64,000 bases of DNA from NCBI RefSeq assembly GCF_008271695.1, contig NZ_VKKY01000001.1, positions 1,110,589-1,174,588 on the forward strand. Direction: 5' to 3'. The translations under genes were made by a program, and so were the position numbers. Under the pieces are notes generated by a model. The model was not told the origin of the DNA, did not search any database, and was given only the letters and a program-made list of their open reading frames with translations. Of the stretch, positions 1-64,000 are shown piece by piece (the first letter of the stretch is position 1; each line of letters starts with the position of its first letter). Origin of the DNA: Rufibacter hautae (lineage in GTDB: Bacteria; Bacteroidota; Bacteroidia; Cytophagales; Hymenobacteraceae).

Positions 1-1172
1 GAGAGCCTGGCCGGCTCATCATCATCGTTCTTGGCGTAGAACTCTACCCAGGCCTCGCCGTTGCGGTAATAGTTGATGCGGGCATACCCCTGCGACTTCT
101 CGGCGTAGAGCGCGTCTCCGCCGTTTTTCACGTGCTGGGTCTTGCAACCCGCCCCACTCACAATGTGCGACAGTTTGCCTACTTTGAAATACTGCAGGTT
201 GTGCTCATGCCCCGCCGCGTACACAATGTTGTCATACTTGGAGAACACGGTCATGAGGCCGTTGATGTACGCCTGGTAGCTGGGGTGCGGAATATCCTGG
301 GCAATACCGCCGTACTTCCGCGCCAGTGGATAGATAGACCCGATGACCGGCAGCGGCAACACCCAACCCTTGCGGAGGATGGTGAGCGGGAACAGGTGAT
401 CTGTGAGGGTGAAGTACCCCCCGTGAATCCCGTTGCTGAACATTGGGTGGTGGCCCACCACTACTATGTTTTTGTCTTTGTTTTTCTGGATGATGTCTTC
501 CAACTGCACCAACACGTCTACCTCGCTGGTGACGCCGCAGGGGTTGTCGTCGCCGTAGGGTTTGTCAAAGGGGTGCAGCCACCAGTGTGAATCCAGTGCG
601 ATGAGGACGATCTCTTCTTCAATGAGTACTTCAAAGGGACCAGGGCAGCCGTTGCCCGGCACAAAAAAATCGGTACCTACTACAATGTTGCTGTCTGCGA
701 GGTATTCTTCCACAAAGCGCTCTTCGCGCACCACGGCCTCCCAGCCGTCTGGGGTTCCGCTGCCCCCGCCCCAGTCGTGGTTGCCGGGGATCATGTACTT
801 CTCGCCTTTGTAGCCTTTAAGGATATCCAACTGGGCCTTCATGCGGGCCTCGGCGGTTTTACGGTCATAGGCGTCTGGCGCGGGCAGTCCGTTATGGTAG
901 ATGTTATCGCCCAGGTACACTACGGCACTCTTTTCCCCGGCCCGGTCAATCTGGGACTTCAGGTGCATGAGCGTGGGGTCTGGTTTGTCAGTAAGCGGGG
1001 CGCCGGCGTCTCCAATCAGGAACACGCTGTAGATAATCTCGGAGGTATCCTTGGGCGTCTGTGACTGCCAGTCCAAGACGTTGCGGGCATAATAAGGTTT
1101 AGCCGTGGTACATGCTTGCACGAACCAGAAAATGGCAAAGGGTAAGAAGAGGAGACAGTATTTTTTTTTCAT
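1..1172 (-). CDS. Metallophosphoesterase, probable lipoprotein (3' end outside window)
   Basis: This is a calcineurin-like metallophosphoesterase with an N-terminal lipoprotein signal, and it runs off the left edge of the window. I translated it from the ATG at 1172. It begins with MKKK, a hydrophobic stretch and a Cys (WFVQACT), as expected for a lipidated envelope protein. The metal-binding motifs follow in the family order: IGDAG, YLGDNIY, PGNHDWG, then VGHHPMFSNG and GHEHN near the left edge. Together these five motifs make a complete di-metal site. The substrate cannot be read from the sequence; related Bacteroidota proteins are annotated as phosphatases or phosphodiesterases. The C-terminus is missing, so any domain after the catalytic fold is unseen. 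The gene stands alone in what is visible, divergent from the HD-PycTM gene to its right. Confidence 0.85.
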   Translation of the reverse strand, partial: MKKKYCLLFLPFAIFWFVQACTTAKPYYARNVLDWQSQTPKDTSEIIYSVFLIGDAGAPLTDKPDPTLMHLKSQIDRAGEKSAVVYLGDNIYHNGLPAPDAYDRKTAEARMKAQLDILKGYKGEKYMIPGNHDWGGGSGTPDGWEAVVREERFVEEYLADSNIVVGTDFFVPGNGCPGPFEVLIEEEIVLIALDSHWWLHPFDKPYGDDNPCGVTSEVDVLVQLEDIIQKNKDKNIVVVGHHPMFSNGIHGGYFTLTDHLFPLTILRKGWVLPLPVIGSIYPLARKYGGIAQDIPHPSYQAYINGLMTVFSKYDNIVYAAGHEHNLQYFKVGKLSHIVSGAGCKTQHVKNGGDALYAEKSQGYARINYYRNGEAWVEFYAKNDDDEPARL

Positions 1173-1804
1173 GAACGATAGATGCCAAAGCTTCAATCTG
1201 CGGGCCCAGGCAATAACCGACGGGCCGGGAAGTATCTTAAAGAGGTAAAAGATGGTCTTTATACGGAGCGCGGCCTTCAGAGATTATCAACAACCCTATA
1301 GAATAGCTTCCGGATAATATTTGCCTGTATGACGTACGCAGGGGGGCTAGGGTTAGAAGAAATTTTGCCTGGGCAGATTCTTTTAATTCTTCTATCCTGA
1401 TGAGGATTCTATCATATGCCTGCCCGTTTTAGCACCGTTTTTCAGAAAACAACCCCTAAACCGCTGCCAGAAGACCATGGCTACCTGTAGACAGAACATG
1501 TCCTGATTCGCTAGCTTTCTACTGAAGAGCCACTTACAGGACCTCCGGTTTACAGGGCGGTGCGCCTGGCGTAGCTGCGACCAGCAGATGGCAGCATATT
1601 GTTTCAGGGCTGTTTTATTGAAAATGGCCTTGAAACAGCATCTCCGCAGGCTGCGGCCAGGATCTTCCCCGGGGCGCGAAATGGAATACTGCTAACCTTA
1701 AAGACCGATTTCGCGTTGTACACCTTTGGATTCAACTCTATTGCGGGCAGCCCTTTTGCTGCCTTAGACAAGTGCTACGGGCAATATCGCTCTCACCTAT
1801 CTTT
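1173..1804. other. Intergenic region with two degenerate palindromic repeats
   Basis: I see no convincing gene in these 630 bases between two divergent genes. The region holds two copies of the interspersed hairpin repeat described in the findings, at about 1425-1463 and 1601-1636. The second copy is well preserved: GTTTCAGGGC and TGTTTT on the left are matched by AAAA, GGCC and TGAAAC on the right. An in-frame GTG lies upstream of the next gene, at 1772, but the ATG at 1805 gives a protein that starts directly at the HD domain. Confidence 0.6.
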
Positions 1805-2992
1805 ATGGAAAACGAAGATCTCATCCGGAAAGCTGGCAACTACGTGTTCACGCTTTTCAAAGAGAAACTATCTAAGAAATTGGTTTACCACAACTACAAA
1901 CACACGTTTGAGGTGGTAAAAGAGGCCAGGGAACTGGCCCAGGGGTGCAACTTGCCCCCCGAGGAAATGGAGATCCTTATGCTGGCCGCCTGGTTCCATG
2001 ACACGGGCTACATCAGCACCTATGAGAATCATGAAGAGGAAAGCGTAGAGATTGCCACCGCCTTTCTGGAGAAGGAGAAATACCCTCCAGAGAAGATCTC
2101 GATGGTGAACACCTGCATCATGGCCACCAAACAGGGCAGCACCACGCACCACCTGCTGGAAGACCTTCTGGTAGACGCCGACATTGCCAATATTGGTAAG
2201 GAGACTTTCTTTGCCACCGCTGAGCTCCTGCGCGTGGAGTGGGAGATTTACCAAAACCGTACGTTCTCTGACCTGGAGTGGGCGCAGTTCCAGCTTGACT
2301 TCCTGCTTTCGGTGTCTTTCCGGACCCAGCCGGCCCAGGCCAAGTTCTCCAAACAGCTCAGCAAGAACATACAGGAGCAGCGCGACCACCAGAAGGAACT
2401 GGCCAAGAAGAAAAAGAAAAAGGAGAAGAAAAACCGCGAAGACCTGGCCCAGCCCAAACGGGGTATTGAGACCATGTTCAAGAGCACCTATGACAACCAC
2501 ATCAGTCTGAGTGCCATCGCAGACAACAAGGCCAACATGATGATCAGCCTCAACGCCATCATCATGTCTATCATTATCACGTACCTGGGCACCAAGTCCT
2601 CCATCATCGGGGCTGAGTTCACGCGTAACCCTATCCTTATGATCCCGGTGGGCATCCTGCTGGCTACCACTCTGGCGTCGGTGATCTCAGCCATCATCTC
2701 GGCGCAGCCGGAGGTGACCAGTTTTCGCCTGCGGCCCGATAAGCTCACCAGCCGTCGCATTAACCTGCTGTTTTTCGGGAATTTCACCAAAATCCCGCTG
2801 GAAGATTTCCAGAATGGCATGCATGACATCATGCGCGACAAGAACGCCCTCTACAACAACATGATCACCGATATCTATTACCTGGGAGACGTGCTCAAAA
2901 ACAAGTACCGCCTGCTACGCATCTCCTACACCATTTTCATGATCGGGATTATCTTAACGGTGTTGTCCTTCGTGATTGCCATCTCTAGATAA
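1805..2992 (+). CDS. HD phosphohydrolase fused to Pycsar-type membrane effector (PycTM-like) domain
   Basis: A 395-residue, two-part membrane protein. Residues 1-200 are an HD phosphohydrolase domain with a full metal set: His29/His33 in VYHNYKHT, His65-Asp66 in AWFHDTGY, and an Asp in LLVDADIA (124-126). A very basic linker follows (six consecutive Lys within about 208-222). The C-terminal 160 residues carry three predicted membrane helices: one in the segment beginning MMISLNAI, one in PILMIPVGILLATTLAS and one in YTIFMIGIILTVLSF. They also carry the DNKANMMI motif typical of the PycTM effector domain of cyclic-nucleotide (Pycsar) anti-phage systems. HD-PycTM fusions are known in Bacteroidota, but their role is not established. 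The HD part could hydrolyse a (cyclic) nucleotide that the membrane part senses; that is inference. The ATG at 1805 was preferred over a GTG at 1772. The gene is convergent with a class III cyclase-like gene. Confidence 0.82.
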   Translation: MENEDLIRKAGNYVFTLFKEKLSKKLVYHNYKHTFEVVKEARELAQGCNLPPEEMEILMLAAWFHDTGYISTYENHEEESVEIATAFLEKEKYPPEKISMVNTCIMATKQGSTTHHLLEDLLVDADIANIGKETFFATAELLRVEWEIYQNRTFSDLEWAQFQLDFLLSVSFRTQPAQAKFSKQLSKNIQEQRDHQKELAKKKKKKEKKNREDLAQPKRGIETMFKSTYDNHISLSAIADNKANMMISLNAIIMSIIITYLGTKSSIIGAEFTRNPILMIPVGILLATTLASVISAIISAQPEVTSFRLRPDKLTSRRINLLFFGNFTKIPLEDFQNGMHDIMRDKNALYNNMITDIYYLGDVLKNKYRLLRISYTIFMIGIILTVLSFVIAISR

Positions 2993-3010
2993 AACAATAG
3001 AGTAACATAA

Positions 3011-3056
3011 AGCAGAAGGGGCTGCCGTTGTAGAAACGGCAGCCCCTTCTGCTTTT
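3011..3056. terminator. Bidirectional terminator hairpin
   Basis: A perfect 19-bp stem (3011-3029 with 3035-3053) has a 5-nt loop and is followed by TTTT. It lies between two convergent genes, so it probably ends both transcripts. The stem shares the AGAAGGG(G)CTGCCGTT core with the much longer hairpin at 49364-49423, so this terminator type recurs in the genome. Confidence 0.85.
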
Positions 3057-3068
3057 AACCTTTATATC

Positions 3069-4211
3069 TTATTTCTGGCGGTTCTGGTGCAGTTGCTCAC
3101 AAAGGTGCTTCAACTGCAGCAAAGAGGCCTTCATGAACCCTTTGATCTGCTTGCGCCCGAAGTTGTCATAGAAATAATCGCCCACGGATACCCGGCTGTA
3201 ATGGAATTCCAGGGTGAGTTGCGTTCCGCCCTCCTCTTGGTACAGGTGATAGAAGATGAGGGCATTGGGGAACATCTTAAAGTTGGCCATCTTCTCAATG
3301 ACCTCAATCTTCTCTGGCGTGACGCGGCTCTGCAAGGTCTGCATTTCAATGGAGCCCCCTTTCTCCATCTCGCAGAAGTAGTTGGTACCAATGCGGTTCA
3401 CTTTCTTGGTGTCAAAGCGCGCGCTTTTCACGCGGTGCATCCATTTGGGCTTGAGCCGGTAGTTCTGAATCACCCGCAGCACCAACTCAGCGGGCGCCTT
3501 GATACAATCCTTCAAGGAAAACGTGTTGGGATACTGCTTGTGCGTGTGCTCAGCCTCTGGGTCTGTGACCAGGAGGCGCAGCGGGGTAAGGAAGGCGTAT
3601 TTGTAGCGGATATCCCCTACGTGCTCATAGGTGTTCATGCCGTCTTTGAGCTGAGACCATTCAAAGTTCTGCGCCACCGCCTCGGGGTCCTGGGTGTTGA
3701 GGTAGCCTTCAGTCAGGAGCACGTATTCTGAGCCCTCTATGCTGTTTTTTAACAGGCGGTGAGCCAGGATCACATCGGTGCCCATGAGCTTGATATGGTC
3801 CCGTATTTGGGTCACACTGATGCGCCCGTAATGCACCACTACTTTAAGGGTGAGTTTGTTCTCAGAGAGTTTGGGGCTGGACAGGATATCGTCCCGCTCC
3901 ATGATGCGCAGGTAGTTCTGAAAGTCCAGGAAAATCTGCTTGCACTGGCTCACAATCTGGTCAATGGCCGGGGCCTCTCCTATCTTGTAGAACAGGATGG
4001 CGTCTCCCTGTATCTCGCAGACTTCCATGTTGAGGATGTTGGCCTCAATGATGATCTCCAGCAGATCGGCGATAAGGTTACGGCTGTACTGCACCCCGTT
4101 TTCATGCATGAACCGGGTGAAGCCGCTTATATCAGGGATGAACAGCAAGGCTGGCTGCGTGTCATCCGCATCATGGGGCGCTAAAGAAATATTGGTTACT
4201 GTTGACTCCAT
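3069..4211 (-). CDS. DUF2652-type protein: class III nucleotide cyclase-like domain plus SRPBCC domain
   Basis: A 380-residue cytosolic protein of two parts. The N-terminal part (about 20-200) has the class III nucleotide cyclase pattern: LFIPDISGFT with Asp27, then EIQGDAILFY with Asp70. The 43-residue spacing between these two candidate metal-binding Asp residues is what the family shows. VVVHYG and GTDVILAHRL follow at the places of the usual G-x-V and VNxAxR segments. The transition-state Asn of VNxAxR is Ile148 here, while Arg152 is kept. The C-terminal part (about 215-370) resembles an SRPBCC/polyketide-cyclase-like ligand-binding fold (DUF2652 family). Whether it still makes a cyclic nucleotide is open. 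It faces an HD-PycTM gene across a shared terminator, which raises the idea of a synthase-sensor pair. The start ATG is at 4211. Confidence 0.72.
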   Translation of the reverse strand: MESTVTNISLAPHDADDTQPALLFIPDISGFTRFMHENGVQYSRNLIADLLEIIIEANILNMEVCEIQGDAILFYKIGEAPAIDQIVSQCKQIFLDFQNYLRIMERDDILSSPKLSENKLTLKVVVHYGRISVTQIRDHIKLMGTDVILAHRLLKNSIEGSEYVLLTEGYLNTQDPEAVAQNFEWSQLKDGMNTYEHVGDIRYKYAFLTPLRLLVTDPEAEHTHKQYPNTFSLKDCIKAPAELVLRVIQNYRLKPKWMHRVKSARFDTKKVNRIGTNYFCEMEKGGSIEMQTLQSRVTPEKIEVIEKMANFKMFPNALIFYHLYQEEGGTQLTLEFHYSRVSVGDYFYDNFGRKQIKGFMKASLLQLKHLCEQLHQNRQK

Positions 4212-4638
4212 GGATAAATTCTAAGTCAGAAGCCGTTCAGTTGAAATCTCAACCAGTTCCATCCTCTTGTTGGATTACCTTCCAACGCCACATATACGTG
4301 AATATGGCCTCTTCCTTTGCCTTTCAGGCGCAGATGTTGAAAATTTTCCTCAACTTCTTTTCCCTGCCCTCCTTAATACGGCTTAGAATACAGCCAGAGG
4401 AAGCCATTAGGTTATTACTGCAGTGTCATCCAAGCCTCATGCAAATAACTTGAATAGCGCCCAAATTCACTTTTCCTTTTAAAGAATACTCCACGGATCA
4501 ATTTCCGTTTGGGGGCGAATTAAATTGATAAGCGAGTTCTTTTTGCCTTGTTTACCTCAAAATGGCCCTAAAACAAAAAGGAGTGATGGGCCATCTGCAT
4601 GGTCTCCTTCACTCCTCTAAATTAACCTAAGGTCCTTA
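4212..4638. other. Intergenic region with a terminator for the 66-residue gene
   Basis: No supported gene lies here. At 4578-4617 a hairpin with outer arms AGGAGTGA/TCACTCCT and inner arms CCAT/ATGG is followed, on the minus strand, by a T-rich run. It should end transcription of the small gene at 4639-4839. The rest is unremarkable sequence upstream of the cyclase-like gene. Confidence 0.6.
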
Positions 4639-4839
4639 CTAGGAATTAGCGTCTGCGCTTTTTGGCTTACGGCCTCTTTTTGCGCCTTTAGGCTTGTTCA
4701 AAGAATCTGGAATTTGATTCAAAGCCTCATTCATTTGGCTAAAAATACCTAGCATCAATTGAACATCTTCTACATTTTGGCAATCGCGGATTACCTCCAT
4801 TTGCATCTTGTCAAGCTTGCTTTTAAGTTGATCTCTCAT
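4639..4839 (-). CDS. Small basic-tailed protein of unknown function (66 aa)
   Basis: I do not recognise this protein. It is 66 residues long. The first 45 look helical (MRDQLKSKLDKMQMEVIRDC and onward), and the last 15 are a basic tail containing KRGRKPK, which resembles an AT-hook-like DNA-contacting motif. It is supported as a real gene by its own Bacteroidota promoter (minus-strand TATATTTG at 4872-4879, 32 bases upstream of the ATG) and by a strong hairpin terminator just downstream (4578-4617). A small DNA-binding role is a guess based on the tail alone. Confidence 0.55.
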   Translation of the reverse strand: MRDQLKSKLDKMQMEVIRDCQNVEDVQLMLGIFSQMNEALNQIPDSLNKPKGAKRGRKPKSADANS

Positions 4840-4871
4840 AGTAATTAGGTTGTTATAGAATGAATTCTGTG

Positions 4872-4879
4872 CAAATATA
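4872..4879 (-). promoter_or_regulatory. Promoter -7 element for the 66-aa gene
   Basis: On the minus strand the sequence reads TATATTTG, an exact match to the Bacteroidota -7 consensus TAnnTTTG. It is 32 bases upstream of the ATG at 4839. No clear TTG -33 element was found at the right distance. Confidence 0.5.
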
Positions 4880-5172
4880 TAAATAACGTTGAATCTTCAG
4901 CTTAAAGCTGCCAATTGTTCCCTTTTAATTCCTCTACGAATTACTTTACGCAATTTGTTTCTTATTTAATGAATTACTCTGGCAATTATTGCCTTAATTT
5001 TCATTATTTTCTTTTAAATCAACTTTTAAACTAATTCCTCAAGGCATTTCCTTTGCTCCTAACCCAACTAATTGTTTCTTTGGGGCAGGAGAAGGTAAAG
5101 CAGTAAGAAGTAAAAAATTTTTAGTGCGTTAGATTTAATGGTTCTAAAATTTCCTGGAGATTAATTTTGCTT

Positions 5173-5180
5173 TACTTTTG
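5173..5180 (+). promoter_or_regulatory. Promoter -7 element for tRNA-Arg
   Basis: TACTTTTG matches TAnnTTTG and lies 29 bases before the mature 5' end of the tRNA, a plausible distance for a short tRNA leader. Confidence 0.5.
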
Positions 5181-5209
5181 CAGATAGCAAATGCGGTCCT
5201 GCATTGACT

Positions 5210-5281
5210 GGCCCCGTAGTTCAACGGATAGAATAGAAGTTTCCTAAACTTTAGATCTGGGTTCGATTCCCGGCGAGGCCA
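5210..5281 (+). tRNA. tRNA-Arg (anticodon CCU)
   Basis: A full cloverleaf can be drawn. The acceptor stem is GGCCCCG/CGAGGCC, the D stem GTTC/GAAT, and the anticodon stem GAAGT/ACTTT with loop TTCCTAA. The anticodon is therefore CCU (reads AGG), giving Arg. The T arm is CTGGG-TTCGATT-CCCGG and the discriminator base is A. CCA is not encoded. The acceptor stem has one C-A mismatch (fifth pair). The T arm and acceptor 3' strand are repeated exactly at 40792-40813, which marks this gene as the attachment site of an island whose integrase gene lies at the far end. Confidence 0.93.
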
Positions 5282-5282
5282 C
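5261..5282 (+). repeat. attL: 22-bp island end repeat inside the tRNA-Arg 3' end
   Basis: The 22 bases, from GTTCGATTCC through the acceptor strand GAGGCC and the next two bases AC, recur exactly at 40792-40813. The sequence includes the T loop, half of the T stem and the acceptor 3' strand, the usual core for tyrosine integrases that target tRNA genes. Confidence 0.85.
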
Positions 5283-6002
5283 ACAAACGCCCCTTAAACC
5301 CAATTATAGGGACATTTTACTTTTGTTCGGATACATTTCGGACACCTAGCTCAATTCTGCTATATTTTCTATTCTTAATTTATACCCAATTTCTTCTTCA
5401 TGAATTGCTTGAGTTCTACTTCTCTCAAGTCCTTTGCTTTCTTTTTTGTGCGCTCAAGCAGAAGATCCAAATCTTAAATTTTCCCTCGAGTAAACAATGG
5501 CTTTATCAACTATTGCTTATTCCCCGACCTTTGATTCCTTTTAACCCTGATGGCAATTAGTATAGATCCTAATATCCATAGTATTAACTCCTAATAACCA
5601 TAGTATTAACTCCTAAAGCGATAATACCTAATCGCAACTTCACCATCATATATTTATAAATTTATCAATAACTATGTTGTTATCCTTTCTTCATACTTAA
5701 ATATTTATATTTCACCGACTTATTGCACTCAAAATTGACTGAAGATCATACAGAGATTTGGCCCCTTTCTTCCCCTACTGTACAATTGCACTAAGCCTTT
5801 TCGCTCTTAATCGAGTGCGCGGCGGAAAAGCCCAGATAAGTTAAACTACAGATACTAAAGTAAGCTATAAATAAGCCATAAAATAGACTTGATTAGCCGC
5901 CCTGTTTAAAATTCCAAAAAACAAGGGTTTGTCTCTATGGTCTCTGATAAAGTGAATTACCAGCGTAAGTTTGGAAGTAATGGTAACAAAAGCATCTCTT
6001 TC
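5283..6002. other. AT-rich left end of the island, no gene
   Basis: No supported gene occurs in these 720 bases. They hold the left arm-type site (5326-5345, TTCGGA-N3-TTTCGGACAC) and a 19-nt direct repeat, CCATAGTATTAACTCCTAA, at 5576-5594 and 5598-5616 with a 22-bp period. Base composition is clearly more A+T rich than the flanking chromosome. The repeats may be binding sites for island recombination proteins; that is inference. Confidence 0.55.
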
Positions 6003-6782
6003 CTAGTTGATTTCTTCCATTTTAAGGGTAGGCGCGCTGCCGTATTTCTCCTTGAATATTCCTTTAAGCATTTCCTTAACCACATCTGCTTTGTCCACAG
6101 TGGTGAGGATGCAGTCGTGGATAGTGGCGATGAAGAAACCCTCTTCCCCCAGCTCGGCCACCTTCCGGCACACCCCGTGGATGATGACCTCGCTCTCCTT
6201 CCGCATCAGCAGGACTGGCAGGGTGCTTCGATTTTTCCCCTTCATCCCCTTGACGGCGGCATACACACTCGGGAAGTGTTCGATGAAGGTCCTTCCAGCC
6301 AAGTTATTGAGATCCTCGGCCTTCCAGCAGGAGCAATAGAGGATGCCCCCGAAGATGGTCTTCTTGAAAGCGTCCCGCTCCTCCTCCTCGATCCCGCAGC
6401 GGTCCATAATGAAGCGGTAGAACCCCCTCTCCCCAGTGAGTTTAAGGTAATGGTCTACGTCTACGGGCAGGCCTTCCGGCCATAGGGAAGAGGCTCGCTC
6501 CAGAAGCATCATTCCCAGCAGGAAGGGCTGGCACTCCCCGATGTCGATGCCCACGATCCTCTGGCCAGTGTCCAGCCGCAGGAACCGCCGGAGGTCCCTG
6601 TTCAGGTTGGTGAGGTTGGTGAACAGGCGCCCCGTCTTTCCGTCCACCTTGAACTCCCATGGGACTTCCCCAATGGTGGCCCTGTGTATCTTCTCCAAAC
6701 GGTACAGTTTCGCGGACACGTTGAAGTCTAAAAAAGTGAGAACATAGGGGGAATGGGGAGAGAGAAGGGATGGGGTATGCAT
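6003..6782 (-). CDS. Family-A polymerase-like palm protein, probable replication protein C-terminal part
   Basis: The 259 residues contain, in order, motifs resembling those of family A DNA polymerases and phage RNA polymerases. First comes TGRLFTNLTNLNRDLRRFL, like the segment before motif A; then VGIDIGECQPFLLG (motif A, Asp); then RDAFKKTIFGGILY (motif B, Arg/Lys/Tyr); and near the end ATIHDCIL (motif C, His-Asp). Proteins with this signature occur on plasmids and integrated elements and are presumed to replicate them. The first 18 residues (MHTPSLLSPHSPYVLTFLDF) look low-complexity and unrelated to the rest. The homologous part seems to start at AKLYRLEKIHR, so the gene looks 5'-truncated. 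The gene upstream on the same strand (7434-8003) may be the missing N-terminal half. Confidence 0.6.
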   Translation of the reverse strand: MHTPSLLSPHSPYVLTFLDFNVSAKLYRLEKIHRATIGEVPWEFKVDGKTGRLFTNLTNLNRDLRRFLRLDTGQRIVGIDIGECQPFLLGMMLLERASSLWPEGLPVDVDHYLKLTGERGFYRFIMDRCGIEEEERDAFKKTIFGGILYCSCWKAEDLNNLAGRTFIEHFPSVYAAVKGMKGKNRSTLPVLLMRKESEVIIHGVCRKVAELGEEGFFIATIHDCILTTVDKADVVKEMLKGIFKEKYGSAPTLKMEEIN

Positions 6783-6795
6783 AATAATAAGGAGG

Positions 6796-6860
6796 TAAGG
6801 GAATGGATTGGGAGTTATGTTAGAATAAGGGAATGGATTGGGAGTTATGTTAGAATAAGG
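6796..6860. repeat. 30-bp tandem repeat, two copies plus a partial one
   Basis: The unit GAATGGATTGGGAGTTATGT plus TAGAATAAGG occurs at 6801-6830 and again, identical, at 6831-6860. Five bases of a further copy precede them. It lies just upstream of the polymerase-like gene. Because 30 is divisible by three, the minus frame of that gene stays open across the repeat, up to a stop at 6876-6878. Confidence 0.9.
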
Positions 6861-6993
6861 GTATGAGGTGGGAAATTAAAGAGGATAAAAAATAGCGCGC
6901 CGTGTGGTGCATAAATGAATAACCAATAACCATCCTGTACAAACCGCTACCGCCGTCAATTTTGAGGAAGACATCCCGCCATCAGGGCTTCCC

Positions 6994-7224
6994 CATTTTT
7001 GCATAAGCTACGCCATTACCTTCAATGAGCTATTAATTAGCAAGTTAAACACCTTAACCCCTTCATTTTTGAATGGGGAACCTAGGATATCCCCTTCATT
7101 TTTGACGGGGGCAGCTACAATAGCGTCCCCATTTTTGAAGAATCACCTACAATAACGTTCTCATTTTTGAAGGAAGCGTTCTCATTTTTGAAGGAGTCAG
7201 CTACAATAGCGTTCTCATTTTTGA
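6994..7224. repeat. Iteron-like array, seven CATTTTTG boxes spaced by about 33 bp
   Basis: CATTTTTG occurs at 6994, 7064, 7097, 7130, 7162, 7183 and 7216; the last six extend to CATTTTTGA. The spacings are 70, 33, 33, 32, 21 and 33 bp, so the last five fall close to two or three helical turns. Several units also share the segment AGCTACAATAGCG between boxes. Some units are near-palindromic (CCCCTTCA and TTGA-N-GGGG). The array sits between two replication-like genes, so a replication origin or a regulator-binding array is the likeliest role. A weaker CATTTATGA follows at 7312. Confidence 0.75.
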
Positions 7225-7433
7225 CCGGCAGGCAGTCAGCTCTGATCGGGTTTGGCTAAGGAAAGCCTTCCATCTTTGGAACGAAGGCAGTTACTTCTGG
7301 CCGGCAGGTGTCATTTATGACCGAGAAGCCCTATGAGTGCAGTGGTGACGAGGTTGGATAGAGCCGGATTCTTTTGACGAGGTAAGGAGAACATCACAGG
7401 GGTGCAACTGAACCCGCGGCCGAAATCGATCCG

Positions 7434-8003
7434 TCAGAAAGCCCCTCCACCGGTTACACTTTTATAGGCTTTCTGCAGGTCAATGCCGAGGCGCCCCAGC
7501 TGCCTGTGGAGGTACCTGAAGGTCTCGTCCTCCGGGAGAATAATAGCTTCCGACGCCTGCACCTTCCTGAGGAGCACCCTGTTGTGGAACGTCTCTATAT
7601 AGAGCCTTTGGCTGGCATAGACCTCGGTGAACCGGTAACCCAGGCATTTGCCCGGCCTGCCCTCCTTGCCTGCCCTAAATTCTCCGTCCAGTTCAATCAC
7701 CCCAGCCTCCTCCAAATCCAAGACGACCCTCTTGCACTCTTTTGTGGTCAGCATTCTCTCAAGGTCCTTGCTGCATAGGTGGACGTAGGGATTTTCCTCC
7801 TCCCCTTTCCGCCCCATGATCCTCTTCTCATTGATGATGTGGCAGACATAGGCGTGCAGATGGTGCTTCTTCCACCTGTGCTCGGGTAGTACGGACTTCA
7901 AGTCCAGCCCAGCGGGCACCAGGAAGTCGAGCGAGGTTCCAGATTCTAGCTTAATGTATTCTTTTTGTTCGGCTTCGGCCACTCCATGGATTCGTGTAGT
8001 CAT
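7434..8003 (-). CDS. Winged-helix-like protein, possible N-terminal half of the island replication protein
   Basis: I do not recognise a named family for these 189 residues. The middle (about 75-130) reads as a winged helix: it begins at the segment YVHLCSKDLERML, continues through a second helix (VVLDLEEAGVIELDG) and ends in a basic wing (RAGKEGRPGKCLGYRF). The C-terminal part (FRYLHRQLGRLGIDLQKAYK) looks like the linker that precedes the palm domain in element-borne polymerase-like replication proteins, and a palm protein lies downstream on the same strand at 6003-6782. The two could be halves of one gene separated by the repeat-rich 650 bp, or a separate initiator and polymerase. It follows the excisionase-like gene after 80 bases and is probably co-transcribed with it. 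Confidence 0.5.
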   Translation of the reverse strand: MTTRIHGVAEAEQKEYIKLESGTSLDFLVPAGLDLKSVLPEHRWKKHHLHAYVCHIINEKRIMGRKGEEENPYVHLCSKDLERMLTTKECKRVVLDLEEAGVIELDGEFRAGKEGRPGKCLGYRFTEVYASQRLYIETFHNRVLLRKVQASEAIILPEDETFRYLHRQLGRLGIDLQKAYKSVTGGGAF

Positions 8004-8083
8004 GTTTCGATTTGTTTGTGATTTGGCAAAGCGGTGGCAGGACCCGCCTTGCGGGCCTGCTACCTTTGGTTTGGAAAGTGTTG

Positions 8084-8491
8084 TTAGTTGTGCCTGCCCA
8101 TGTCGGCGGGCTTGAGCGAGGCCAGCAGCTCACTGCGCTTGAAGTACACCCGGCGGCCTTTCCGACGAAAGAGGATACTCCCATTCTTCTTCCAGGCATG
8201 TATCGTGGCTTCCGTTACGCTGAGCAGCGTTGCCGCTTCTTTTACGGTGAGCAGGGAGTCCTCCGGCTCCTTCGTTTCCTTGGCAGGGAATTGGCTGGAG
8301 ATGGCTTCTCGGACCATCTCCTCAAAATAAGGTTTAAATAGTTCAACCAAAAAGCCGATTGAATTTCCTAATTCAATAGCTATTGATTCTGATAACAAGA
8401 CGGATTTTCCGTCTGCTTTCGGAACCGGTCTCCAGGCTCTAAACACCTGTGTACCGCTTCCTGTGGTCACTCTTTCACCCTTTTTACTCAC
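8084..8491 (-). CDS. Helix-turn-helix protein of the excisionase/MerR-like (HTH_17) type
   Basis: A 135-residue protein. Its last 50 residues form the classic excisionase-type winged helix: LLTVKEAATLLSVTEATIHA, then WKKNGSILFRRKGRRVYFKR, ending SELLASL. The N-terminal 75 residues have no recognisable domain. In Bacteroidota elements such proteins act as excisionases or as small regulators of element genes. It is the first gene of the leftward island operon and has a well-formed promoter (8550-8580). A role in excision with the tyrosine integrase at 39310 is plausible but the gene lies 31 kb away from it. Confidence 0.75.
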   Translation of the reverse strand: MSKKGERVTTGSGTQVFRAWRPVPKADGKSVLLSESIAIELGNSIGFLVELFKPYFEEMVREAISSQFPAKETKEPEDSLLTVKEAATLLSVTEATIHAWKKNGSILFRRKGRRVYFKRSELLASLKPADMGRHN

Positions 8492-8549
8492 GCGGGTTCA
8501 AATAGACATTTTTCATGTTTAAATGGATAAATGATTGATTTAATATGTG

Positions 8550-8580
8550 CAAACCTAAAACAGTAAAATAAAAAAGGCAA
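8550..8580 (-). promoter_or_regulatory. Promoter of the HTH / replication-like operon
   Basis: On the minus strand a TTG (-33) at 8578-8580 is followed after 20 bases by TAGGTTTG (-7) at 8550-8557. This matches the Bacteroidota consensus TTG-N19-21-TAnnTTTG. It lies 58 bases upstream of the ATG at 8491. Confidence 0.65.
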
Positions 8581-9514
8581 GATTCACAGGAGGGGAATAA
8601 AGAGGGTTCAAATTTTCGTAAGAACCTATTACTTAATAATTAACATTTAACTAGGGAGCAATAAAATCAAGACAGGGGGAACTACAGGGAGCACTTCAGG
8701 GAGCACTAAAGAGGCTTTTCTCCAGAATTATTTTTGTCTTTAAACAAGATATGCTCACTCCATAAGATCCCTACAAATTATAAAGGATTATTTTAGAAGG
8801 GAAAAATAAAAGTGGAAATAATTTTGACTTAGTAATTAACAATTTTTAACATTCCCTAAAATTCAGTCCTTCTAAAATCCTTTTAGGATTACGTTTAGAA
8901 ATCCTTTCAACCGTTCTGTCTCAGCAATTTCTTATATTAATCCTATATAAAATAAATCTTTTGCTTATTATGATATTTTTTATATGATACTAATAAAGGC
9001 TTAGATTTCTTTTGGCATTTACTACCTAAAAACTTGAATCTATGGAGATCAAGTATTGGATTAAAGAGTATGCAGGAAAAGGAACTTGTTACGCCATAAA
9101 TCAAGAATATAGCGATCAAATTTTAGTTGTTGATCAGTGATGTTTGAGGTTAGGTAAACTGTCGGGGTTGGACCAATCTAACCCTTTATGGGAAATCCAT
9201 TTTTAACAAATTAGGTCCTTTGTCCAACTACTTGCAAGTAATTGTGGAAGGCCTTTACATTATAACATGAAACCTACTCCTCAAAAAGTGATTTTGCCAC
9301 AAGCATTATATGACAGGCCTTTATTACCTTATGCTTGACAACTGCAAGACTCCAAAGGGCCTCCACTCTGCTCTACCTCCGTTATCGCAGAAGGTGCAAG
9401 ATTATCGGACAAAGAAATTTAGGACTTTTGCAATCAAAATTCAGTTGCAGAGAATTACTACGATTAGCATTCCATGGTTCAACTCCCTACGCGACCACAG
9501 TTAAATTTTTAAAT

Positions 9515-9545
9515 GCCTGTTTTGCAAAGCATTACAGGCGTTTTT
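9515..9545 (+). terminator. Terminator-like hairpin with T run
   Basis: GCCTGT at 9515-9520 pairs with ACAGGC at 9534-9539 and is followed by GTTTTT. No plus-strand gene precedes it. It may belong to a lost tRNA whose 3' end seems to remain at 9474-9498. Confidence 0.5.
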
Positions 9546-9791
9546 CTTTTACTGCGCACACATATACGTACAACTTCTGCTTCCCTGCTGCATTTTATCC
9601 CTTAGAAAGACCTGTATTAGGGTGCGTAATTTTCTGCGCATCTCCCCTTTTTACGCACCAAAGAGCCAAGAAAAAGTAGCTTGTACAAGGGAGACCTTTG
9701 TGTTTTCCCCTTTGATTTTCGGTTGATTTTCTGAAAATGGCTCCTAAACACACGAGGGTCTTGCCAGCGGCAGGAAGCTGAAAAGGTATAA

Positions 9792-9835
9792 AACAGAAAC
9801 GGGTTGGCCGGAAAACCCGCCAACCCGTTTCTGTT
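9792..9835 (-). terminator. Terminator of the alpha-glucan operon
   Basis: A perfect 17-bp stem (9792-9808 with 9819-9835), then TTTTA on the minus strand, lies 27 bases after the stop codon of the last gene of the operon (GH97). Confidence 0.85.
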
Positions 9836-9861
9836 GTGTTTTATGGAATCTGGGCCTGAAA

Positions 9862-12051
<2,190 letters not shown>

Positions 12052-12111
12052 TCAGTTTTGAAGGATAAATGGGGGTGAGATGTTATTATTTTAGAAGCAA
12101 CACCTGATCTT

Positions 12112-14619
12112 CTATTTAGTGATGTTGACTTCTTGAGCCTTCCCAGAATCTGGCAATTTGACGTAAATAATATTACTTTCCTTATCCCAAGACCAAGCAG
12201 CTTTGAAGTCATTTTCTAAGCCTTCTTGCAGGGACTTCAGTTTGTCTTTTTTCACCTTAGTTGAGCCAAGGGTAACAGATTTAGGTTCTTGGCTTGCGTG
12301 CAGCTTGATCACCAGATTGCGGGGCTTCGTGGAAGTGTACCCTTTCTCTTCGCGCTCATTCACGCGCACGGTCCAGTTATGTTTACTGGTGATGCTGGTA
12401 AATTTGGTCTTCGCGTAGATGTTTCTCAGGTAATTGTTCGTTTCGCCGTCATCTTCATACAATTCAAAAGATGCGGATTGGCCCTCGTTGGCCGGAAACA
12501 CCTCTAACATGATGGGGTAAGTGGGTTTCTCATGCAGGTACTGCATCAAGGGCATCATGGGAATAATAGAGCCTTTCTTCACGAAGACCGGGGTTACGTC
12601 CAGGGGGGCATCATAGGTGATCCATTGGGAACCGTTGTAAACGGTTTTCCCATCCTTGAAATCTATCCATTGCCCTTCGGGCAGGTACACTTTCTTAGTG
12701 ACGGCGCCTTTCTCTACTACCGGGGCCACCAAGAGTTCTTTCCCGAACATGAACTGGGCATCGGCTTTGAACGTCTCCACATCATTGGGGAACTCCAGTA
12801 GCAAAGCCCGCATGAGCGGGACACCGGTGTCATGCGCCTCTCGTCCGTAGGTGTAGATGTATGGGAATAGCTTGTATTTTAACTCAATAGCCTCTTTCGA
12901 TCTCCTTTCGGCATCCGGGCCGAATAGCCATGGCTCCACGGCAGTGTTTCCCTCGTGGTGGGCGCGGCTCAACGGATTGAATACGCCAAACTGCATCCAG
13001 CGGGTATAAAACTCGGCCATGGCCGGATAATCCTTGATATCCCCGCAATAGCCCGAAATATCACAGGCCCAGAATGGAATCAACCCCATGCCCGCCGATA
13101 AACTCATAGGAATCTGGTTCGCTAATTGCCCCCAACCCTCCAGCACATCACTGCCGTTACCAGAGTCCCCGGACCATCCGAAGGTGTAGCGCTGCAGACC
13201 TGCGTATGCGGCCCTAGTCATCTGGAATATCCGCTGATTGGGATTGTGTTTCTCGAACTGTTCTTTTACTACTTTGTCCCAGGTGAGGCCGTACACATTG
13301 TGGATTTCCTCGTGCATTCCCAAGTGGTGTCTCATGTTAAGGCGGTCCACAGCATCTTCATTGCTCCAAGCAGGTTCACCCATGTCCGTCCAGAAGCCTT
13401 TCACCCCGTCGGCCAGTGGTTTTTGCTGGTAGGCACCCCACCAATCGGCCACGCCGGGTTTGGTGAAATCCACTACACCGCAGTTACCACCCCACGGCCA
13501 AGGCATGTCATAGGATTTCCCGGTGCGGATATCGGTGGCGAAATAACCCAAAGAATCAGCCTCACGCCATTGTTTCTTGTTTGTCTGGGAAATCACCGGA
13601 TCTTGGGAGACAATCATCTTGAATCCATCGGCGGCCAAGTCTTTCAACATCTGTTTCGGATTCTGGTAACCGCGTCCCCACTCAAAATCCTGCAGGTTCT
13701 TGGTCCAGCCTATGTCCTGGTACATGATGTCGATGGGAATCTTGCGGGCGCGGTATTCTTTGGCTATGTCACGGGTCATGTCTTCGCGGGTCATAAGACC
13801 CCGGCTCTGGGAGAACCCAAACGCCCACTTAGGCGGCATAATAGGCTTGCCTGTCAATTGGGTATAGCCTTCGATGATCTGTTTGTAGTTATTGCCGAAG
13901 ATGAAGTAATACAGCATCTCGCCGCCGGGCGCCTCAAAAGAAAAGTAGTCATTTGACTCGCTACCCAACTTGAACTCCGTCTTGTGGGTGTTGTCAAAGA
14001 AGATGCCGTACTTGTAGCTGCTTATGAAAAACGGAATGCTTTTGTAGAGCGGGTCTTGGGTGGGGCTGTAGCACGGCTGGTCGCTGTTCCACATTTTGTA
14101 GGTCAGCCCCCGTTTGTTCAAAGGTCCTGATTTCTCCCCTAACCCGAAAAATTGTTCATCGGCCTTTAATGACTTGTACGCCACTAAACGATCCCCTTCT
14201 TTCACCAGGCCATGATCTTTGAAATCGCTGAGTAGTAGTTTCTGGTACTTATCAAAAATCTGAAGCTGAAACGGGTCTTTGTTTACCCGTATGCGTAAAA
14301 GATCAGTGAAAATCTCGTACACCTGTGCCTGCTCATTCACCTGCAACGTTCCCACATCCTCCAGCTTCTCATTTATGACGGCGAAGGACTCATTGTTGCG
14401 CTTGAACACGCCGGTGGGTTCGTACCACACCTTCACCACACCTCGACTGCACAGTTCCAGCAAGACTTTTTGGTTGTTCTGCGCGGTGAAAACTACCTGG
14501 TTGCCGGTTACTTTATACGAACTGACCTTACCTGGGCTTAAGCCTTTAGGTGCTGTTTGTCGGGCAAAAGCAAGACTGCTTAGCAGGAGAAACGGAAGAA
14601 AAAGGAAATTGTATTTCAT
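12112..14619 (-). CDS. GH31 alpha-glucosidase
   Basis: A secreted 835-residue GH31 enzyme with signal peptide MKYNFLFLPFLLLSSLAFA. The N-terminal beta-sandwich carries the GLGEKSGPLNKRG segment of the family (about 159-171). The catalytic barrel has the nucleophile Asp412 in GFWTDMGEP and the acid/base Asp485 in WSGDSGN. Proximal and distal beta domains follow, plus a C-terminal DUF5110-like stretch. GH31 members release glucose from alpha-1,4- or alpha-1,6-linked oligosaccharides. Given the GH66 partner, isomalto-oligosaccharides are a fair guess. A hairpin (14774-14803) lies before it, between it and the six-hairpin gene, so its level may be set below that of the upstream genes. Confidence 0.93.
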   Translation of the reverse strand: MKYNFLFLPFLLLSSLAFARQTAPKGLSPGKVSSYKVTGNQVVFTAQNNQKVLLELCSRGVVKVWYEPTGVFKRNNESFAVINEKLEDVGTLQVNEQAQVYEIFTDLLRIRVNKDPFQLQIFDKYQKLLLSDFKDHGLVKEGDRLVAYKSLKADEQFFGLGEKSGPLNKRGLTYKMWNSDQPCYSPTQDPLYKSIPFFISSYKYGIFFDNTHKTEFKLGSESNDYFSFEAPGGEMLYYFIFGNNYKQIIEGYTQLTGKPIMPPKWAFGFSQSRGLMTREDMTRDIAKEYRARKIPIDIMYQDIGWTKNLQDFEWGRGYQNPKQMLKDLAADGFKMIVSQDPVISQTNKKQWREADSLGYFATDIRTGKSYDMPWPWGGNCGVVDFTKPGVADWWGAYQQKPLADGVKGFWTDMGEPAWSNEDAVDRLNMRHHLGMHEEIHNVYGLTWDKVVKEQFEKHNPNQRIFQMTRAAYAGLQRYTFGWSGDSGNGSDVLEGWGQLANQIPMSLSAGMGLIPFWACDISGYCGDIKDYPAMAEFYTRWMQFGVFNPLSRAHHEGNTAVEPWLFGPDAERRSKEAIELKYKLFPYIYTYGREAHDTGVPLMRALLLEFPNDVETFKADAQFMFGKELLVAPVVEKGAVTKKVYLPEGQWIDFKDGKTVYNGSQWITYDAPLDVTPVFVKKGSIIPMMPLMQYLHEKPTYPIMLEVFPANEGQSASFELYEDDGETNNYLRNIYAKTKFTSITSKHNWTVRVNEREEKGYTSTKPRNLVIKLHASQEPKSVTLGSTKVKKDKLKSLQEGLENDFKAAWSWDKESNIIYVKLPDSGKAQEVNITK

Positions 14620-14773
14620 AGTAGGAATAGGAACTCGGTTATCAAAGGGTGTTTTCAGGCTAGATCCCTAAAAGGAGGCTTAAATCAAATTATGCAGTTT
14701 TACATTCGTGCGGATGATAACTCATGCAAATACAGGGTTCCTTGGCGTTATAAGATCAGGAGTTGAAAAGAGA

Positions 14774-14803
14774 GGGTTCTGCAGTAGTGTTGCTGCAGAA
14801 CCC
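14774..14803 (-). terminator. Intra-operon hairpin, possible attenuator
   Basis: An 11-bp perfect stem, GGGTTCTGCAG with CTGCAGAACCC, lies just after the stop of the six-hairpin glycosidase gene, with only a weak T-rich tail on the minus strand. It may act as a partial terminator or mRNA stabiliser inside the operon. Confidence 0.5.
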
Positions 14804-14813
14804 CTCATGCTCA

Positions 14814-17543
14814 TTATTGTACCTTGATCAAGCGCATATAGTCTAACATGGCGCGATTTACCTCTCCGTTCATGTTCTCGTTAACTGGGTCAAAGGCCAG
14901 GGTCAGTTCATGACGGCCTTTCTCCAGTTTTACCTGCACGGCATTGGTGAATCCCCAGTCTGACCATTCGTCTGTGCCTCTTTGCGGCAGCACAATTGTG
15001 CCCAAGGGATTGTTTCCTTGCTTCAAGGTGCGGATAGCACACTTGTTAGATGTATTAATAGGACCTTCACCGTTGGCGTAACGGAAGTCAATGGCATAGA
15101 TGCCGCTTTCCGGCACAGACACAGTAAATGCTGGGGCCGTATTCTTGGTTTTACTGATTTCCACAAACCCCTTTCCTGAGAAACCTTTATATGCTTGGGT
15201 AGCCTTAGCTAGGCTGGTCTCTGCTTCATGAATGATTTGCTTCCCGCTTGGCACTACCGCTATTGGCTCCGTCGCGAAGGATTCATGTCCTTTGGTGTCT
15301 ACAGCAACCACCTGGTACTCGGCATACTCATTGGGATTGACTTTGAACAGGGTCTTGTCTGTTTCCTCTATCCGCTGTCCATTCTTAAGTACCAGATATT
15401 GTTTCACGCCCTCTGCGGTACTCCAGGAAAGCGTGGCGTGGGCGAAGGTCACCGTAGGAGCAGCCGGGGCGAACTCAACGGCCACCCGGTTTACTTTACC
15501 CTCCCCAAAGGGTTTGTTGGCTAACACGATCTTCACCTGGTGTTGCCCTGACAGATTAGCCGGAATCTCTGCGTTGGGCAACGGCTGATTGTCTATGGTA
15601 ATGGATTGGATTTGATCACCGTAGCCTTCCATTTCAATGTCCAGCACGGCCTTGCGGTACTTAAAGTTGGTAAGCTGGCGCTTTCCGCCGAAGGCCTGCG
15701 GCACCACGGGTTTAAACACCAGGCTTTTGGCGCGGTAATCCATACCAAAGAGGACTTTATAGGTCATGCTCAGGTTCCCGGCCAGACTCCAGAGCATGTT
15801 GCTGGAATTAATCTGGGTGCCGGCGTAGTCCCCATTGGTGGCCACAAAGTTTTCTTTGTTGGTGAGCCATAAGGCGGCCGGACGGTAAATGGCGCCCATA
15901 CTCTCCACCAAGGCGGCTTCGTTCCCGGCTTTCGCGGCAGCCAATGACCAGTACGACTGCACAAAGGGCCAGGTGGCGTTATTGTGGTACGGCGGAATGT
16001 TAGGAATCTGCGGATAGATGTTGGTGATCCCAAACGGGGTCACCGGGGTACTGGCCACAATCTGCCTCTGTTTACCTCCATCAGCGATGTCAAACAGCAC
16101 GGTCAAGGCTTCACCAAGTGCTTCTGCTTTTGGGGAAAGGGTCAGGTAGTTCCGTCCGTACAGGTATTGTCCGTAATAGCCCTTCTCGGGCATCCAGAGG
16201 TAATCATTGATACCTTGCTTCACCTTTAGAGCAATCCCTTGGTATCTGGCCGCAGCCGGGGCATCTTGTAGCAAACCCGCCATTTCTGCCAGAATTTTAT
16301 TGGCTTGGTAGAAAACCGCGTTTGTACCCAAGTTCTCCGAAGCGTAAATGTCCACAGGCTGCATCCACTCAGGGTAAGTCTGCTCCCGCCAATCCAGGAA
16401 AGAGGACTCGCCCCGGAACAAGCCTGTTTTAGGATCATACACATTCTTCAAATCATCTTCCATGGTGTTTTTGATGATCTGATACGATTCCCGTAGCCAC
16501 GCTTGGTCACCAGTCACTTTGTACAGTTCCCAGGCGGCCACGGCCCACACAATGCGGTCTGAAGAGGCTGGATACGCGCCGCCGGTACCAGTGTCCTGGA
16601 CGATGCGTCCGTTCTTCACTTTCCGCATAAGGCTGTACTGCGCAACTCTGGGTTGCAGTGCCGCCATGGAAAGGATGATGCTGTAGCTGATGTCCCTAGT
16701 CCAGACACCGGCCCATTCTTTCCCGGTTCTGAACGTACTGTCCGGCTCTACGGCGTTGATCATTTCTTCCAGGGCCTGGTTGTACAAGGCATCTACTACC
16801 GGATAGTCTGATCTATACTGCGGGAAAGCGGAGGTGTTGCGGGTCATCTTCCAAGTAGAGGCCGTGACAGTTTCATCCTGCGATGGGTTCAAAACCAAAT
16901 CCAGTTCATAGATGCCGTCTTTGTCAGCGTCTTTCAGCTCCAGGTTCTTGAAGTTGTGCAGGTTGTCAAAGTCCCAAGTGAGGGGAGCCGTTCCCCCTGC
17001 CACAAAAACACCCTTGAAGTCTTCCTTGTAGATTTTGTCGCCGTTGAAAGCGGTATAGAAGCCTTTTTTGGAAAACGCCTCTAAAACAGGGCGCATGTCC
17101 AGCCGGATTTTTAGATTGGTGTTGGGGGCCAGGTAGGTATTGGCCGGGATTTTGGAGCCGATAGTGTTCTGCGTCCCGAAGACGATCAACGGCATTTCAC
17201 AACGGCCATTTTCTGAGATACAAGCAAAGGAATGATCTCTACCCGACAACATTTCATTGTCCTTGCCATTGATGCTGAACTTGAATTTCAGCTCAGGACT
17301 CAAAAACTCCTTGGCCATGCTTTTGTAATTGGAGACTAGTTCTGTGGGAGAAAGAACTTTCGCCTCAAAATGGCCCTGAACAACCCGGTTCGGGTAAATG
17401 GTGTACTGTTCTGATTGGTAAATGGGCTGCTCTTGCACAACCGGCGTTGCAGTTGCCACAAGGCTGTTTCCTTTTTGCATTTGGCAGGCACCAAAAAACA
17501 AGAGAGATAGCCCCAGACTTAATTGTACAGATTTGTTGCTCAT
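14814..17543 (-). CDS. Six-hairpin (alpha/alpha)6 glycosidase lipoprotein with C-terminal CBM35/CBM6-like domain
   Basis: The start was placed at the internal Met (17543) because it gives a clean lipoprotein signal, MSNKSVQLSLGLSLLFFGAC, with Cys20 as lipid anchor. That gives 909 residues. An N-terminal beta domain (to about 240) precedes an (alpha/alpha)6 barrel with WAGVWTRDISYS, GGAYPASSDRIVWAV, FLDWREQTYP and HNNATWPFVQSYWSLA. This pattern resembles GH63/MGH1-like and related six-hairpin glycosidases. I cannot assign a CAZy family. The C-terminal 135 residues (from HEAETSLAKA to the end) look like a CBM35/CBM6-type binding domain; in other bacteria CBM35 accompanies alpha-1,6-glucan enzymes. 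Its acid and base residues were not identified. It sits between GH66 and GH31 in the same operon, so an alpha-glucan or a branch on it is the expected substrate. Confidence 0.75.
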   Translation of the reverse strand: MSNKSVQLSLGLSLLFFGACQMQKGNSLVATATPVVQEQPIYQSEQYTIYPNRVVQGHFEAKVLSPTELVSNYKSMAKEFLSPELKFKFSINGKDNEMLSGRDHSFACISENGRCEMPLIVFGTQNTIGSKIPANTYLAPNTNLKIRLDMRPVLEAFSKKGFYTAFNGDKIYKEDFKGVFVAGGTAPLTWDFDNLHNFKNLELKDADKDGIYELDLVLNPSQDETVTASTWKMTRNTSAFPQYRSDYPVVDALYNQALEEMINAVEPDSTFRTGKEWAGVWTRDISYSIILSMAALQPRVAQYSLMRKVKNGRIVQDTGTGGAYPASSDRIVWAVAAWELYKVTGDQAWLRESYQIIKNTMEDDLKNVYDPKTGLFRGESSFLDWREQTYPEWMQPVDIYASENLGTNAVFYQANKILAEMAGLLQDAPAAARYQGIALKVKQGINDYLWMPEKGYYGQYLYGRNYLTLSPKAEALGEALTVLFDIADGGKQRQIVASTPVTPFGITNIYPQIPNIPPYHNNATWPFVQSYWSLAAAKAGNEAALVESMGAIYRPAALWLTNKENFVATNGDYAGTQINSSNMLWSLAGNLSMTYKVLFGMDYRAKSLVFKPVVPQAFGGKRQLTNFKYRKAVLDIEMEGYGDQIQSITIDNQPLPNAEIPANLSGQHQVKIVLANKPFGEGKVNRVAVEFAPAAPTVTFAHATLSWSTAEGVKQYLVLKNGQRIEETDKTLFKVNPNEYAEYQVVAVDTKGHESFATEPIAVVPSGKQIIHEAETSLAKATQAYKGFSGKGFVEISKTKNTAPAFTVSVPESGIYAIDFRYANGEGPINTSNKCAIRTLKQGNNPLGTIVLPQRGTDEWSDWGFTNAVQVKLEKGRHELTLAFDPVNENMNGEVNRAMLDYMRLIKVQ

Positions 17544-17671
17544 AAGGGTTTGCAGGTAAATCTTTTTAAAGGAACCTTTTAGGCACAAGTGGCCCCGCGT
17601 GATAGGCCACGCCGAACCTATCGCTTCTTTTTTAAGAGTTTGTAAAATTTGATTTTTAAAGAGTCAATCTC

Positions 17672-17705
17672 TTTCAGGGCTGTTTTTAGGAAAACAGCCC
17701 TGAAA
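17672..17705. repeat. Interspersed palindromic repeat, best-preserved short copy
   Basis: A perfect 15-bp hairpin, TTTCAGGGCTGTTTT and AAAACAGCCCTGAAA around the loop TAGG, lies between the GH66 gene and the six-hairpin gene. It is one of about ten copies of a repeat family found between genes across the window. Confidence 0.85.
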
Positions 17706-17766
17706 CGAGAACTACCAGGAACAAGAGATTGCCACTGATTGCGACCCATGCACTTTGGTGTATGAC

Positions 17767-19542
17767 TTAATATTCTACCACAATCATGCTCCAATACTGT
17801 AGTTCCGGTAGCGTAAAGCTGACACTGTTACCGTTCTGGGCAAAGTTCAGTGATCTGGAAGCGCCGCCGATGTTATCGGGTGACGCGCACCACACTTTCT
17901 TCACTGTTCCGGTGGCCGTGAATGTTAGCTTAGAATCCTTTACCTGAAGGGGTGCCGTCTGGATGCCTGTGTTGTCTCTCCAGTTCTGGGTTTTGGCGTT
18001 TTTAAAGTTGATCAGATGAATGACCTGATTGGTGCCTACCTGCTTGCCAATTGCCGCTACGGCTCCAGTGGAGGCTGGCCAGTTGGCTATGCTCATTTTG
18101 CCGTCGGTAGAGGAGAGCGTCACGTTGTTGAACGTACCGCCATCACGCAATATATTTTGGTAGGCCACCAAAAAGTCATAGTAGTTAACCATGGCATTTT
18201 TAAGATCCTGCTTCATCACCAGATTGCTGTTGGGGAAATACTCGTTGGCAAGCATGTGTTCTCCCAGTTCTAGGTGGGAACCGCCAAAAGCGAAGATCAC
18301 GGCGTTGGTCATTAGGACCGAAGGTGTATTGAAGAAGCCTGCATTTTTAGACAAATCGTAGTTCACGTAGGCCGCCAGCACCGTATTCTTGGTGTTGTTG
18401 CTGAGGGTGTTGTTCTGCTTGATTAGGTTCGCCAAATCATTATAGGTGTCAAACGGGCTCCAGACCTCGGTGTAAAGGAAATCGGCATTAGACTCTGCTA
18501 TTCCCTGTTGCCCGTATTGAGCTACCGCGTTCAGAACAGCGTATTTGTTTGGTGCTTCAGCTTTAACCGCATTAATGAACGGCTTAAAGGTAGAAGCTAG
18601 GTTTAACGCACTTCCATCGTACTTATAGGTAGTGCCTCTGTTGCCTAGTTGGTCCATGTGAAAACCATCAAACGCCAAGGCCTGATACACTTTCTTGTTC
18701 TGGTTGATTAAGTACTGCTGCCAGCCGGTATTGGAAGGGTCTAGCAGGTAGATGTTACTTAAGAACGGAGCGCCCAGCGGATGGAAATCTCTGTTAGTAC
18801 GGGTGTTGTCTTTGTACACAAACCATTCCCTGCTCACGCCATCAGCCTCGGCGTTATCCCAAGCCCCGTAGATCAAGTTGTACTGCATGGCCTTCATATT
18901 GAAGCCATGCGCGCTATTGATATATTTCTCAACAGTGTTGAAGTAAATGTCCCTGTTGATGATGTCTTTCCAAGTGCTTGCCGGGGCTGAGCCATTCATG
19001 GGAAGGGGCATATGGTGCTTGTTGTGCCAGTCGTAGAACTGAATACCGTTGATGTGATGCCGGTTGAGGTTGGTTGTGACTGCGTTTACTTCTGCATTAT
19101 TTAACTGAGGAAACTTAGACACAAATCCGTACCGCGGGAATTTGACCCAGTCGGATGAAACATCCACCCCTATAGTGGCATGTATAGTTTCTGTGTCATT
19201 GGCAGTGCTGAACACCTCGGCTAGGTAGCCCCTAAAATCTGTGGCGGGCGCTTTCCAGGTCCAGGTACTAGCCGTAACCGCTGCTTCACTCACCACTTGG
19301 TTCAGGTATTTGTACCTGATTTTTGCATTAGCGGGCAATTTGGAGAAATCAACCGTAATGGTGACTTCACTCCCAGGCGCATAGGCTGCTTTATCAGTGG
19401 AGATAGTCACGTTCCCGTACGCCGGGGTACCAGGGTTTACTGGCACTTCTGTTGGAGTGGGGTCAACATCACTACTGCTTTCTTTGCAACCCAATCCTAT
19501 TGACAGCACAAGCAAACAAGACCAAAAAAGTTTAGATGTCAT
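17767..19542 (-). CDS. GH66 dextranase-like lipoprotein
   Basis: A 591-residue surface or periplasmic lipoprotein. The signal peptide ends in LSIGLGC with Cys19 as lipid anchor. An Ig-like N-terminal domain (about 40-130) precedes a GH66 (beta/alpha)8 barrel: RYGFVSKFP, HHINGIQFYDWHNKHH, FDGFHMDQLGNRG with the likely nucleophile Asp297, and FLYTEVWSP with the likely acid/base Glu359. A C-terminal beta domain follows. The GH66 family contains endo-dextranases and cycloisomaltooligosaccharide glucanotransferases, all acting on alpha-1,6-glucans. No CBM35 insertion is seen in the barrel, which favours plain dextranase. This enzyme gives the best clue to the operon substrate. It is preceded by a small GATACCGG/CCGGTATC hairpin at 19556-19590. 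Confidence 0.9.
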   Translation of the reverse strand: MTSKLFWSCLLVLSIGLGCKESSSDVDPTPTEVPVNPGTPAYGNVTISTDKAAYAPGSEVTITVDFSKLPANAKIRYKYLNQVVSEAAVTASTWTWKAPATDFRGYLAEVFSTANDTETIHATIGVDVSSDWVKFPRYGFVSKFPQLNNAEVNAVTTNLNRHHINGIQFYDWHNKHHMPLPMNGSAPASTWKDIINRDIYFNTVEKYINSAHGFNMKAMQYNLIYGAWDNAEADGVSREWFVYKDNTRTNRDFHPLGAPFLSNIYLLDPSNTGWQQYLINQNKKVYQALAFDGFHMDQLGNRGTTYKYDGSALNLASTFKPFINAVKAEAPNKYAVLNAVAQYGQQGIAESNADFLYTEVWSPFDTYNDLANLIKQNNTLSNNTKNTVLAAYVNYDLSKNAGFFNTPSVLMTNAVIFAFGGSHLELGEHMLANEYFPNSNLVMKQDLKNAMVNYYDFLVAYQNILRDGGTFNNVTLSSTDGKMSIANWPASTGAVAAIGKQVGTNQVIHLINFKNAKTQNWRDNTGIQTAPLQVKDSKLTFTATGTVKKVWCASPDNIGGASRSLNFAQNGNSVSFTLPELQYWSMIVVEY

Positions 19543-19605
19543 AATAAGGTAATTTGATACCGGCCTTCCTACTGGAGAAAGTCCGGTATCATGTAAGTAA
19601 GGGAA

Positions 19606-21078
19606 CTATTGCTTTTCAAATTTGATGGTTTCGTGCAACACATCAATGGTGATCTTGTAGTTGCCAGCTTGTGCCGCGGAGATCTTCCATTTGTTGTCTG
19701 GCTGACCACCCGGTACAAATTTCATCTCTGTGCTAGTAATGTCTTCGTTGGCTGTAACGGGCATGTAGTAATCACCATTGAAGTCTTTCTGCAACGGGAA
19801 CTTGAACTCTCCCGCTTTAAGCGCACCAGTGTAAGTGAAGATGTTAGGGTTGACGGCATCACGGACCAAAGGCGTGGCATTACCAATGTCCCATCCGTTA
19901 GGGGTGGCATCTCCTACAAACCAGATTTGGGTAGGCGGCGTGAACGGCTTGATATCAATCTCCATGGTTTCCAGATCCAGCCTAATCTTGTAAGCACCCG
20001 GTGTAGTGATTCTCCACTTCAGGTCTGGGCTGCCGCCTCTCACGAGTTGAACTCCGGTCAACGAGAGGTCCTGGTTGTTAGCTAATGGCATATAGAAATC
20101 ACCTGCCCACCCATTTCCTGTGAAAGTTGGTATCTTGAACTCTCCGGCATTGAGCACTTCATTATAGGTAAACACGTAAGGATTTGACCGGTCTACCCGC
20201 ATTTTATTTGGGTTGTCAATGTTCCACCCATTAGGGGTAGCGTCTCCTACAATCCACAGCTCAGAATAAGGCGGAGCGGAGCCTTCTACAATGGAAATGG
20301 TCATGTCCAGTAGGTTCACAGAGATGGCGTACAATCCGGCTTGGGTAATGGTGAATTTATCATCCGGCTCAGCATCTGAAGTGCGGTACACCAGTTGAGT
20401 GGGAGACGTTCCTTTGTTATAAGAAGGAAGGAAAGCGCCTTTGGTGGTAATAAACTTAAAATCCCCAGTCTTGAGTCTTCCTTGCCAGGTGAACCTGCCC
20501 GGAGCAGAAGGGTTTAACGTCAAAGGCGTGGCATCATCGGCACTCCAACCGTTCGGCGTGGCGTCCCCAATCAGAAACAGAGTGGTGGAGACTGGTTGGT
20601 ATGAGGTTACTTTCAGGGTAGTAGTGGTAGAGTCTGACAAATCTGTACCAGAAACTTTCGAAACTACTTTGGCTTCAATAGTAGTCTCCACCCCGGGGGT
20701 AAGGTTCAAGCCTAGCAAAAGGTCATTAAATTCCTTCACGCTGTACTTCTTCTGGAAAATGGCTTTGCCCATATCGGCTACCACGGAGTTCTGGAAATTG
20801 TTTCCTTGCCGGTCAAGATAAAGGGTGTAGGAAATAGAATTGTTGGTACCGTAATTAGAACCGGTAGTCCAGTTGAAAGCAACGGCCTCGCTGGCTGCTA
20901 TGGTTTCCTGCAGGACCACGCTCTCTTTGCTGGTAGAAAGGGCCAGTGGCGCATTTACACCTTGGTCAAACTCGTCGTAAATATCGGTTTTACAAGAAAC
21001 CCCAAATAAGGTGACCAGTAGGAGCAGCACGGCAGAGAACCAGCTTGCTTTTTTAGGAAGGATTAGAATATTTTCCAT
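19606..21078 (-). CDS. SusE/SusF-like outer-membrane glycan-binding lipoprotein
   Basis: The ATG at 21078 was chosen because it gives a lipoprotein signal ending in LFGVSC (Cys29); an earlier in-frame ATG lies at 21105. The N-terminal 130 residues are a SusE-type Ig-like domain. After it come three similar starch-binding modules, each opening with the phrase VGDATPNGW or IGDATPNGW (near residues 175, 280 and 395) and ending in a GxYKI or AISV strand. Three such modules are typical of SusF/SusE proteins, which hold glucan at the cell surface without cutting it. The gene is the third in the susCDE block, 30 bases after susD. Confidence 0.9.
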   Translation of the reverse strand: MENILILPKKASWFSAVLLLLVTLFGVSCKTDIYDEFDQGVNAPLALSTSKESVVLQETIAASEAVAFNWTTGSNYGTNNSISYTLYLDRQGNNFQNSVVADMGKAIFQKKYSVKEFNDLLLGLNLTPGVETTIEAKVVSKVSGTDLSDSTTTTLKVTSYQPVSTTLFLIGDATPNGWSADDATPLTLNPSAPGRFTWQGRLKTGDFKFITTKGAFLPSYNKGTSPTQLVYRTSDAEPDDKFTITQAGLYAISVNLLDMTISIVEGSAPPYSELWIVGDATPNGWNIDNPNKMRVDRSNPYVFTYNEVLNAGEFKIPTFTGNGWAGDFYMPLANNQDLSLTGVQLVRGGSPDLKWRITTPGAYKIRLDLETMEIDIKPFTPPTQIWFVGDATPNGWDIGNATPLVRDAVNPNIFTYTGALKAGEFKFPLQKDFNGDYYMPVTANEDITSTEMKFVPGGQPDNKWKISAAQAGNYKITIDVLHETIKFEKQ

Positions 21079-21108
21079 ATCTGTCAAGGAGAATGAATAG
21101 GCCAATGA

Positions 21109-22623
21109 TTAGAAACCGGGATTTTGAACAAGATTAGGGTTTGCCGTTACTTCCTGCTGCGGAATGGGTAACAGCATGTGCTTGGTGCTGGCGTTTGTCT
21201 TGCCTAAAGAATGCAGGTAAGGCACAAAATACTGTCCGTTGTCATACCGGATGATATCAAACCACTGGTGTCCTTCAAAGGCTAGCTCAATCCGACGCTC
21301 TTTTCTGATGGCTGTTCTCAAAGCAGTTTGGTTAAGCCCGGTAATGTTCGGCAGTCCTGCTCTCAGGCGTACCCGGTTCAAAGGTCCCCCGCTGCTGTTG
21401 CTGGTAGCAGGGGCCTGTGCTTCTGCCGTTCTTCCCAATTCATTTAGTGCCTCGGCTTGCATCAGAAGAACATCGGCATAGCGCAACACCGGGAAATTGG
21501 CTGGGTTAGTGTTATATTCAGGAGAAACAGACTTTGGTACCAAGAACTTGCGCAGGTTATAGCCCGTCACGGAGTAAGATTTCTTGTACACCTGCCCGTC
21601 AAAGTCAGGACCGCCTTCATACAGAATGGTTTTGTCCTTTCTGAGGTCACCCGCCTCATATTGGTTCACAAACTCCTGGGTAGGCTGGTTCCATCCATAG
21701 CCCCCTGCCACCATGTTGGCGTTTCTTGGTCCGGTGAACGTGCTCACCCAAGAGGCCATCTGCTCATTGCCCCCAAAGAAATCGGCGGTGTTCACTTTGC
21801 CCGCGTATTGTACTTCAAAAAGAGATTCGGGGCCATTTTCAGTTAAAGGGTTAAAATTGGTGCTGTAGTCCGGGTTCAAGGAATATCCCAAGGCGGTCAC
21901 TTGCTCGCACAATTCCACGGTTTTGCCATAATCACCTAAAGTCAGGTACACCTTGGCTAATAACCCGGTAGCAGAACCTTTAGAGGCGCGTCCGATATCA
22001 GCGCCGGAGTAAGTTTCTCTCGTTGGCAATAACTCTATGGCCTCGGTTAAATCCTGCACAATCTGGGCATATACCTCCTCTTTAGCCGTACGCGAAGGAT
22101 AGAGATATTCTTGGGTTGGGGTATCGGGAGCATCAGTGATTAAAGGAACGTCGCCAAACGCCCTGACCAGAATAAAGTAGTAGAGACCTCTCAGGAACTT
22201 GGCCTCACCCAAAATGCGGTTCTTCAAGCCTTCTTCCATTTCGATAGCTGGCACGTATTTCAAAACCACATTGGCCCGCAGGATACCCGGGGAGGGTCCT
22301 CTCCATAAATCCAGCGCTGCTTCGTTGGCGGTGGTCAGCACAAAGTTGGAGACATCCTGCGTCCCGATCCCATCTGTGCCGCCGCCAGCTCCTACAATGC
22401 TATTACCCGCCCAGATGTCTGATCCCCAGATCTGGAAATTGTACAGCTTGGGCCACATCAAGGGTTGATAAGCACCATTGATGGCCGCAATGGCATCTTT
22501 CTCTGTCTTGTAGAAATTCTGCGGGTTAATAGTGTCTAAGGGGGTCCTGTCTAAGTAATCTTCGCAGCTTCCAAGCCCAAAAGTGAGCAACAGAGCCGCA
22601 GTATATTTTATAAATGATTTCAT
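21109..22623 (-). CDS. susD: SusD/RagB family outer-membrane nutrient-binding lipoprotein
   Basis: A 504-residue SusD-type lipoprotein with signal MKSFIKYTAALLLTFGLGSC (Cys20 lipidated) followed directly by EDYLDRTPLDTINPQNFY, the usual SusD opening. The TPR-like helical core is recognised by KNRILGEAKFLRGLYYF, and the C-terminal RagB/SusD part by RKERRIELAFEGHQWFDIIR. It would form the lid of the SusC barrel and bind the oligosaccharide. It starts 18 bases after the susC stop, as in most such pairs. The name refers to the family, not to proven starch use. Confidence 0.95.
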   Translation of the reverse strand: MKSFIKYTAALLLTFGLGSCEDYLDRTPLDTINPQNFYKTEKDAIAAINGAYQPLMWPKLYNFQIWGSDIWAGNSIVGAGGGTDGIGTQDVSNFVLTTANEAALDLWRGPSPGILRANVVLKYVPAIEMEEGLKNRILGEAKFLRGLYYFILVRAFGDVPLITDAPDTPTQEYLYPSRTAKEEVYAQIVQDLTEAIELLPTRETYSGADIGRASKGSATGLLAKVYLTLGDYGKTVELCEQVTALGYSLNPDYSTNFNPLTENGPESLFEVQYAGKVNTADFFGGNEQMASWVSTFTGPRNANMVAGGYGWNQPTQEFVNQYEAGDLRKDKTILYEGGPDFDGQVYKKSYSVTGYNLRKFLVPKSVSPEYNTNPANFPVLRYADVLLMQAEALNELGRTAEAQAPATSNSSGGPLNRVRLRAGLPNITGLNQTALRTAIRKERRIELAFEGHQWFDIIRYDNGQYFVPYLHSLGKTNASTKHMLLPIPQQEVTANPNLVQNPGF

Positions 22624-22641
22624 GCTTGTTCGTTTAAAAGA

Positions 22642-25600
22642 TTAAAAACCAATGTTGATACCGGCGCTCAGGGTTCTAGCCAAGGGATACACGCTCAGGT
22701 CTACCCCGCTGGTGCCCACTTCTGGGTCAAACCCAGTATAATCTGTAAAGGTGAACAGGTTCTGGCCTGATACATAGATTCTGGCGGAACTCATCTTCAC
22801 CTTTTGGGTAAGACTTTGCGGCAGGGTATACCCCAGGGTCACGTTTTTCACCCGCAGGTAAGATCCGTCTTCCATGAAGCGGGTAGAGTTCCTGGTGTTT
22901 TTGTTGGGATCATTGAAAACCGCCCGCGGCATGATAGCGCTGGGGTTAGACTCTGTCCAGCGGCCTAAGACCGCTGTGGTCTGGTTCTGCGCCACAGCCA
23001 TGCCTTCCTGGAAGATTCTGTTCGCGTTGAAAATGTCATTACCCTCTACCCCTTGCAGGAACAGAGTCAAATCAAATCCTTTCCAAGCCACAGTGTTATT
23101 CATAGCAAAGGTGAACCGCGGATTAGGGTCCCCTATGTAGGTGCGGTCCGCATCGGTGATCTGGCCGTCGTTGTTAATATCCAGAAACTTAACATCGCCT
23201 GGGGCGGTGCTGTTGAATGGGTCAGCGCCTTGCTGCTGGCGGGCATAGTTGTCTACTTCTTCCTGGGTCTGGAAGATGCCATTCATAACGAACCCGTAGA
23301 ACGAGTTGATAGGGTATCCCACTTTTTGGCGGTTAATCTGTCCTATACCCCCGTACAAGGGCACATCGCCGTTCAGGTTTAGGACCTCATTCTGGTTGAT
23401 GGAGAAGTTGAAGTTAGTGCTCCAATCAATTGCACCCGTCAGATTCTGGGTGTTTACGGCAAACTCAAGTCCTTTATTCCGGACCTTCCCGAAGTTGATA
23501 CTCGGCACGAAGATGTCTGAATAGCCAGTGGTTACTGGCACGTTCATGGGCACCAACATGTCATTGGTGTTTTTCAGGTAAGCATCAACGGTTACGTTTA
23601 CTCGGCCATTCAAGAAAGCAACGTCCAAACCAATGTTGGACTGTTCTACTTCTTCCCAGCGCACGTCTGCGTTTGGCAGCACCACCGGTACCACTGAGTT
23701 TACCACGGTGTTGTTGAACGTAGCTTCGCCAATGGATAATCGGGAGGCATAGGCATAGTTGCCAATGTTCTGGTTACCGGTAATACCGTAACCTACCCTT
23801 AATGATAAATCACTTAGCCAACCTATTTCTTTTAAGAAGCCTTCTTCTGAGATCCGCCACTTAGCCGAGGCAGACGGGAAGGTACCGTAGCGGTTGTTAG
23901 GCCCGAAACGGCTGCTGCCATCACGACGGATGTTGGCGGTAAGCAAATATTTATCATTATAGTTGTAATTCACCCTCCCTAAAAGGGAGAACAAGGCCCA
24001 ATCACTGGCATTTCCGCCGGAAGGAAGAGTTAAGGTGGCATTGTCCAGTTGCTGGGCATCATCACTAATGAAATCCTGCCCGGTGGCATTGATCTGATCA
24101 TAGCGGTTGTCTTGGGCACTGGTTCCTGCCAAAATGGTTAGGTGGTGCTTGCCCCCAAAAGTGGCATCATAGGTAAGGTAATTGTCCCAAAGTTTGGTGA
24201 TGCTTCTGTTAGACCCCTGATAGAGGGTGCTGAACTCATTGGCTATGGGTTTCCAAGCATATTGCGGCGACCAGCTTCTGCTGTCCCAAAAGGCAGCTTG
24301 GATACCCAAAGTGGTTTTGAATGTTAACTGCGGCAGAATAAGAAACTCACCACTTAAGTTGCCCAATACATTGTAACCGGAAGTGGTATTGTCATTGATG
24401 AGGGCCTGGCCTATGGGGTTGCGCACATCGCCATACCAGCTGCTTTGGCCTTCCGGGCCAGACCAAGTGCCATCAGGATTGTAGATCGGCTGAACCGGCA
24501 GAGCAGCCATGGCATTCCTGATATCTATGGACCCACTGCTCTTTTTGTCATGGCTTAACAAGAGGTTATTGGAAAGTTTAAACCACTTGACAAAGTTATT
24601 TTCGCTGTTGAGGGTGAGGGTATATCGTTTATACCGGTTGTTGATTACAATTCCTTGCTGGTCTGTGTAGGTGCCTGATGTATAGAAGTTAGACTTCTCG
24701 GTACCACCTGAGTAAGAAAGAGAATAGTTCTGCTGGGGTGCCGATTGGAAATATTCACCTAACCAATCTGTATTGGTAGTAATGGAGGCCGGATCTGCAT
24801 ATGCCGGGTTCTGAAGCTGACCGTTATTGGCCATGATCTCATTGTGCAAAGCAGCGAATTGGGCAGAGTTCAACATCTCCACCATGTTGGTGGCTTGCTG
24901 TACGGCCGTATACGCTTTGAACTCAAGACGTCCTTTGTCAGTACCTCTTCTGGTGGTGATCTGTACTACCCCATTAGCACCTCTTGAGCCATAGATAGCA
25001 GTAGCAGAGGCATCTTTCAGGATGTCCATGGTGGCAATGTCATCTGGGTTAATGGCATTCAAAGGAAGGTCTGTGGGTACGCCATCGATCACAATAAGAG
25101 GATCACTGTTCCCGATGGTACCAGTACCTCTTACTCTAATAGTTACGTTGCTGCCCGGAGCACCTGAACCAACTACCTGCACCCCGGCGGCACGTCCCTG
25201 CAAGGCCTGACCCGCATCTGGTACAGGTAGTGACCGGGTTTGCTCCATGTTCACTGAGGAAACAGATCCTGTTATCTCTCGTCTATTTTGGGTACCGTAA
25301 CCAACTACCACTACTTCATCCAAGGCTTTGGCATCTTCCCTTAATACCACATTCACATTGGTCTGTGTGGTTAGCGGGATTTCCTGGTTAAGGTAGCCGA
25401 TGTACGTAATCTGTAAGGTGCCACCCGCCTCGGGGACCGGAATGCTGAATTTACCGGAGCCATCCGTAGCAGTGCCTACGGTAGTACCTTTCAAGACAAC
25501 CGAAACCCCGGGAAGACCTATGCTGTTTACATCTACCACAGTTCCCGATATAGTTCGGGTGCTTTGGGCCCACGCGGGTAGGGTGAGGAAAAGAAACACC

Positions 25601-25710
25601 ACTAGGGCAGCCACCTGCCCATGCCACCTGGAAGAAAGTCCTTTCTTGCAGAAAACACAATCCACAAAAGAACTATGCTTTGGTGGCCACTGAGTTAAAA
25701 GTTTGGTCAT
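22642..25710 (-). CDS. susC: SusC/RagA family TonB-dependent outer-membrane transporter
   Basis: A 1022-residue SusC-type transporter. After the signal peptide (ending LPAWAQ) comes a carboxypeptidase-D-regulatory-like domain (TISGTVVDVNSIGLPGVSVV). Then comes the TonB-box region LDEVVVVGYGTQ, the plug with QALQGRAAGVQVVGSGAPGS and ILKDASATAIYGSRGANGVV, and a long 22-strand barrel ending in the aromatic-terminated strand AGINIGF. It would import glucan oligosaccharides using TonB-ExbBD energy. It is the first gene of the leftward operon. No exact TAnnTTTG promoter was found upstream; transcription probably depends on the SusR-like protein encoded just before it. Confidence 0.96.
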   Translation of the reverse strand: MTKLLTQWPPKHSSFVDCVFCKKGLSSRWHGQVAALVVFLFLTLPAWAQSTRTISGTVVDVNSIGLPGVSVVLKGTTVGTATDGSGKFSIPVPEAGGTLQITYIGYLNQEIPLTTQTNVNVVLREDAKALDEVVVVGYGTQNRREITGSVSSVNMEQTRSLPVPDAGQALQGRAAGVQVVGSGAPGSNVTIRVRGTGTIGNSDPLIVIDGVPTDLPLNAINPDDIATMDILKDASATAIYGSRGANGVVQITTRRGTDKGRLEFKAYTAVQQATNMVEMLNSAQFAALHNEIMANNGQLQNPAYADPASITTNTDWLGEYFQSAPQQNYSLSYSGGTEKSNFYTSGTYTDQQGIVINNRYKRYTLTLNSENNFVKWFKLSNNLLLSHDKKSSGSIDIRNAMAALPVQPIYNPDGTWSGPEGQSSWYGDVRNPIGQALINDNTTSGYNVLGNLSGEFLILPQLTFKTTLGIQAAFWDSRSWSPQYAWKPIANEFSTLYQGSNRSITKLWDNYLTYDATFGGKHHLTILAGTSAQDNRYDQINATGQDFISDDAQQLDNATLTLPSGGNASDWALFSLLGRVNYNYNDKYLLTANIRRDGSSRFGPNNRYGTFPSASAKWRISEEGFLKEIGWLSDLSLRVGYGITGNQNIGNYAYASRLSIGEATFNNTVVNSVVPVVLPNADVRWEEVEQSNIGLDVAFLNGRVNVTVDAYLKNTNDMLVPMNVPVTTGYSDIFVPSINFGKVRNKGLEFAVNTQNLTGAIDWSTNFNFSINQNEVLNLNGDVPLYGGIGQINRQKVGYPINSFYGFVMNGIFQTQEEVDNYARQQQGADPFNSTAPGDVKFLDINNDGQITDADRTYIGDPNPRFTFAMNNTVAWKGFDLTLFLQGVEGNDIFNANRIFQEGMAVAQNQTTAVLGRWTESNPSAIMPRAVFNDPNKNTRNSTRFMEDGSYLRVKNVTLGYTLPQSLTQKVKMSSARIYVSGQNLFTFTDYTGFDPEVGTSGVDLSVYPLARTLSAGINIGF

Positions 25711-26275
25711 AAAGGTGTGAAGTATGTTATGTTAGCTATTAAAATTTGTCATTTTGTTAATTTTGACAGGCTGTTCGTCAGAGGAGAAGCGCAGGAATAG
25801 ATGAAATGATGTGCGTACTTAATCCTTGTTTACAAATTTGAGATTCTTACTAGCCAAGTAGAAGAAAGTGAAATGGAAAGTAACTATTTTCAGCGGTGAA
25901 CCATGTTTAACTAAATGAAAATCAGTGTTTTAAAATTTAAAAATACCTTATTGGGGTATTGGAAAAAGTAAATGGTTTTTAGCTTAAAAAGCCCAATTTG
26001 TGTTGATTTTCATCCCATTCTTGATTTTTTAGACATTGATTAAGCCTCTACTAGGGAAGCATTACTATCGCAATGGTTTTAACAAAATCTCAAAAAGGCA
26101 TCTTGTCTTCGACTGGAAATATCATGTACCAAAACAATAGCAGGTCCTCAGTTGGCGGCTTGGAACTGGATAAAAAAGGAAACCCCTTTTCGGATTCTTT
26201 TTGTGAAAAGAGCGCCAAAAAGGGGTTTGCTGAATTTCTGGTTAAGAGGTGGCTTCAGATATTCTCAAGGCCAGC
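25711..26275. other. Regulatory gap between susR-like and susC genes, with a terminator
   Basis: No gene is supported in these 565 bases. At 26180-26228 an 11-bp stem (AAACCCCTTTT/AAAAGGGGTTT, 27-nt loop) is followed by a T run on the minus strand and should end the susR-like transcript. The remaining 480 bases form the long, A+T rich upstream region of susC and must contain its promoter and any activator sites. I did not find a consensus -7 box or an obvious repeated operator there. Confidence 0.6.
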
Positions 26276-27949
26276 CTAAAAGGCTTTGATCTCCATGATC
26301 TTTTCCTCGAAGTCATCGTTGGGCAAGATAGACCGGTTCTTGACCTTGGTTTTGTAGTTGTAGATGGTTCTCACGGAGTAGTCCAGGAATTGAGCCACCT
26401 GCTCATGGTCGGTGATGCCCAAGCGTAGGAGCGCAAAGATTCTGAGTTCAATGTTGAGGGAATTTTTGTCTTTGAGCCTGATTTTGTCTTCCTCCTTGAA
26501 ATAGGAGTTGAAAGTAGAGACAAAGTTAGGGAACAGTTTCAGGAAGGTCTGATCAAAACTCTGGAACAGCAACTCGCGCTCGTTCTGCACATTGATGCTC
26601 TTCATGGCATGTCCGATCTCGTCATACTTCTTAGCCATGAGTTTGCGATCAATGGATTTCTTGAACTTATCTATCTTGTCCAGGTACGTGGACTGGAAGT
26701 TGAACGAGTAGCCAATGTACTCCTCCTTAATTACGTTTGCCTCAATCAGCTTATCATTGGTTTCCCGCAGCTGATCATAGGCATCGGTGAGGGTCTGCTT
26801 GGCTCCCACCAGTTCATCGTTCGTTTTCTGCAGCTTGTCAAAGGCTTCGGTGAGGGTGCGTTTTGCCTCCCGCAGTTGTTTCAATTGCCGGAAGATGATG
26901 TAGGCGAAGACAAGCACCAACAAGGACAATACGGTGACCACGATGGCGTAAACGTAAAGCCGTTGGCGCTGCCCTTCCACTGTAGTCAGGCGCTCGCCCT
27001 CAATAATAGGCAGAATGGCTGCTACCTGAATAGTCCGTTGTTTGGCCCCGTAAAACGTGGCATCTTTCAAAGCCTGTTTGATGTACTCATAGGCTCTTAC
27101 CTCATCACCGGTTTTGTAGAGGAACTCCGCAAGGGTCATGAGCGCCACACCTTCTTTTACTGAGCCTTTCAGGTCGGCTATGGCGGCCTTAGCCATCATC
27201 TCAATAGCTTTTTCCTTGTCACCTTTGTTGTAGTAAATGTTGCCTAGGGAGTTTGCAGCCATCGCATATTGATTTAGCGATGGGTGGAACCTGTCTAGAA
27301 TAGTCTGAAAGTAGTCACGCGCCTCGTCTGGTTTCCCAGCTATCTCTGATCGCATCCCATTCAAGGCATGGAACCGCAGATCACTCCCGGTGAGCATAGC
27401 AAGGGCAGAATCCACATAGGCCTCTCCTTTGTTCCTGTAGCGTGTGGAATAGTAGATATCCTGGGTATAGCCAGACAGGTCATAGTACGCCCGCGATTTT
27501 AGGGCATAGTAGTCTACCTTCACGCTATCGGGCATGTTCGTGACCCCAATGGTTTCCAGTGAGTCGAGGGCCTCATTGTACATACCTGATGAAACTAGGA
27601 TAAAACTTAGTTTCAGCTTGGCGTGCGTAATCCTGACTGGGTCCTGAAGGTCTCTTGCCACCTCCTGTAATTTGAGTGCATAAGCAAAAGCTGAGTCATA
27701 TTTGAAAGCCCGATACTGATATACGAGTTTATCATACAGGGCAAAGTGCTGAAGAGGTGAATTGGTCTCCTTAAGGCTCTTTTTGAGCCTATTTAGTTGA
27801 TTGTTTTTTATATCTATAAAGCTGTCATTCCTTTTGATTGTACTAGTTAGCTCGTTGAGTAAGCTATCAGTACTAGATGATGCCGAAACAGTTAATGAGG
27901 TTAATATGAATAAGAACAACAGAAATATTGTAACATACTTGTTCTTCAT
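26276..27949 (-). CDS. SusR-like membrane-spanning transcriptional regulator (TPR, coiled coil, LuxR-type HTH)
   Basis: A 557-residue one-component regulator. Signal peptide at 1-24; periplasmic TPR-like helices (about 60-310, including NSLGNIYYNKGDKEKAIEMM); one membrane helix (the segment YAIVVTVLSLLVLVFAYII, about 330-350); and a cytosolic coiled coil with two similar copies (TLTEAFDKLQKTNDEL and TLTDAYDQLRETNDKL). At the C-terminus lies a DUF6377-type DNA-binding end, with ITDHEQVAQFLDYSVRTIYN as the helix-turn-helix. This is the architecture of SusR, which binds maltose in Bacteroides and activates the sus operon. Here the signal is probably an isomalto-oligosaccharide released by GH66. 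It lies upstream of susC on the same strand with its own terminator. Confidence 0.88.
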   Translation of the reverse strand: MKNKYVTIFLLFLFILTSLTVSASSSTDSLLNELTSTIKRNDSFIDIKNNQLNRLKKSLKETNSPLQHFALYDKLVYQYRAFKYDSAFAYALKLQEVARDLQDPVRITHAKLKLSFILVSSGMYNEALDSLETIGVTNMPDSVKVDYYALKSRAYYDLSGYTQDIYYSTRYRNKGEAYVDSALAMLTGSDLRFHALNGMRSEIAGKPDEARDYFQTILDRFHPSLNQYAMAANSLGNIYYNKGDKEKAIEMMAKAAIADLKGSVKEGVALMTLAEFLYKTGDEVRAYEYIKQALKDATFYGAKQRTIQVAAILPIIEGERLTTVEGQRQRLYVYAIVVTVLSLLVLVFAYIIFRQLKQLREAKRTLTEAFDKLQKTNDELVGAKQTLTDAYDQLRETNDKLIEANVIKEEYIGYSFNFQSTYLDKIDKFKKSIDRKLMAKKYDEIGHAMKSINVQNERELLFQSFDQTFLKLFPNFVSTFNSYFKEEDKIRLKDKNSLNIELRIFALLRLGITDHEQVAQFLDYSVRTIYNYKTKVKNRSILPNDDFEEKIMEIKAF

Positions 27950-28515
27950 GGATATATTTAAGAGAAAGATTTAAGAGGCGGTTAAAGGGGGTAGATGTAA
28001 AGTTAGCAAATACTCCCTCAACTATTAGTATTGGTCTTCTCCTTTGGGTGTTTGGTATTTAAGGTGCGGGGGTATGTTGACCCGATTGGAACGCTTTGGG
28101 TCTGACCGGGTGGGTCTGTTTTGGCGGTCCTGCATCCTTTTGACACAGACACGCAAGCCTCTGATGGAGTAAGTTTCCTTGGGAAACGGAAACCCTGCCC
28201 CCTCGGGCTTCATTCTACTTTACCGGTGGTGACAAGGGGATGGTCAGCCAGAAACCTCCTGCGGCACCCTTGCACTTCTGGCACTTTCTGCACTAATAGC
28301 CCGCTTGACCTTCATACAAAACAAGCGGGAGTAGTCTGCCAAAAAGAAAATCGCCTAGGCTCGACCGGGTACCCCAACACTCACATGGTGGGCGTGGCTC
28401 CCCTTAACGATGGGCAGCGGCAGGAAACTACCTTTGGGGATTGAAAACGCCCTGAAAGCCCTGAAACAAGGCAAGAACGGCGCATACACAATCAGGTAAT
28501 AGGCAGGGAATCATG
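27950..28515. other. Junction region right of the glucan locus, no gene
   Basis: I see no convincing gene here. A 62-codon minus-strand frame (28025-28213) has no recognisable features and odd composition. The segment separates the well-ordered glucan operon from the mosaic right arm of the island and may contain the susR-like promoter, though no exact TAnnTTTG was found. Confidence 0.45.
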
Positions 28516-28839
28516 TTAGAGTTCTACCTCGCCGCCATTTCCCAGGTGGCTGTTTCTGAGGTAGTACCTGAGCGTCAGCTTGGCGAGTTCGTAGGCATCC
28601 TCCCGTTCCTCGCGCTCCCCCAGGTACAGCACATACTCCACCCGTGACCGGCAGTAGTTGATGATGTGGTCCAGGTGGTCCTCCGTGAAACCTTGGTTGA
28701 CGAGGCCGCCGAACACCCCCAATGCCTGCTGCATGTAACCAGTCAGGGCTTGGCCGTTGTCCGCGTATGCGTTCCCGAGTTCCTCGACCTTGGCGAGAAT
28801 CTGCGTCAACTCCTCATTGCTTTTTTTCCTGAATGGCAT
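28516..28839 (-). CDS. Hypothetical protein (107 aa)
   Basis: Not recognised. A 107-residue, mostly helical, acidic-to-neutral protein starting MPFRKKSNEELTQILAKVEE and ending in LRNSHLGNGGEVEL. It has no signal peptide or membrane segment. It is divergent from the small protein at 28962, with about 120 bases between. It belongs to the cluster of short accessory genes next to the serine recombinase. Open length and codon use are consistent with a real gene, but no domain supports it. Confidence 0.5.
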   Translation of the reverse strand: MPFRKKSNEELTQILAKVEELGNAYADNGQALTGYMQQALGVFGGLVNQGFTEDHLDHIINYCRSRVEYVLYLGEREEREDAYELAKLTLRYYLRNSHLGNGGEVEL

Positions 28840-28961
28840 TCCCTGTATATTTCCCCCAAAGATACTGGAATAAGCCAGCCGAAGATTCCCGTTCTTCCCC
28901 CGGCCCCGCGATGATTTCTCCTCCCGCTGCCGTTTTCATCGTTTCACCCGTACGCAAGGAC

Positions 28962-29285
28962 ATGGAGCAAAGAAACCCCACCCACACATTGCTGTCATGG
29001 TTAGCGGAGGTAAACGACAAGTTGACTTTACTGGCCCCAAACGCGAGGCTACCCCATTTAGAGGCAGAAACCTGCATGCAGGTGATAAAACTGCTCAAAG
29101 AGGCGCAGCACGCATTGGACCTCTTGGAAGCAATGATGAGGGACCACCCTGCGCTCATCGCTGCCCAGATAGCCCTGCTAGAAGCCATGATACTAGCCAG
29201 GAGGCTCAAGGCTGCTGAAGCCATACAGAAAGCGCAAAACAACCTGCATTTATTCCTGGAGAGCATGGAAGACAGGCATAGGTAA
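28962..29285 (+). CDS. Small helical protein, paralogue of the 29699 gene
   Basis: 107 residues from the ATG at 28962 (MEQRNPTHTLLSWLAEVNDK). Its C-terminal two thirds align with the protein at 29699-30031: both have a block reading roughly LLEAMM..HPALI.AQI.LLEAMIL...L..AEAI..A...L. The family is unknown to me. Both are probably four-helix or helical-bundle proteins without membrane segments. The pair flanks a 400-base non-coding stretch and precedes a serine recombinase, so they probably belong to a recombination or mobile module. An upstream in-frame ATG at 28833 exists, but the shared homology begins after 28962. Confidence 0.5.
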   Translation: MEQRNPTHTLLSWLAEVNDKLTLLAPNARLPHLEAETCMQVIKLLKEAQHALDLLEAMMRDHPALIAAQIALLEAMILARRLKAAEAIQKAQNNLHLFLESMEDRHR

Positions 29286-29698
29286 CGCATGCCCGGCCCC
29301 AGCCTGATTTCGCACCGAATATCCAGGTAAATACTTACAGATAAATACTTAATTATCAGGTTTAAACACTGAATATCAAGTATTCCTGAAACCTCCACTA
29401 CGCCTAAGGGTATGATCTAGTAGCCTAAATTACCGTTTTCATAATAGTTTTAAGCCCCTTATCCGCTTGCGCTCTGAGGGAGTCATCATGGATTACAGCC
29501 GCGCATCTCCAAAAGGTGGGCGGCTGCCTTATGTTTATAAGGCCCGATAAGTGATTTCTTCCGGAAGGAGGCGCATTTCTACAGGCCCCGGAAGGGATAA
29601 CCACTAAAAATGCCGCTTATCTACGGAATCAAGCCCTCTCCCCAAACCAAGGCTACCGCGTGCGGGTATATTGCACCAGCAACCAAAGAAAACAGCAC
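29286..29698. other. Non-coding stretch between the two paralogous small genes
   Basis: No gene is visible. There are short A+T rich repeats (ATAAATACTTA-like) near 29325-29360 and a G+C rich inverted segment (GCCGCGC with GGGCGGC) near 29500-29525. Nothing else could be assigned. Confidence 0.4.
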
Positions 29699-30031
29699 AT
29701 GGCTGGCCTTACCCCATCACGCCTTCGTTCCCTCATCAAAGATGTAAATCCTGTGGATGCGTGCCTGAATGAGCTGGCCGAAGTGCGGCTCACGCTCAGG
29801 AGACAGCTTGCCAGGGAGGATTTTTCTTACATCCAGACAAGGGAGGCGATAGCATACGCCCAGGACCTATTAAGCCTCCTGGAAACAGCCATGGGGGAGG
29901 AACCCGCCTTGGTCCATGCCCAGATAGGCCTGCTGGAGGCATCGGTCCTCTCTAACGGACTCCGGCTCCGGGAGGCTGTCCACACTGCCCACTCCTGCCT
30001 GATCTGGCTCCTGAAGAGCAGGCAGGTTTAA
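29699..30031 (+). CDS. Small helical protein, paralogue of the 28962 gene
   Basis: 110 residues from the ATG at 29699 (MAGLTPSRLRSLIKDVNPVD). The C-terminal half (AIAYAQDLLSLLETAMGEEP and onward through AQIGLLEASVL) matches the protein at 28962 in length and pattern. This suggests a gene duplication within the module. Function unknown. A GTG start at 29660 is possible but adds 13 residues without similarity to the paralogue. It lies 108 bases upstream of the serine recombinase on the same strand, with a dyad between. Confidence 0.5.
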   Translation: MAGLTPSRLRSLIKDVNPVDACLNELAEVRLTLRRQLAREDFSYIQTREAIAYAQDLLSLLETAMGEEPALVHAQIGLLEASVLSNGLRLREAVHTAHSCLIWLLKSRQV

Positions 30032-30097
30032 ACAGAAAAGCAGGTACCTATGCTTCAGACTAATATTATCCCAGGTATTTTATTTCTAGAAACCCTA

Positions 30098-30135
30098 TGT
30101 TACATTTGTTGAACGTTCGATTGACTAATGTAACA
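30098..30135 (+). promoter_or_regulatory. Dyad overlapping a promoter, upstream of the serine recombinase
   Basis: Arms TGTTACATT (30098-30106) and AATGTAACA (30127-30135) are perfect inverted repeats around a central palindrome GAACGTTC (30111-30118). A -7-like element TACATTTG lies at 30101-30108, inside the left arm. The dyad ends 5 bases before the recombinase ATG. It could be the recombinase's own operator or its crossover (res-like) site; resolvases commonly bind such dyads. Confidence 0.6.
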
Positions 30136-30139
30136 GGAT

Positions 30140-30856
30140 ATGGAGACACAGCTACCTACCACCGCAGAGACCAAGTATGTGGCGTATTACCGCGTATCGA
30201 CCAGCAAACAGGGCGAGAGCGGCCTAGGGCTGGCAGCACAGCAGAACGCCGTGAACCAGTGCGTGAGAGACCCTCAGCTAATACTGGCCTCCTTCACCGA
30301 GATAGAATCCGGCAAGAAAAACAACCGGCAAGAACTGGAGAAGGCCATCTCCTACGCCAACGCTCAAAGTGCAAGACTCATCATCGCCAAACTGGACCGA
30401 CTCTCCCGTGACCAGGCGTTCATCCACACGCTGAGAAACACCGGAGTAGACTTCATCTGCGCCGACATGCCCGACGCCAATACCCTGACCATCGGAGTCT
30501 TCGCAGCCGTGGGACAGCATGAGCGAGAAACTATTAGCAAACGTACCAAAGAAGCCCTGCATGCCAAGAAACTAAGAGAGCCTAACTGGAAACCTGGCAC
30601 GCCCGCCAATCTCACTGATGAGGCAAGAATGGCCTCCTTGGACACCCGCCGAAGGAACGCTCAGCAAAACGTGAATAACCGACGGGCTGCGGCCCTAGTT
30701 AGATCACTTCGTGAAAGAAAAGATGAGGCCGGTAACGCACCCACATGGAGAGAGATCGCAGAGGAACTCAACCGCCACGGCTTCAAAACTAGTCGGGGAG
30801 GTTCCTTCCAGGCAACTCAAGCCATGCGGCTCTTCAAGCCAGCAATAGAGGATTGA
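30140..30856 (+). CDS. Serine recombinase (resolvase/invertase family)
   Basis: A 238-residue small serine recombinase. The catalytic domain has YVAYYRVSTSKQGESGLGL with the nucleophile Ser20, then AKLDRLSRDQAFIH, and an E-helix region QHERETISKRTKEAL. A C-terminal helix-turn-helix segment (about 185-235: TWREIAEELNRHGFKTSRGG) would bind the site. The size is that of resolvase/invertases, not of large serine integrases. It would make staggered cuts at a dyad; the perfect dyad just upstream (30098-30135) is the obvious candidate. It may be a remnant of a nested transposon or an inversion system in the island. Confidence 0.9.
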   Translation: METQLPTTAETKYVAYYRVSTSKQGESGLGLAAQQNAVNQCVRDPQLILASFTEIESGKKNNRQELEKAISYANAQSARLIIAKLDRLSRDQAFIHTLRNTGVDFICADMPDANTLTIGVFAAVGQHERETISKRTKEALHAKKLREPNWKPGTPANLTDEARMASLDTRRRNAQQNVNNRRAAALVRSLRERKDEAGNAPTWREIAEELNRHGFKTSRGGSFQATQAMRLFKPAIED

Positions 30857-31149
30857 TTAGAATTGCGAAATTAAAGCTATAGCTTAATAGCATACAGTTT
30901 AAAACAGTTGCAAAGGGGCATAGTTAAACCTAAAGAGGGTTCATCTAAGCAATACTTATTTTGATACAGAGTAATCAGGATTTTACCGCAAAAAAATTAA
31001 GCGATTTTATAGTTCCCAAAGCAACCCGAAGTAGTAGGCATTGTATAGTATGAGTGGAACTGTATTAATATCTTTTAGAGTTTATATTAATATAAATTAA
31101 TATTATACATTCGCGCACTATATAGTGGCAATGCCGCCTTACTTACCCC
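30857..31149. promoter_or_regulatory. AT-rich upstream region of the coupled gene pair, with a 12-bp palindrome
   Basis: The region holds no gene. It contains a dense run of TAATATTA-type sequence (31081-31108) and a perfect 12-bp palindrome CACTATATAGTG at 31116-31127, 23 bases before the ATG at 31150. This is a plausible autoregulatory operator for the two-gene cassette that follows. Confidence 0.45.
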
Positions 31150-32109
31150 ATGCCAACAAACGAAATACAGGCTATAGATCTTGATAAAGAAGTTTTGCTT
31201 AGAATAGGCAAACCAAGCGATGAGCATATTGTTCCTTGGTCAATTCTGAAAAGCGTCGGCAATTCTTTGGAGGCTTTGGTTCTGACTTTAGCGAAACATT
31301 CCCAAGAGTTAAATGAAGCCGTTAGTCTCGATGACTTTAAGCTAGATTTTTCTGGTTTTTATAACGGTTCCCCAGTACCAGCTTTTAAGCTAAACAATCA
31401 TCCAAAGCCCACTCTTTTTCATTCTGATGCAAGCATACATCGGGCAAAAAAGGCAGTAAACGATGATTTTTCACGAATTATGCGGGATGTTAGCGAAGGT
31501 AATTTTAAAGCAATACTAGACCATTACACCCAACCAGAAGCAAAAAATGAAGTGATCAAGCGCGTTTACGAATTTAGTAAAGCGGGTGGCGAAAAACCAG
31601 TTAGCATCGTCAGAAGGGATGCTGAAAACCATTTTTACCAAGTTTACCAGGTTAAGAAGTTAAAAAAATCAGTCCTTATCAAACTGCTGGTTGAAGAGAA
31701 CCTGCCTACTGATATTGATTCCGGGGAAAGCACAGCTGTAGCCAAGATGATCGTCACTACCACCAAAGGTGGTAAAGTTGTGCGTAAACCTTCTGAAATC
31801 TACAATGATAAGGAAGCGACTCTTTCTTTAAAATTGGACCAAATTGAGTTTTTGGGCCATAAATATACTTTCATTGCGCCAGTTCTTTTCCAAATCTATC
31901 AGGAAGGCGGTGGCACCATTATCGAAAACGAGCAACTGGATATTTATGCGGCCGGGGCAAACCTTACCCAGGCAAAAATTGAGTTGTTCAGTCAGTTCGA
32001 TCATACTTACAATAGACTAACGGAACTGCAGGACGACCAGCTCTCCAAAAGACTTCTCCGAGTAAAGCAGTATTATAATCTCCTCATCAATACAGTAACA
32101 AATTTATAA
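31150..32109 (+). CDS. Unknown protein (319 aa) translationally coupled to a HicA-like protein
   Basis: I do not recognise the family. The protein is soluble, without signal peptide or membrane segment, starting MPTNEIQAIDLDKEVLLRIG. It mixes short helices with beta strands (VSIVRRDAENHFYQVYQV; MIVTTTKGGKVVRKPS; LDQIEFLGHKYTFIAPVLF). The stop codon overlaps the start of the next gene (TAATG), so the two are almost certainly made together. Base composition is much more A+T rich than in the flanking genes, which suggests separate acquisition. Position among recombination and restriction genes makes a defence or toxin-antitoxin role thinkable; this is inference only. Confidence 0.6.
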   Translation: MPTNEIQAIDLDKEVLLRIGKPSDEHIVPWSILKSVGNSLEALVLTLAKHSQELNEAVSLDDFKLDFSGFYNGSPVPAFKLNNHPKPTLFHSDASIHRAKKAVNDDFSRIMRDVSEGNFKAILDHYTQPEAKNEVIKRVYEFSKAGGEKPVSIVRRDAENHFYQVYQVKKLKKSVLIKLLVEENLPTDIDSGESTAVAKMIVTTTKGGKVVRKPSEIYNDKEATLSLKLDQIEFLGHKYTFIAPVLFQIYQEGGGTIIENEQLDIYAAGANLTQAKIELFSQFDHTYNRLTELQDDQLSKRLLRVKQYYNLLINTVTNL

Positions 32110-32384
32110 TGGCTGTACTCGACCCTAAAAAAGCTATTAGTAATCTACTGCAAAAAGGTTTCATAAAAGAAAGTAGCCATCATCATTATTATGAATTTTG
32201 GCATGACAATAAGCTAGTTGCCCGTACATATTCAAGTCATAACGGACAAGAGTTAAACGATTTCTTAATTGCATCAATGGCCAAACAATGCGGCATGCCC
32301 AAGAAGTTTTTTATAGAGTTTGCTAAGTGCACCAAAAGCAAAGAAGACTTCATAAACCTTCTGAAAGAAAAAGGCGACATATAA
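32109..32384 (+). CDS. HicA-like small protein (91 aa)
   Basis: A 91-residue protein whose first half follows the HicA toxin pattern: KKAISNLLQKGFIKESSHHH followed by YYEFWHD, that is, a helix, then Lys-Gly-Phe, then a strand with several His (HicA uses one such His). After it come TYSSHNGQELNDFLIASMAK and an added C-terminal helix. HicA proteins are double-stranded-RNA-binding-fold mRNA interferases. The usual partner, HicB, is absent; instead the upstream coupled gene encodes an unrelated 319-residue protein. So either this is a divergent toxin with a novel partner or the resemblance is only of fold. Confidence 0.5.
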   Translation: MAVLDPKKAISNLLQKGFIKESSHHHYYEFWHDNKLVARTYSSHNGQELNDFLIASMAKQCGMPKKFFIEFAKCTKSKEDFINLLKEKGDI

Positions 32385-32606
32385 TTAATATTAACTCTGG
32401 GAATAGGAAGCGTATTGGATTTCGATAGGTGATTATGATAGATGTCCCTTCAAATGAAAGAAGTCTTAGAATACTCCTTTTAATGGCTATTTAGTTGTTC
32501 ATGACAATAAATAACGGCAGTGGTTTCTGAACTATAATCCACCTTTGTCCTTACCTATATCAAGGTAAACTTCAGGTTACGGGCACAATCAAGTATGCAA
32601 TGATGA

Positions 32607-32624
32607 CAGTTACTTTTGTAACTG
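32607..32624 (+). promoter_or_regulatory. Promoter -7 element inside an inverted repeat
   Basis: CAGTTAC and GTAACTG are 7-bp inverted arms around TTTT. The -7 element TACTTTTG (32611-32618) lies within the dyad, 52 bases before the ATG at 32670. A repressor bound to the dyad would block this promoter, and the winged-helix product of the gene could be that repressor. Confidence 0.6.
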
Positions 32625-32669
32625 CAACAGATACCCTCCAATCCCATCCTTTTACACTCCCTATAACGC

Positions 32670-33065
32670 ATGAACATCCCCTACTCGGATATTTCCGGCA
32701 TCCTGGCCGTGCAGCACCGGGTCCTCAAGGACCTTAAGAAGAAGACGGGTATCCGGCAGCGGGATTGGGAGGTGCTCTGCGCCTGCCAGCGGCTCTCCCT
32801 GGCAAAGTACCCGTTCACCGCCTCCAAGCTGGACGCCTATCTGTCGGGGGCCTATTTCCTGCCTTGCCTATATGATTCCATCAATGTATTGCTGGAGAGA
32901 GGCTATATCAAGGTGGTGGTACAGGGGAAACCGTTCCGACCTGAGTCGTATGAGATGGCCTATCAGGGGACCGCCTTGGTGAAGAGGTGCTCGGATGAGA
33001 TGCGGCGCCTTTGGGAAGTAAATGATGAGGAGCTGGCAGGAAGAGGGATCCGCCGGATCTGGTAA
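32670..33065 (+). CDS. MarR-like winged-helix protein (131 aa)
   Basis: A small protein with the helical and winged pattern of MarR-type DNA-binding proteins: RQRDWEVLCACQRLSLAKYP, then FTASKLDAYLSGAYFLPCLY as recognition helices, then DSINVLLERGYIKVVVQGK and RPESYEMAYQGTALVKR for the wing and following helix. Length suits the family. Its own promoter lies inside a perfect inverted repeat (32607-32624), so autoregulation is likely. The regulated partners are unknown. Several Cytophagales elements carry such proteins as cargo. Confidence 0.55.
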   Translation: MNIPYSDISGILAVQHRVLKDLKKKTGIRQRDWEVLCACQRLSLAKYPFTASKLDAYLSGAYFLPCLYDSINVLLERGYIKVVVQGKPFRPESYEMAYQGTALVKRCSDEMRRLWEVNDEELAGRGIRRIW

Positions 33066-33181
33066 GAAGGTAAGTGCCGATTTTGCATAGGAAGCTGCTC
33101 AACCCGGGAGTAGGCCTCTGCCACTTCTACAAAAGGTAGCCTTTGGGGAATCCAGTGCTTTAACGGGTTATACCCGTAGGT

Positions 33182-34132
33182 TTACTTGTCCTCCCTCAGA
33201 ATTGACTTGATTACCTCGTATTGCCCAGCGCTCAGGCCCTCGACCTCCTCCATCCTGTTTATGTCAATGCCCATGGGGCTGTAGTTGATGACCGCCTTCA
33301 GTGACCAGCTGAAATTATAGCGTACCCAGGAGTAGAATCTTCTCGCCCAGTCTTTCTCCGGGTATATCTGTTTGATTTCTGCCTCGGAAGGGATATCCCT
33401 GCCGGAGCCGATGAGCAGGTACACCCCGTTCCCCAGGTCCCTGGTCTCCTCGATCAGGTTGACAGGCCTGCAGGGATGGAGCCAGAACTGGAACAGCCTT
33501 TGGGCGAAGATGCTGGCCCTCCCGTCACAGGCGATGAGGACCCCTCTCTTATACCGCTTTATCAAGTACACCCCTTCGGTATTGCGGATCTGGTTATCTG
33601 CCGGGTTCCTTATCCAGAGCAGGATGTCCTGCAGTCCCCGGTGGAGTTCATTGAACCAGACCCGTTCCTTCGGTATCCCTTTGCCGGGTGAACCGACGCA
33701 ATTGGCAGAATTTGTCAGGGCGATTCCTTTCCTGACCGTAAGCGTAGCGAGCCCCGAAAGGTTCGCCTGGCGGGTGATCTCCTCAAGGACTAAGTTGAGG
33801 CATAGGCTGGAGCGCAGTTCCCTCGCCCCTGAAGGGGAGAAAGAGGAGATCCCGGTCCTGTACTTCATCTGGAAGTACTTGCTGATCCGGAAATTCCCCG
33901 ATTTACTGAGCAGAATAACTTCCAGCTCCCTCAAGAAGGGCTTGTCCTCGCTGGAAACCAGATAGGAGTTTTGGAAGTCAATCAGGTAATCCCTCCGGAG
34001 TCCCTTGATCCGGGAAAGGCCCGTGCTCAGGCCAATCTTAAGGAGCGGGTCGCCCTCGAAAACCAGCACGTACAGACACCGGCCCACAGGTGTGGGGCAG
34101 CTTTCCAACATCGGCAGCGCGGCGACCTCCAT
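33182..34132 (-). CDS. Hypothetical protein, possibly GIY-YIG/T5orf172-like at the N-terminus (316 aa)
   Basis: Not firmly recognised. The N-terminal segment (GRCLYVLVFEGDPLLKIGLS followed by R and then LR) resembles the opening of T5orf172/GIY-YIG-type nuclease domains, with strands containing YVL and KIG. I could not confirm the remaining active-site residues. The rest (about 110-316) has no recognisable motif. It is divergent from the XRE-type regulator at 34186 with 53 bases between. A -7 box (TAACTTTG on the minus strand, 34137-34144) is only 4 bases upstream of the ATG at 34132, so the message may be leaderless or the real start may be the internal Met8 at 34111. Confidence 0.45.
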   Translation of the reverse strand: MEVAALPMLESCPTPVGRCLYVLVFEGDPLLKIGLSTGLSRIKGLRRDYLIDFQNSYLVSSEDKPFLRELEVILLSKSGNFRISKYFQMKYRTGISSFSPSGARELRSSLCLNLVLEEITRQANLSGLATLTVRKGIALTNSANCVGSPGKGIPKERVWFNELHRGLQDILLWIRNPADNQIRNTEGVYLIKRYKRGVLIACDGRASIFAQRLFQFWLHPCRPVNLIEETRDLGNGVYLLIGSGRDIPSEAEIKQIYPEKDWARRFYSWVRYNFSWSLKAVINYSPMGIDINRMEEVEGLSAGQYEVIKSILREDK

Positions 34133-34136
34133 GGCA

Positions 34137-34144
34137 CAAAGTTA
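34137..34144 (-). promoter_or_regulatory. Promoter -7 element of the 316-aa gene
   Basis: The minus strand reads TAACTTTG, an exact TAnnTTTG. It sits in the short divergent region shared with the XRE gene, so the XRE protein may control it. Confidence 0.45.
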
Positions 34145-34185
34145 GGAGATTCCCCGAATGGTGTCGCATCCGATACCAAGTAAAA

Positions 34186-34431
34186 ATGGACGGTATGCCA
34201 CCTTTGGAGGTGCGCCACCTTGAGAAGACAAAGAGATTCGGGTTCCACCTCAAAAGGCTGAGGGAGGGGAAAGGGCTTTCCCAGCAGGCCCTGGCCGACA
34301 TCGCCAACATCGGCAAGACCACCGTGCTGCGGATCGAGAACGGCAGGCAGTCCCCTACCCTGGAGATGCTTTTCTCTATCTGCGAGGCCTTGGAGGTTCC
34401 CATTGTTGAGCTGATGGATTATGAGCGATAA
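34186..34431 (+). CDS. XRE-family helix-turn-helix regulator
   Basis: 81 residues from the ATG at 34186 (MDGMPPLEVRHLEKTKRFGF). It is a typical XRE/Cro domain: HLKRLREGKGLSQQALADIA, then NIGKTTVLRIENGRQSPTLE, then MLFSICEALEVPIVELMDYE. Such single-domain proteins repress their neighbours. It is divergent from the 316-residue gene and lies just upstream, in the opposite sense, of the restriction-modification gene; XRE proteins of this size often act as controller (C) proteins of restriction systems. That role is an inference from position. The shared terminator is at 34472-34504. Confidence 0.85.
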   Translation: MDGMPPLEVRHLEKTKRFGFHLKRLREGKGLSQQALADIANIGKTTVLRIENGRQSPTLEMLFSICEALEVPIVELMDYER

Positions 34432-34471
34432 GGATTGCCTGAAAGTGGAACTAGTGGCAGCAGGTAAATAA

Positions 34472-34504
34472 GAAAGCCCTCGCTCGCTAAGAACAAGGGC
34501 TTTC
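34472..34504. terminator. Terminator between the XRE and restriction genes
   Basis: GAAAGCCCT (34472-34480) and AGGGCTTTC (34496-34504) form a 9-bp stem. It lies between convergent genes (XRE from the left, restriction-modification from the right) and can serve both. Confidence 0.6.
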
Positions 34505-34553
34505 CTGATTCGTGGGTTTCAACCCACCTGAGAGCATATCAAACCGTTCTTTT

Positions 34554-37500
34554 CTACTTCACATACTGTTCCTGCTCGGTTTTTCTGAGCAGTCCCAAGC
34601 CATGCAAAGTTTGCAAGAGGCTCTCGATTTGCTGAAGGCGCTGAGGCTGCTGGGCCTTGGCTACTGGCTTAAACTGGCGATACAGATCTTGGGCGGTGGC
34701 AGGACGCTCATGCACTTGTAGCGCCCGTTGCACTGCCTGCGCCTGCTCGGCAAGTGTTTTAGGCCAAGCCAGTACTTCTTTTGCAGTGGCTTTAACCACC
34801 TTTGCAGTAGTTTCTATACCCATGTCCGCCTGCTGGATGCCTTGCGGGTTCTGATACTCGGGGCGGAGCCAACGGATGAGGCCACGGGCCTCTTCGGCGG
34901 CGCGTTCTTTGTTCAGCGCCACCAGGCGTTCCAGAATTTCCTCTTCGGGCAGATGGGCGGGCCAGCCATACGCAGCAGCAACGGCGGCGTCCAACTCTTG
35001 GTGCAGTTGCTGCAGGATGCTCACCAGCCCTTGCTCATGCGTCTTCTGCTCTTTGGCCGTGAGGGCCTCGCCCGCTTTCAGCTTCTCCAGCACGTTGTAC
35101 ATGTCTGTGATGGTGAGCGTGGGGTGCAGGGATTGCCGATGCTTCCGGTGCGTATCCAGCTGTTCGGCGAGGCTGCGGATTTGCTCTTTCTGCGTTTCGG
35201 TGGCGGCGGGGAAAGGGAATGGGTCAAAGCACTTAGTTTTGTCATAAACTAAATCATTTCCTACGCCCATTCTTCCTCCGGTTGCTGATGCCCAACTTGT
35301 ATGAATGTTAGATGATAAAACGCCTAAATGAAATTCATCTTCTGAACCTATAGCTATTAGCTTATCATCAGGCATAATTGTTCCTTCTAAAAAAGAAAAG
35401 GTTCTGTGTTTCGACGTTTGCACAGTTACAATATAACAGCTCAGGTTTCGTATTGAGTTTCTTAACTTTTCATTTGACCGTGCATGAAGCCACCAATTTT
35501 CTCTTCTTGTCTTATCGTTATTTTGGTCTCTTTCAGGCTTTACTCTTTCTAGTAACCATTGATAAATTTCTCCGTGCTTGTCTCTTAATTCCTTTTCTGA
35601 GTAACCGAAGGTATCTATCACATATACCATCCGAGGGACTTGATTAATGTCCCTTCCATTTCTGTAAGGCTTTATAATTGTGTCTAAACTATTTGCAGGA
35701 TTCAGTTTGTCCTTCTCTTCTTTTGAAAGTATAAAACCAGCACCATGAGGTATTATACCTCTTGCACCGATATTGTAATTGGCCTTCAAAATTTGAACAT
35801 CAGAAACATTTGCTCCGATACTTATATCAGAATGTATTCTACCATTCTTTTCTTTTAGAACAACTTCTTTACCCAATTCTCCTGTTTCTCTTTCAACTAT
35901 TACGAGGTCCAACCTTCCCACAAAATTCCCTTTTTCAGCTACGGTCATTGCAATTCTAACTTGAGCACCATCACCACTATCAACCCATGGATGGTCTGGA
36001 ATAGCATAAGTTATAGAAATTGGTTCTTTAGCATCCATGAAGGCTTGCAACACCCTTCTATTAAAAGACTGTGTTAGGCTATTGGTAGTGATAAAGCCGA
36101 ATCGTTCCACCTTATCCTTTGATAAAACTTCAGCAGCTTTATACCACCAGTACATTACAAAATCAGCACTGTCTGGCACAGCATTTTTGTAAGCCTTTCT
36201 CAAAGCCTCGGTATAACCTTCGCCTAAAGCATCACGCATGCGCTTATTTCCTACAAACGGCGGGTTGCCTACTATGAAATCGGCTTCGGGCCAGGAGGCG
36301 GGCTGGGGGTTGAGGTAGTCGTAGACCACGGTGCGGGCGGTCTCGTCGGGCACCTCCTGCCCGGTGACCGGGTGCGGCTTGGTGCTGTGGCCATCCCAGC
36401 GGGTGACGGGCTGGCCGTGGTTGTCCAGCCGGGGCTGGCGCTCAGAGTAGCTCAGCACCGCGTCTTGCTGTTTGATGTTGCCGTACTCGCGCAGGATGGG
36501 GTTGCTCAGGCGTTGGGCGTGGCCGTGCGCCCGGAAGTGCCACTGCAGGTAGCCGATCCAGAGCACCACGTCGGCGATGGCGGCGGCGCGCGGGTTCACC
36601 TCCAGCCCCAGCAACTGAGCCGGGGTTACGGTGTAGCCGCCCGTCATGTCCAAGGCCTGCTGCCCCGGGAAGTGGGCCAGGTACTCGGTCACCTCTCCCT
36701 CCAGCCGCTTGAGGTGCTCCAGGGTCACGTACAGGAAGTTGCCGCTTCCGCAGGCCGGGTCCAGCACCTTAACGGAGCACAGCCGCCGGTGGAAGGTCTC
36801 AATCTCCTTGCGCGCACCGGACTCATCCCCGTTGTCCTCCAGGATAGCAGAGGCCGTACGGGCCGCCTCCCATTCCTCACGGAGAGGTTCAATGACAGTG
36901 GGCATGACCAAGCGCTCCACGTAGGCGCGGGGCGTGTAGTGGGCCCCCAGCTTGTGGCGCTCCCGGGGTTGCAAGGCTCGCTCCAACAGCGTCCCGAAGA
37001 TGGCGGGTTCTACATCGGCCCAACCGGCCTCGGCGGCCTGGATGAGCAACTCCAACTGCGCCTCTGTGACGGGCAGCGCCTCCGGGTTCTTGAACAGGTA
37101 GCCGTTGAACTGCGGTATGGTGGTACGCAGGGCCGGGTCAAATCCGCCCCGGTCCATGCTCTGCCAGAGTGCCCGCAAGGCATCTGGGAAGTGCTGGAGG
37201 TTCTGGCGGTAATCCTGGAGCAGTTTGGTGAAGGACTGGTCCGGCAGGAGCTGCACATCCTCGGCGAACATCGTAAAAAGGCAGCGCATCAGGAATCCGG
37301 CCACCTGCTCAGGTGTGTGTCCTGCGGCCTCCAACGAACTTGCCAGCTTGGCCAGCCGCTCAGCCAGTTGACGGGTTACGCGGGCAGCGCGGCGGCTAGG
37401 ATCTAACTCCAGAGGCTCAGTGAAGAGCAGGCGCAACCGCTCCTGCACCTCAGGACGGTGCAGTTCCTCCAAGGTAATCCGGTAGCTGATGGGATCAGGG

Positions 37501-38027
37501 AACGGCACGTAGGTCTTGCCCTGCCGAGCGAAGTCGGCGTATAGGTCAATGCAGTAGCCCACGTCCACCACGGCCAGAAACGGCGGCCAACCCTCTGTGG
37601 TAGGTAGAGACCGGGCGTAGCGCAGGGCCTGCTCCTTAGCCTTCTTCATCTCCCGTTCCCAGGTGCGGGTGTCCCGGGTAGCGGTACCGGTCTTTGTTTT
37701 CACTTTCGCCAGACCCAGCAGCTCGGCCTCTGTCACGGTGGCTTTGTCGGCCCCCTGTTTGGCTTCTAGCACGAAGCAGTCCTTTTTGTAGAGGTCTATG
37801 AAGTTGGTGCTGGTCCTACCTTCGCCGTCATCGAAAACCACGGGACGCTCAAAGGTGTAGGTAGCCTCGTGCACCTTGTCAGAGGCAGGCCTCGGTTTTT
37901 CCACCCCTAGGAGTTCGCAGAGTTCGGTAAGGAACAACTGGTAATTGGCTCGCTCAGAGGCACCGGATGCTTTCCAGCGGTTTATAAAGTTTTCTGTAGA
38001 TAAAGTATTCGATTCGCTCATATTCAA
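34554..38027 (-). CDS. MmeI-like (type IIG/IIL) single-chain restriction-modification enzyme
   Basis: A 1157-residue protein with the full MmeI-family order. It starts with an N-terminal PD-(D/E)XK nuclease with Asp78 in NFID and Glu88-Ala-Lys90 in FVLEAK; the D-X9-E-X-K spacing equals that of MmeI. A helical spacer follows (about 160-380). Then comes the adenine methyltransferase with [19 protein letters not shown] (SAM-binding motif I) and [14 protein letters not shown] (catalytic NPPF, about 588). After that lie a target-recognition segment ending in KCFDPFPFP and a C-terminal helical part. Such enzymes cut and methylate with one polypeptide and one specificity. The target-recognition part (about residues 590-930; bases 35225-36255) is strikingly A+T rich compared with both flanks, a sign that specificity was swapped by recombination. 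Confidence 0.88.
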
Positions 38028-38270
38028 TCTATACCACCAAGGATTGGGTCTTCCCCTCCAAGTGCCGGTTTGGGATCAAGTGCAATCTACAACAGTTTCA
38101 AAATATGATCCGACACTATTATGAATACAAAAGAAGATTTTTGTTTTCAAGGAAGCACCGTTGGATTTTTATTTCAGACCCCTTCCTCTGATCTGTTGGG
38201 TTCAAGCGGTTACGGATCAAAACCTCTTGTCCTACTCCGCGTTTCGAAATAAAAAACCAAATCTTTTCCG

Positions 38271-39137
38271 ATGACTTTATCCCTACTCCGCCGTTACCAC
38301 TCATATGCCTACCTCTTCCTCTCTCTTCTCCTTATAGGCTGTAAGGAGACGGAAGTAGCCCCAAGGAAGTCTTTGACCCTGGCTGACGAGCAGCTGCTGC
38401 TGGGTAACCCAAGCGGGGCTACAAGTGATATCAGTAACGAGGACGACTACCTAATCATGCGCCCGCAGTATGCGTTCTCCTACAGCCGGGAGCGGGGAAC
38501 GCCCAACTGGGTGAGCTGGCACGTAGACCCGGACTGGCTCGGTATGGCAGATCGGCAGGACGACTTCAGGGCGGACCCCGAACTGCCGCAGGGATGGTAC
38601 CGCGTCACGGCCTCCAGCTACTCGGGCAGCGGCTTCGACCGGGGCCACAACGTCCCCTCGGCGGACCGCACCAAAACAGTGGAGGACAACTCAGCCACGT
38701 TCCTGATGACGAACATGGTCCCGCAGGCACCCAGCCACAACCGGGAGCTGTGGGCGAACCTGGAGGACTACACCCGGGAGCTGGTGGACCAAGGCATGGA
38801 GGTGTACGTGGTGATGGGCAGCTACGGGGAGGGCGGTACTGGGTCGAATGGCTCCTTAAGAACCATCGACAACGGGAGGGTCACCGTGCCGGCCCGCATC
38901 TGGAAGGTGTTGGTGGTCCTGCCGCTGGGAGGGGATGACCTGGAGCGAATTTCCTCCTCCACCCGGGTGATCGCCGTGGACACGCCCAACAGCAACACGG
39001 TAAGGTCAGACTGGGGAACCTACCGCACCACCGTGGACGCCATCGAGTTGGCCACAGGATATGACCTTCTCTCAGCTCTTCCTGTGCAGTTGCAGCAGTT
39101 ACTTGAGGGGAGGGTGGACAACGGGCCTGTTATTTAG
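38271..39137 (+). CDS. DNA/RNA non-specific endonuclease (NUC1/EndoG type), lipoprotein
   Basis: A 288-residue nuclease of the beta-beta-alpha-metal type. The N-terminus has a lipoprotein signal (YLFLSLLLIGC, then KETEVAP). The hallmark DRGH motif is present in GSGFDRGHNVPSADRT, followed by the metal-ligand Asn helix (MTNMVPQAPSHNRELWANLE). This family cleaves DNA and RNA without sequence preference outside the cytoplasm; roles include nutrient scavenging and degradation of incoming or extracellular DNA. It lies between the restriction-modification gene and the integrase and is convergent with the integrase. Its codon use is G+C rich, unlike the 31-32 kb genes. No immunity gene is visible; export would make one unnecessary. 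Confidence 0.9.
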   Translation: MTLSLLRRYHSYAYLFLSLLLIGCKETEVAPRKSLTLADEQLLLGNPSGATSDISNEDDYLIMRPQYAFSYSRERGTPNWVSWHVDPDWLGMADRQDDFRADPELPQGWYRVTASSYSGSGFDRGHNVPSADRTKTVEDNSATFLMTNMVPQAPSHNRELWANLEDYTRELVDQGMEVYVVMGSYGEGGTGSNGSLRTIDNGRVTVPARIWKVLVVLPLGGDDLERISSSTRVIAVDTPNSNTVRSDWGTYRTTVDAIELATGYDLLSALPVQLQQLLEGRVDNGPVI

Positions 39138-39309
39138 CGAAAGACATTCTAGTTTAGCGGGGGACTGCTCTGCCCTTCTAACCAACAACTTCCTTCCCAT
39201 TCCGGAAAATGGGACTCATGCTTGAAGCTGCATATCCAATCCTTCGATGTGGGAAACTGGGGTTACCCTTTTCGGCACCGGCGCTGCTTTTACTCTTTCC
39301 TAATCTCCT

Positions 39310-40608
39310 TTAGCTTACCACCTTCATTTGTGCTGGCAATCGCCAAATGTCGTTCATTTCGTTCTCGGTCACCTTCTCGCTGATCTTGATGTACTTCTTG
39401 AAGGTGGCGTAGTTAGTGTGACCCGAGATCCGCATCACCACCTCCGGACGCATGCCCTTCTCCAGCGATAAGGTGATGAAGGTGCGCCGGGCCGTGTGGG
39501 TCCCGATGAACTCATACTTAGGCAGGGCTTCGCGCTCCACGACAGTGACTACCTTATCCTCCACTGTCCTTTTGCTGTTGGCCAGTTTGTCGCTCCCCAG
39601 CTTCCGCGTGACGGTGGTCGGCTCGTCGATACCCACCATTTCGCAGAGGTCTTTTATGTATTCGTTCGACTTCTGGTTGCTTATCACGGGCAAGGGCTTC
39701 GTATCCCCCTCGTACTTCTCAAGTATTGCGAGTGCAAAGCCGTTCAAGGGCACAATGTGGTGGGCCTTGTCGGTTTTGTCATCCCTCAACAGCCACCTAT
39801 TTCCTTTTACATCACTGCGCCGCAGCTTAGCTATATCAGAATACCGCTGGCCGGTGAAACACCCAAAACAGAAGCAGTCGCGGACCCTGTCCAGCTTACT
39901 GCCTAATGGCAGCTCGGCATTGTACAGCCTCATCAACTCCTCCTCCGTAAGGTAGACCATCTCTGCCTCTCGTTGGGCTACTTTGAATTTCCTGAAAGTA
40001 AGGTTCTGGTGCAGCCCCCTATCATTCGCCCAGGCCATGAAAGTCTTGAGGGTGGCGAAGTCTTTCCAGAGGGTATTGTCCGTGTGCTTCTTCTCTTGGA
40101 TTAGGTAGGCCCGGAACAGATCGAAGAAGCGCATATCTATGGCCTCGAAGGAGAGTTTGAAGCGAAGGTGTCTGCTGAACCCGTCCAGGTGGTTGTGGAG
40201 GATCTTATACTTCGCTAGCGTGGCCTTGCTCAACTCGGTGGACCTGACCGCTATAAAACCCAGCAGATGCTCCAGGAGGCCCACCACCCGCTCCGGCTCC
40301 TTCTCCTCATGGTGCGACAGTACCGCCTCCCTCAGCTCCTCGAAAGAGACATTCCCATCGGCAGTGAGCCGGTTATATAGCTTGAGCATTTCGCTCCGGC
40401 GGTTGTCCAGCCAGGCGTTGAACTCCACACAGCCGGTGAAGTTCCGCTTCACATGGTTGCCGTTCTTATCCGGCTTGGTGTTCCAGTACTTGGGATTGAT
40501 GTACTGACCGGTCTTTATCTTGATAGTCTGCTTGCCGGTCCTCAGGAACAGGTAGATGGCGGTATCCCCCTCCGCCTTAGGTTTGTCCAGGTAGTAGTTC
40601 AGTGTCAT
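39310..40608 (-). CDS. Tyrosine recombinase / island integrase
   Basis: A 432-residue phage-type integrase of the Bacteroidota class. It has an N-terminal arm-binding domain (MTLNYYLDKPKAEGDTAIYL), a SAM-like core-binding domain (about 105-215), and a catalytic domain with all key residues. These are Arg in CFTGQRYSDIAKL, His371 and Arg374 in HTARRTF, His397 in SGHTNYATF, and the nucleophile Tyr406 in KKYIKIS. It should recombine the 22-bp core in the tRNA-Arg(CCU) 3' end; the right core copy is 184 bases upstream of its start. A palindrome (TTTCCGAA-C-TTCGGAAA) and an arm-type repeat lie directly upstream at 40645-40673 and may serve both regulation and recombination. The gene appears intact. 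Confidence 0.95.
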   Translation of the reverse strand: MTLNYYLDKPKAEGDTAIYLFLRTGKQTIKIKTGQYINPKYWNTKPDKNGNHVKRNFTGCVEFNAWLDNRRSEMLKLYNRLTADGNVSFEELREAVLSHHEEKEPERVVGLLEHLLGFIAVRSTELSKATLAKYKILHNHLDGFSRHLRFKLSFEAIDMRFFDLFRAYLIQEKKHTDNTLWKDFATLKTFMAWANDRGLHQNLTFRKFKVAQREAEMVYLTEEELMRLYNAELPLGSKLDRVRDCFCFGCFTGQRYSDIAKLRRSDVKGNRWLLRDDKTDKAHHIVPLNGFALAILEKYEGDTKPLPVISNQKSNEYIKDLCEMVGIDEPTTVTRKLGSDKLANSKRTVEDKVVTVVEREALPKYEFIGTHTARRTFITLSLEKGMRPEVVMRISGHTNYATFKKYIKISEKVTENEMNDIWRLPAQMKVVS

Positions 40609-40644
40609 CGCAGGTGCCTGTGGTACACCTTAAAGTTAAATACG

Positions 40645-40673
40645 TTTCCGAACTTCGGAAATATTTCGGACAC
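40645..40673. promoter_or_regulatory. Palindrome and arm-type repeat upstream of the integrase
   Basis: TTTCCGAA-C-TTCGGAAA is a perfect 8-bp dyad (40645-40661). It overlaps the repeat TTCGGA-N3-TTTCGGACAC (40654-40673), which matches 18 of 20 bases of 5326-5345 at the other island end. These are candidate integrase or excisionase binding sites and possible autoregulatory operators. Confidence 0.6.
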
Positions 40674-40791
40674 TAAAATTTACACTACTTTAACTTTACT
40701 TGCTTTCATTTTAGTTTAAAAACCTTATAATTAAGAGAAAAGAGGCTTTTAACCTACTTGACAACAAACTCAATGTAAGTAAAGCCAATGA

Positions 40792-40813
40792 GTTCGATTC
40801 CCGGCGAGGCCAC
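40792..40813 (+). repeat. attR: second copy of the 22-bp tRNA-Arg 3' end
   Basis: The sequence is identical to 5261-5282. Upstream of it there is no tRNA 5' half, so this copy is the displaced original 3' end of the tRNA gene and marks the right border of the island. Confidence 0.85.
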
Positions 40814-41456
40814 TTTCCTTTTCCCTCTTCACTGGCCACCTCTTGGCGTGGCCTTTATTAAACCCTGATAATCCTGTTTAGCTGCAGCCTTCCACCTGCT
40901 GGTTTGCCGCCCTGCTTTATTTATTCCAATAATTCTTTGTAGGCTAATTCAATTGCATTGCAAATAATAAATTACTCACCCAACACAGTCAATTAGCTTT
41001 TCAATTACTTTCTACAGAATACTGTCTTTTAAATTAAACAGCGCAATTCAGCTTCTATTACCATTTACAAAAAGAACATTACTTCTTTAACAGGCCTTGC
41101 AGCAGTGCTTTTTGATATTCAGTTAATAAAACAAATAATCATCCATTTGCTTTATAACCCATAATTCCAGGACCCTTCTTCGGGTTATACCCACCTTTGC
41201 TTTCCGTATATTTCCTGATTTTTTTGTTTGCACCTTTTAATACAAACAAATTAGACATACACCGCCTGTAAAGAAATGAACGTGAAGACCATTTCATCTA
41301 AGTATCGATATCGCTTGGGTAAGTGCTTGTAATTTTGATTTTCCATCACCTTTAAGACCAAGCAATTCCTAGTTTCACATTGCCTCTCAGTGGGTTAAAA
41401 GCAAATAAAAAAGGCAAAACCATTGGTTTTGCCTTTCACTTATAAGTGGCTGAATG
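40814..41456. other. AT-rich chromosomal stretch right of the island, no gene
   Basis: No gene is supported in these 640 bases. The only clear feature is the terminator of the next gene (41410-41436). Confidence 0.5.
41410..41436 (-). terminator. Terminator of the T9SS-sorted small protein gene
   Basis: AAAGGCAAAACC and GGTTTTGCCTTT form a perfect 12-bp stem with a 3-nt loop, followed on the minus strand by a T-rich run. It lies 20 bases after the stop codon at 41457. Confidence 0.8.
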
Positions 41457-41825
41457 CTACTTTAGAATTACTTTCCTTACTTCACTGTAGGAGGGGGCCT
41501 CCAGTTTTACGTAGTACAATCCTTTGGATAGCTTGTTAAGGTCTAGTACTTTCATGTAGTGGGTATCTGGGTCCTGTATTACCTCACGGTACACCACGTT
41601 GCCAATAACATTCATGATCCGGAGATCGGTCTTTTTGCCTTCAAAGCCTTCCAGTGAGATGGTGATTACGCCGCTGGAGGGGTTGGGGTACACCGACAAA
41701 GACTGATCTTCTACGTCAGCCTTTGCCTCGCTCTTCTGTTCTGTTGGCAGCGGCCGGGTTCTAACCTGGGCCGACGAGTCAAAGAAGGTGAGACAAATAA
41801 TAATTAAGAGTATAAAGTGTTTCAT
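41457..41825 (-). CDS. Small secreted protein with T9SS type A sorting domain
   Basis: A 122-residue protein made of a signal peptide (MKHFILLIIICLTFFDSSAQ), a 25-residue charged linker, and a complete type IX secretion C-terminal domain: LSVYPNPSSGVITISLEGFE, LRIMNVIGNVVYREV, and the end LSKGLYYVKLEAPSYSEVRK. There is no room for a passenger domain. It would be exported through the outer membrane and anchored or released by the T9SS sortase. Either the sorting domain itself is the functional unit or the gene is a remnant of a larger protein. The T9SS machinery is not in the window. Confidence 0.85.
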   Translation of the reverse strand: MKHFILLIIICLTFFDSSAQVRTRPLPTEQKSEAKADVEDQSLSVYPNPSSGVITISLEGFEGKKTDLRIMNVIGNVVYREVIQDPDTHYMKVLDLNKLSKGLYYVKLEAPSYSEVRKVILK

Positions 41826-41872
41826 GAGTTTTCTTTAATCCTGAATACGAACTTGAGCCATTAACTTATAAC

Positions 41873-41904
41873 TTGTTAACGATCAAGGAGTACACTTAGT
41901 TTTG
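41873..41904 (+). promoter_or_regulatory. Promoter of the FAD oxidoreductase / type III PKS cluster
   Basis: TTG (-33) at 41873-41875, a 21-base spacer, then TAGTTTTG (-7) at 41897-41904. It matches the Bacteroidota consensus and lies 80 bases upstream of the ATG at 41984. Confidence 0.65.
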
Positions 41905-41983
41905 TATTTTATACTGAACAAATACGTAAATCAATTGTTTTAAATATCAATTATAGCATAAAAACAACATCTTACCCGCACCT

Positions 41984-43102
41984 ATGGTTACCCGCAAAGT
42001 CATTGTCATTGGAGGAGGATTAGCCGGTTTGGTGAATGCTTTGCAACTATCGGGCCAGGGCGTAGAGGTGACACTGGTAGAGAAAAAAAGGTTTCCCTTC
42101 CATAAGGTATGCGGCGAATATATCTCCAACGAGGTCTTGCCTTTTCTGCAGCGCTTGGGCGTAGACGTAGAAGGATTAAAACCCGCCCACTTAACGCATT
42201 TCATGCTGTCTTCCCCCACCGGCCGCACGCTCCAGACGCCGCTGGATTTAGGCGGCTTTGGGGTTAGCCGGTACACCCTGGATTATCACCTTTTTCAACT
42301 GGCGCAAAGGCAAGGCGTTATATTCAGGCAGCAGGTGAGCGCCACCGACGTGGCTTTTGACGGTCATGAGTTCACCGTGACCCTTTCTTCTGGAGAGCAG
42401 TTGCAGGTCCCGGTGGTGATTGGGGCCTACGGAAAACGCAGCGCGCTGGACCGCCGCCTGAACCGCTCCTTTTTTGAGGAACGCTCCCCGTATTTGGCGG
42501 TCAAATACCACCTCCGCACGCAGTTTCCTAAGCATGTCATTGCGCTGCACAATTTCGCTGATGGGTACGCTGGGGTATCTGCCATTGAGGAGGACCGGTA
42601 TTGTTTCTGCTATCTCACTACCCGCCACAACCTGAAAAAGCACGGTACTATTGCCCAAATGGAAGCCCAGGAACTAAGCAAGAACCCCTGGCTGCGCGAT
42701 CTTCTCCAGAACAGCGAGTTCCTGTATCCCCAGCCCGAGGTCATCAACGAGATTTCCTTCGCGCCCAAAGCCTGCCTAGAAGACCACGTACTCATGAGCG
42801 GAGACGCCGCCGGTCTCATCACGCCGCTCTGCGGCAACGGCATGGCCATGGCCATCCATTCGGCGAAACTGCTGTCTGAACAGGTGCTTTTGTTCCTGAA
42901 CGGCCAGCAAACCAGAACCCAGTTGGAGAATATTTACTCAAAGGCTTGGCAGCGGCAGTTTGGTGCCAGGCTGCAAACCGGCCGTTTGGTGCAGCGCCTG
43001 TTCGGCAGGCCGGTCTTGTCTGAGTTGGCGGTCACCAGCCTCAAATACCTGCCGGGCGCGGTGGGTGCCATCATGCGGCGCACGCACGGCAAACCTTTTT
43101 GA
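41984..43102 (+). CDS. FAD-dependent oxidoreductase (geranylgeranyl-reductase/hydroxylase-like)
   Basis: A 372-residue flavoprotein. A Rossmann FAD-binding start (VIVIGGGLAGLVNALQLSGQ) and VCGEYISNEVLPFLQRLGV place it in the geranylgeranyl-reductase/halogenase-like group. LMSGDAAGLITPLCGNGMAM is the second FAD motif (GD). The C-terminus has no membrane helix. With the type III PKS and methyltransferase that follow it forms a three-gene set similar in enzyme types to the srsABC phenolic-lipid genes of Streptomyces, where the flavoprotein hydroxylates the resorcinol ring. Here it lies first, 267 bases before the PKS, and has a good promoter. A hydroxylase or saturase role on the polyketide is inferred from this context. 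Confidence 0.82.
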   Translation: MVTRKVIVIGGGLAGLVNALQLSGQGVEVTLVEKKRFPFHKVCGEYISNEVLPFLQRLGVDVEGLKPAHLTHFMLSSPTGRTLQTPLDLGGFGVSRYTLDYHLFQLAQRQGVIFRQQVSATDVAFDGHEFTVTLSSGEQLQVPVVIGAYGKRSALDRRLNRSFFEERSPYLAVKYHLRTQFPKHVIALHNFADGYAGVSAIEEDRYCFCYLTTRHNLKKHGTIAQMEAQELSKNPWLRDLLQNSEFLYPQPEVINEISFAPKACLEDHVLMSGDAAGLITPLCGNGMAMAIHSAKLLSEQVLLFLNGQQTRTQLENIYSKAWQRQFGARLQTGRLVQRLFGRPVLSELAVTSLKYLPGAVGAIMRRTHGKPF

Positions 43103-43368
43103 TGGTATGGCCTCAGAAATGTGATCATCTGCCTTTCTGCTTTTGACCTGATTTTTGAGAAACCGGCATAAAACGAACTTGCTGAAATAACCCGCGTTCA
43201 AATTGCTTTTAGAGGACTTTTTCGGGCTTTCTTCTTTTGCCAAAACCTCAGCCCGGGGATATGAGTATGTTCCCGATAGCGGGCACTCAATCCCCCTCTG
43301 CCCGGAGCCCCGGCAAAACAAATCCGGCTCTTTAAACATCTTGCCGCAATTTTGCTTATACTTAATAT

Positions 43369-44478
43369 ATGAAGAGTTACCTCTGCGCCATCGGTACGGC
43401 AAATCCACCGTATGCTTTTCCTCAGCAACAGATCGCTGATTTCATGGCCGAGGCCCTTCAGCTGGACAAGGACGACACGCGCAAACTCAAAGCCCTGTAC
43501 CGGGTGTCGGGCATTGAACAGCGCCATACGGCCCTCCCCGACTACGGCCGCCAGAACGGCGAGTACGAGTTCTACCCCAACACACCCGGCCTGGAGCCTT
43601 TTCCCACCGTGGGAGACCGCATGCAGGAATACCGCAAAAGCGCTTTGCCGCTCTCAGTGGAGGCTGCACAGGAATGCCTGGCACAGGTCCCGGATATGGA
43701 CGTGAGCCAGATCACCCACCTCATTACGGTTAGTTGCACGGGCATGTACGCCCCAGGCCTAGACATTGAACTGGTGGAAGCTTTGGGCTTGCCTAGCCAG
43801 GTGCAACGCACGTGCATTTACTTCATGGGTTGCTACGCCGCATTCAACGCGCTCAAGGTAGCCGATACCATCTGCCGCGCCGATGCCCATGCCCGCGTGC
43901 TCATTGTCTGCACCGAGCTCTGCACCCTGCATTTCCAAAAACAGCAGCAAAGCGACCATCTGGTTTCCAACTCTCTCTTTGCCGATGGCGCCGCCGCCGT
44001 ACTGGTAAGCCCCAAGCCGCTTTCACCGCTGTCACTGCGCGTAGATGCCTTTCACTGCGATTTGGCACCGTCGGGGCACAAAGACATGGCTTGGCACATC
44101 CATGATTTCGGGTTTGAGATGACGCTTTCCTCTTATGTGCCGGCGTTAATCAAGCAGGGCATCGGGCAATTGACGCAGTCGCTGCTGCAGAAGCTGAACC
44201 TGAAACTGGAGGAGATAGATCTGTTTGCCATTCATCCGGGCGGGCGCAAGATCCTGGAGGTGATTGAAGAGGCACTGGGCCTTACCGCCAAAGACAACCG
44301 GCACGCCTACCAGGTGCTGCGCCAGTTCGGGAACATGTCCTCGGCTACGGTCCTGTTTGTGCTGCATGCGCTTTGGCAGGAGCTGCAGCCCGGCCGCCAC
44401 GAGGCGCCCATTCTCAGCTTCGCCTTCGGGCCGGGGCTCACCCTGGAGTCCATGCTACTGTCGGTGCACTATGTTTAA
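43369..44478 (+). CDS. Type III polyketide synthase (chalcone/stilbene synthase family)
   Basis: A 369-residue homodimeric condensing enzyme with the complete type III PKS triad: Cys155 in YFMGCYAAFNAL, His289 in FAIHPGGRKIL, and Asn322 in FGNMSSATVLF. It would extend an acyl-CoA or acyl-ACP starter with malonyl-CoA and cyclise the chain to a resorcinol, pyrone or related ring. Bacterial relatives next to a methyltransferase (BpsA/B, SrsA/B) make alkylpyrones or alkylresorcinols. The starter is unknown. The methyltransferase start overlaps the last codons by 8 bases, so the two are tightly coupled. No ACP is next to it, but one occurs 9 kb away (53701). Confidence 0.93.
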   Translation: MKSYLCAIGTANPPYAFPQQQIADFMAEALQLDKDDTRKLKALYRVSGIEQRHTALPDYGRQNGEYEFYPNTPGLEPFPTVGDRMQEYRKSALPLSVEAAQECLAQVPDMDVSQITHLITVSCTGMYAPGLDIELVEALGLPSQVQRTCIYFMGCYAAFNALKVADTICRADAHARVLIVCTELCTLHFQKQQQSDHLVSNSLFADGAAAVLVSPKPLSPLSLRVDAFHCDLAPSGHKDMAWHIHDFGFEMTLSSYVPALIKQGIGQLTQSLLQKLNLKLEEIDLFAIHPGGRKILEVIEEALGLTAKDNRHAYQVLRQFGNMSSATVLFVLHALWQELQPGRHEAPILSFAFGPGLTLESMLLSVHYV

Positions 44479-45214
44479 AGAGCGGTCCACGGAACCGGAG
44501 TTGATGGACGACCTGTCGCTGGCCAGCGACGACTTGCGCCGGAACCTGCAGGAACTGGAGTTCATCAACATCTGGCTGGGCGGCCATGACGTGGTACGCC
44601 ACGGTTTGGACCAGATCATGCGCGATCCGTTTCTGGCCTCTTTCCCCAAAAACAAGCTTAAAATAGCCGATCTGGGCAGTGGCGGCGGCGACACCCTGCG
44701 CATGGTGGCCCGCTGGGCACGGCACAAAAACCTGCCTGTGGAATTGACCGGCATAGACGCCAACGCCTTCATGCTCCAATACAGCACCGCCCTGAGCCAA
44801 GACTACCCCGAAATCTCTTACCGGCAAGCCGATGTCTTCTCACCGGAGTTCGCCCAGCAGGAGTTTGACATTGTCATCTGCAGCCTTTTCCTGCACCATT
44901 TCCCGGAGGCGGCCTTGGCTTCTCTCCTGGGCCAACTGAAAGACCAGGTACGCGTGGCAGTGCTCATCAACGACATCCACCGGCACCCGCTGGCGTATTA
45001 TTCCATCAAGGGCCTTACCCAACTATTCTCGCGCTCGTACCTGGTAAAACATGACGCGCCGCTCTCGGTGCTGCGGGCTTTTTCCCGCACCGACTGGCAG
45101 CGGACGCTAGGCAAAGCAGGTGTCCAAAGCTACCGTTTGCGGTGGCGATGGGCGTTTCGTTGGCAGATTGTTTTCGGCCCGATTGCAGAAAAACGGCACC
45201 AAAACGAAAAATAA
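44471..45214 (+). CDS. SAM-dependent methyltransferase of the type III PKS cluster
   Basis: 247 residues from the ATG at 44471, which overlaps the PKS stop. It has a class I methyltransferase fold: LKIADLGSGGGDTLRMVARW (SAM-binding motif I), LTGIDANAFMLQYS (acidic loop), QADVFSPEFAQQEFDIVICS and LFLHHFPEAAL (post-motif III). Relatives near polyketide and quinone genes methylate phenolic hydroxyl groups or ring carbons. An O-methylation of the PKS product, as by SrsB/BpsB-type partners, is plausible although those proteins are membrane enzymes of another family. No membrane segment is present here. Confidence 0.88.
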   Translation: MFKERSTEPELMDDLSLASDDLRRNLQELEFINIWLGGHDVVRHGLDQIMRDPFLASFPKNKLKIADLGSGGGDTLRMVARWARHKNLPVELTGIDANAFMLQYSTALSQDYPEISYRQADVFSPEFAQQEFDIVICSLFLHHFPEAALASLLGQLKDQVRVAVLINDIHRHPLAYYSIKGLTQLFSRSYLVKHDAPLSVLRAFSRTDWQRTLGKAGVQSYRLRWRWAFRWQIVFGPIAEKRHQNEK

Positions 45215-45359
45215 TTTGTAACTTACTTAAACAGAGAAACATATACGTATTTACCGCATTTTTAAACCATCGGTTACTACGCAGAAAGCTCCCTGTCAAA
45301 AGCGGAAGCCATCCTATTAAGGTTAAGCTACCGCACATTGTTTCACCAAATATTTTCCC

Positions 45360-45578
45360 ATGGGCCGAAGTTCCTCAAAACAACCCCTTCAGTTCTGGCT
45401 GCTTCTGGCAGCATCCATCCTTTTATCAGCAATGGTCATCAGCCTCTTCTTTGAGATCATGAAGGTGATGATCTACTTACTGCTTGTGCTCCTGCTGGTG
45501 CCAGGGATCTACCTGGCTCTGAAACGCTCCCTCCCCTTCCTTCGCGGCACCGATTCCAAACTAAAAACCCGTATTTGA
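45360..45578 (+). CDS. Small membrane protein of unknown function (72 aa)
   Basis: Two hydrophobic segments (FWLLLAASILLSAMVISLFF; VMIYLLLVLLLVPGIYLAL) with basic ends make this a small two-helix inner-membrane protein. I do not recognise it. It follows the methyltransferase by 145 bases on the same strand and may be co-transcribed with the polyketide genes. A near-perfect hairpin followed by a T run comes after it (45604-45656). Confidence 0.5.
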   Translation: MGRSSSKQPLQFWLLLAASILLSAMVISLFFEIMKVMIYLLLVLLLVPGIYLALKRSLPFLRGTDSKLKTRI

Positions 45579-45603
45579 TTTACGTACCAGGTAGCACGTA
45601 CCA

Positions 45604-45656
45604 AGTATCAGGATAAAAATCTTGCTACGGGATACGTGTTATCTGATACTTTTTTA
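45604..45656 (+). terminator. Terminator after the small membrane protein
   Basis: AGTATCAGGATAA (45604-45616) pairs, with one bulged base, with TTATCTGATACT (45639-45650) and is followed by TTTTTT. It lies between convergent genes. Confidence 0.6.
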
Positions 45657-46556
45657 AAAGAAGATCTGCTGGGCCAGCCGGAAGGTATTGGCGTGGGCTT
45701 CCACGATGTCTGCAATGCGGGTAGAGTAACCGCCGCCCATGCTGGCGCACACGGGAATTCTGCGTTGGTGGCACAGATCCAGCACCAGCCGGTCGCGCTC
45801 TTTGCAGCCGGCCAGAGTGAGCCCCAGTTTACCCAACTTGTCCGAGGCCAGCACATCTACCCCGCTCTGGAAAAACACGAAATCGGGGTTCACTTGCTCC
45901 ATAAGAGCGGGCAGATGCTCGCGCAGTAATTTCAGGTAGTCGGCATCGCCAATACCATCGGGCAGAGGCACGTCTAGGTCAGATTTTTCTTTGTGCAGCG
46001 GATAGTTATTGCCGCCATGCATGCTAAAGGTAAACACGCGCGGCTCCTCGGCGAAAATCTGGGCAGTGCCGTTGCCCTGGTGCACATCCAGATCCACAAT
46101 CAGTACTTTCTGTGCCTTGCCTTCATCCAGCAGGTACTGGGCCGCCAGCGCGTTGTCATTGAGCAGGCAGAATCCTTCGCCCCGGTCAGTGAAGGCATGG
46201 TGCGTGCCGCCGGCAATGTTCATGCCCATGCCGTATTCCAGCGCAAACTCCGCAGCCATCACTGTGCCGCCCATGATCATAACTTCCCGCGCCACCAACT
46301 CCTTGGACAACGGAAAACCGGTTCTCCTGATCTCGGAGGGCGTGAGTTCCAGGCCGTGTAGCCGCCGCCAGTACTCCTTTGCATGCACGCGCAGGATGCG
46401 CTCCTCCGGCAAAGACGCAGGCTGGAAGAAGTTCTCCTGTGTCACGGTGCCTTCGTAGAGGAGTTGCTGCGGCAGCAGCTCGTACTTGAGCATGGGAAAC
46501 CGGTGGTTTTCCGGCAACGGATGCGCGTACTCGGGGGACCAGGCAATTTTAAGCAT
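45654..46556 (-). CDS. Histone deacetylase family hydrolase
   Basis: A 300-residue arginase-fold deacetylase. Zinc-binding residues are visible in VLIVDLDVHQGNGTAQIF (Asp and His) and FFQSGVDVLASDKLGKLGL (Asp). The catalytic His pair is in IAGGTHHAFTDRGEGFCLLN. The short form without extra domains and the MLKIAWSPEYAHPLPENHRF start match the bacterial class related to class IV HDACs. Bacterial members act on acetylpolyamines, acetylated amines or acetyl-lysine; the substrate here is unknown. It stands alone. Confidence 0.93.
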   Translation of the reverse strand: MLKIAWSPEYAHPLPENHRFPMLKYELLPQQLLYEGTVTQENFFQPASLPEERILRVHAKEYWRRLHGLELTPSEIRRTGFPLSKELVAREVMIMGGTVMAAEFALEYGMGMNIAGGTHHAFTDRGEGFCLLNDNALAAQYLLDEGKAQKVLIVDLDVHQGNGTAQIFAEEPRVFTFSMHGGNNYPLHKEKSDLDVPLPDGIGDADYLKLLREHLPALMEQVNPDFVFFQSGVDVLASDKLGKLGLTLAGCKERDRLVLDLCHQRRIPVCASMGGGYSTRIADIVEAHANTFRLAQQIFF

Positions 46557-46733
46557 AGTTTAAGGGCAAGCGGCTTTTAGGATTATTCCTCTTCAGATTC
46601 AACTGGGTTACTGTGACAACATTGTCTTTGTGCAGAATGTTTGTCTGCAACATTATAGGCAAGAGATAGTATAAGAGGAACAACCCGTTTCTGCGGAAAG
46701 GGTTTATCCACTACCCCAAATGTACTACCTACT

Positions 46734-47369
46734 ATGAAAAAACTTTGTTTACTGTTCATAAGTGTATTTTTCTTTGAAGCTGCACAGGCGCAGGAGCGCG
46801 TGCTGAACAGAGGCGTCATCAACCACAACGAAGAATCTGGCGGCGGCGAACGCACCAACAGCGGTTTCGGGGTGAAAGGCGGGGTGCTTTTCAGTTCGCT
46901 TCAGGGCGATGGCAAAAACATGCTGGACAACCTCAAGTCCTCCACCAACTGGCACGCAGGTGTCTATTCCCAGTTCAGTGTGAGCCGGGTGTTCTCCATC
47001 CAACCGGAGGCCCTTTACACCCGCCGCGAAGTGAACGCCAATGACGCTGACAGACAGTTTGATTACATTGATGTGCCGGTTTTAGGCGTGCTTAGCCTGA
47101 CAGACAACATCAGCATTCATGCGGGTCCGCAGGTGGGCGTGATGCTCACCGCCAAGGAAAACGACAAGGAAATTGACAAGGAAGGCCTGAACACCTTTGA
47201 CTACGGCGCGGCCGCGGGGATTGAAGCCAAGGTATTCATCTTCAGGGTAGGCGGCCGTTACTACCGCAGCTTTGAGGACCTGGGCAAGTTCGACTCGGCT
47301 AATGCCAACCGTGCCCTCAATGACATCAGAGCCGGAAACTTCCAGGTTTACCTGGGCGTAGGATTCTAA
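46734..47369 (+). CDS. Outer-membrane beta-barrel protein (porin family)
   Basis: A 211-residue protein with signal peptide MKKLCLLFISVFFFEAAQAQ and a repeating beta-strand/turn pattern: GFGVKGGVLFSSLQG; WHAGVYSQFSVSRVFSIQPE; ISIHAGPQVGVMLTA; YGAAAGIEAKVFIFRVGG; and a final strand NFQVYLGVGF ending in Phe. This fits the eight-stranded OmpA/PorT-like barrels common in Bacteroidota. Ligand or function cannot be told from sequence. A strong terminator (47393-47430) follows. Confidence 0.85.
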   Translation: MKKLCLLFISVFFFEAAQAQERVLNRGVINHNEESGGGERTNSGFGVKGGVLFSSLQGDGKNMLDNLKSSTNWHAGVYSQFSVSRVFSIQPEALYTRREVNANDADRQFDYIDVPVLGVLSLTDNISIHAGPQVGVMLTAKENDKEIDKEGLNTFDYGAAAGIEAKVFIFRVGGRYYRSFEDLGKFDSANANRALNDIRAGNFQVYLGVGF

Positions 47370-47392
47370 CAAGCACTAATAAAAGGGTTTTC

Positions 47393-47430
47393 AAGCAGAA
47401 GGTGCTCCGGAATGGCAGCACCTTCTGCTT
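47393..47430 (+). terminator. Terminator of the outer-membrane barrel gene
   Basis: A 14-bp stem, AAGCAGAAGGTGCT with AGCACCTTCTGCTT, is followed by TTTT. It is 23 bases after the stop codon at 47369. Confidence 0.85.
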
Positions 47431-47480
47431 TTTTAAGGGTTTCCGTTTTAGGATTATTTTATTTAAATCAGGCCCAAAAC

Positions 47481-47513
47481 GAGCGCGCCGATGACATGGT
47501 CATCGGCGCGCTC
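47481..47513. terminator. G+C rich bidirectional terminator
   Basis: A 15-bp perfect stem, GAGCGCGCCGATGAC with GTCATCGGCGCGCTC and loop ATG, is followed by GCTTTTT. It is 18 bases after the DJ-1/PfpI stop (minus strand). A degenerate copy of the interspersed palindrome adjoins it at 47445-47482. Confidence 0.8.
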
Positions 47514-47531
47514 GCTTTTTAGTTGGCGAAC

Positions 47532-48089
47532 TTAGGACCTATCGTGCTTTCCTTCGGCGAATTCCTCAATCATCTTCTTGTTGAAAGCGGGGATATCGTC
47601 TGGCTTGCGGCTGGTCACCAATCCCTGGTCTGTGACTACCTCCTGGTCTACCCAATTGGCGCCGGCGTTGGTGAGGTCTGTTTTAAGGGAGGGCCAGCTG
47701 GTCATTTTTCTTCCTTGCACGGCTTGCGCTTCTATCAAGGCCCAGGGGCCGTGGCAGATAGCTGCAATAGGTTTTCCGTTGTCATTAAAGGCCCGCACAA
47801 AGGCCACTGCCTGCTCATTGGCCCGCAGATAGTCTGGGTTCATGACGCCGCCGGGCAGCAGCAGACCGTCATAGTCAGAGGTTACGGCGCTTTTCAGCTC
47901 TTTGTCCACGGTGAATTCCTGGCCCCAGTCGGTCATGGCCCAAGCCTTCACTTTGCCGGATTGCGGGGAGATGATGTGGGTCTCGGCGCCGGCCTCTTCC
48001 AGGGCGGCCTTCGGCTTTTCCAGCTCTACCTGCTCAAATCCGTTTTCTACAAGAATGGCTATTTTCTTTCCTGCGAGTTTCTGTGACAT
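47532..48089 (-). CDS. DJ-1/PfpI family protein (YhbO/YraA-like)
   Basis: A 185-residue class I glutamine-amidotransferase-like protein. The nucleophile elbow is AAICHGPWAL with Cys112-His113, and the conserved Glu of the family is Glu15 in LVENGFEQ. Family members (PfpI, YhbO, DJ-1) act in stress protection, as glyoxalase/deglycase-type enzymes or proteases; the precise activity is debated. The DWGQEFTVDKEL segment is typical of the YhbO branch. Monocistronic, convergent with the barrel gene. Confidence 0.9.
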   Translation of the reverse strand: MSQKLAGKKIAILVENGFEQVELEKPKAALEEAGAETHIISPQSGKVKAWAMTDWGQEFTVDKELKSAVTSDYDGLLLPGGVMNPDYLRANEQAVAFVRAFNDNGKPIAAICHGPWALIEAQAVQGRKMTSWPSLKTDLTNAGANWVDQEVVTDQGLVTSRKPDDIPAFNKKMIEEFAEGKHDRS

Positions 48090-48161
48090 GTCAATTTTGT
48101 TACGTATATGTTAAAATCCTACCCAGTTGTACTTTGGTATAGATAGAATCGTTACATTGGT

Positions 48162-48692
48162 ATGAAATACACTACTGCTATGGTCCCCCGGAGAATCCTT
48201 TGCCTCAGTGCTTTGCTCTGCAGTTTACTCCTGACTGGGAACGCTATGGCCCAAACCCAAAATGTGGCCAGCGTAAAGCTCCCGCACCTGCAGAAATACC
48301 TTAATTCAAAATCAGACACCACCTACGTCATCAATTTCTGGGCCACCTGGTGCAAACCCTGCATTGAGGAACTCCCCAACTTTGAGGCGCTGCAGAAGCA
48401 GAGTGCCGGCAAGCCGATCCAGGTGGTGCTGGTGAGCATGGACTTCGCCAAGGACCTGGAGAAGAAGGTAGTGCCCTTCGTTAACCGGCACAAGCTGCAG
48501 AGCACAGTTTTTCTGCTGGATGAGCCCGACCAGAATGCCTGGATTGACCTAATAGACCCCTCGTGGAGCGGCGCTATTCCGGCTACCCTCTTTGTGAACA
48601 ACAGCCGCAAACAGCGGTTTTTCATAGAGAAACCCATTACGCTGGCGCAACTGCAGGAATACATTACTTCTAAATTCCCACAAAACCCTTAG
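48162..48692 (+). CDS. TlpA-like periplasmic thioredoxin
   Basis: A 176-residue thioredoxin-fold protein with signal peptide (LSALLCSLLLTGNAMAQ) and the redox motif FWATWCKPCIEELPNFE (WCxPC). It should reduce or oxidise disulfides in the periplasm, as TlpA/ResA do. It is followed after 21 bases by another thioredoxin-fold protein on the same strand, so both are probably co-transcribed. Confidence 0.92.
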   Translation: MKYTTAMVPRRILCLSALLCSLLLTGNAMAQTQNVASVKLPHLQKYLNSKSDTTYVINFWATWCKPCIEELPNFEALQKQSAGKPIQVVLVSMDFAKDLEKKVVPFVNRHKLQSTVFLLDEPDQNAWIDLIDPSWSGAIPATLFVNNSRKQRFFIEKPITLAQLQEYITSKFPQNP

Positions 48693-48713
48693 TCTCCCTC
48701 AAACCTTACGCTT

Positions 48714-49340
48714 ATGAAAAAACCTTACTACTTGCTCCTACTCCTCAGCGTGTTCACGCTGCTGGGAACCTCCGCCTACAAAGCCGCCGATGGCGGTTAC
48801 CAGGTGGGTGACACCGCCTCGGACTTCAAATTGAAGAACGTAAATGGTCAATTGGTGAGCCTCCGCGACCAGAAAGAAGCCAAAGGGTATATCGTGACGT
48901 TCACGTGCAACACCTGCCCTTACGCCAAGTTGTACGAAGACCGCCTCATCCAGCTGCACCGGAAATACGCCGCCAAGGGCTACCCGGTCATCGCCATTAA
49001 CCCCAATGACGTGACTGCTTCCCCGGGCGACTCCTACGCCCAGATGCAGAAACGCGCCAGCGACAAGAAATTCCCGTTTGTGTACCTGTATGACGAGTCC
49101 CAGGAAGTGGCAAAACGCTACGGCGCTACCCGCACGCCGCACGTCTATATTCTCACCAAATCTGGCCAGGACTTGAAAGTGTCCTATATTGGCGCGATAG
49201 ACGACAACTCCGGTGATCCAGAGAAAGTACAGAAACGCTACGTAGAGGCCGCCCTGGACAACCTGCTTTCGGGCAAGGCCGTGCCGCAAACCAGCACCAA
49301 AGCCATTGGCTGCACCATTAAATGGCGCAACAATAGCTAG
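48714..49340 (+). CDS. Secreted thioredoxin-like (AhpC/TSA-type) protein
   Basis: A 208-residue exported protein with a redoxin domain: signal (MKKPYYLLLLLSVFTLLGTS), then YQVGDTASDFKLKNVNGQLV, the redox site FTCNTCPYAKLYEDRL (CxxC), and TPHVYILTKSG (cis-Pro loop). The CNTC motif is typical of peroxiredoxin-like thiol proteins common in Bacteroidota. It probably works with the TlpA-like protein before it. A 28-bp perfect hairpin closes the operon. Confidence 0.9.
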   Translation: MKKPYYLLLLLSVFTLLGTSAYKAADGGYQVGDTASDFKLKNVNGQLVSLRDQKEAKGYIVTFTCNTCPYAKLYEDRLIQLHRKYAAKGYPVIAINPNDVTASPGDSYAQMQKRASDKKFPFVYLYDESQEVAKRYGATRTPHVYILTKSGQDLKVSYIGAIDDNSGDPEKVQKRYVEAALDNLLSGKAVPQTSTKAIGCTIKWRNNS

Positions 49341-49363
49341 AGCGCAAAGAATACCAATAACTT

Positions 49364-49423
49364 AGAAGGGCTGCCGTTTAGGGCTTGTTTTGCAGAAAAC
49401 AAGCCCTAAACGGCAGCCCTTCT
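49364..49423. terminator. 28-bp perfect hairpin terminator fused with the interspersed repeat
   Basis: Arms 49364-49391 and 49396-49423 are perfectly complementary over 28 bp with a 4-nt loop. The outer part (AGAAGGGCTGCCG) repeats the terminator type of 3011-3053. The inner part (GTTTAGGGCTTGTTTT) is a copy of the interspersed palindrome family. It lies between convergent genes and should terminate both. Confidence 0.85.
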
Positions 49424-49445
49424 TTATGGCAAGTTCTGAAAGTTT

Positions 49446-49799
49446 CTAAACCGCTCCCGTAGGCGGCTTAGCCTGATTTTGCTTCGCCAGGAGGCTCTGT
49501 TTCACCCCGGCCATGCGGGCTTCCACCTCATACTTATTATTATAGTAGCCCACCTTCACCGATTCTAGCAGGTACAGCCAGAGAAATCTAAGGTAGCCAT
49601 GCTCCTGAAACTGACGCACATGGCACAATTCATGCGCCACCCAAGCACTGTCCAGTAAAAAATTTTCTTTGGAAACTCCGCTCAAGTGTATAGTTTTGCC
49701 CAGCACCATGGCCACGTTGGTGCTCTTCAACTTCCAGCGGGCAAACCGCGCCAAAGGTGAGTTCTCAATAATTTTCAAATTATTTTCCAGGGGCTGCAT
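49446..49799 (-). CDS. HExxH-motif putative metal-binding protein (117 aa)
   Basis: A 117-residue protein with WVAHELCHVRQFQEHG, an HExxH zinc motif (HELCH), followed by a hydrophobic helix (LRFLWLYLLESVKVGYY) and a conserved-looking YEVEARMAG with a Glu that could be the third ligand. It resembles the short DUF4157-like/peptidase-like proteins of Bacteroidota. It has no signal peptide. A protease role is possible but not shown. Confidence 0.65.
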   Translation of the reverse strand: MQPLENNLKIIENSPLARFARWKLKSTNVAMVLGKTIHLSGVSKENFLLDSAWVAHELCHVRQFQEHGYLRFLWLYLLESVKVGYYNNKYEVEARMAGVKQSLLAKQNQAKPPTGAV

Positions 49800-49906
49800 C
49801 TTTCTTTTTTGCCAAATTATACGGCAGACAGGCTTCTAAAGCTACATTCTTGCATCCATTTCCCTTCTTTACAATTCCCGCACAATAAACCGGGCTTTAA
49901 ACGAGT

Positions 49907-49937
49907 TTGGTTTTAAAAGGTTTCATATTTACCTTTG
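49907..49937 (+). promoter_or_regulatory. Promoter of the NlpC/P60 gene
   Basis: TTG (49907-49909), 20-base spacer, TACCTTTG (49930-49937). It matches the Bacteroidota consensus and predicts a leader of about 140 bases before the ATG at 50086. Confidence 0.65.
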
Positions 49938-49991
49938 AAATAATGAGAGTATGTTGGAAAATAACATTCTTTCTGTAAAAGGGCTTTCTTC

Positions 49992-50063
49992 CTGTTTTTA
50001 AGCGTCTCTGACGCTGACAGTTGGAAGAGCCGCGAGGTGGTCTCTGCTGCAGCCGGTACCACC
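49992..50063 (+). promoter_or_regulatory. Structured 5' leader with two hairpins (unassigned)
   Basis: In the predicted leader, CTGT-N5-AGCGTC-TCT-GACGCT-G-ACAG (49992-50020) forms one two-step hairpin. GGTGGT (50036-50041) with ACCACC (50058-50063), enclosing GCTGCAGC, forms another. It matches no riboswitch class that I can name. It ends 22 bases before the start codon, a good place for translational control. Confidence 0.4.
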
Positions 50064-50085
50064 CGATGTTTCACCATTAAAACAG

Positions 50086-50727
50086 ATGATGAAAAGTTAC
50101 ATTCTGTCTGCACTAGCCTTAGGCTCTGCGTTTCTGTCCTTCTTCTATGAAGTACAACCTTCTTCAGCCAACAACTACTCTGAGGAAGCATTATCGGTCA
50201 CCCCATCAGAACAAATCCAGGAATGGGCGCTGGCACACAACAATTTCCGTGCTAACGATCCGCTCAGCGGGGTAACCAAAGAGAAAAGCCTCACCTTCAA
50301 AGACTCGCTTTTCTACAACTACTACTCCCAGTCGCTAGGCCTTAAGTTGGATTACGACGAAGACAAAGCCCTGCTGGAAACCGTAGCCGACTGGATTGGC
50401 ACCCCTTACCGCTCCGGCGGAAACACCCAACGCGGCACTGACTGCTCTGGGTTCGTGAGCAAGGTCTACAAGCAAGTGTACGGCATCAACCTTACCCACA
50501 GCTCGCGCTCCATGTTCCATGAGGTGAACAGAGTTTCCAAAAACGCCCTTGAAACCGGCGACCTGGTTTTCTTCCGCCGCGGGCCCGGCCAACCCATCTA
50601 TCACGTAGGCATTTACCTGGAAGACGGCAAATTCATCCATGCCGCCTCTAACGGTGGGGTCATGATCAACTCCCTTATGTCTCCTTACTACAAGAGAAAC
50701 TTTTACGCCGCCGGCAGACCCATCTAA
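50086..50727 (+). CDS. NlpC/P60 family cell-wall hydrolase
   Basis: A 213-residue exported peptidase. After the signal peptide (ILSALALGSAFLSFFYEVQP) and a 75-residue linker comes an NlpC/P60 domain with Cys120 in RGTDCSGFVSKVY, His173 in YHVGIYLEDG and His185 in FIHAASNGG. It should cleave D-Glu-meso-DAP bonds of peptidoglycan stems. The WIGTPYRSGGN start is standard. Monocistronic, with its own promoter, a structured leader and a strong terminator. The exact start may be Met1 or Met2. Confidence 0.92.
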   Translation: MMKSYILSALALGSAFLSFFYEVQPSSANNYSEEALSVTPSEQIQEWALAHNNFRANDPLSGVTKEKSLTFKDSLFYNYYSQSLGLKLDYDEDKALLETVADWIGTPYRSGGNTQRGTDCSGFVSKVYKQVYGINLTHSSRSMFHEVNRVSKNALETGDLVFFRRGPGQPIYHVGIYLEDGKFIHAASNGGVMINSLMSPYYKRNFYAAGRPI

Positions 50728-50743
50728 GCTGCCGCAGCTTCAA

Positions 50744-50794
50744 GCATAAAAAAAGCGCCTGCTCTGTTCTACAGGGCAGGCGCTTTTTTTATGC
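50744..50794 (+). terminator. Terminator of the NlpC/P60 gene
   Basis: A long near-perfect hairpin: GCATAAAAAAAGCGCCTGC pairs with GCAGGCGCTTTTTTTATGC around a CTGT/ACAG inner stem. The A and T runs make it active in both directions. Confidence 0.9.
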
Positions 50795-51018
50795 TTCCTG
50801 TTTCTGGGTTATTTATGGGAAAACAGCCTCAAAACCGGCCTGTTATCCGCAGGCGCTTCTAACTATTTCCTATTAAAACAAGTATAGAAAGTGTTACAAG
50901 CCAACGTACGTGCCGGCATCCTTTACCTTCTTACCCGATCTCCATTCTTTTTTGTTACTTGCCGCTGCGGAAGTGAAGCGCCGATCTTTACACCTGTTAC
51001 TCAAACGTCAATACCCAT

Positions 51019-51894
51019 ATGGAAAACCAAACCGATAACCCCAACAATGTACACCAGTCCTCCGCCTTCAAGCGGTTCCTGCACAAGGCCGAAGAATACC
51101 TCAAGCAGCCGCTGCGCATCAAGACCCTCCTGAACGATGCCTACCAGAAGGCCTCCGAGAAAAAGGATTTCGGGACGATTGCCTCCGAGGCGGTGGAGAG
51201 CGTGGCCACGCTGTCGCGCCTGATCAAGGCCTCCGTTTCAGGGGAGTACCACGGCATCCCTAAAAACACCATTGTGATGGGTGTGGCCGTGCTCATCTAC
51301 TTCCTCTCGCCCATTGACATGGTACCAGACTGGATTCCGATCATCGGGCTCCTGGACGATGTCACGCTGTTGGCCTGGTTCATGACCAGCATCAAGACCG
51401 AGATGGACAAGTTCCTGGCCTGGGAGACTTCTATGGGCAGAACCCCCGCCCAGGCTGGTGCCGTGGTGCCTTCTTCCATGCACACAGACCCATCGGCCCA
51501 CACGCCTAAGTACGAGAACGAGGCCCCGGGCCAGTACGGTAGCAATCGCCTATCGGCCCCGTCCAATACGGGCATCGGCTCCTCGGCCTCGCAGCAGAAC
51601 CACACCTACGGCGAAGGCAACATGCAGGTGGGGAACAACTCCTCGGGCTCGCAGGGCTCTACCGGCGGCATCATCCCTAACCAGCATGATGACATTCCGG
51701 TGACCAGTCTGCACTCCGTGGAAGGTACGCCCATCCAGGAGATTGACCCAACGGCCACCCATGACGCCGCCCCCACCGACCACGGCGTGCCTACCGGCTA
51801 CGGCGAGCCAAACGTGCGCGCCTCTACCACAGATAGCACCCGCGTGCCCAACAGCAACAGCTATGACACAGACCACGGCGGGAACGTACGGTAA
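51019..51894 (+). CDS. DUF1232 (YkvA-like) membrane protein with long disordered tail
   Basis: A 291-residue protein. The DUF1232 core is at about 85-125: VAVLIYFLSPIDMVPDWIPI then IGLLDDVTLLAWFMTSI, the family's hydrophobic hairpin with the conserved SPID and DD. It is followed by about 145 residues rich in Gly, Ser, Asn, Pro, Asp and His with no predicted structure. Tails of this kind appear in other Hymenobacteraceae DUF1232 proteins. Function unknown; stress-related membrane roles have been proposed for the family. It ends in a terminator at 51916-51940. Confidence 0.85.
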   Translation: MENQTDNPNNVHQSSAFKRFLHKAEEYLKQPLRIKTLLNDAYQKASEKKDFGTIASEAVESVATLSRLIKASVSGEYHGIPKNTIVMGVAVLIYFLSPIDMVPDWIPIIGLLDDVTLLAWFMTSIKTEMDKFLAWETSMGRTPAQAGAVVPSSMHTDPSAHTPKYENEAPGQYGSNRLSAPSNTGIGSSASQQNHTYGEGNMQVGNNSSGSQGSTGGIIPNQHDDIPVTSLHSVEGTPIQEIDPTATHDAAPTDHGVPTGYGEPNVRASTTDSTRVPNSNSYDTDHGGNVR

Positions 51895-51915
51895 GGTTTG
51901 GAGCTTATTTTAGGA

Positions 51916-51940
51916 AAAGGCGCCTTAAACGGGCGCCTTT
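51916..51940 (+). terminator. Terminator of the DUF1232 gene
   Basis: AAAAGGCGCC and GGCGCCTTTT form a 10-bp stem and the T run is part of the arm. A degenerate copy of the interspersed palindrome (51896-51930) overlaps it. Confidence 0.7.
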
Positions 51941-51991
51941 TCTGTTTTACAGGGTGAGGTCAGGCATACGGGAAAATAGCGGCCCAACCTG

Positions 51992-51999
51992 TATCTTTG
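51992..51999 (+). promoter_or_regulatory. Promoter -7 element very close to the YgjP-like start
   Basis: TATCTTTG is an exact TAnnTTTG. It ends only 7 bases before the ATG at 52007, so transcription would begin at or next to the start codon (leaderless or nearly so). Confidence 0.5.
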
Positions 52000-52006
52000 C
52001 CGGGAT

Positions 52007-52759
52007 ATGGAGAGGAAGAAAAGCAGCCCTACCCTTGCATCGGGGATTCTGGAGAAGGAGATTGACACCATAGGCCTTGTGCAGTTTGTTCCCAGCGCCA
52101 CGGCAAAATACGTTAGAATCAGCATCAGGCCCTGCAAAGGCGTACGGGTGACCTTACCCAAACGCGCTACGCTGGCGCAGGCCGAGGCCTTCGTGCAGGA
52201 GAAAGCCCCCTGGATTAGAAAGCACCTGTCATCGCAGCAACTACAGCAGAGTAAAAAGACGCTGTTCTCCCCCGAGGTGGAGTTCAAAACCCGTTTCCAC
52301 CAACTCCTCCTACTGCCGCATCCCTTGCCGCACTGCAAGAGCCGGATCAAAGACGGTGTGCTGTACGTGTGGTACCCCGAGCAGATTGACTTGCAACACA
52401 CCGATGTGCAGGACTACATCAAAAACGCGGTGGAATACACCCTCCGGTTAGAGGCCAAGCGCTACCTGCCCCAGCGCGTGGCGCACTTCGCCCGGCAGTT
52501 CGGGTTCTCTTTCCAGCAGGTGACCATCAAAAACGCCAAGACCCGCTGGGGCAGCTGCTCTCACACCAACAACATCAACCTGAACCTGCACCTCATGCGC
52601 CTGCCGGAGCACCTCTGCGACTACGTCATCCTGCACGAGCTGGCGCACACCGTAGAAAAGAACCACGGTCCCCGCTTCTGGGCTCTCCTGGACAAAATCA
52701 GCGGCGACGCCCGCGGCCTGGACAAGCAACTGAAAGCCTACCGGTTGGAAGTCTTTTGA
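52007..52759 (+). CDS. YgjP-like metal-dependent hydrolase (M48-related)
   Basis: A 250-residue protein of the YgjP/DUF45 family. It opens with a small beta domain (YVRISIRPCKGVRVTLPKRA). The catalytic part has TRWGSCSHTNNINLNLHLMR, then YVILHELAHTVEKNHGPRFW with the HExxH zinc motif and a downstream His. These proteins are cytosolic, often near restriction or repair genes, and their substrates are unknown. Length and motif spacing are normal. No partner gene is adjacent; the following 900 bases are non-coding. Confidence 0.9.
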   Translation: MERKKSSPTLASGILEKEIDTIGLVQFVPSATAKYVRISIRPCKGVRVTLPKRATLAQAEAFVQEKAPWIRKHLSSQQLQQSKKTLFSPEVEFKTRFHQLLLLPHPLPHCKSRIKDGVLYVWYPEQIDLQHTDVQDYIKNAVEYTLRLEAKRYLPQRVAHFARQFGFSFQQVTIKNAKTRWGSCSHTNNINLNLHLMRLPEHLCDYVILHELAHTVEKNHGPRFWALLDKISGDARGLDKQLKAYRLEVF

Positions 52760-53700
52760 AAGGAGTTCTGAGCTCTGAGTCTTGGGTCCTGAGTGGCTTT
52801 GGAGTATCTCTGTTGGCGAGTTGAAACACAGGCGCTTTTGGTCTATTTTCTGTTAATGGCCTCGAAATACAACCCACCCCTACCCCTCCGAGGAGGGGAA
52901 TTTCGCAAAATATCAGTAGGTGGTTGGGGCGCAGTTCTGGTTATTGGTGATAACACCAATAACGGCACAGGCGAGGTTGGCCAGAGAACGATGAGGAATG
53001 TAGGGGCACCTCTTGTGGGTGCCCTTTCTGGTAGCAGCTGTTGTTTGCGTCAGAACCGTTGGAGACAAGGCATGCCTTGTCTCTACATGATCAGATAACC
53101 CAGATGCATAATCTAGACGAATACCAAGACCACCCGTATCCTGCGGCAGGCCGGGGCGAAGGTCTACAGTGAGGCCGAGGCACGGCCTGACGCACGGAAG
53201 AACTATTTGAATGGCAGTGGCTTGCGTGTGCTATGGAACAGAGGACGGCTGCGGGGTGGTACTGGAATGAAGCCTCACTGTCCGAGCGTCAGCGAGTTTG
53301 AGGCTTCTTGATTCTTTTGGTTACTTTTCTCATCAAGGAGAAAAGTGACAAACGCCCGCAGACCGCGGCTGCAACCCAAGAGTTAGAAGAAAGGCAACAG
53401 GAAGTAAAGACCTCTAGAGTGGGTTTGAGGCTAACGCCTCACTGCAGTTGCAAACTGCAGACCATGGTAGGTCCAAGTTGAAAACTTGAACCAGAGAAGA
53501 GTGAAGAGAGAAGAAAGAAGAAAGAAGAAGAAGTCATCCCCCTACCCCCTTCCAAGGGGGACCATGCGCTTAAAAACTGTTTTACATCCGTTTCCCTAAA
53601 AACAGCCTCAAAACAAGCCCCGTCTCATGTAAATGAAGAAAGACAGAAGGAAACTCCCCCTGCCTTTCTGAGTCAAAAAATGAGCACTCTAATAAAGGGA
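52760..53700. other. Long non-coding region with several short palindromes
   Basis: No gene is supported in 940 bases. Structures seen: a 22-bp perfect palindrome centred in GACAAGGCATGCCTTGTC (53062-53083); GGGCACC/GGTGCCC (53004-53024); a GTTACTTTTCTC/GAGAAAAGTGAC hairpin with one mismatch (53320-53349); and two degenerate copies of the interspersed repeat (about 52833-52868 and 53575-53614). Such piled-up REP-like elements are typical of repeat-rich intergenic spots in Hymenobacteraceae. Part of the sequence, around 53150-53280, may be decayed coding DNA. Confidence 0.6.
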
Positions 53701-53961
53701 TTAACTTGCCTGGCGCATGGTGTGGCTGGAGACATAGTTCACAAAATCACCAACGGTGTTCAGGGGCACTTCGTCGGGGATGACAATCTTGAAACGTTTC
53801 TCCAGCTCCAGGATAATGTCTACCACATCTACGGTGTCAAAGCCGAACTCCTTGTTCAGGTTGGCTGAGGCCCGGAGGCGGGAGGGCTTTATCTCCTTGG
53901 TCTTACTGATGATTCTAACGACTTTTCGGGTAACAGAAGGGGTTGTATGGGCGGTAATCAT
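53701..53961 (-). CDS. Acyl carrier protein-like, modification-site Ser replaced by Thr
   Basis: An 86-residue acyl-carrier-like protein from the ATG at 53961 (Met1 of the longer frame at 53991 would also work). The helix II region reads FGFDTVDVVDIILELEKRFK followed by IVIPDE, which lines up with the ACP pattern GADSLDTVELVMALEEEF. The Ser that carries phosphopantetheine is Thr here, so normal charging is doubtful. The IPDEVPLNTVGDFVNYV end is typical ACP. It is the last gene of the efflux operon, 35 bases after the RND gene, an unusual place for an ACP. Confidence 0.8.
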   Translation of the reverse strand: MITAHTTPSVTRKVVRIISKTKEIKPSRLRASANLNKEFGFDTVDVVDIILELEKRFKIVIPDEVPLNTVGDFVNYVSSHTMRQAS

Positions 53962-53996
53962 ATGGGTAAATGTTAAAGGGTCCTTATTCAAACAAA

Positions 53997-56900
53997 TCAG
54001 CCTACCAGCACCGCTTTTTCCTCACGGCGTTTGGGCAGTACCTTCCTCTTGATTTTCTCATTGATCAGGTACATCATAGGCACTACCAACAGGGTAAGGA
54101 ACGTAGCAAAGCTTAAACCAAAAATAATAGTCCAGGCCAGGGGTCCCCAGAAGGTCACGTTCTCGCCGCCCAGGAAAAAGTGCGGCTCTAACTCGGTAAA
54201 GAGCGTGAAGAAATTGAAGTTGAGACCAATGGCCAGGGGAATCAATCCTAGAATGGTGGCAGTGGCGGTCAATACCACCGGACTCAGACGCGTTTTACCG
54301 GCCAACACAATGGCTTCCTTCAGCTCCATTCCCTCTCCCATCAACACATCGGTAAATTCAACCAGCAGAATCCCGTTCTTCACCACAATCCCGGCCAGGG
54401 CAATAATCCCAATCCCGGTCATCACTATTGACATATCCATATTAAAGACAGAGAAACCCAGCAATACCCCTATGACCGAGAAGATAACTTCTGATAAAAT
54501 AATGAGGGATTTGGAAACCGAGTTGAACTGTGTCACCAGCACCAGGAAGATGAGGCACATGGAGGCCAGACCCGCCAGGGAAAGGAAATCCATGGTCTCT
54601 TTCTGGTCTTCCTGCTCGCCGCCCATGCGTATCTCATACCCCTCGGGTGTAGGAAACTGGTCCAGGGCTGTCTTGATGTTGCCTACCACCTCATTGGGGT
54701 TGTAACCGCCCAGCACGTTGGAGGAAAGCGAGATCACCCGCTTCAGGTTCTTGCGCTTGATGCCGCCGTACGTGGTAGAGTATCTGATGGTGGCGACCGC
54801 CGATACCGGTACCTGGCGCACCATGCCCGAGGCATCTCTGAACGTGAGTATCATGCCCATGAGCTGGTCAATGTTCTTGCGGTACTGCTCGGCCAGCCTG
54901 ATCTGGATGGGGTACTCGTCCTCATCCTTCTTGAACTTGGATGCCTCCTTCCCGAAGATGGCCGTCCGGAGCTCGGAGCCTATCTGCGCGGTGCTCAGGC
55001 CCTCGCGGTTGGCCCGCACGCGGTCAATCTCCACGGTGATCTCGGGGTTCTTGTCCTCTAAATCGGTGCGCAGGTCTTCCACGCCGGCAATCTGCAGTGA
55101 GTCAAGGTAGCGCTGCACGTCTTTGGAGACCTTGATGAGCCCGGCAAAATCTTCGCCGGCCACCTCCACCAGAATGGGCTTGCCCACTGGCGGACCGTTC
55201 TGCTCCTGCTCCACGGTGATCTCGGCCCCGGGAATGCCTTTCACCGCCTCCCGGATATCGTCCAGGTACTTAGAGGTCTTTACGCCCGGCTCACGGTACT
55301 GGTACTCCACAAAAGCTACCGTCACCCGCCCGCGGTTAGACTCGGCCTGCTGGCCTCCTGACATGGGGTCGCCGGCGCCCACCGCCACGTTGGAAATCAC
55401 AGATTCCACGTTGGGGTTTTTCTGACCCACCACTTTAAACACCCTGGACTCCACCACCTTGGTAATGGAATCTGTCACCGTTTGGTCGGTACCCACCGGC
55501 ATCCGGATGTAGGTGTAGATGAAGTTAGGATCGCCCTGCGGGAAGAATACTACTTTGGGAGCCCTGAGGCCGGTCACCACAAAGGAGAGCACCAGCAGCC
55601 CCACCACAAAACCTACCACTTTGTAAGGCCGTCCGCCTACCAGCATCCAGCGCAACAACCCCTCATAGCGCCGCATGAAGGCGGGCAGCACGCGGCCCTG
55701 GAACGAGTTGATCCAGCCGGTGAAGACATACTTGTTCAGGGCCACAAACACCATGAGCACCACCACCAGGTTGCCAATCCCTACCCAACCGGCCGCATAA
55801 CTCAACAGCGCCACCCCGGCCATGATGAGCATAGACAGCCTGAAGGATTTTCTTTGTTTCGCTGGATCCTGGTTGCGGTTCATGAAAGACACCGCAAAAA
55901 CCGGGTTGAAGATAAAGGCCACCAGCAGCGAAGCCATGAGGGTCAAGATCAGCGTGATGGGCAGGTAGAACATGAACTCGCCTACAATGCCGGGCCAGAA
56001 AGCCAGCGGCAGGAACGGCGCCACCGTGGTGAGCGTACCGGCCAGCACCGGCAAAAACACCTCGCCGGCTGCCAACTTCGCCGATTTGGCGATGTTCCAG
56101 TTGGTCTCATGGAAGATGCGGTGCGTGTTTTCAATGACCACAATGGCATCGTCTACCACAATCCCCAGCGCCAGCAGAAACGAGAAGAGCACAATCATGT
56201 TCAAAGAGAACCCAATCATGGGCATGATCAGGAAGGCGATGAACATGGAAATAGGCACGGACAGCCCCACGAACAGCGCATTGGTGGTACCCATGAAGAA
56301 CATCAGGATCAAAGTCACCAGGATAAACCCAATGATGATGGTGTTGATGAGGTCATTGAGGGTGTGGCGGGTCTTGTTGCTCTGGTCACCGGTGACAGTG
56401 ATCTTTAGGTTCTGGGGCAACGTGGTGCCGTGCGCCTCTTTGATGATGGCGTTGATCTTGTCTGAGGCTTCAATGAGGTTCTCGCCGCTGCGCTTTACAA
56501 TGTTGAGCGTAATCACGGGGTCGTTGTCCAGGCGGGCAAAACTCTCGCGCTCCTCAAAGGTATCGGTGACCTGCGCGATGTCCCGCAGGTAGATGTTGCC
56601 GCCGTTCAAGGACTTCACCACAATATCCCCGATGATGGCTGGGTCTGTGTACTGGCCCACCACGCGCACGGCCCGCTTCATGTCGCCCACGCGCACGGTG
56701 CCGCCTGAGATGGTCATGTTCTCGGTGAAGATGGCGCGCTCCACATCGCCAAAAGTCACCCCGGCCACCTGCATTTTGTACATGTCCATGTTCACCTGCA
56801 CTTCCTGCTCCAGGGCGCCCACAATGTCCACGCGGGTGATCTCGGGCAGGGTCTCAATGCGGTCCTGCAGATCCTCGGCGAACTGTTTCAGTTTCTCGGC

Positions 56901-57374
56901 GCTGAAATTCCCCGAAAGGTTCACGTACATGATGGGCATCTCGGAGAAGCTGATCTCCTGCACGTTGGGGGCTTGGGGAAGATCAGTAGGCAAATCGGTT
57001 TTGGCTTTGTCCACGGCGTCTTTCACCCGCTGCTTGCCCACCTCTACGTCTACATCGGTGTTGAACTCCACGTTGATCATGGCAAAGTCCTGCATGGAGG
57101 TAGAGGTGACCTTTTTGACTCCGTTCAAGGATTTGATTTCCTTTTCAATGGGCCGTGTGACCAGATTCTCCATGTCTGAGGGCGAGGTGCCGGGATACAA
57201 CGTGGTCACGATCATGGTGGGGATCACGATGTCCGGGAAGTTCTCTTTCTGCAGGCGGTTGTAGGTGAGAATGCCCGCAATGGAGATGAGGAACGCAATG
57301 ATGTAGATACTGGTGCGGTTATCAACGGCCCAACTGGTGGGCTTGAATTCCTTGATGTTATGAGACTGTTCCAT
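53997..57374 (-). CDS. RND-family efflux transporter permease (AcrB-like)
   Basis: A 1125-residue proton-driven exporter with 12 membrane helices and two large periplasmic loops. Visible family marks: the TM1 start RTSIYIIAFLISIAGILTYN; PGTSPSDMENLVTRPIEKEI; the TM4 proton-relay Asp pair in GIVVDDAIVVIENTHRIF; and GIIALAGIVVKNGILLVEFT in the second half. It would pump amphiphilic compounds through the TolC-like partner. It follows the adaptor gene (57440) after 65 bases; a degenerate palindromic repeat lies in that gap. Confidence 0.95.
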   Translation of the reverse strand: MEQSHNIKEFKPTSWAVDNRTSIYIIAFLISIAGILTYNRLQKENFPDIVIPTMIVTTLYPGTSPSDMENLVTRPIEKEIKSLNGVKKVTSTSMQDFAMINVEFNTDVDVEVGKQRVKDAVDKAKTDLPTDLPQAPNVQEISFSEMPIMYVNLSGNFSAEKLKQFAEDLQDRIETLPEITRVDIVGALEQEVQVNMDMYKMQVAGVTFGDVERAIFTENMTISGGTVRVGDMKRAVRVVGQYTDPAIIGDIVVKSLNGGNIYLRDIAQVTDTFEERESFARLDNDPVITLNIVKRSGENLIEASDKINAIIKEAHGTTLPQNLKITVTGDQSNKTRHTLNDLINTIIIGFILVTLILMFFMGTTNALFVGLSVPISMFIAFLIMPMIGFSLNMIVLFSFLLALGIVVDDAIVVIENTHRIFHETNWNIAKSAKLAAGEVFLPVLAGTLTTVAPFLPLAFWPGIVGEFMFYLPITLILTLMASLLVAFIFNPVFAVSFMNRNQDPAKQRKSFRLSMLIMAGVALLSYAAGWVGIGNLVVVLMVFVALNKYVFTGWINSFQGRVLPAFMRRYEGLLRWMLVGGRPYKVVGFVVGLLVLSFVVTGLRAPKVVFFPQGDPNFIYTYIRMPVGTDQTVTDSITKVVESRVFKVVGQKNPNVESVISNVAVGAGDPMSGGQQAESNRGRVTVAFVEYQYREPGVKTSKYLDDIREAVKGIPGAEITVEQEQNGPPVGKPILVEVAGEDFAGLIKVSKDVQRYLDSLQIAGVEDLRTDLEDKNPEITVEIDRVRANREGLSTAQIGSELRTAIFGKEASKFKKDEDEYPIQIRLAEQYRKNIDQLMGMILTFRDASGMVRQVPVSAVATIRYSTTYGGIKRKNLKRVISLSSNVLGGYNPNEVVGNIKTALDQFPTPEGYEIRMGGEQEDQKETMDFLSLAGLASMCLIFLVLVTQFNSVSKSLIILSEVIFSVIGVLLGFSVFNMDMSIVMTGIGIIALAGIVVKNGILLVEFTDVLMGEGMELKEAIVLAGKTRLSPVVLTATATILGLIPLAIGLNFNFFTLFTELEPHFFLGGENVTFWGPLAWTIIFGLSFATFLTLLVVPMMYLINEKIKRKVLPKRREEKAVLVG

Positions 57375-57410
57375 GTAGTTGGTGTTTAGGAAACCCCGGC
57401 CACGCTGACG

Positions 57411-57446
57411 CGTTTAGGGCTTCTTTTTGGAAAAACGCCTTAGAAA
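57411..57446. repeat. Interspersed palindromic repeat copy inside the efflux operon
   Basis: CGTTTAGGGCTTCTTTTT and AAAAACGCCTTAGAAAC form an imperfect hairpin around GG. It lies between the adaptor and RND genes, so repeat copies can sit inside transcribed operons. Confidence 0.7.
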
Positions 57447-58576
57447 CTCACCGGCTGCCCCTCATTGAGGTTCTGGGCTCCGGCACTGATCACCTGGTCA
57501 TTGGGGTTGAGGCCCGTGAGCACTTCCACTTTGCCGCCGTAAGAAGTACCCGTGGAGATGTTCCGCTTCACGGCTACCCGCTGGTTGCCTTTCTGCTCCA
57601 CCACGTACACAAAGTTGCCCTGCTCGTCTTTCTGCACAATGTCCAGCGGCAGCGTGAGGGTGTTCTCCTTGGCGTAATCCTGGATGCGTACCACCGCCAC
57701 CATGTTGGGGCGCAGGTTCACTTTTCCCTGTTCAGAGGGCTTCACCCCCAATTCCACCGTAAACGAGCGGTTAGTCGGGTTGATGTTGCTGCCCACCACC
57801 CGCACCGTGGACATGATTTCCTGGTTCAGATCGGGGAAGAGCACCAGGGCGTCATCGCCCCGCTTGATCTTGGCCGCGTAGGCCTCAGAGACTTCCGCCA
57901 CGATCTTGCCGCTGCTGGCGTTCACCAGCCGGATGATGCCCATGCCGGGCGCCACTGACTCCCCAGATTTAGGAACCACCTGGTCCACCTCACCAGAGAT
58001 AGGCGCTTTCACGATGTACTGGGCCCGGGCGGCCTGCATGGCGGCTAGTTGGCGCTCCAGGCTCTCCACGTTGTTCTTGGCGGTGAGAAACTGGATCTCG
58101 GTGCCGATTTTCTGATCCCAGAGGTTTTTCTGCTTCTGGTACACCGTGCGGGCCAAATCCAGATTAGGCCGAAGGGCAGCAATCTGCTGATCCAGCGGAC
58201 CGGCGTCTATGGTGGCCAGGGTTTGGCCGCGGCTCACGCGGTTGCCGGGGTCCACGCGCAGACTGGTCAGCACGCCTGGCACTTTGGGACTCACCATCAC
58301 GTTCTGGTCAAAGTCCACACGGCCCTGCACCTCCAGGTAATGGCGAAAAGTCTCGGGCTGCACGGTCAGCACCGACACCGGCACGGCGGCCACTTTGGGC
58401 CCGCTGCCCTTGCCTTCTTTCTGCAGCTCGGTTTCCAGTTGCGTGATCTGGCTGGTTAAGTCGGCCTGCTCTTTCTTGAGTTCGGCTAATTGGGTGGCTT
58501 TGTCTTGCTCTTTCTGGCCGCAGCCAGAGGCGAACAGGGCCATGGAAATAAAGCCGGCAATGAGGTAGATTTTCAT
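57440..58576 (-). CDS. RND efflux periplasmic adaptor (membrane fusion protein), lipoprotein
   Basis: 378 residues from the ATG at 58576, chosen because it opens directly with a lipoprotein signal (MKIYLIAGFISMALFASGC). A coiled-coil start (QLAELKKEQADLTSQITQLE) precedes the barrel-sandwich region (GVLTSLRVDPGNRVSRGQTL, APISGEVDQVVPKSGESV) and the alpha-helical hairpin (about 140-190). A beta-barrel and membrane-proximal domain follow. It links the RND pump with the TolC-like channel encoded next to it. The gene follows the TolC-like gene closely. Confidence 0.93.
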   Translation of the reverse strand: MKIYLIAGFISMALFASGCGQKEQDKATQLAELKKEQADLTSQITQLETELQKEGKGSGPKVAAVPVSVLTVQPETFRHYLEVQGRVDFDQNVMVSPKVPGVLTSLRVDPGNRVSRGQTLATIDAGPLDQQIAALRPNLDLARTVYQKQKNLWDQKIGTEIQFLTAKNNVESLERQLAAMQAARAQYIVKAPISGEVDQVVPKSGESVAPGMGIIRLVNASSGKIVAEVSEAYAAKIKRGDDALVLFPDLNQEIMSTVRVVGSNINPTNRSFTVELGVKPSEQGKVNLRPNMVAVVRIQDYAKENTLTLPLDIVQKDEQGNFVYVVEQKGNQRVAVKRNISTGTSYGGKVEVLTGLNPNDQVISAGAQNLNEGQPVSF

Positions 58577-58609
58577 AGAAGATAAAAATGAAAGGTTCAT
58601 GGGTTGGGT

Positions 58610-60088
58610 TTATTTCAGGAGCAAGGCACCGGTGGCCCGGTCAGCGTCTATCTGGGCAATGAGGGCGTCATAGAGGGCACTGTAGTAGCTGGTCTGGGCG
58701 GCGCGCAGATCAGTCTCTGCGGTGATCACCTCCAGGTTGGAGCCCACGCCTTCCTGGTACTTGATGCGCGACACGCGGGCAATCTCCTCGGCCAGCTCCA
58801 GGTTCTGCCGCTGCGCCCGCAGCACGCTCATGGTGTTCTCTACCGTGACATCAGACTGACGCAACTCTAAATCAATGGCCTGTTGCAGCTGCTCAAAGCC
58901 CAGTTTCACGTTCTCCAGCTGGATTCTGGATTGCTGCACCTGGTAGCTCTTGCGCAAGCCGTCAAAGATGGGCACCTGCAGGCTCAGGCCCACCACCCCG
59001 AAGTCAAACCAGTTGCGGGTAGTGGTGTTGTTGGCCCCAGCGCGCACATCCAGCAAACTGGAAGCCGATTTTCCCACGCCGTTGTAGCCGTAGTTGGCGT
59101 TGAGCAGCAACCGGGGCAAGTAGCCCGATTTGATGTTGCGCTGCTGCAAGAGGGCCAGGTCGCGCTGGGTTTCCAGGATGGAGTATTCAATGCGGTTGGC
59201 GTAGGCAAAGGTCCCATAGTTGACTTTAGGTTTGCCGGTGGCCAGGCTGCTCTCATTCAGTTGATCGGTGAGCAGGATGGGCTGGGCCTGCGGGTACCCC
59301 ATCTGGAACTTGAGCAGTTGCTCTCCCAGGGTCAGCAGCCGCTGGGCTCTGTCGCGGTCTATCTTGAGGTTGTTGTAGCTTACCCTAAGGCGGTCCACGT
59401 CCAGCTTCTCCACAAACCCGTTGCGGTTCATGATAGAGGTCTGGCGCAAGAGCGTGTCCAGGCGGGTGAGGTTCTGGTCCAGCAATTTGATCTGCTCGGC
59501 GGCCACCAGCACACTGTAATAGGCTTTGCTCACCTGCTCGGCGGTTTCTATCTCGCCCTGCTGGGTGCTCTTCTTCGAGAGCTGGGTGTAGGTAGAGGCT
59601 GCCCGCAACCCGATGAGGTAGGAACCGTCAAAGAGCAACTGGGAGGCCGAGAGCGCCGCCGCTCCGGTCCAGGGCTGCACAAACGTGATGGCCTGCGGCC
59701 CGGACATGCCCTCGGGCACGGTGTAGGTGGGCGTGAGCACAATGTCCTGCCCCGAGCTGAGCTCCTGCTGGGTAATAGTGAAGTTATTGAGCTGCCCGCC
59801 GCCCCCGAAGGCGCTGAAATCTACAATAGCCTTCTGCTGGATGAAGTTGTTGCTGATGTCTACCCCGGCGTTCACCTGCGGCAACCCGATGGCGCGCACT
59901 TCGCCCACTTTGGCTTTGTCTATCTGTTCCTGGTTGCGCAACGTCTTCAGCGAAGGGCGGTTCTGGAGGGCGAACTGGATGGCCTGGGACAGCGAGAACG
60001 CCTGCTCCTGTGCCCAGGACGGCAAAGGATCCAGTACTGTGAGGAGCCAGGCTAACAAAAGCCAACTAACGGAGAGGCGCTTTTTCAT
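58610..60088 (-). CDS. TolC-family outer-membrane efflux channel
   Basis: A 492-residue OEP protein with signal peptide (MKKRLSVSWLLLAWLLTVLD), a repeated helical structure of two OEP halves (LSQAIQFALQNRPSLKTLRN; then LNANYGYNG and VGLSLQVPIFDGLRKSYQVQ; then KYQEGVGSNLEVITAETDLR) and a short C-terminus. It would form the trimeric channel of the tripartite pump. Its start codon lies 3 bases after the TetR gene stop, so the regulator and the pump share one message. Confidence 0.93.
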   Translation of the reverse strand: MKKRLSVSWLLLAWLLTVLDPLPSWAQEQAFSLSQAIQFALQNRPSLKTLRNQEQIDKAKVGEVRAIGLPQVNAGVDISNNFIQQKAIVDFSAFGGGGQLNNFTITQQELSSGQDIVLTPTYTVPEGMSGPQAITFVQPWTGAAALSASQLLFDGSYLIGLRAASTYTQLSKKSTQQGEIETAEQVSKAYYSVLVAAEQIKLLDQNLTRLDTLLRQTSIMNRNGFVEKLDVDRLRVSYNNLKIDRDRAQRLLTLGEQLLKFQMGYPQAQPILLTDQLNESSLATGKPKVNYGTFAYANRIEYSILETQRDLALLQQRNIKSGYLPRLLLNANYGYNGVGKSASSLLDVRAGANNTTTRNWFDFGVVGLSLQVPIFDGLRKSYQVQQSRIQLENVKLGFEQLQQAIDLELRQSDVTVENTMSVLRAQRQNLELAEEIARVSRIKYQEGVGSNLEVITAETDLRAAQTSYYSALYDALIAQIDADRATGALLLK

Positions 60089-60091
60089 AAT

Positions 60092-60706
60092 TTAGTCTTC
60101 TTCGGTGATCTGTTTATGCTGATTGATCAATCTATGCCCCTTAAGGGTGGCCAACCCCAGCATGAAATGCTCCAGCAGCGCTATTTGCACTTTCTGCAAG
60201 TCAAACCGGGTGGCCGGATACGTCTCTGAATCAAAGCCCAACTCCACCTCGGCCAGGCGCAGCCTGGCCAGAATCTCCACGTCAATGTCTTCCCTGAACA
60301 GCTTCTCTTTGATGCCGCGCTGGATGTGCTCTTTGGTCTGCTTTAAAAAGAAATCGTTTTTGTGCTCCTGCCACAGCCCCCAGGAGGTAGGGTGGTATTT
60401 CTGAAGGTCATAGAAAATGCTGGGGTGCATCTGCCGCATTAGCCCGCGCACCATCTCCACAATCTGGAACATGGCCTCCAAGGCATTGTTAGTGGAGGCC
60501 AGCGCCTGGCTGCAGGTTCCTTCCATGCCCTTGATGTACTGCTGCATGCCCTCAAACACCACCTCGTCTTTGTTCGCGAACCATTTGTAGATGGTCTTTT
60601 TAGACACCCCCAAACGCGCGGCCACATCATCCATTGAAACTGACTTAATCCCTTTCTGAAAGAAAAGGGCCAGTGCCTCCTGCAGTATCCTGTCTCTGAT
60701 TTCCAT
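60092..60706 (-). CDS. TetR/AcrR-family regulator of the efflux operon
   Basis: A 204-residue TetR repressor. The N-terminal helix-turn-helix is SVSMDDVAARLGVSKKTIYK followed by WFANKDEVV; the C-terminal ligand-binding part is all helical. As first gene of the tetR-tolC-mfp-rnd-acp operon it very probably represses its own promoter, upstream of 60706, until a pump substrate binds. No clear palindromic operator or TAnnTTTG box was found in the upstream region, which also holds two copies of the interspersed repeat. Confidence 0.93.
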   Translation of the reverse strand: MEIRDRILQEALALFFQKGIKSVSMDDVAARLGVSKKTIYKWFANKDEVVFEGMQQYIKGMEGTCSQALASTNNALEAMFQIVEMVRGLMRQMHPSIFYDLQKYHPTSWGLWQEHKNDFFLKQTKEHIQRGIKEKLFREDIDVEILARLRLAEVELGFDSETYPATRFDLQKVQIALLEHFMLGLATLKGHRLINQHKQITEED

Positions 60707-61058
60707 TCGTTTCCGTTGATCGGGGGTAAACCTATGGAAACTTTTCTTGTTCCCAAAGTTTCCATTACAAATGTTTTCAGCTTTCTAAATCTTTGATTCT
60801 CTGCATATATAACTTTCCGAAGCGAGCTCAAAGGGCAGGCAGAAAGCTGCTATTACAGGCCTGTCGTTTAAGGCTGATTCTTTCAAAAACACCCCAGAAA
60901 CGAGTACCATATAGGAGACTTCATTCTTTGGGCTAGCGCCATTTCAGGCCTATTTTGGTCATAACAACCCAAAAACGATTCCCTTCCTCCAGCTTCAGGC
61001 CGGGGTTTATGCTTATTCTTAGAAAATTATTTTGGGGCTCTTTTTACGTTTTCAGGCG
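60707..61058. other. Intergenic region between the efflux and LytTR operons
   Basis: No gene. Two degenerate copies of the interspersed palindrome lie at 60865-60902 and 60942-60976. The promoter of the efflux operon must be in the left part; no exact consensus element was seen. Confidence 0.5.
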
Positions 61059-61802
61059 CTAAATACCCAGCACGGCTTTCAAGCGGGCGTACCCGGTCTT
61101 GCTCAGGGGCAGGCGGGTGCCGTTGCGAAGCAGGGCCACGTGGGTTTCCTTTTCCAGGGGCTCAATGCGGGTGAGCTGGTCCAGGGCCATCATGTAAGAC
61201 CGGTGCACCCGCACAAACTGACGGTTCTCCAGGGTTTTCTCATAATAGCCCATGGTTTTCTTCTTCAGGAAACAGCCGTAGGCGGTATGGATCTTCACGT
61301 AATCATCATAGGCCTCCAGGTAATGGATGTCCTGCACCGGAATGATCCGGATGTCGTTGTTCACCTTCACCACAATGCGTACCTGCTCCTCAGGCTGTTT
61401 GGCCGGCACTTCCTCCAGCACTTTCACCGTGGTCTCTGATGCCGGCTGCTGCTGTTTTTGGCGCCATTTCTTTAAAGCGGCATCAAAACGCTCCTGGGTG
61501 AAAGGCTTGAGCAGGTAATCCACGGCGTTGGTCTCAAAGGCCTTGATGGCGTACTCGTCAAAGGCGGTGGTGAAAATCACGCCCGGCACGGCCTCCACCA
61601 ACTCCAGCATCTCAAAACCGTTGATCTTGGGCATCTGGATATCCAGGAACACCAGCTCGGGTTGGTGCTGCATAATGGCTTTCACACCCTCAAAACCGTT
61701 GTTGCACTCCTGCACCATCTCCATATCTGGGTACTTCTGCAGGTACTCGCAGACAATGCTCCGCGCCAGGGGTTCATCATCAATTACCAGACACTTGATC
61801 AT
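61059..61802 (-). CDS. LytTR-type response regulator
   Basis: A 247-residue response regulator: receiver domain with the acidic pocket VIDDEP, phospho-acceptor Asp54 in LVFLDIQMPKING and Lys in LLKPFTQERF, then a LytTR DNA-binding domain (about 145-245: IRIIPVQDIHYLEAYDDYVK; LENRQFVRVHRSYMMALDQL). It is encoded with the kinase before it; the two overlap by four bases (ATGA), so they are translationally coupled. Targets are unknown. The LiaF-like gene at the head of the operon suggests an envelope-stress signal. Confidence 0.94.
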   Translation of the reverse strand: MIKCLVIDDEPLARSIVCEYLQKYPDMEMVQECNNGFEGVKAIMQHQPELVFLDIQMPKINGFEMLELVEAVPGVIFTTAFDEYAIKAFETNAVDYLLKPFTQERFDAALKKWRQKQQQPASETTVKVLEEVPAKQPEEQVRIVVKVNNDIRIIPVQDIHYLEAYDDYVKIHTAYGCFLKKKTMGYYEKTLENRQFVRVHRSYMMALDQLTRIEPLEKETHVALLRNGTRLPLSKTGYARLKAVLGI

Positions 61803-62824
61803 ATTTTCTGAGGTATTTTAACGGTGGTGATGAAAACGTTGTCTTGTTGGTGGGTGGTGAGCAGATCGGTGCGGGCGTACAACAGGTACAGGCGCCTGCG
61901 TACCGAGTCCAGCCCGAAACCGGTGCCCTGCTTGTGCTGCAGCAGCGCGGAGTCAAAAGGATTCAGGGTGCTGATGACCAGCATAGAATCCTGCAGGGTG
62001 GCGGTAATCTGGATGAGAATATCGTCAATGGTATCATACAGGCCAAACTTGATGGCGTTTTCCACAATGGGTTGCAGCAGCAGGTAGGGCAAGGTCCCTT
62101 GCAGGCTTTCTTCCTGGTAATCTACCTGGGTCTGCAGCCGGTGCCCGAACCGCACTTTCTCAATCTCCAGGTAAATCTGCAGGTGCTGCAGCTCATCCGC
62201 GAGGGGCACCATGGTTTGGTCATCTTTGCGAAGCGTGCCTCTCAGGAAATCTGACAGCTGCTGCACCATTTTCTTGGCCTGGTCGGGTTGGGTTTTCACC
62301 AGTGCGCTGATGGAGTTAAGGCTGTTGAACAGGAAGTGCGGTTGCAGTTGCTGCCGCAGGTTGAACAACTCGGCTTCGCGGGCCAGTTTCTCGGTGGCGG
62401 TTTTGCGTTCCTCGGCTTCTTGCTTCTCACGGGCATAAAACCACAGCCAGTTCTGCAGCACAATGAACAGGATCATCAACCAGGCGAAGGCCAGCCGCAC
62501 AAAGAAAGTCTTGTCAACAAAGGCCAGGTATTCTGTCTCCGCGCCCAACAAATGCTCCAATCCGGTATCCCAAAGCACCAAACTGATCATGGCCACGCCC
62601 AAACTCCAGCCCATCAAGTACACCACCTGCCGTCCGCCGGGGCGATAGAAGCGCAATGCCAACGACATCACATAGCCGCTGCCCACTACCAGACCACTGC
62701 TTAAGGAGGCGTCTTTCCAGGCCAGGTCTACCGGAAAACCTGCCTGGTAAATCACCGCGCTTTGCACCGCGGCCCACAGCAAAGCCCAACCCAGATACAG
62801 CAAAATAACCTTAAGTGATGACAT
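61799..62824 (-). CDS. LytS/YehU-type sensor histidine kinase
   Basis: 341 residues from the ATG at 62824; an alternative start at 62869 adds 15 residues. Four predicted membrane helices (LLYLGWALLWAAVQSAVIYQ and others) precede a coiled linker. The His_kinase dimerisation motif LRQQLQPHFLFNSLNSISAL carries the phospho-accepting His, and the ATPase part has LLLQPIVENAIKFGL (N box) and GTGFGLDSVRRRL (G box). It pairs with the LytTR regulator downstream. The extracytoplasmic loops are short, so membrane-level stress rather than a large ligand is likely sensed. Confidence 0.93.
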   Translation of the reverse strand: MSSLKVILLYLGWALLWAAVQSAVIYQAGFPVDLAWKDASLSSGLVVGSGYVMSLALRFYRPGGRQVVYLMGWSLGVAMISLVLWDTGLEHLLGAETEYLAFVDKTFFVRLAFAWLMILFIVLQNWLWFYAREKQEAEERKTATEKLAREAELFNLRQQLQPHFLFNSLNSISALVKTQPDQAKKMVQQLSDFLRGTLRKDDQTMVPLADELQHLQIYLEIEKVRFGHRLQTQVDYQEESLQGTLPYLLLQPIVENAIKFGLYDTIDDILIQITATLQDSMLVISTLNPFDSALLQHKQGTGFGLDSVRRRLYLLYARTDLLTTHQQDNVFITTVKIPQKI

Positions 62825-62882
62825 GGTGCAGCAGTGGTTTGGCACGTAAGCAGGCGCTACCGATAGCATAAGCGACCTGTGG

Positions 62883-63692
62883 TTAGTAACTCTTGATCTC
62901 TATGCCCCCGCAGAGCACCGTTCCCTTCAGCACCAGCACCTTGTCAGATTCCAGGGCGGCCTCTACGAAGCCTCTTTTGTCGTCTATCCCCCCAAAGATG
63001 GTAACCACCTCAGAGCGTACCCGCCAGTGCGGCGGGATGATCAGGCTGACGCCCCCGAAGAACTCGGTGATGTTCAGGATCACTTCGCCCTGCACGTCGG
63101 CGTGGGTGAGGTTGTATTTGGCCCCGCCGCAGAAGGTGAGAATGTCGCCGCCTTTGAAGTCCTTTGTGATCACGTTCTTGGTGATGCCGCCAAAAACCGC
63201 GGTCCCCGTAAGGAAGTCTTCTTTGGAAAAACTCTCGTTTCCGGGGAAGCTCTCATTTGTAGAAGCAGCCCGGTTGAAGTTAGGTCCCTGTGGCCCGAAC
63301 CGCCTTACTTTCTTCATGTGTTTCTCGCAGGTGTGCCGGGGTTTGAAGATAAGCCACAAGCCGGCCACCATGATAATAATCGGCCATAAATAATTCCTGA
63401 GCCGAATACCAGGCACCAAATCTTCCAGCAGAAACACGCCCCCGATGATGATGGGCACGATAAACCCGGGGTTGCGGAACGAATGCCGGAAGCCGCTTAC
63501 CAGGCCAATCACGATCAGAAGCATTTTCCAGGAGAAAACCCAGCCCGGCAAGAAGATGGCGTGCATCTGATTGGCCAGCAATATAGCGCCCACCCCTATG
63601 ATGAGTAACCCGGCGGCCACCCGGCCTCCTTTGTTTGCAGGACGGTCCCACTGCCGGTAATCGCCTACTCGTTTTATGTTCGGATTTTCCAT
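62883..63692 (-). CDS. LiaF-like membrane protein (DUF5668 plus C-terminal LiaF-type domain)
   Basis: A 269-residue protein. The N-terminal 115 residues contain four hydrophobic helices (GRVAAGLLIIGVGAILLANQ; the segment GWVFSWKMLLIVIGLVSGF; FIVPIIIGGVFLLEDL; YLWPIIIMVAGLWLIF) as in DUF5668. The C-terminal half is a beta-helix-like LiaF/cell-wall-active-antibiotic-response domain (AVFGGITKNVITKDFKGGDI; TEFFGGVSLIIPPHWRVRSE; VTIFGGIDDKRGFVEA). LiaF inhibits the LiaRS system in Firmicutes. Here a LytS/LytTR pair follows on the same strand, so a similar control of that pair is plausible. Confidence 0.88.
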   Translation of the reverse strand: MENPNIKRVGDYRQWDRPANKGGRVAAGLLIIGVGAILLANQMHAIFLPGWVFSWKMLLIVIGLVSGFRHSFRNPGFIVPIIIGGVFLLEDLVPGIRLRNYLWPIIIMVAGLWLIFKPRHTCEKHMKKVRRFGPQGPNFNRAASTNESFPGNESFSKEDFLTGTAVFGGITKNVITKDFKGGDILTFCGGAKYNLTHADVQGEVILNITEFFGGVSLIIPPHWRVRSEVVTIFGGIDDKRGFVEAALESDKVLVLKGTVLCGGIEIKSY

Positions 63693-64000
63693 AACCTTGC
63701 TGATTTATGTTCCAAAACTAGGCAGAACCGGTGCGCGCCACAACGGGAATTAGGCTAAGCCCAGCGGAAAGTAGGTGAATGGCGGGTGGGCGTAGGTGAA
63801 TGAAGATAATTTGTTGTTTACCGATTCTTTTGGGAGTTGTAGTTTGTATGGGCTAGTGGAGGGCCGCTGTGGTTCTTATAAGTTTCCTGTGCGCGTAGTC
63901 CGTTAATGCTGGCGTAGTACCGCTGTTTGCGTGGGTTCATAAGCTTTATTGTTTCATGGCTGGGCTCCGTGCGCTCACGGCCGCGAGGCCCCGCCTTCCG
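63693..64000. other. Right window edge, no gene recognised
   Basis: No supported gene or promoter is visible. It is the region upstream of the LiaF-like operon; the last 40 bases are very G+C rich and may belong to a feature outside the window. Confidence 0.4.

Follow-up and report, generated by a model that had tools for sequence, protein, structure and literature searches.

A box array between the two parts of a TV-Pol-type polymerase gene as a putative replication origin of a tRNA-Arg island in Rufibacter hautae

TV-Pols were predicted in 2008 to be the primase-polymerases of mobile elements (Iyer, Abhiman and Aravind, PMC2579912, available in part). In the literature covered, TV-Pol biochemistry is confined to the member from SCCmec, an element whose replication in vivo was still to be demonstrated in 2020. 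No report of an origin inside a TV-Pol gene or between its parts was found in the open-access literature searched. Described here is an array of seven boxes between two parts of a TV-Pol-type gene of Rufibacter hautae, within a stretch of 64,000 nucleotides (the window; contig NZ_VKKY01000001.1, positions 1,110,589 to 1,174,588). On balance, we favour the reading that the array is the iteron-type replication origin of an integrative island, recognised by the N-terminal part of the gene product (N part) and primed by its TV-Pol-type polymerase part (C part). The features concerned are as follows.

5210..5282, forward strand: tRNA-Arg(CCT), the last 22 bases of which (5261-5282) are attL (ARAGORN, Rfam tRNA, exact 22-bp repeat)
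5326..5345, forward strand: TTCGGATACATTTCGGACAC near attL, a possible integrase arm site
6003..6782, reverse strand: C part, predicted TV-Pol-type family-A polymerase domain, 259 aa (AlphaFold, Foldseek, VIA, conserved residues)
6731..6890, no strand assigned: tract that is purine-rich on the forward strand and thus pyrimidine-rich on the coding strand (composition scan)
6994..7224, forward strand: seven CATTTTTG boxes with GCTACAATAGC dyads between some of them, putative iteron origin (sequence counts, resampling)
7434..8003, reverse strand: N part, 189 aa, with homology to the N-terminal domain seen in relatives; proposed as the initiator domain that binds the boxes (alignments)
8084..8491, reverse strand: xis-like HTH_17 protein (Pfam HTH_17, 9e-11; PHROG excisionase and transcriptional regulator, 8.7e-8)
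39310..40608, reverse strand: tyrosine integrase (Pfam Phage_integrase, 2.4e-12, Phage_int_SAM_5 and Arm-DNA-bind_5)
40792..40813, forward strand: attR, an exact 22-bp copy of the tRNA-Arg 3' end (repeat search; empty site in the congener G014)

The family studied here resembles the TV-Pols, as set out in the available part of PMC2579912, in that both comprise uncharacterised proteins of 400-600 aa in mobile elements with a superfamily-A core that carries a hairpin Arg, two Asp and an RxxxK motif. Both have an N-terminal globular domain, which can be a stand-alone neighbour gene, and a lambda-type integrase or resolvase nearby, and Bacteroidetes are among the members listed there. In contrast, that account, as far as available, describes no origin, the only repeats mentioned being long direct ones at either end of a single element. 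The D5-like helicase of TV-Pol systems was not found here among the 18 island proteins scanned, and neither was any replicative helicase among the same 18 proteins with Pfam, a set made up of the larger ORFs; the island restriction enzyme has a 'helicase spacer' domain only.

The CCPol-MP-Cch2 system of SCCmec likewise belongs to a chromosomal island and combines an A-family polymerase lacking exonuclease domains with a small partner protein, and iterons in the form of direct repeats lie next to its operon (PMC7581432, in the part available). There the iterons are bound by the helicase Cch2, whereas no helicase was found among the 18 island proteins here. CCPol keeps a Glu equivalent to E710 of Pol I (same source), whereas Gln takes this position in 97 of 97 relatives here, as judged by motif spacing and not by superposition. 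MP has been modelled as an OB-fold binder of single-stranded DNA (PMC10061031, available in part), whereas the N part here is without a match to any Pfam family.

In PICI/SaPI replicons, xis is followed by a primase and an initiator (sometimes fused) and these by an iteron origin 3' of rep, and an integrase gene is present, an arrangement that the one proposed for the island resembles (PMC6092414, in the part available). They use a primase and a Rep helicase (same source), whereas the island has an A-family polymerase. They also differ in that the array here lies between two parts of one gene.

Origins of the pSK41 type lie inside rep. In RepA_N replicons such as pSK41 and for the RepA of PLE, iterons, often with internal dyads, are bound by the N-terminal domain, which we count as a likeness, and chromosomal RepA_N genes are linked to recombinases (PMC7145576, in the part available). 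In contrast, no Pfam RepA_N match was found in the N part of 40 members of the family, and the C-terminal part here is a predicted polymerase.

The initial annotation had placed the array in an integrated island; this was borne out by the flanking sequences, which show the island to be site-specific. The last 22 bases of the tRNA gene recur exactly at attR, and an empty site was found in the congener G014, where the left flank runs up to the 3' end of the tRNA gene (C1:1178712), the right flank starts at 1178733 and the two flanks overlap by 22 bases. Hence, the island extends from 5283 to 40813 (~35.5 kb), and it has the integrase, the flanking repeat of the tRNA end and the empty site in a relative by which integrative tRNA islands are recognised. 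Similar 20-mers to TTCGGATACATTTCGGACAC are present near attR (40654-40673) and beside the tRNA gene of a paralogous element (see below). From the coordinates, the order in an excised circle would be xis - N part - boxes - pyrimidine tract - polymerase - attP - int.

The C part had no match in Pfam. Its AlphaFold model, built from a 32-row alignment, has a mean pLDDT of 77 and a pTM of 0.74, with residues 1-43 unreliable. All 50 matches listed by Foldseek in the PDB were family-A DNA polymerases, the best being the Taq Stoffel fragment (E 3.7e-6). VIA gave Bacillus Pol I tied with Taq (Z 12.4, rmsd 3.6, 199 residues); Z values below ~13 can be common for mostly helical models, and here every row listed belonged to one family. 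The polymerase-like gene that had been noted next to the array is thus assigned a polymerase fold by both comparisons.

Residues R52, D80, Q85, K140, E196, H222 and D223 are invariant in 97 of 97 aligned relatives, i.e. 41 of 41 bacterial ORFs (one of which is the paralogue) and 56 of 56 viral ones. R52 lies in a predicted strand (residues 50-53) and would correspond to the hairpin Arg of TV-Pols, and D80 and D223 to the two catalytic Asp of an RRM-like palm, the model matching Taq and Bacillus Pol I in fold. The RxxxK of the fingers is represented by R136 and K140; the Lys is kept in 97 of the 97 relatives and the Arg in 59 (31 of 41 bacterial, 28 of 56 viral). In the region of the N-terminal two-helix thumb module, the pLDDT of model residues 1-43 is below 50. 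The mobile context of TV-Pols is present in the form of the integrase and the resolvase of the island. The spacing R136-x3-K140-x3-F144 resembles motif B of Pol I. The Pol I residues E710 and F762 are given in the available part of PMC7581432.

No sequence profile linked the polymerase family to polymerases in the PDB, and one profile gave unrelated kinases at E 0.04. The C part shows most of the described TV-Pol features, yet the link between the family and polymerases comes from the predicted fold and the motifs and not from sequence profiles. It is classed here as a predicted TV-Pol-type family-A polymerase with the catalytic residues in place. As a yardstick from the published TV-Pols, one candidate ORF of Microcystis phage LMM01, chosen by eye, was compared directly; it came third of 58 ORFs by score, and the similarity was not significant (E 0.096). 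The family HMM had no match in LMM01.

In 41 distinct bacterial ORFs (447-711 aa from stop to stop, including the paralogue), the N-terminal part is homologous to the 7434-8003 protein and the C-terminal part to the 6003-6782 protein. Two further bacterial loci of the polymerase family are broken or degenerate. As the N and C parts form one ORF in the relatives, the window copy is split around the array. The initial annotation had taken the 7434-8003 protein as a gene separate from the polymerase-like one and both as flanking replication-like genes. The two are not unrelated genes: they are parts of one gene, which the paralogue and 40 relatives carry as one uninterrupted ORF. Alignment A1 had 21 rows, two of them from the window; it left out L023 (degenerate, 143 aa) and L026 (broken in two), which are also absent from the residue counts in the 97 relatives, as well as L020, L024, L025, L027, L028, L029 and L030, all seven of which are included in those counts. 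The alignments for structure modelling had 32 and 33 rows drawn from the sequences retrieved, and the model of the full-length protein was of low quality over the N region. Pfam and PDB profiles gave weak and scattered matches for the N part, the best being TFIIIB B'' (E 0.006) and TcpK (E 0.17), and NCBIfam gave two single-member matches for whole proteins of the family (best E 0.0058).

The CATTTTTG boxes start on the forward strand at 6994, 7064, 7097, 7130, 7162, 7183 and 7216, with gaps of 70, 33, 33, 32, 21 and 33 bp, exactly as first reported. On both strands of the whole window there are nine copies against 4.5 expected, and nine or more were found in 4 of 100 shuffles; the total is unremarkable, and it is the clustering that is remarkable. 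First-order resampling of 6950-7249 (n = 5000) never gave more than two copies, and no exact 8-mer elsewhere in the window occurs more than three times per 231 bp on one strand. The second element reported between several boxes (GCTACAATAGC; two exact copies and one degenerate) is present in three of the six intervals, as exact AGCTACAATAGCG in two (dyad core at 7114 and 7200) and in degenerate form in one (7146). The core of AGCTACAATAGCG, GCTA-CAA-TAGC, is an inverted repeat.

Helical phasing of the array had also been claimed. It holds between neighbouring boxes (3.14, 3.14, 3.05, 2.0 and 3.14 turns, 33 bp being 3.14 turns at 10.5 bp per turn) but drifts along the array, and is looser than had been supposed. 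Over the last six boxes, a period of 10.5 bp yields a vector strength of 0.61 (p ~0.11 by comparison with random gaps) and one of 10.8 bp yields 0.97. A test with free period gave p 0.0008, which overstates the phasing because several gaps represent one duplicated unit.

The array lies between two ORFs, in DNA that has stops in all three frames of the gene strand. A DnaA box and an AT-rich melting region are common, though not universal, in iteron origins. No strongly AT-rich region was found inside the array (AT 0.5-0.6), and two DnaA-box patterns had no match in 5283-9800 or in 12200-17900 of the paralogous locus L037. A cluster of direct repeats beside an initiator-type gene, as in iteron origins, is present, with the N part as the putative initiator. 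On the polymerase side, the strand skew of the window reaches its maximum in the 100 bp at 6731-6830 (79% purine on the forward strand; 64 kb scanned), and the skewed tract 6731-6890 contains a 30-bp direct duplication (6796-6855).

The same genome has a second element at a tRNA-Arg(CCG) gene (contig C3, locus L037), in which the whole gene is one ORF of 603 aa counted from the start that matches the window N part. The open frame, 709 aa from stop to stop, extends well upstream of that start; by itself it is therefore weak evidence that the 603-aa fusion is made. Neither an attR (in 30 kb) nor, with the window integrase as query, an integrase was found for this element, which may therefore be a remnant.

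Between the two elements, identity is 86% in xis, 80% in the polymerase and 63% in the N part. In 100-bp steps along the gene direction, which set the resolution, it is 85-88% in xis and the intergenic DNA, falls at the start of N to 54-70%, is lost in an unalignable linker and is 73-90% in the polymerase. The dN/dS ratios, each a pairwise mean over both lineages, are 0.39 for xis, 0.29 for the N part and 0.26 for the polymerase, with dS of 0.29, 1.30 and 0.58, respectively; the split in the window copy may be a decay that pairwise dN/dS cannot reveal.

At the place that matches the window array, the paralogue linker carries seven TGCA-N4-TGCA dyads, yet these are unrelated to the CATTTTTG boxes. 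They are all of the dyads in the 30 kb read, and resampling of C3 gave at most two in 5000 trials; the window has one such dyad, distant, at 61703. From the N part to the polymerase, the gaps are 21, 23, 19, 21, 30 and 72 bp in C3 and 33, 21, 32, 33, 33 and 70 bp in the window. Thus, both arrays end in a long gap (72 and 70 bp), followed by the most strand-skewed tract of the locus; in the paralogue, the skew is greatest in 100 bp that lie between the array and the polymerase part (pyrimidine content of 89% on the coding strand; 20 kb). Vector strength at 10.5 bp is 0.89 for the first five C3 boxes and 0.69 for all seven. That both arrays have seven boxes and a long last gap is a parallel between just two cases and could in part be luck, and the skewed tract may simply have been inherited by both paralogues. 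Divergence is shared by the N part and the array but not by their neighbours, as would be expected of a DNA-binding specificity and its sites. A layout kept with a different sequence also fits the type of array first proposed, an origin bound by an initiator. With both elements, a single genome offers a pair of candidate origins along with a candidate initiator domain and a naturally occurring difference in specificity.

A single-sequence search found relatives of the 6003-6782 protein in 25 of the 98 genomes from nearby taxa, and a profile search found them in at least 90 of the 204 genomes of the family. No close relatives of the window polymerase part outside its own genome were found in bacterial genome contigs, viral contigs or plasmids, and the array is therefore closely comparable with that of one paralogue only. 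In the surroundings of 40 relatives (~17 kb each; loci picked from the listed matches, mostly high-scoring and non-random), an integrase was present in 16 (12 within 3 kb) against 1 of 20 controls, by a profile grown from matches in those same 40 loci, and a tRNA gene in 14 against 1 of 20, the controls being stretches taken at arbitrary positions from the same set of genomes. On these counts, the relatives sit in integrated elements. One Hymenobacter plasmid carries a relative and, in addition, its own annotated replication protein with repeats beside the latter.

A tight array (span 180 bp) within 1 kb of the gene was found in 7 of the 40 relatives. There were eight such clusters against 2.6 expected (p 0.013 at 180 bp), a weak enrichment that depends on the threshold (p 0.055, 0.048 and 0.25 at spans of 120, 250 and 400 bp). 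Related islands that lack the array while still mobile would, in the initial annotation, speak against an origin; no tight array was seen within 1 kb of the gene in 33 of the 40 loci, but the scan was insensitive and also missed the array of the paralogue. For 15 of the 40 relatives, the most skewed 100 bp lay no more than 1 kb from the gene, compared with ~8.4 expected by length, one row of this count (L102) probably being a masked stretch.

In L082, L084, L096 and L099, distinct arrays of short repeats occur at a distance of ~300-1000 bp from the TV-Pol-type gene. In two congeneric relatives, L017 (2246-2340) and, in the matching linker, L018, the linker-coding DNA contains a G-rich purine tract. 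The L017 linker also has a 13-base inverted repeat and a 21-bp tandem duplication, and no inverted repeat was found in that of L018; perhaps these linkers conceal other origins. The proteins of L024, L025, L027, L028 and L030 have ~55-110 extra residues after motif A, and the insert in L024 (a gene also present in L110) is encoded by repeated DNA, AAAGACATT / AGACATTGAAA.

The family also has members in records of huge uncultured phages (595-735 kb) and in 57 IMG/VR contigs, 56 of which gave a usable ORF. In the phage contigs L142-L198 and L138-L141, the family protein has two domains joined by a linker that is short or absent. PHROG searches with three viral members gave no match below E 0.03, a mostly viral family profile had no match in the PDB, and a search for arrays near phage members gave nothing consistent. 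The TV-Pol-type polymerases of islands are thus tied to a protein family of huge phages that is unnamed in the libraries tried.

The order of the circle resembles the modules of PICI and SCC, and the N part and the array have co-diverged; therefore, an origin is favoured, and the main rival is an operator. In the latter case, the N protein or another island regulator would bind the boxes and control transcription of the polymerase, any replication starting elsewhere. The array is indeed upstream of the polymerase ORF, in a ~650-bp gap able to hold a promoter, and the joint divergence of N part and array would be expected equally of a repressor with its operators and of an initiator with its iterons. 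However, the array of the paralogue lies inside an ORF that is open from the N part through the polymerase, where an operator between genes makes less sense, and seven boxes over ~190-220 bp with an adjoining skewed tract exceed the usual needs of an operator. An operator is considered unlikely.

Less likely still, the array would be the decayed linker of a split gene, a functionless minisatellite grown by slippage and duplication. The gaps of 33 and 21 bp do resemble duplicated units, the stretch has stops in every frame and the linker of the paralogue is wholly different. Against this, dN/dS of both halves is well below 1, and the boxes are exact while the spacers have diverged. Moreover, the array of the paralogue, unrelated as it is, matches that of the window in box number and in the long last gap, and its gaps of +2 and -2 offset each other in frame with the DNA unit kept. 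Finally, a role as accessory recombination sites, used by the integrase with Xis or by the serine resolvase, is very improbable: the island encodes both recombinases and direct-repeat arrays can serve in this way, but the array is ~1.7 kb from attL, a separate 20-bp motif lies near the att sites and one type of Xis (86% identical) could hardly read two unrelated arrays.

With the array as the replication origin of the island, the integrase and the xis-like protein would excise the 35.5-kb element, and the N part would bind its cognate boxes and open or mark the origin. The polymerase would then be brought to the adjoining pyrimidine tract and start synthesis there, priming de novo by analogy with CCPol-MP. 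In the paralogue, another N part with another array would keep the two elements from cross-firing in one cell. A broader proposal, which is possible if speculative, is that a polymerase gene holds in its middle an exchangeable cassette of origin specificity, made up of the N domain and the array. Islands would swap the N domain and its cognate boxes between conserved xis and polymerase, and several islands could replicate in one cell without interference. The polymerase, with Gln for Glu at the sugar-gate position, would prime de novo on the pyrimidine tract, and initiator, primase and polymerase would be one protein family common to islands and huge phages.

The island further carries genes for a serine resolvase, an endonuclease and an MmeI-type IIG restriction-modification enzyme (34554-38027; PADLOC REase_MTase_IIG, score 1554.8). 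A polysaccharide-use locus at 9862-27949 includes GH97, GH31, a rhamnosidase-like hydrolase, GH66, SusE, SusD, a TonB-plug receptor and DUF6377. GH66 presumably acts on a dextran-type sugar, and use of such a sugar may be mobile with the island. Outside the island, to its left, 1772-2992 encodes a fusion of an HD domain and a PycTM (Pycsar effector-like) membrane domain. Two congeners have other insertions at the same tRNA site (G001 C83, ~28846-65375; G012 C1, ~2557532-2589961), with ~32-37 kb from a 5' tRNA fragment beside the left flank to a whole tRNA match, which in G012 adjoins the right flank.
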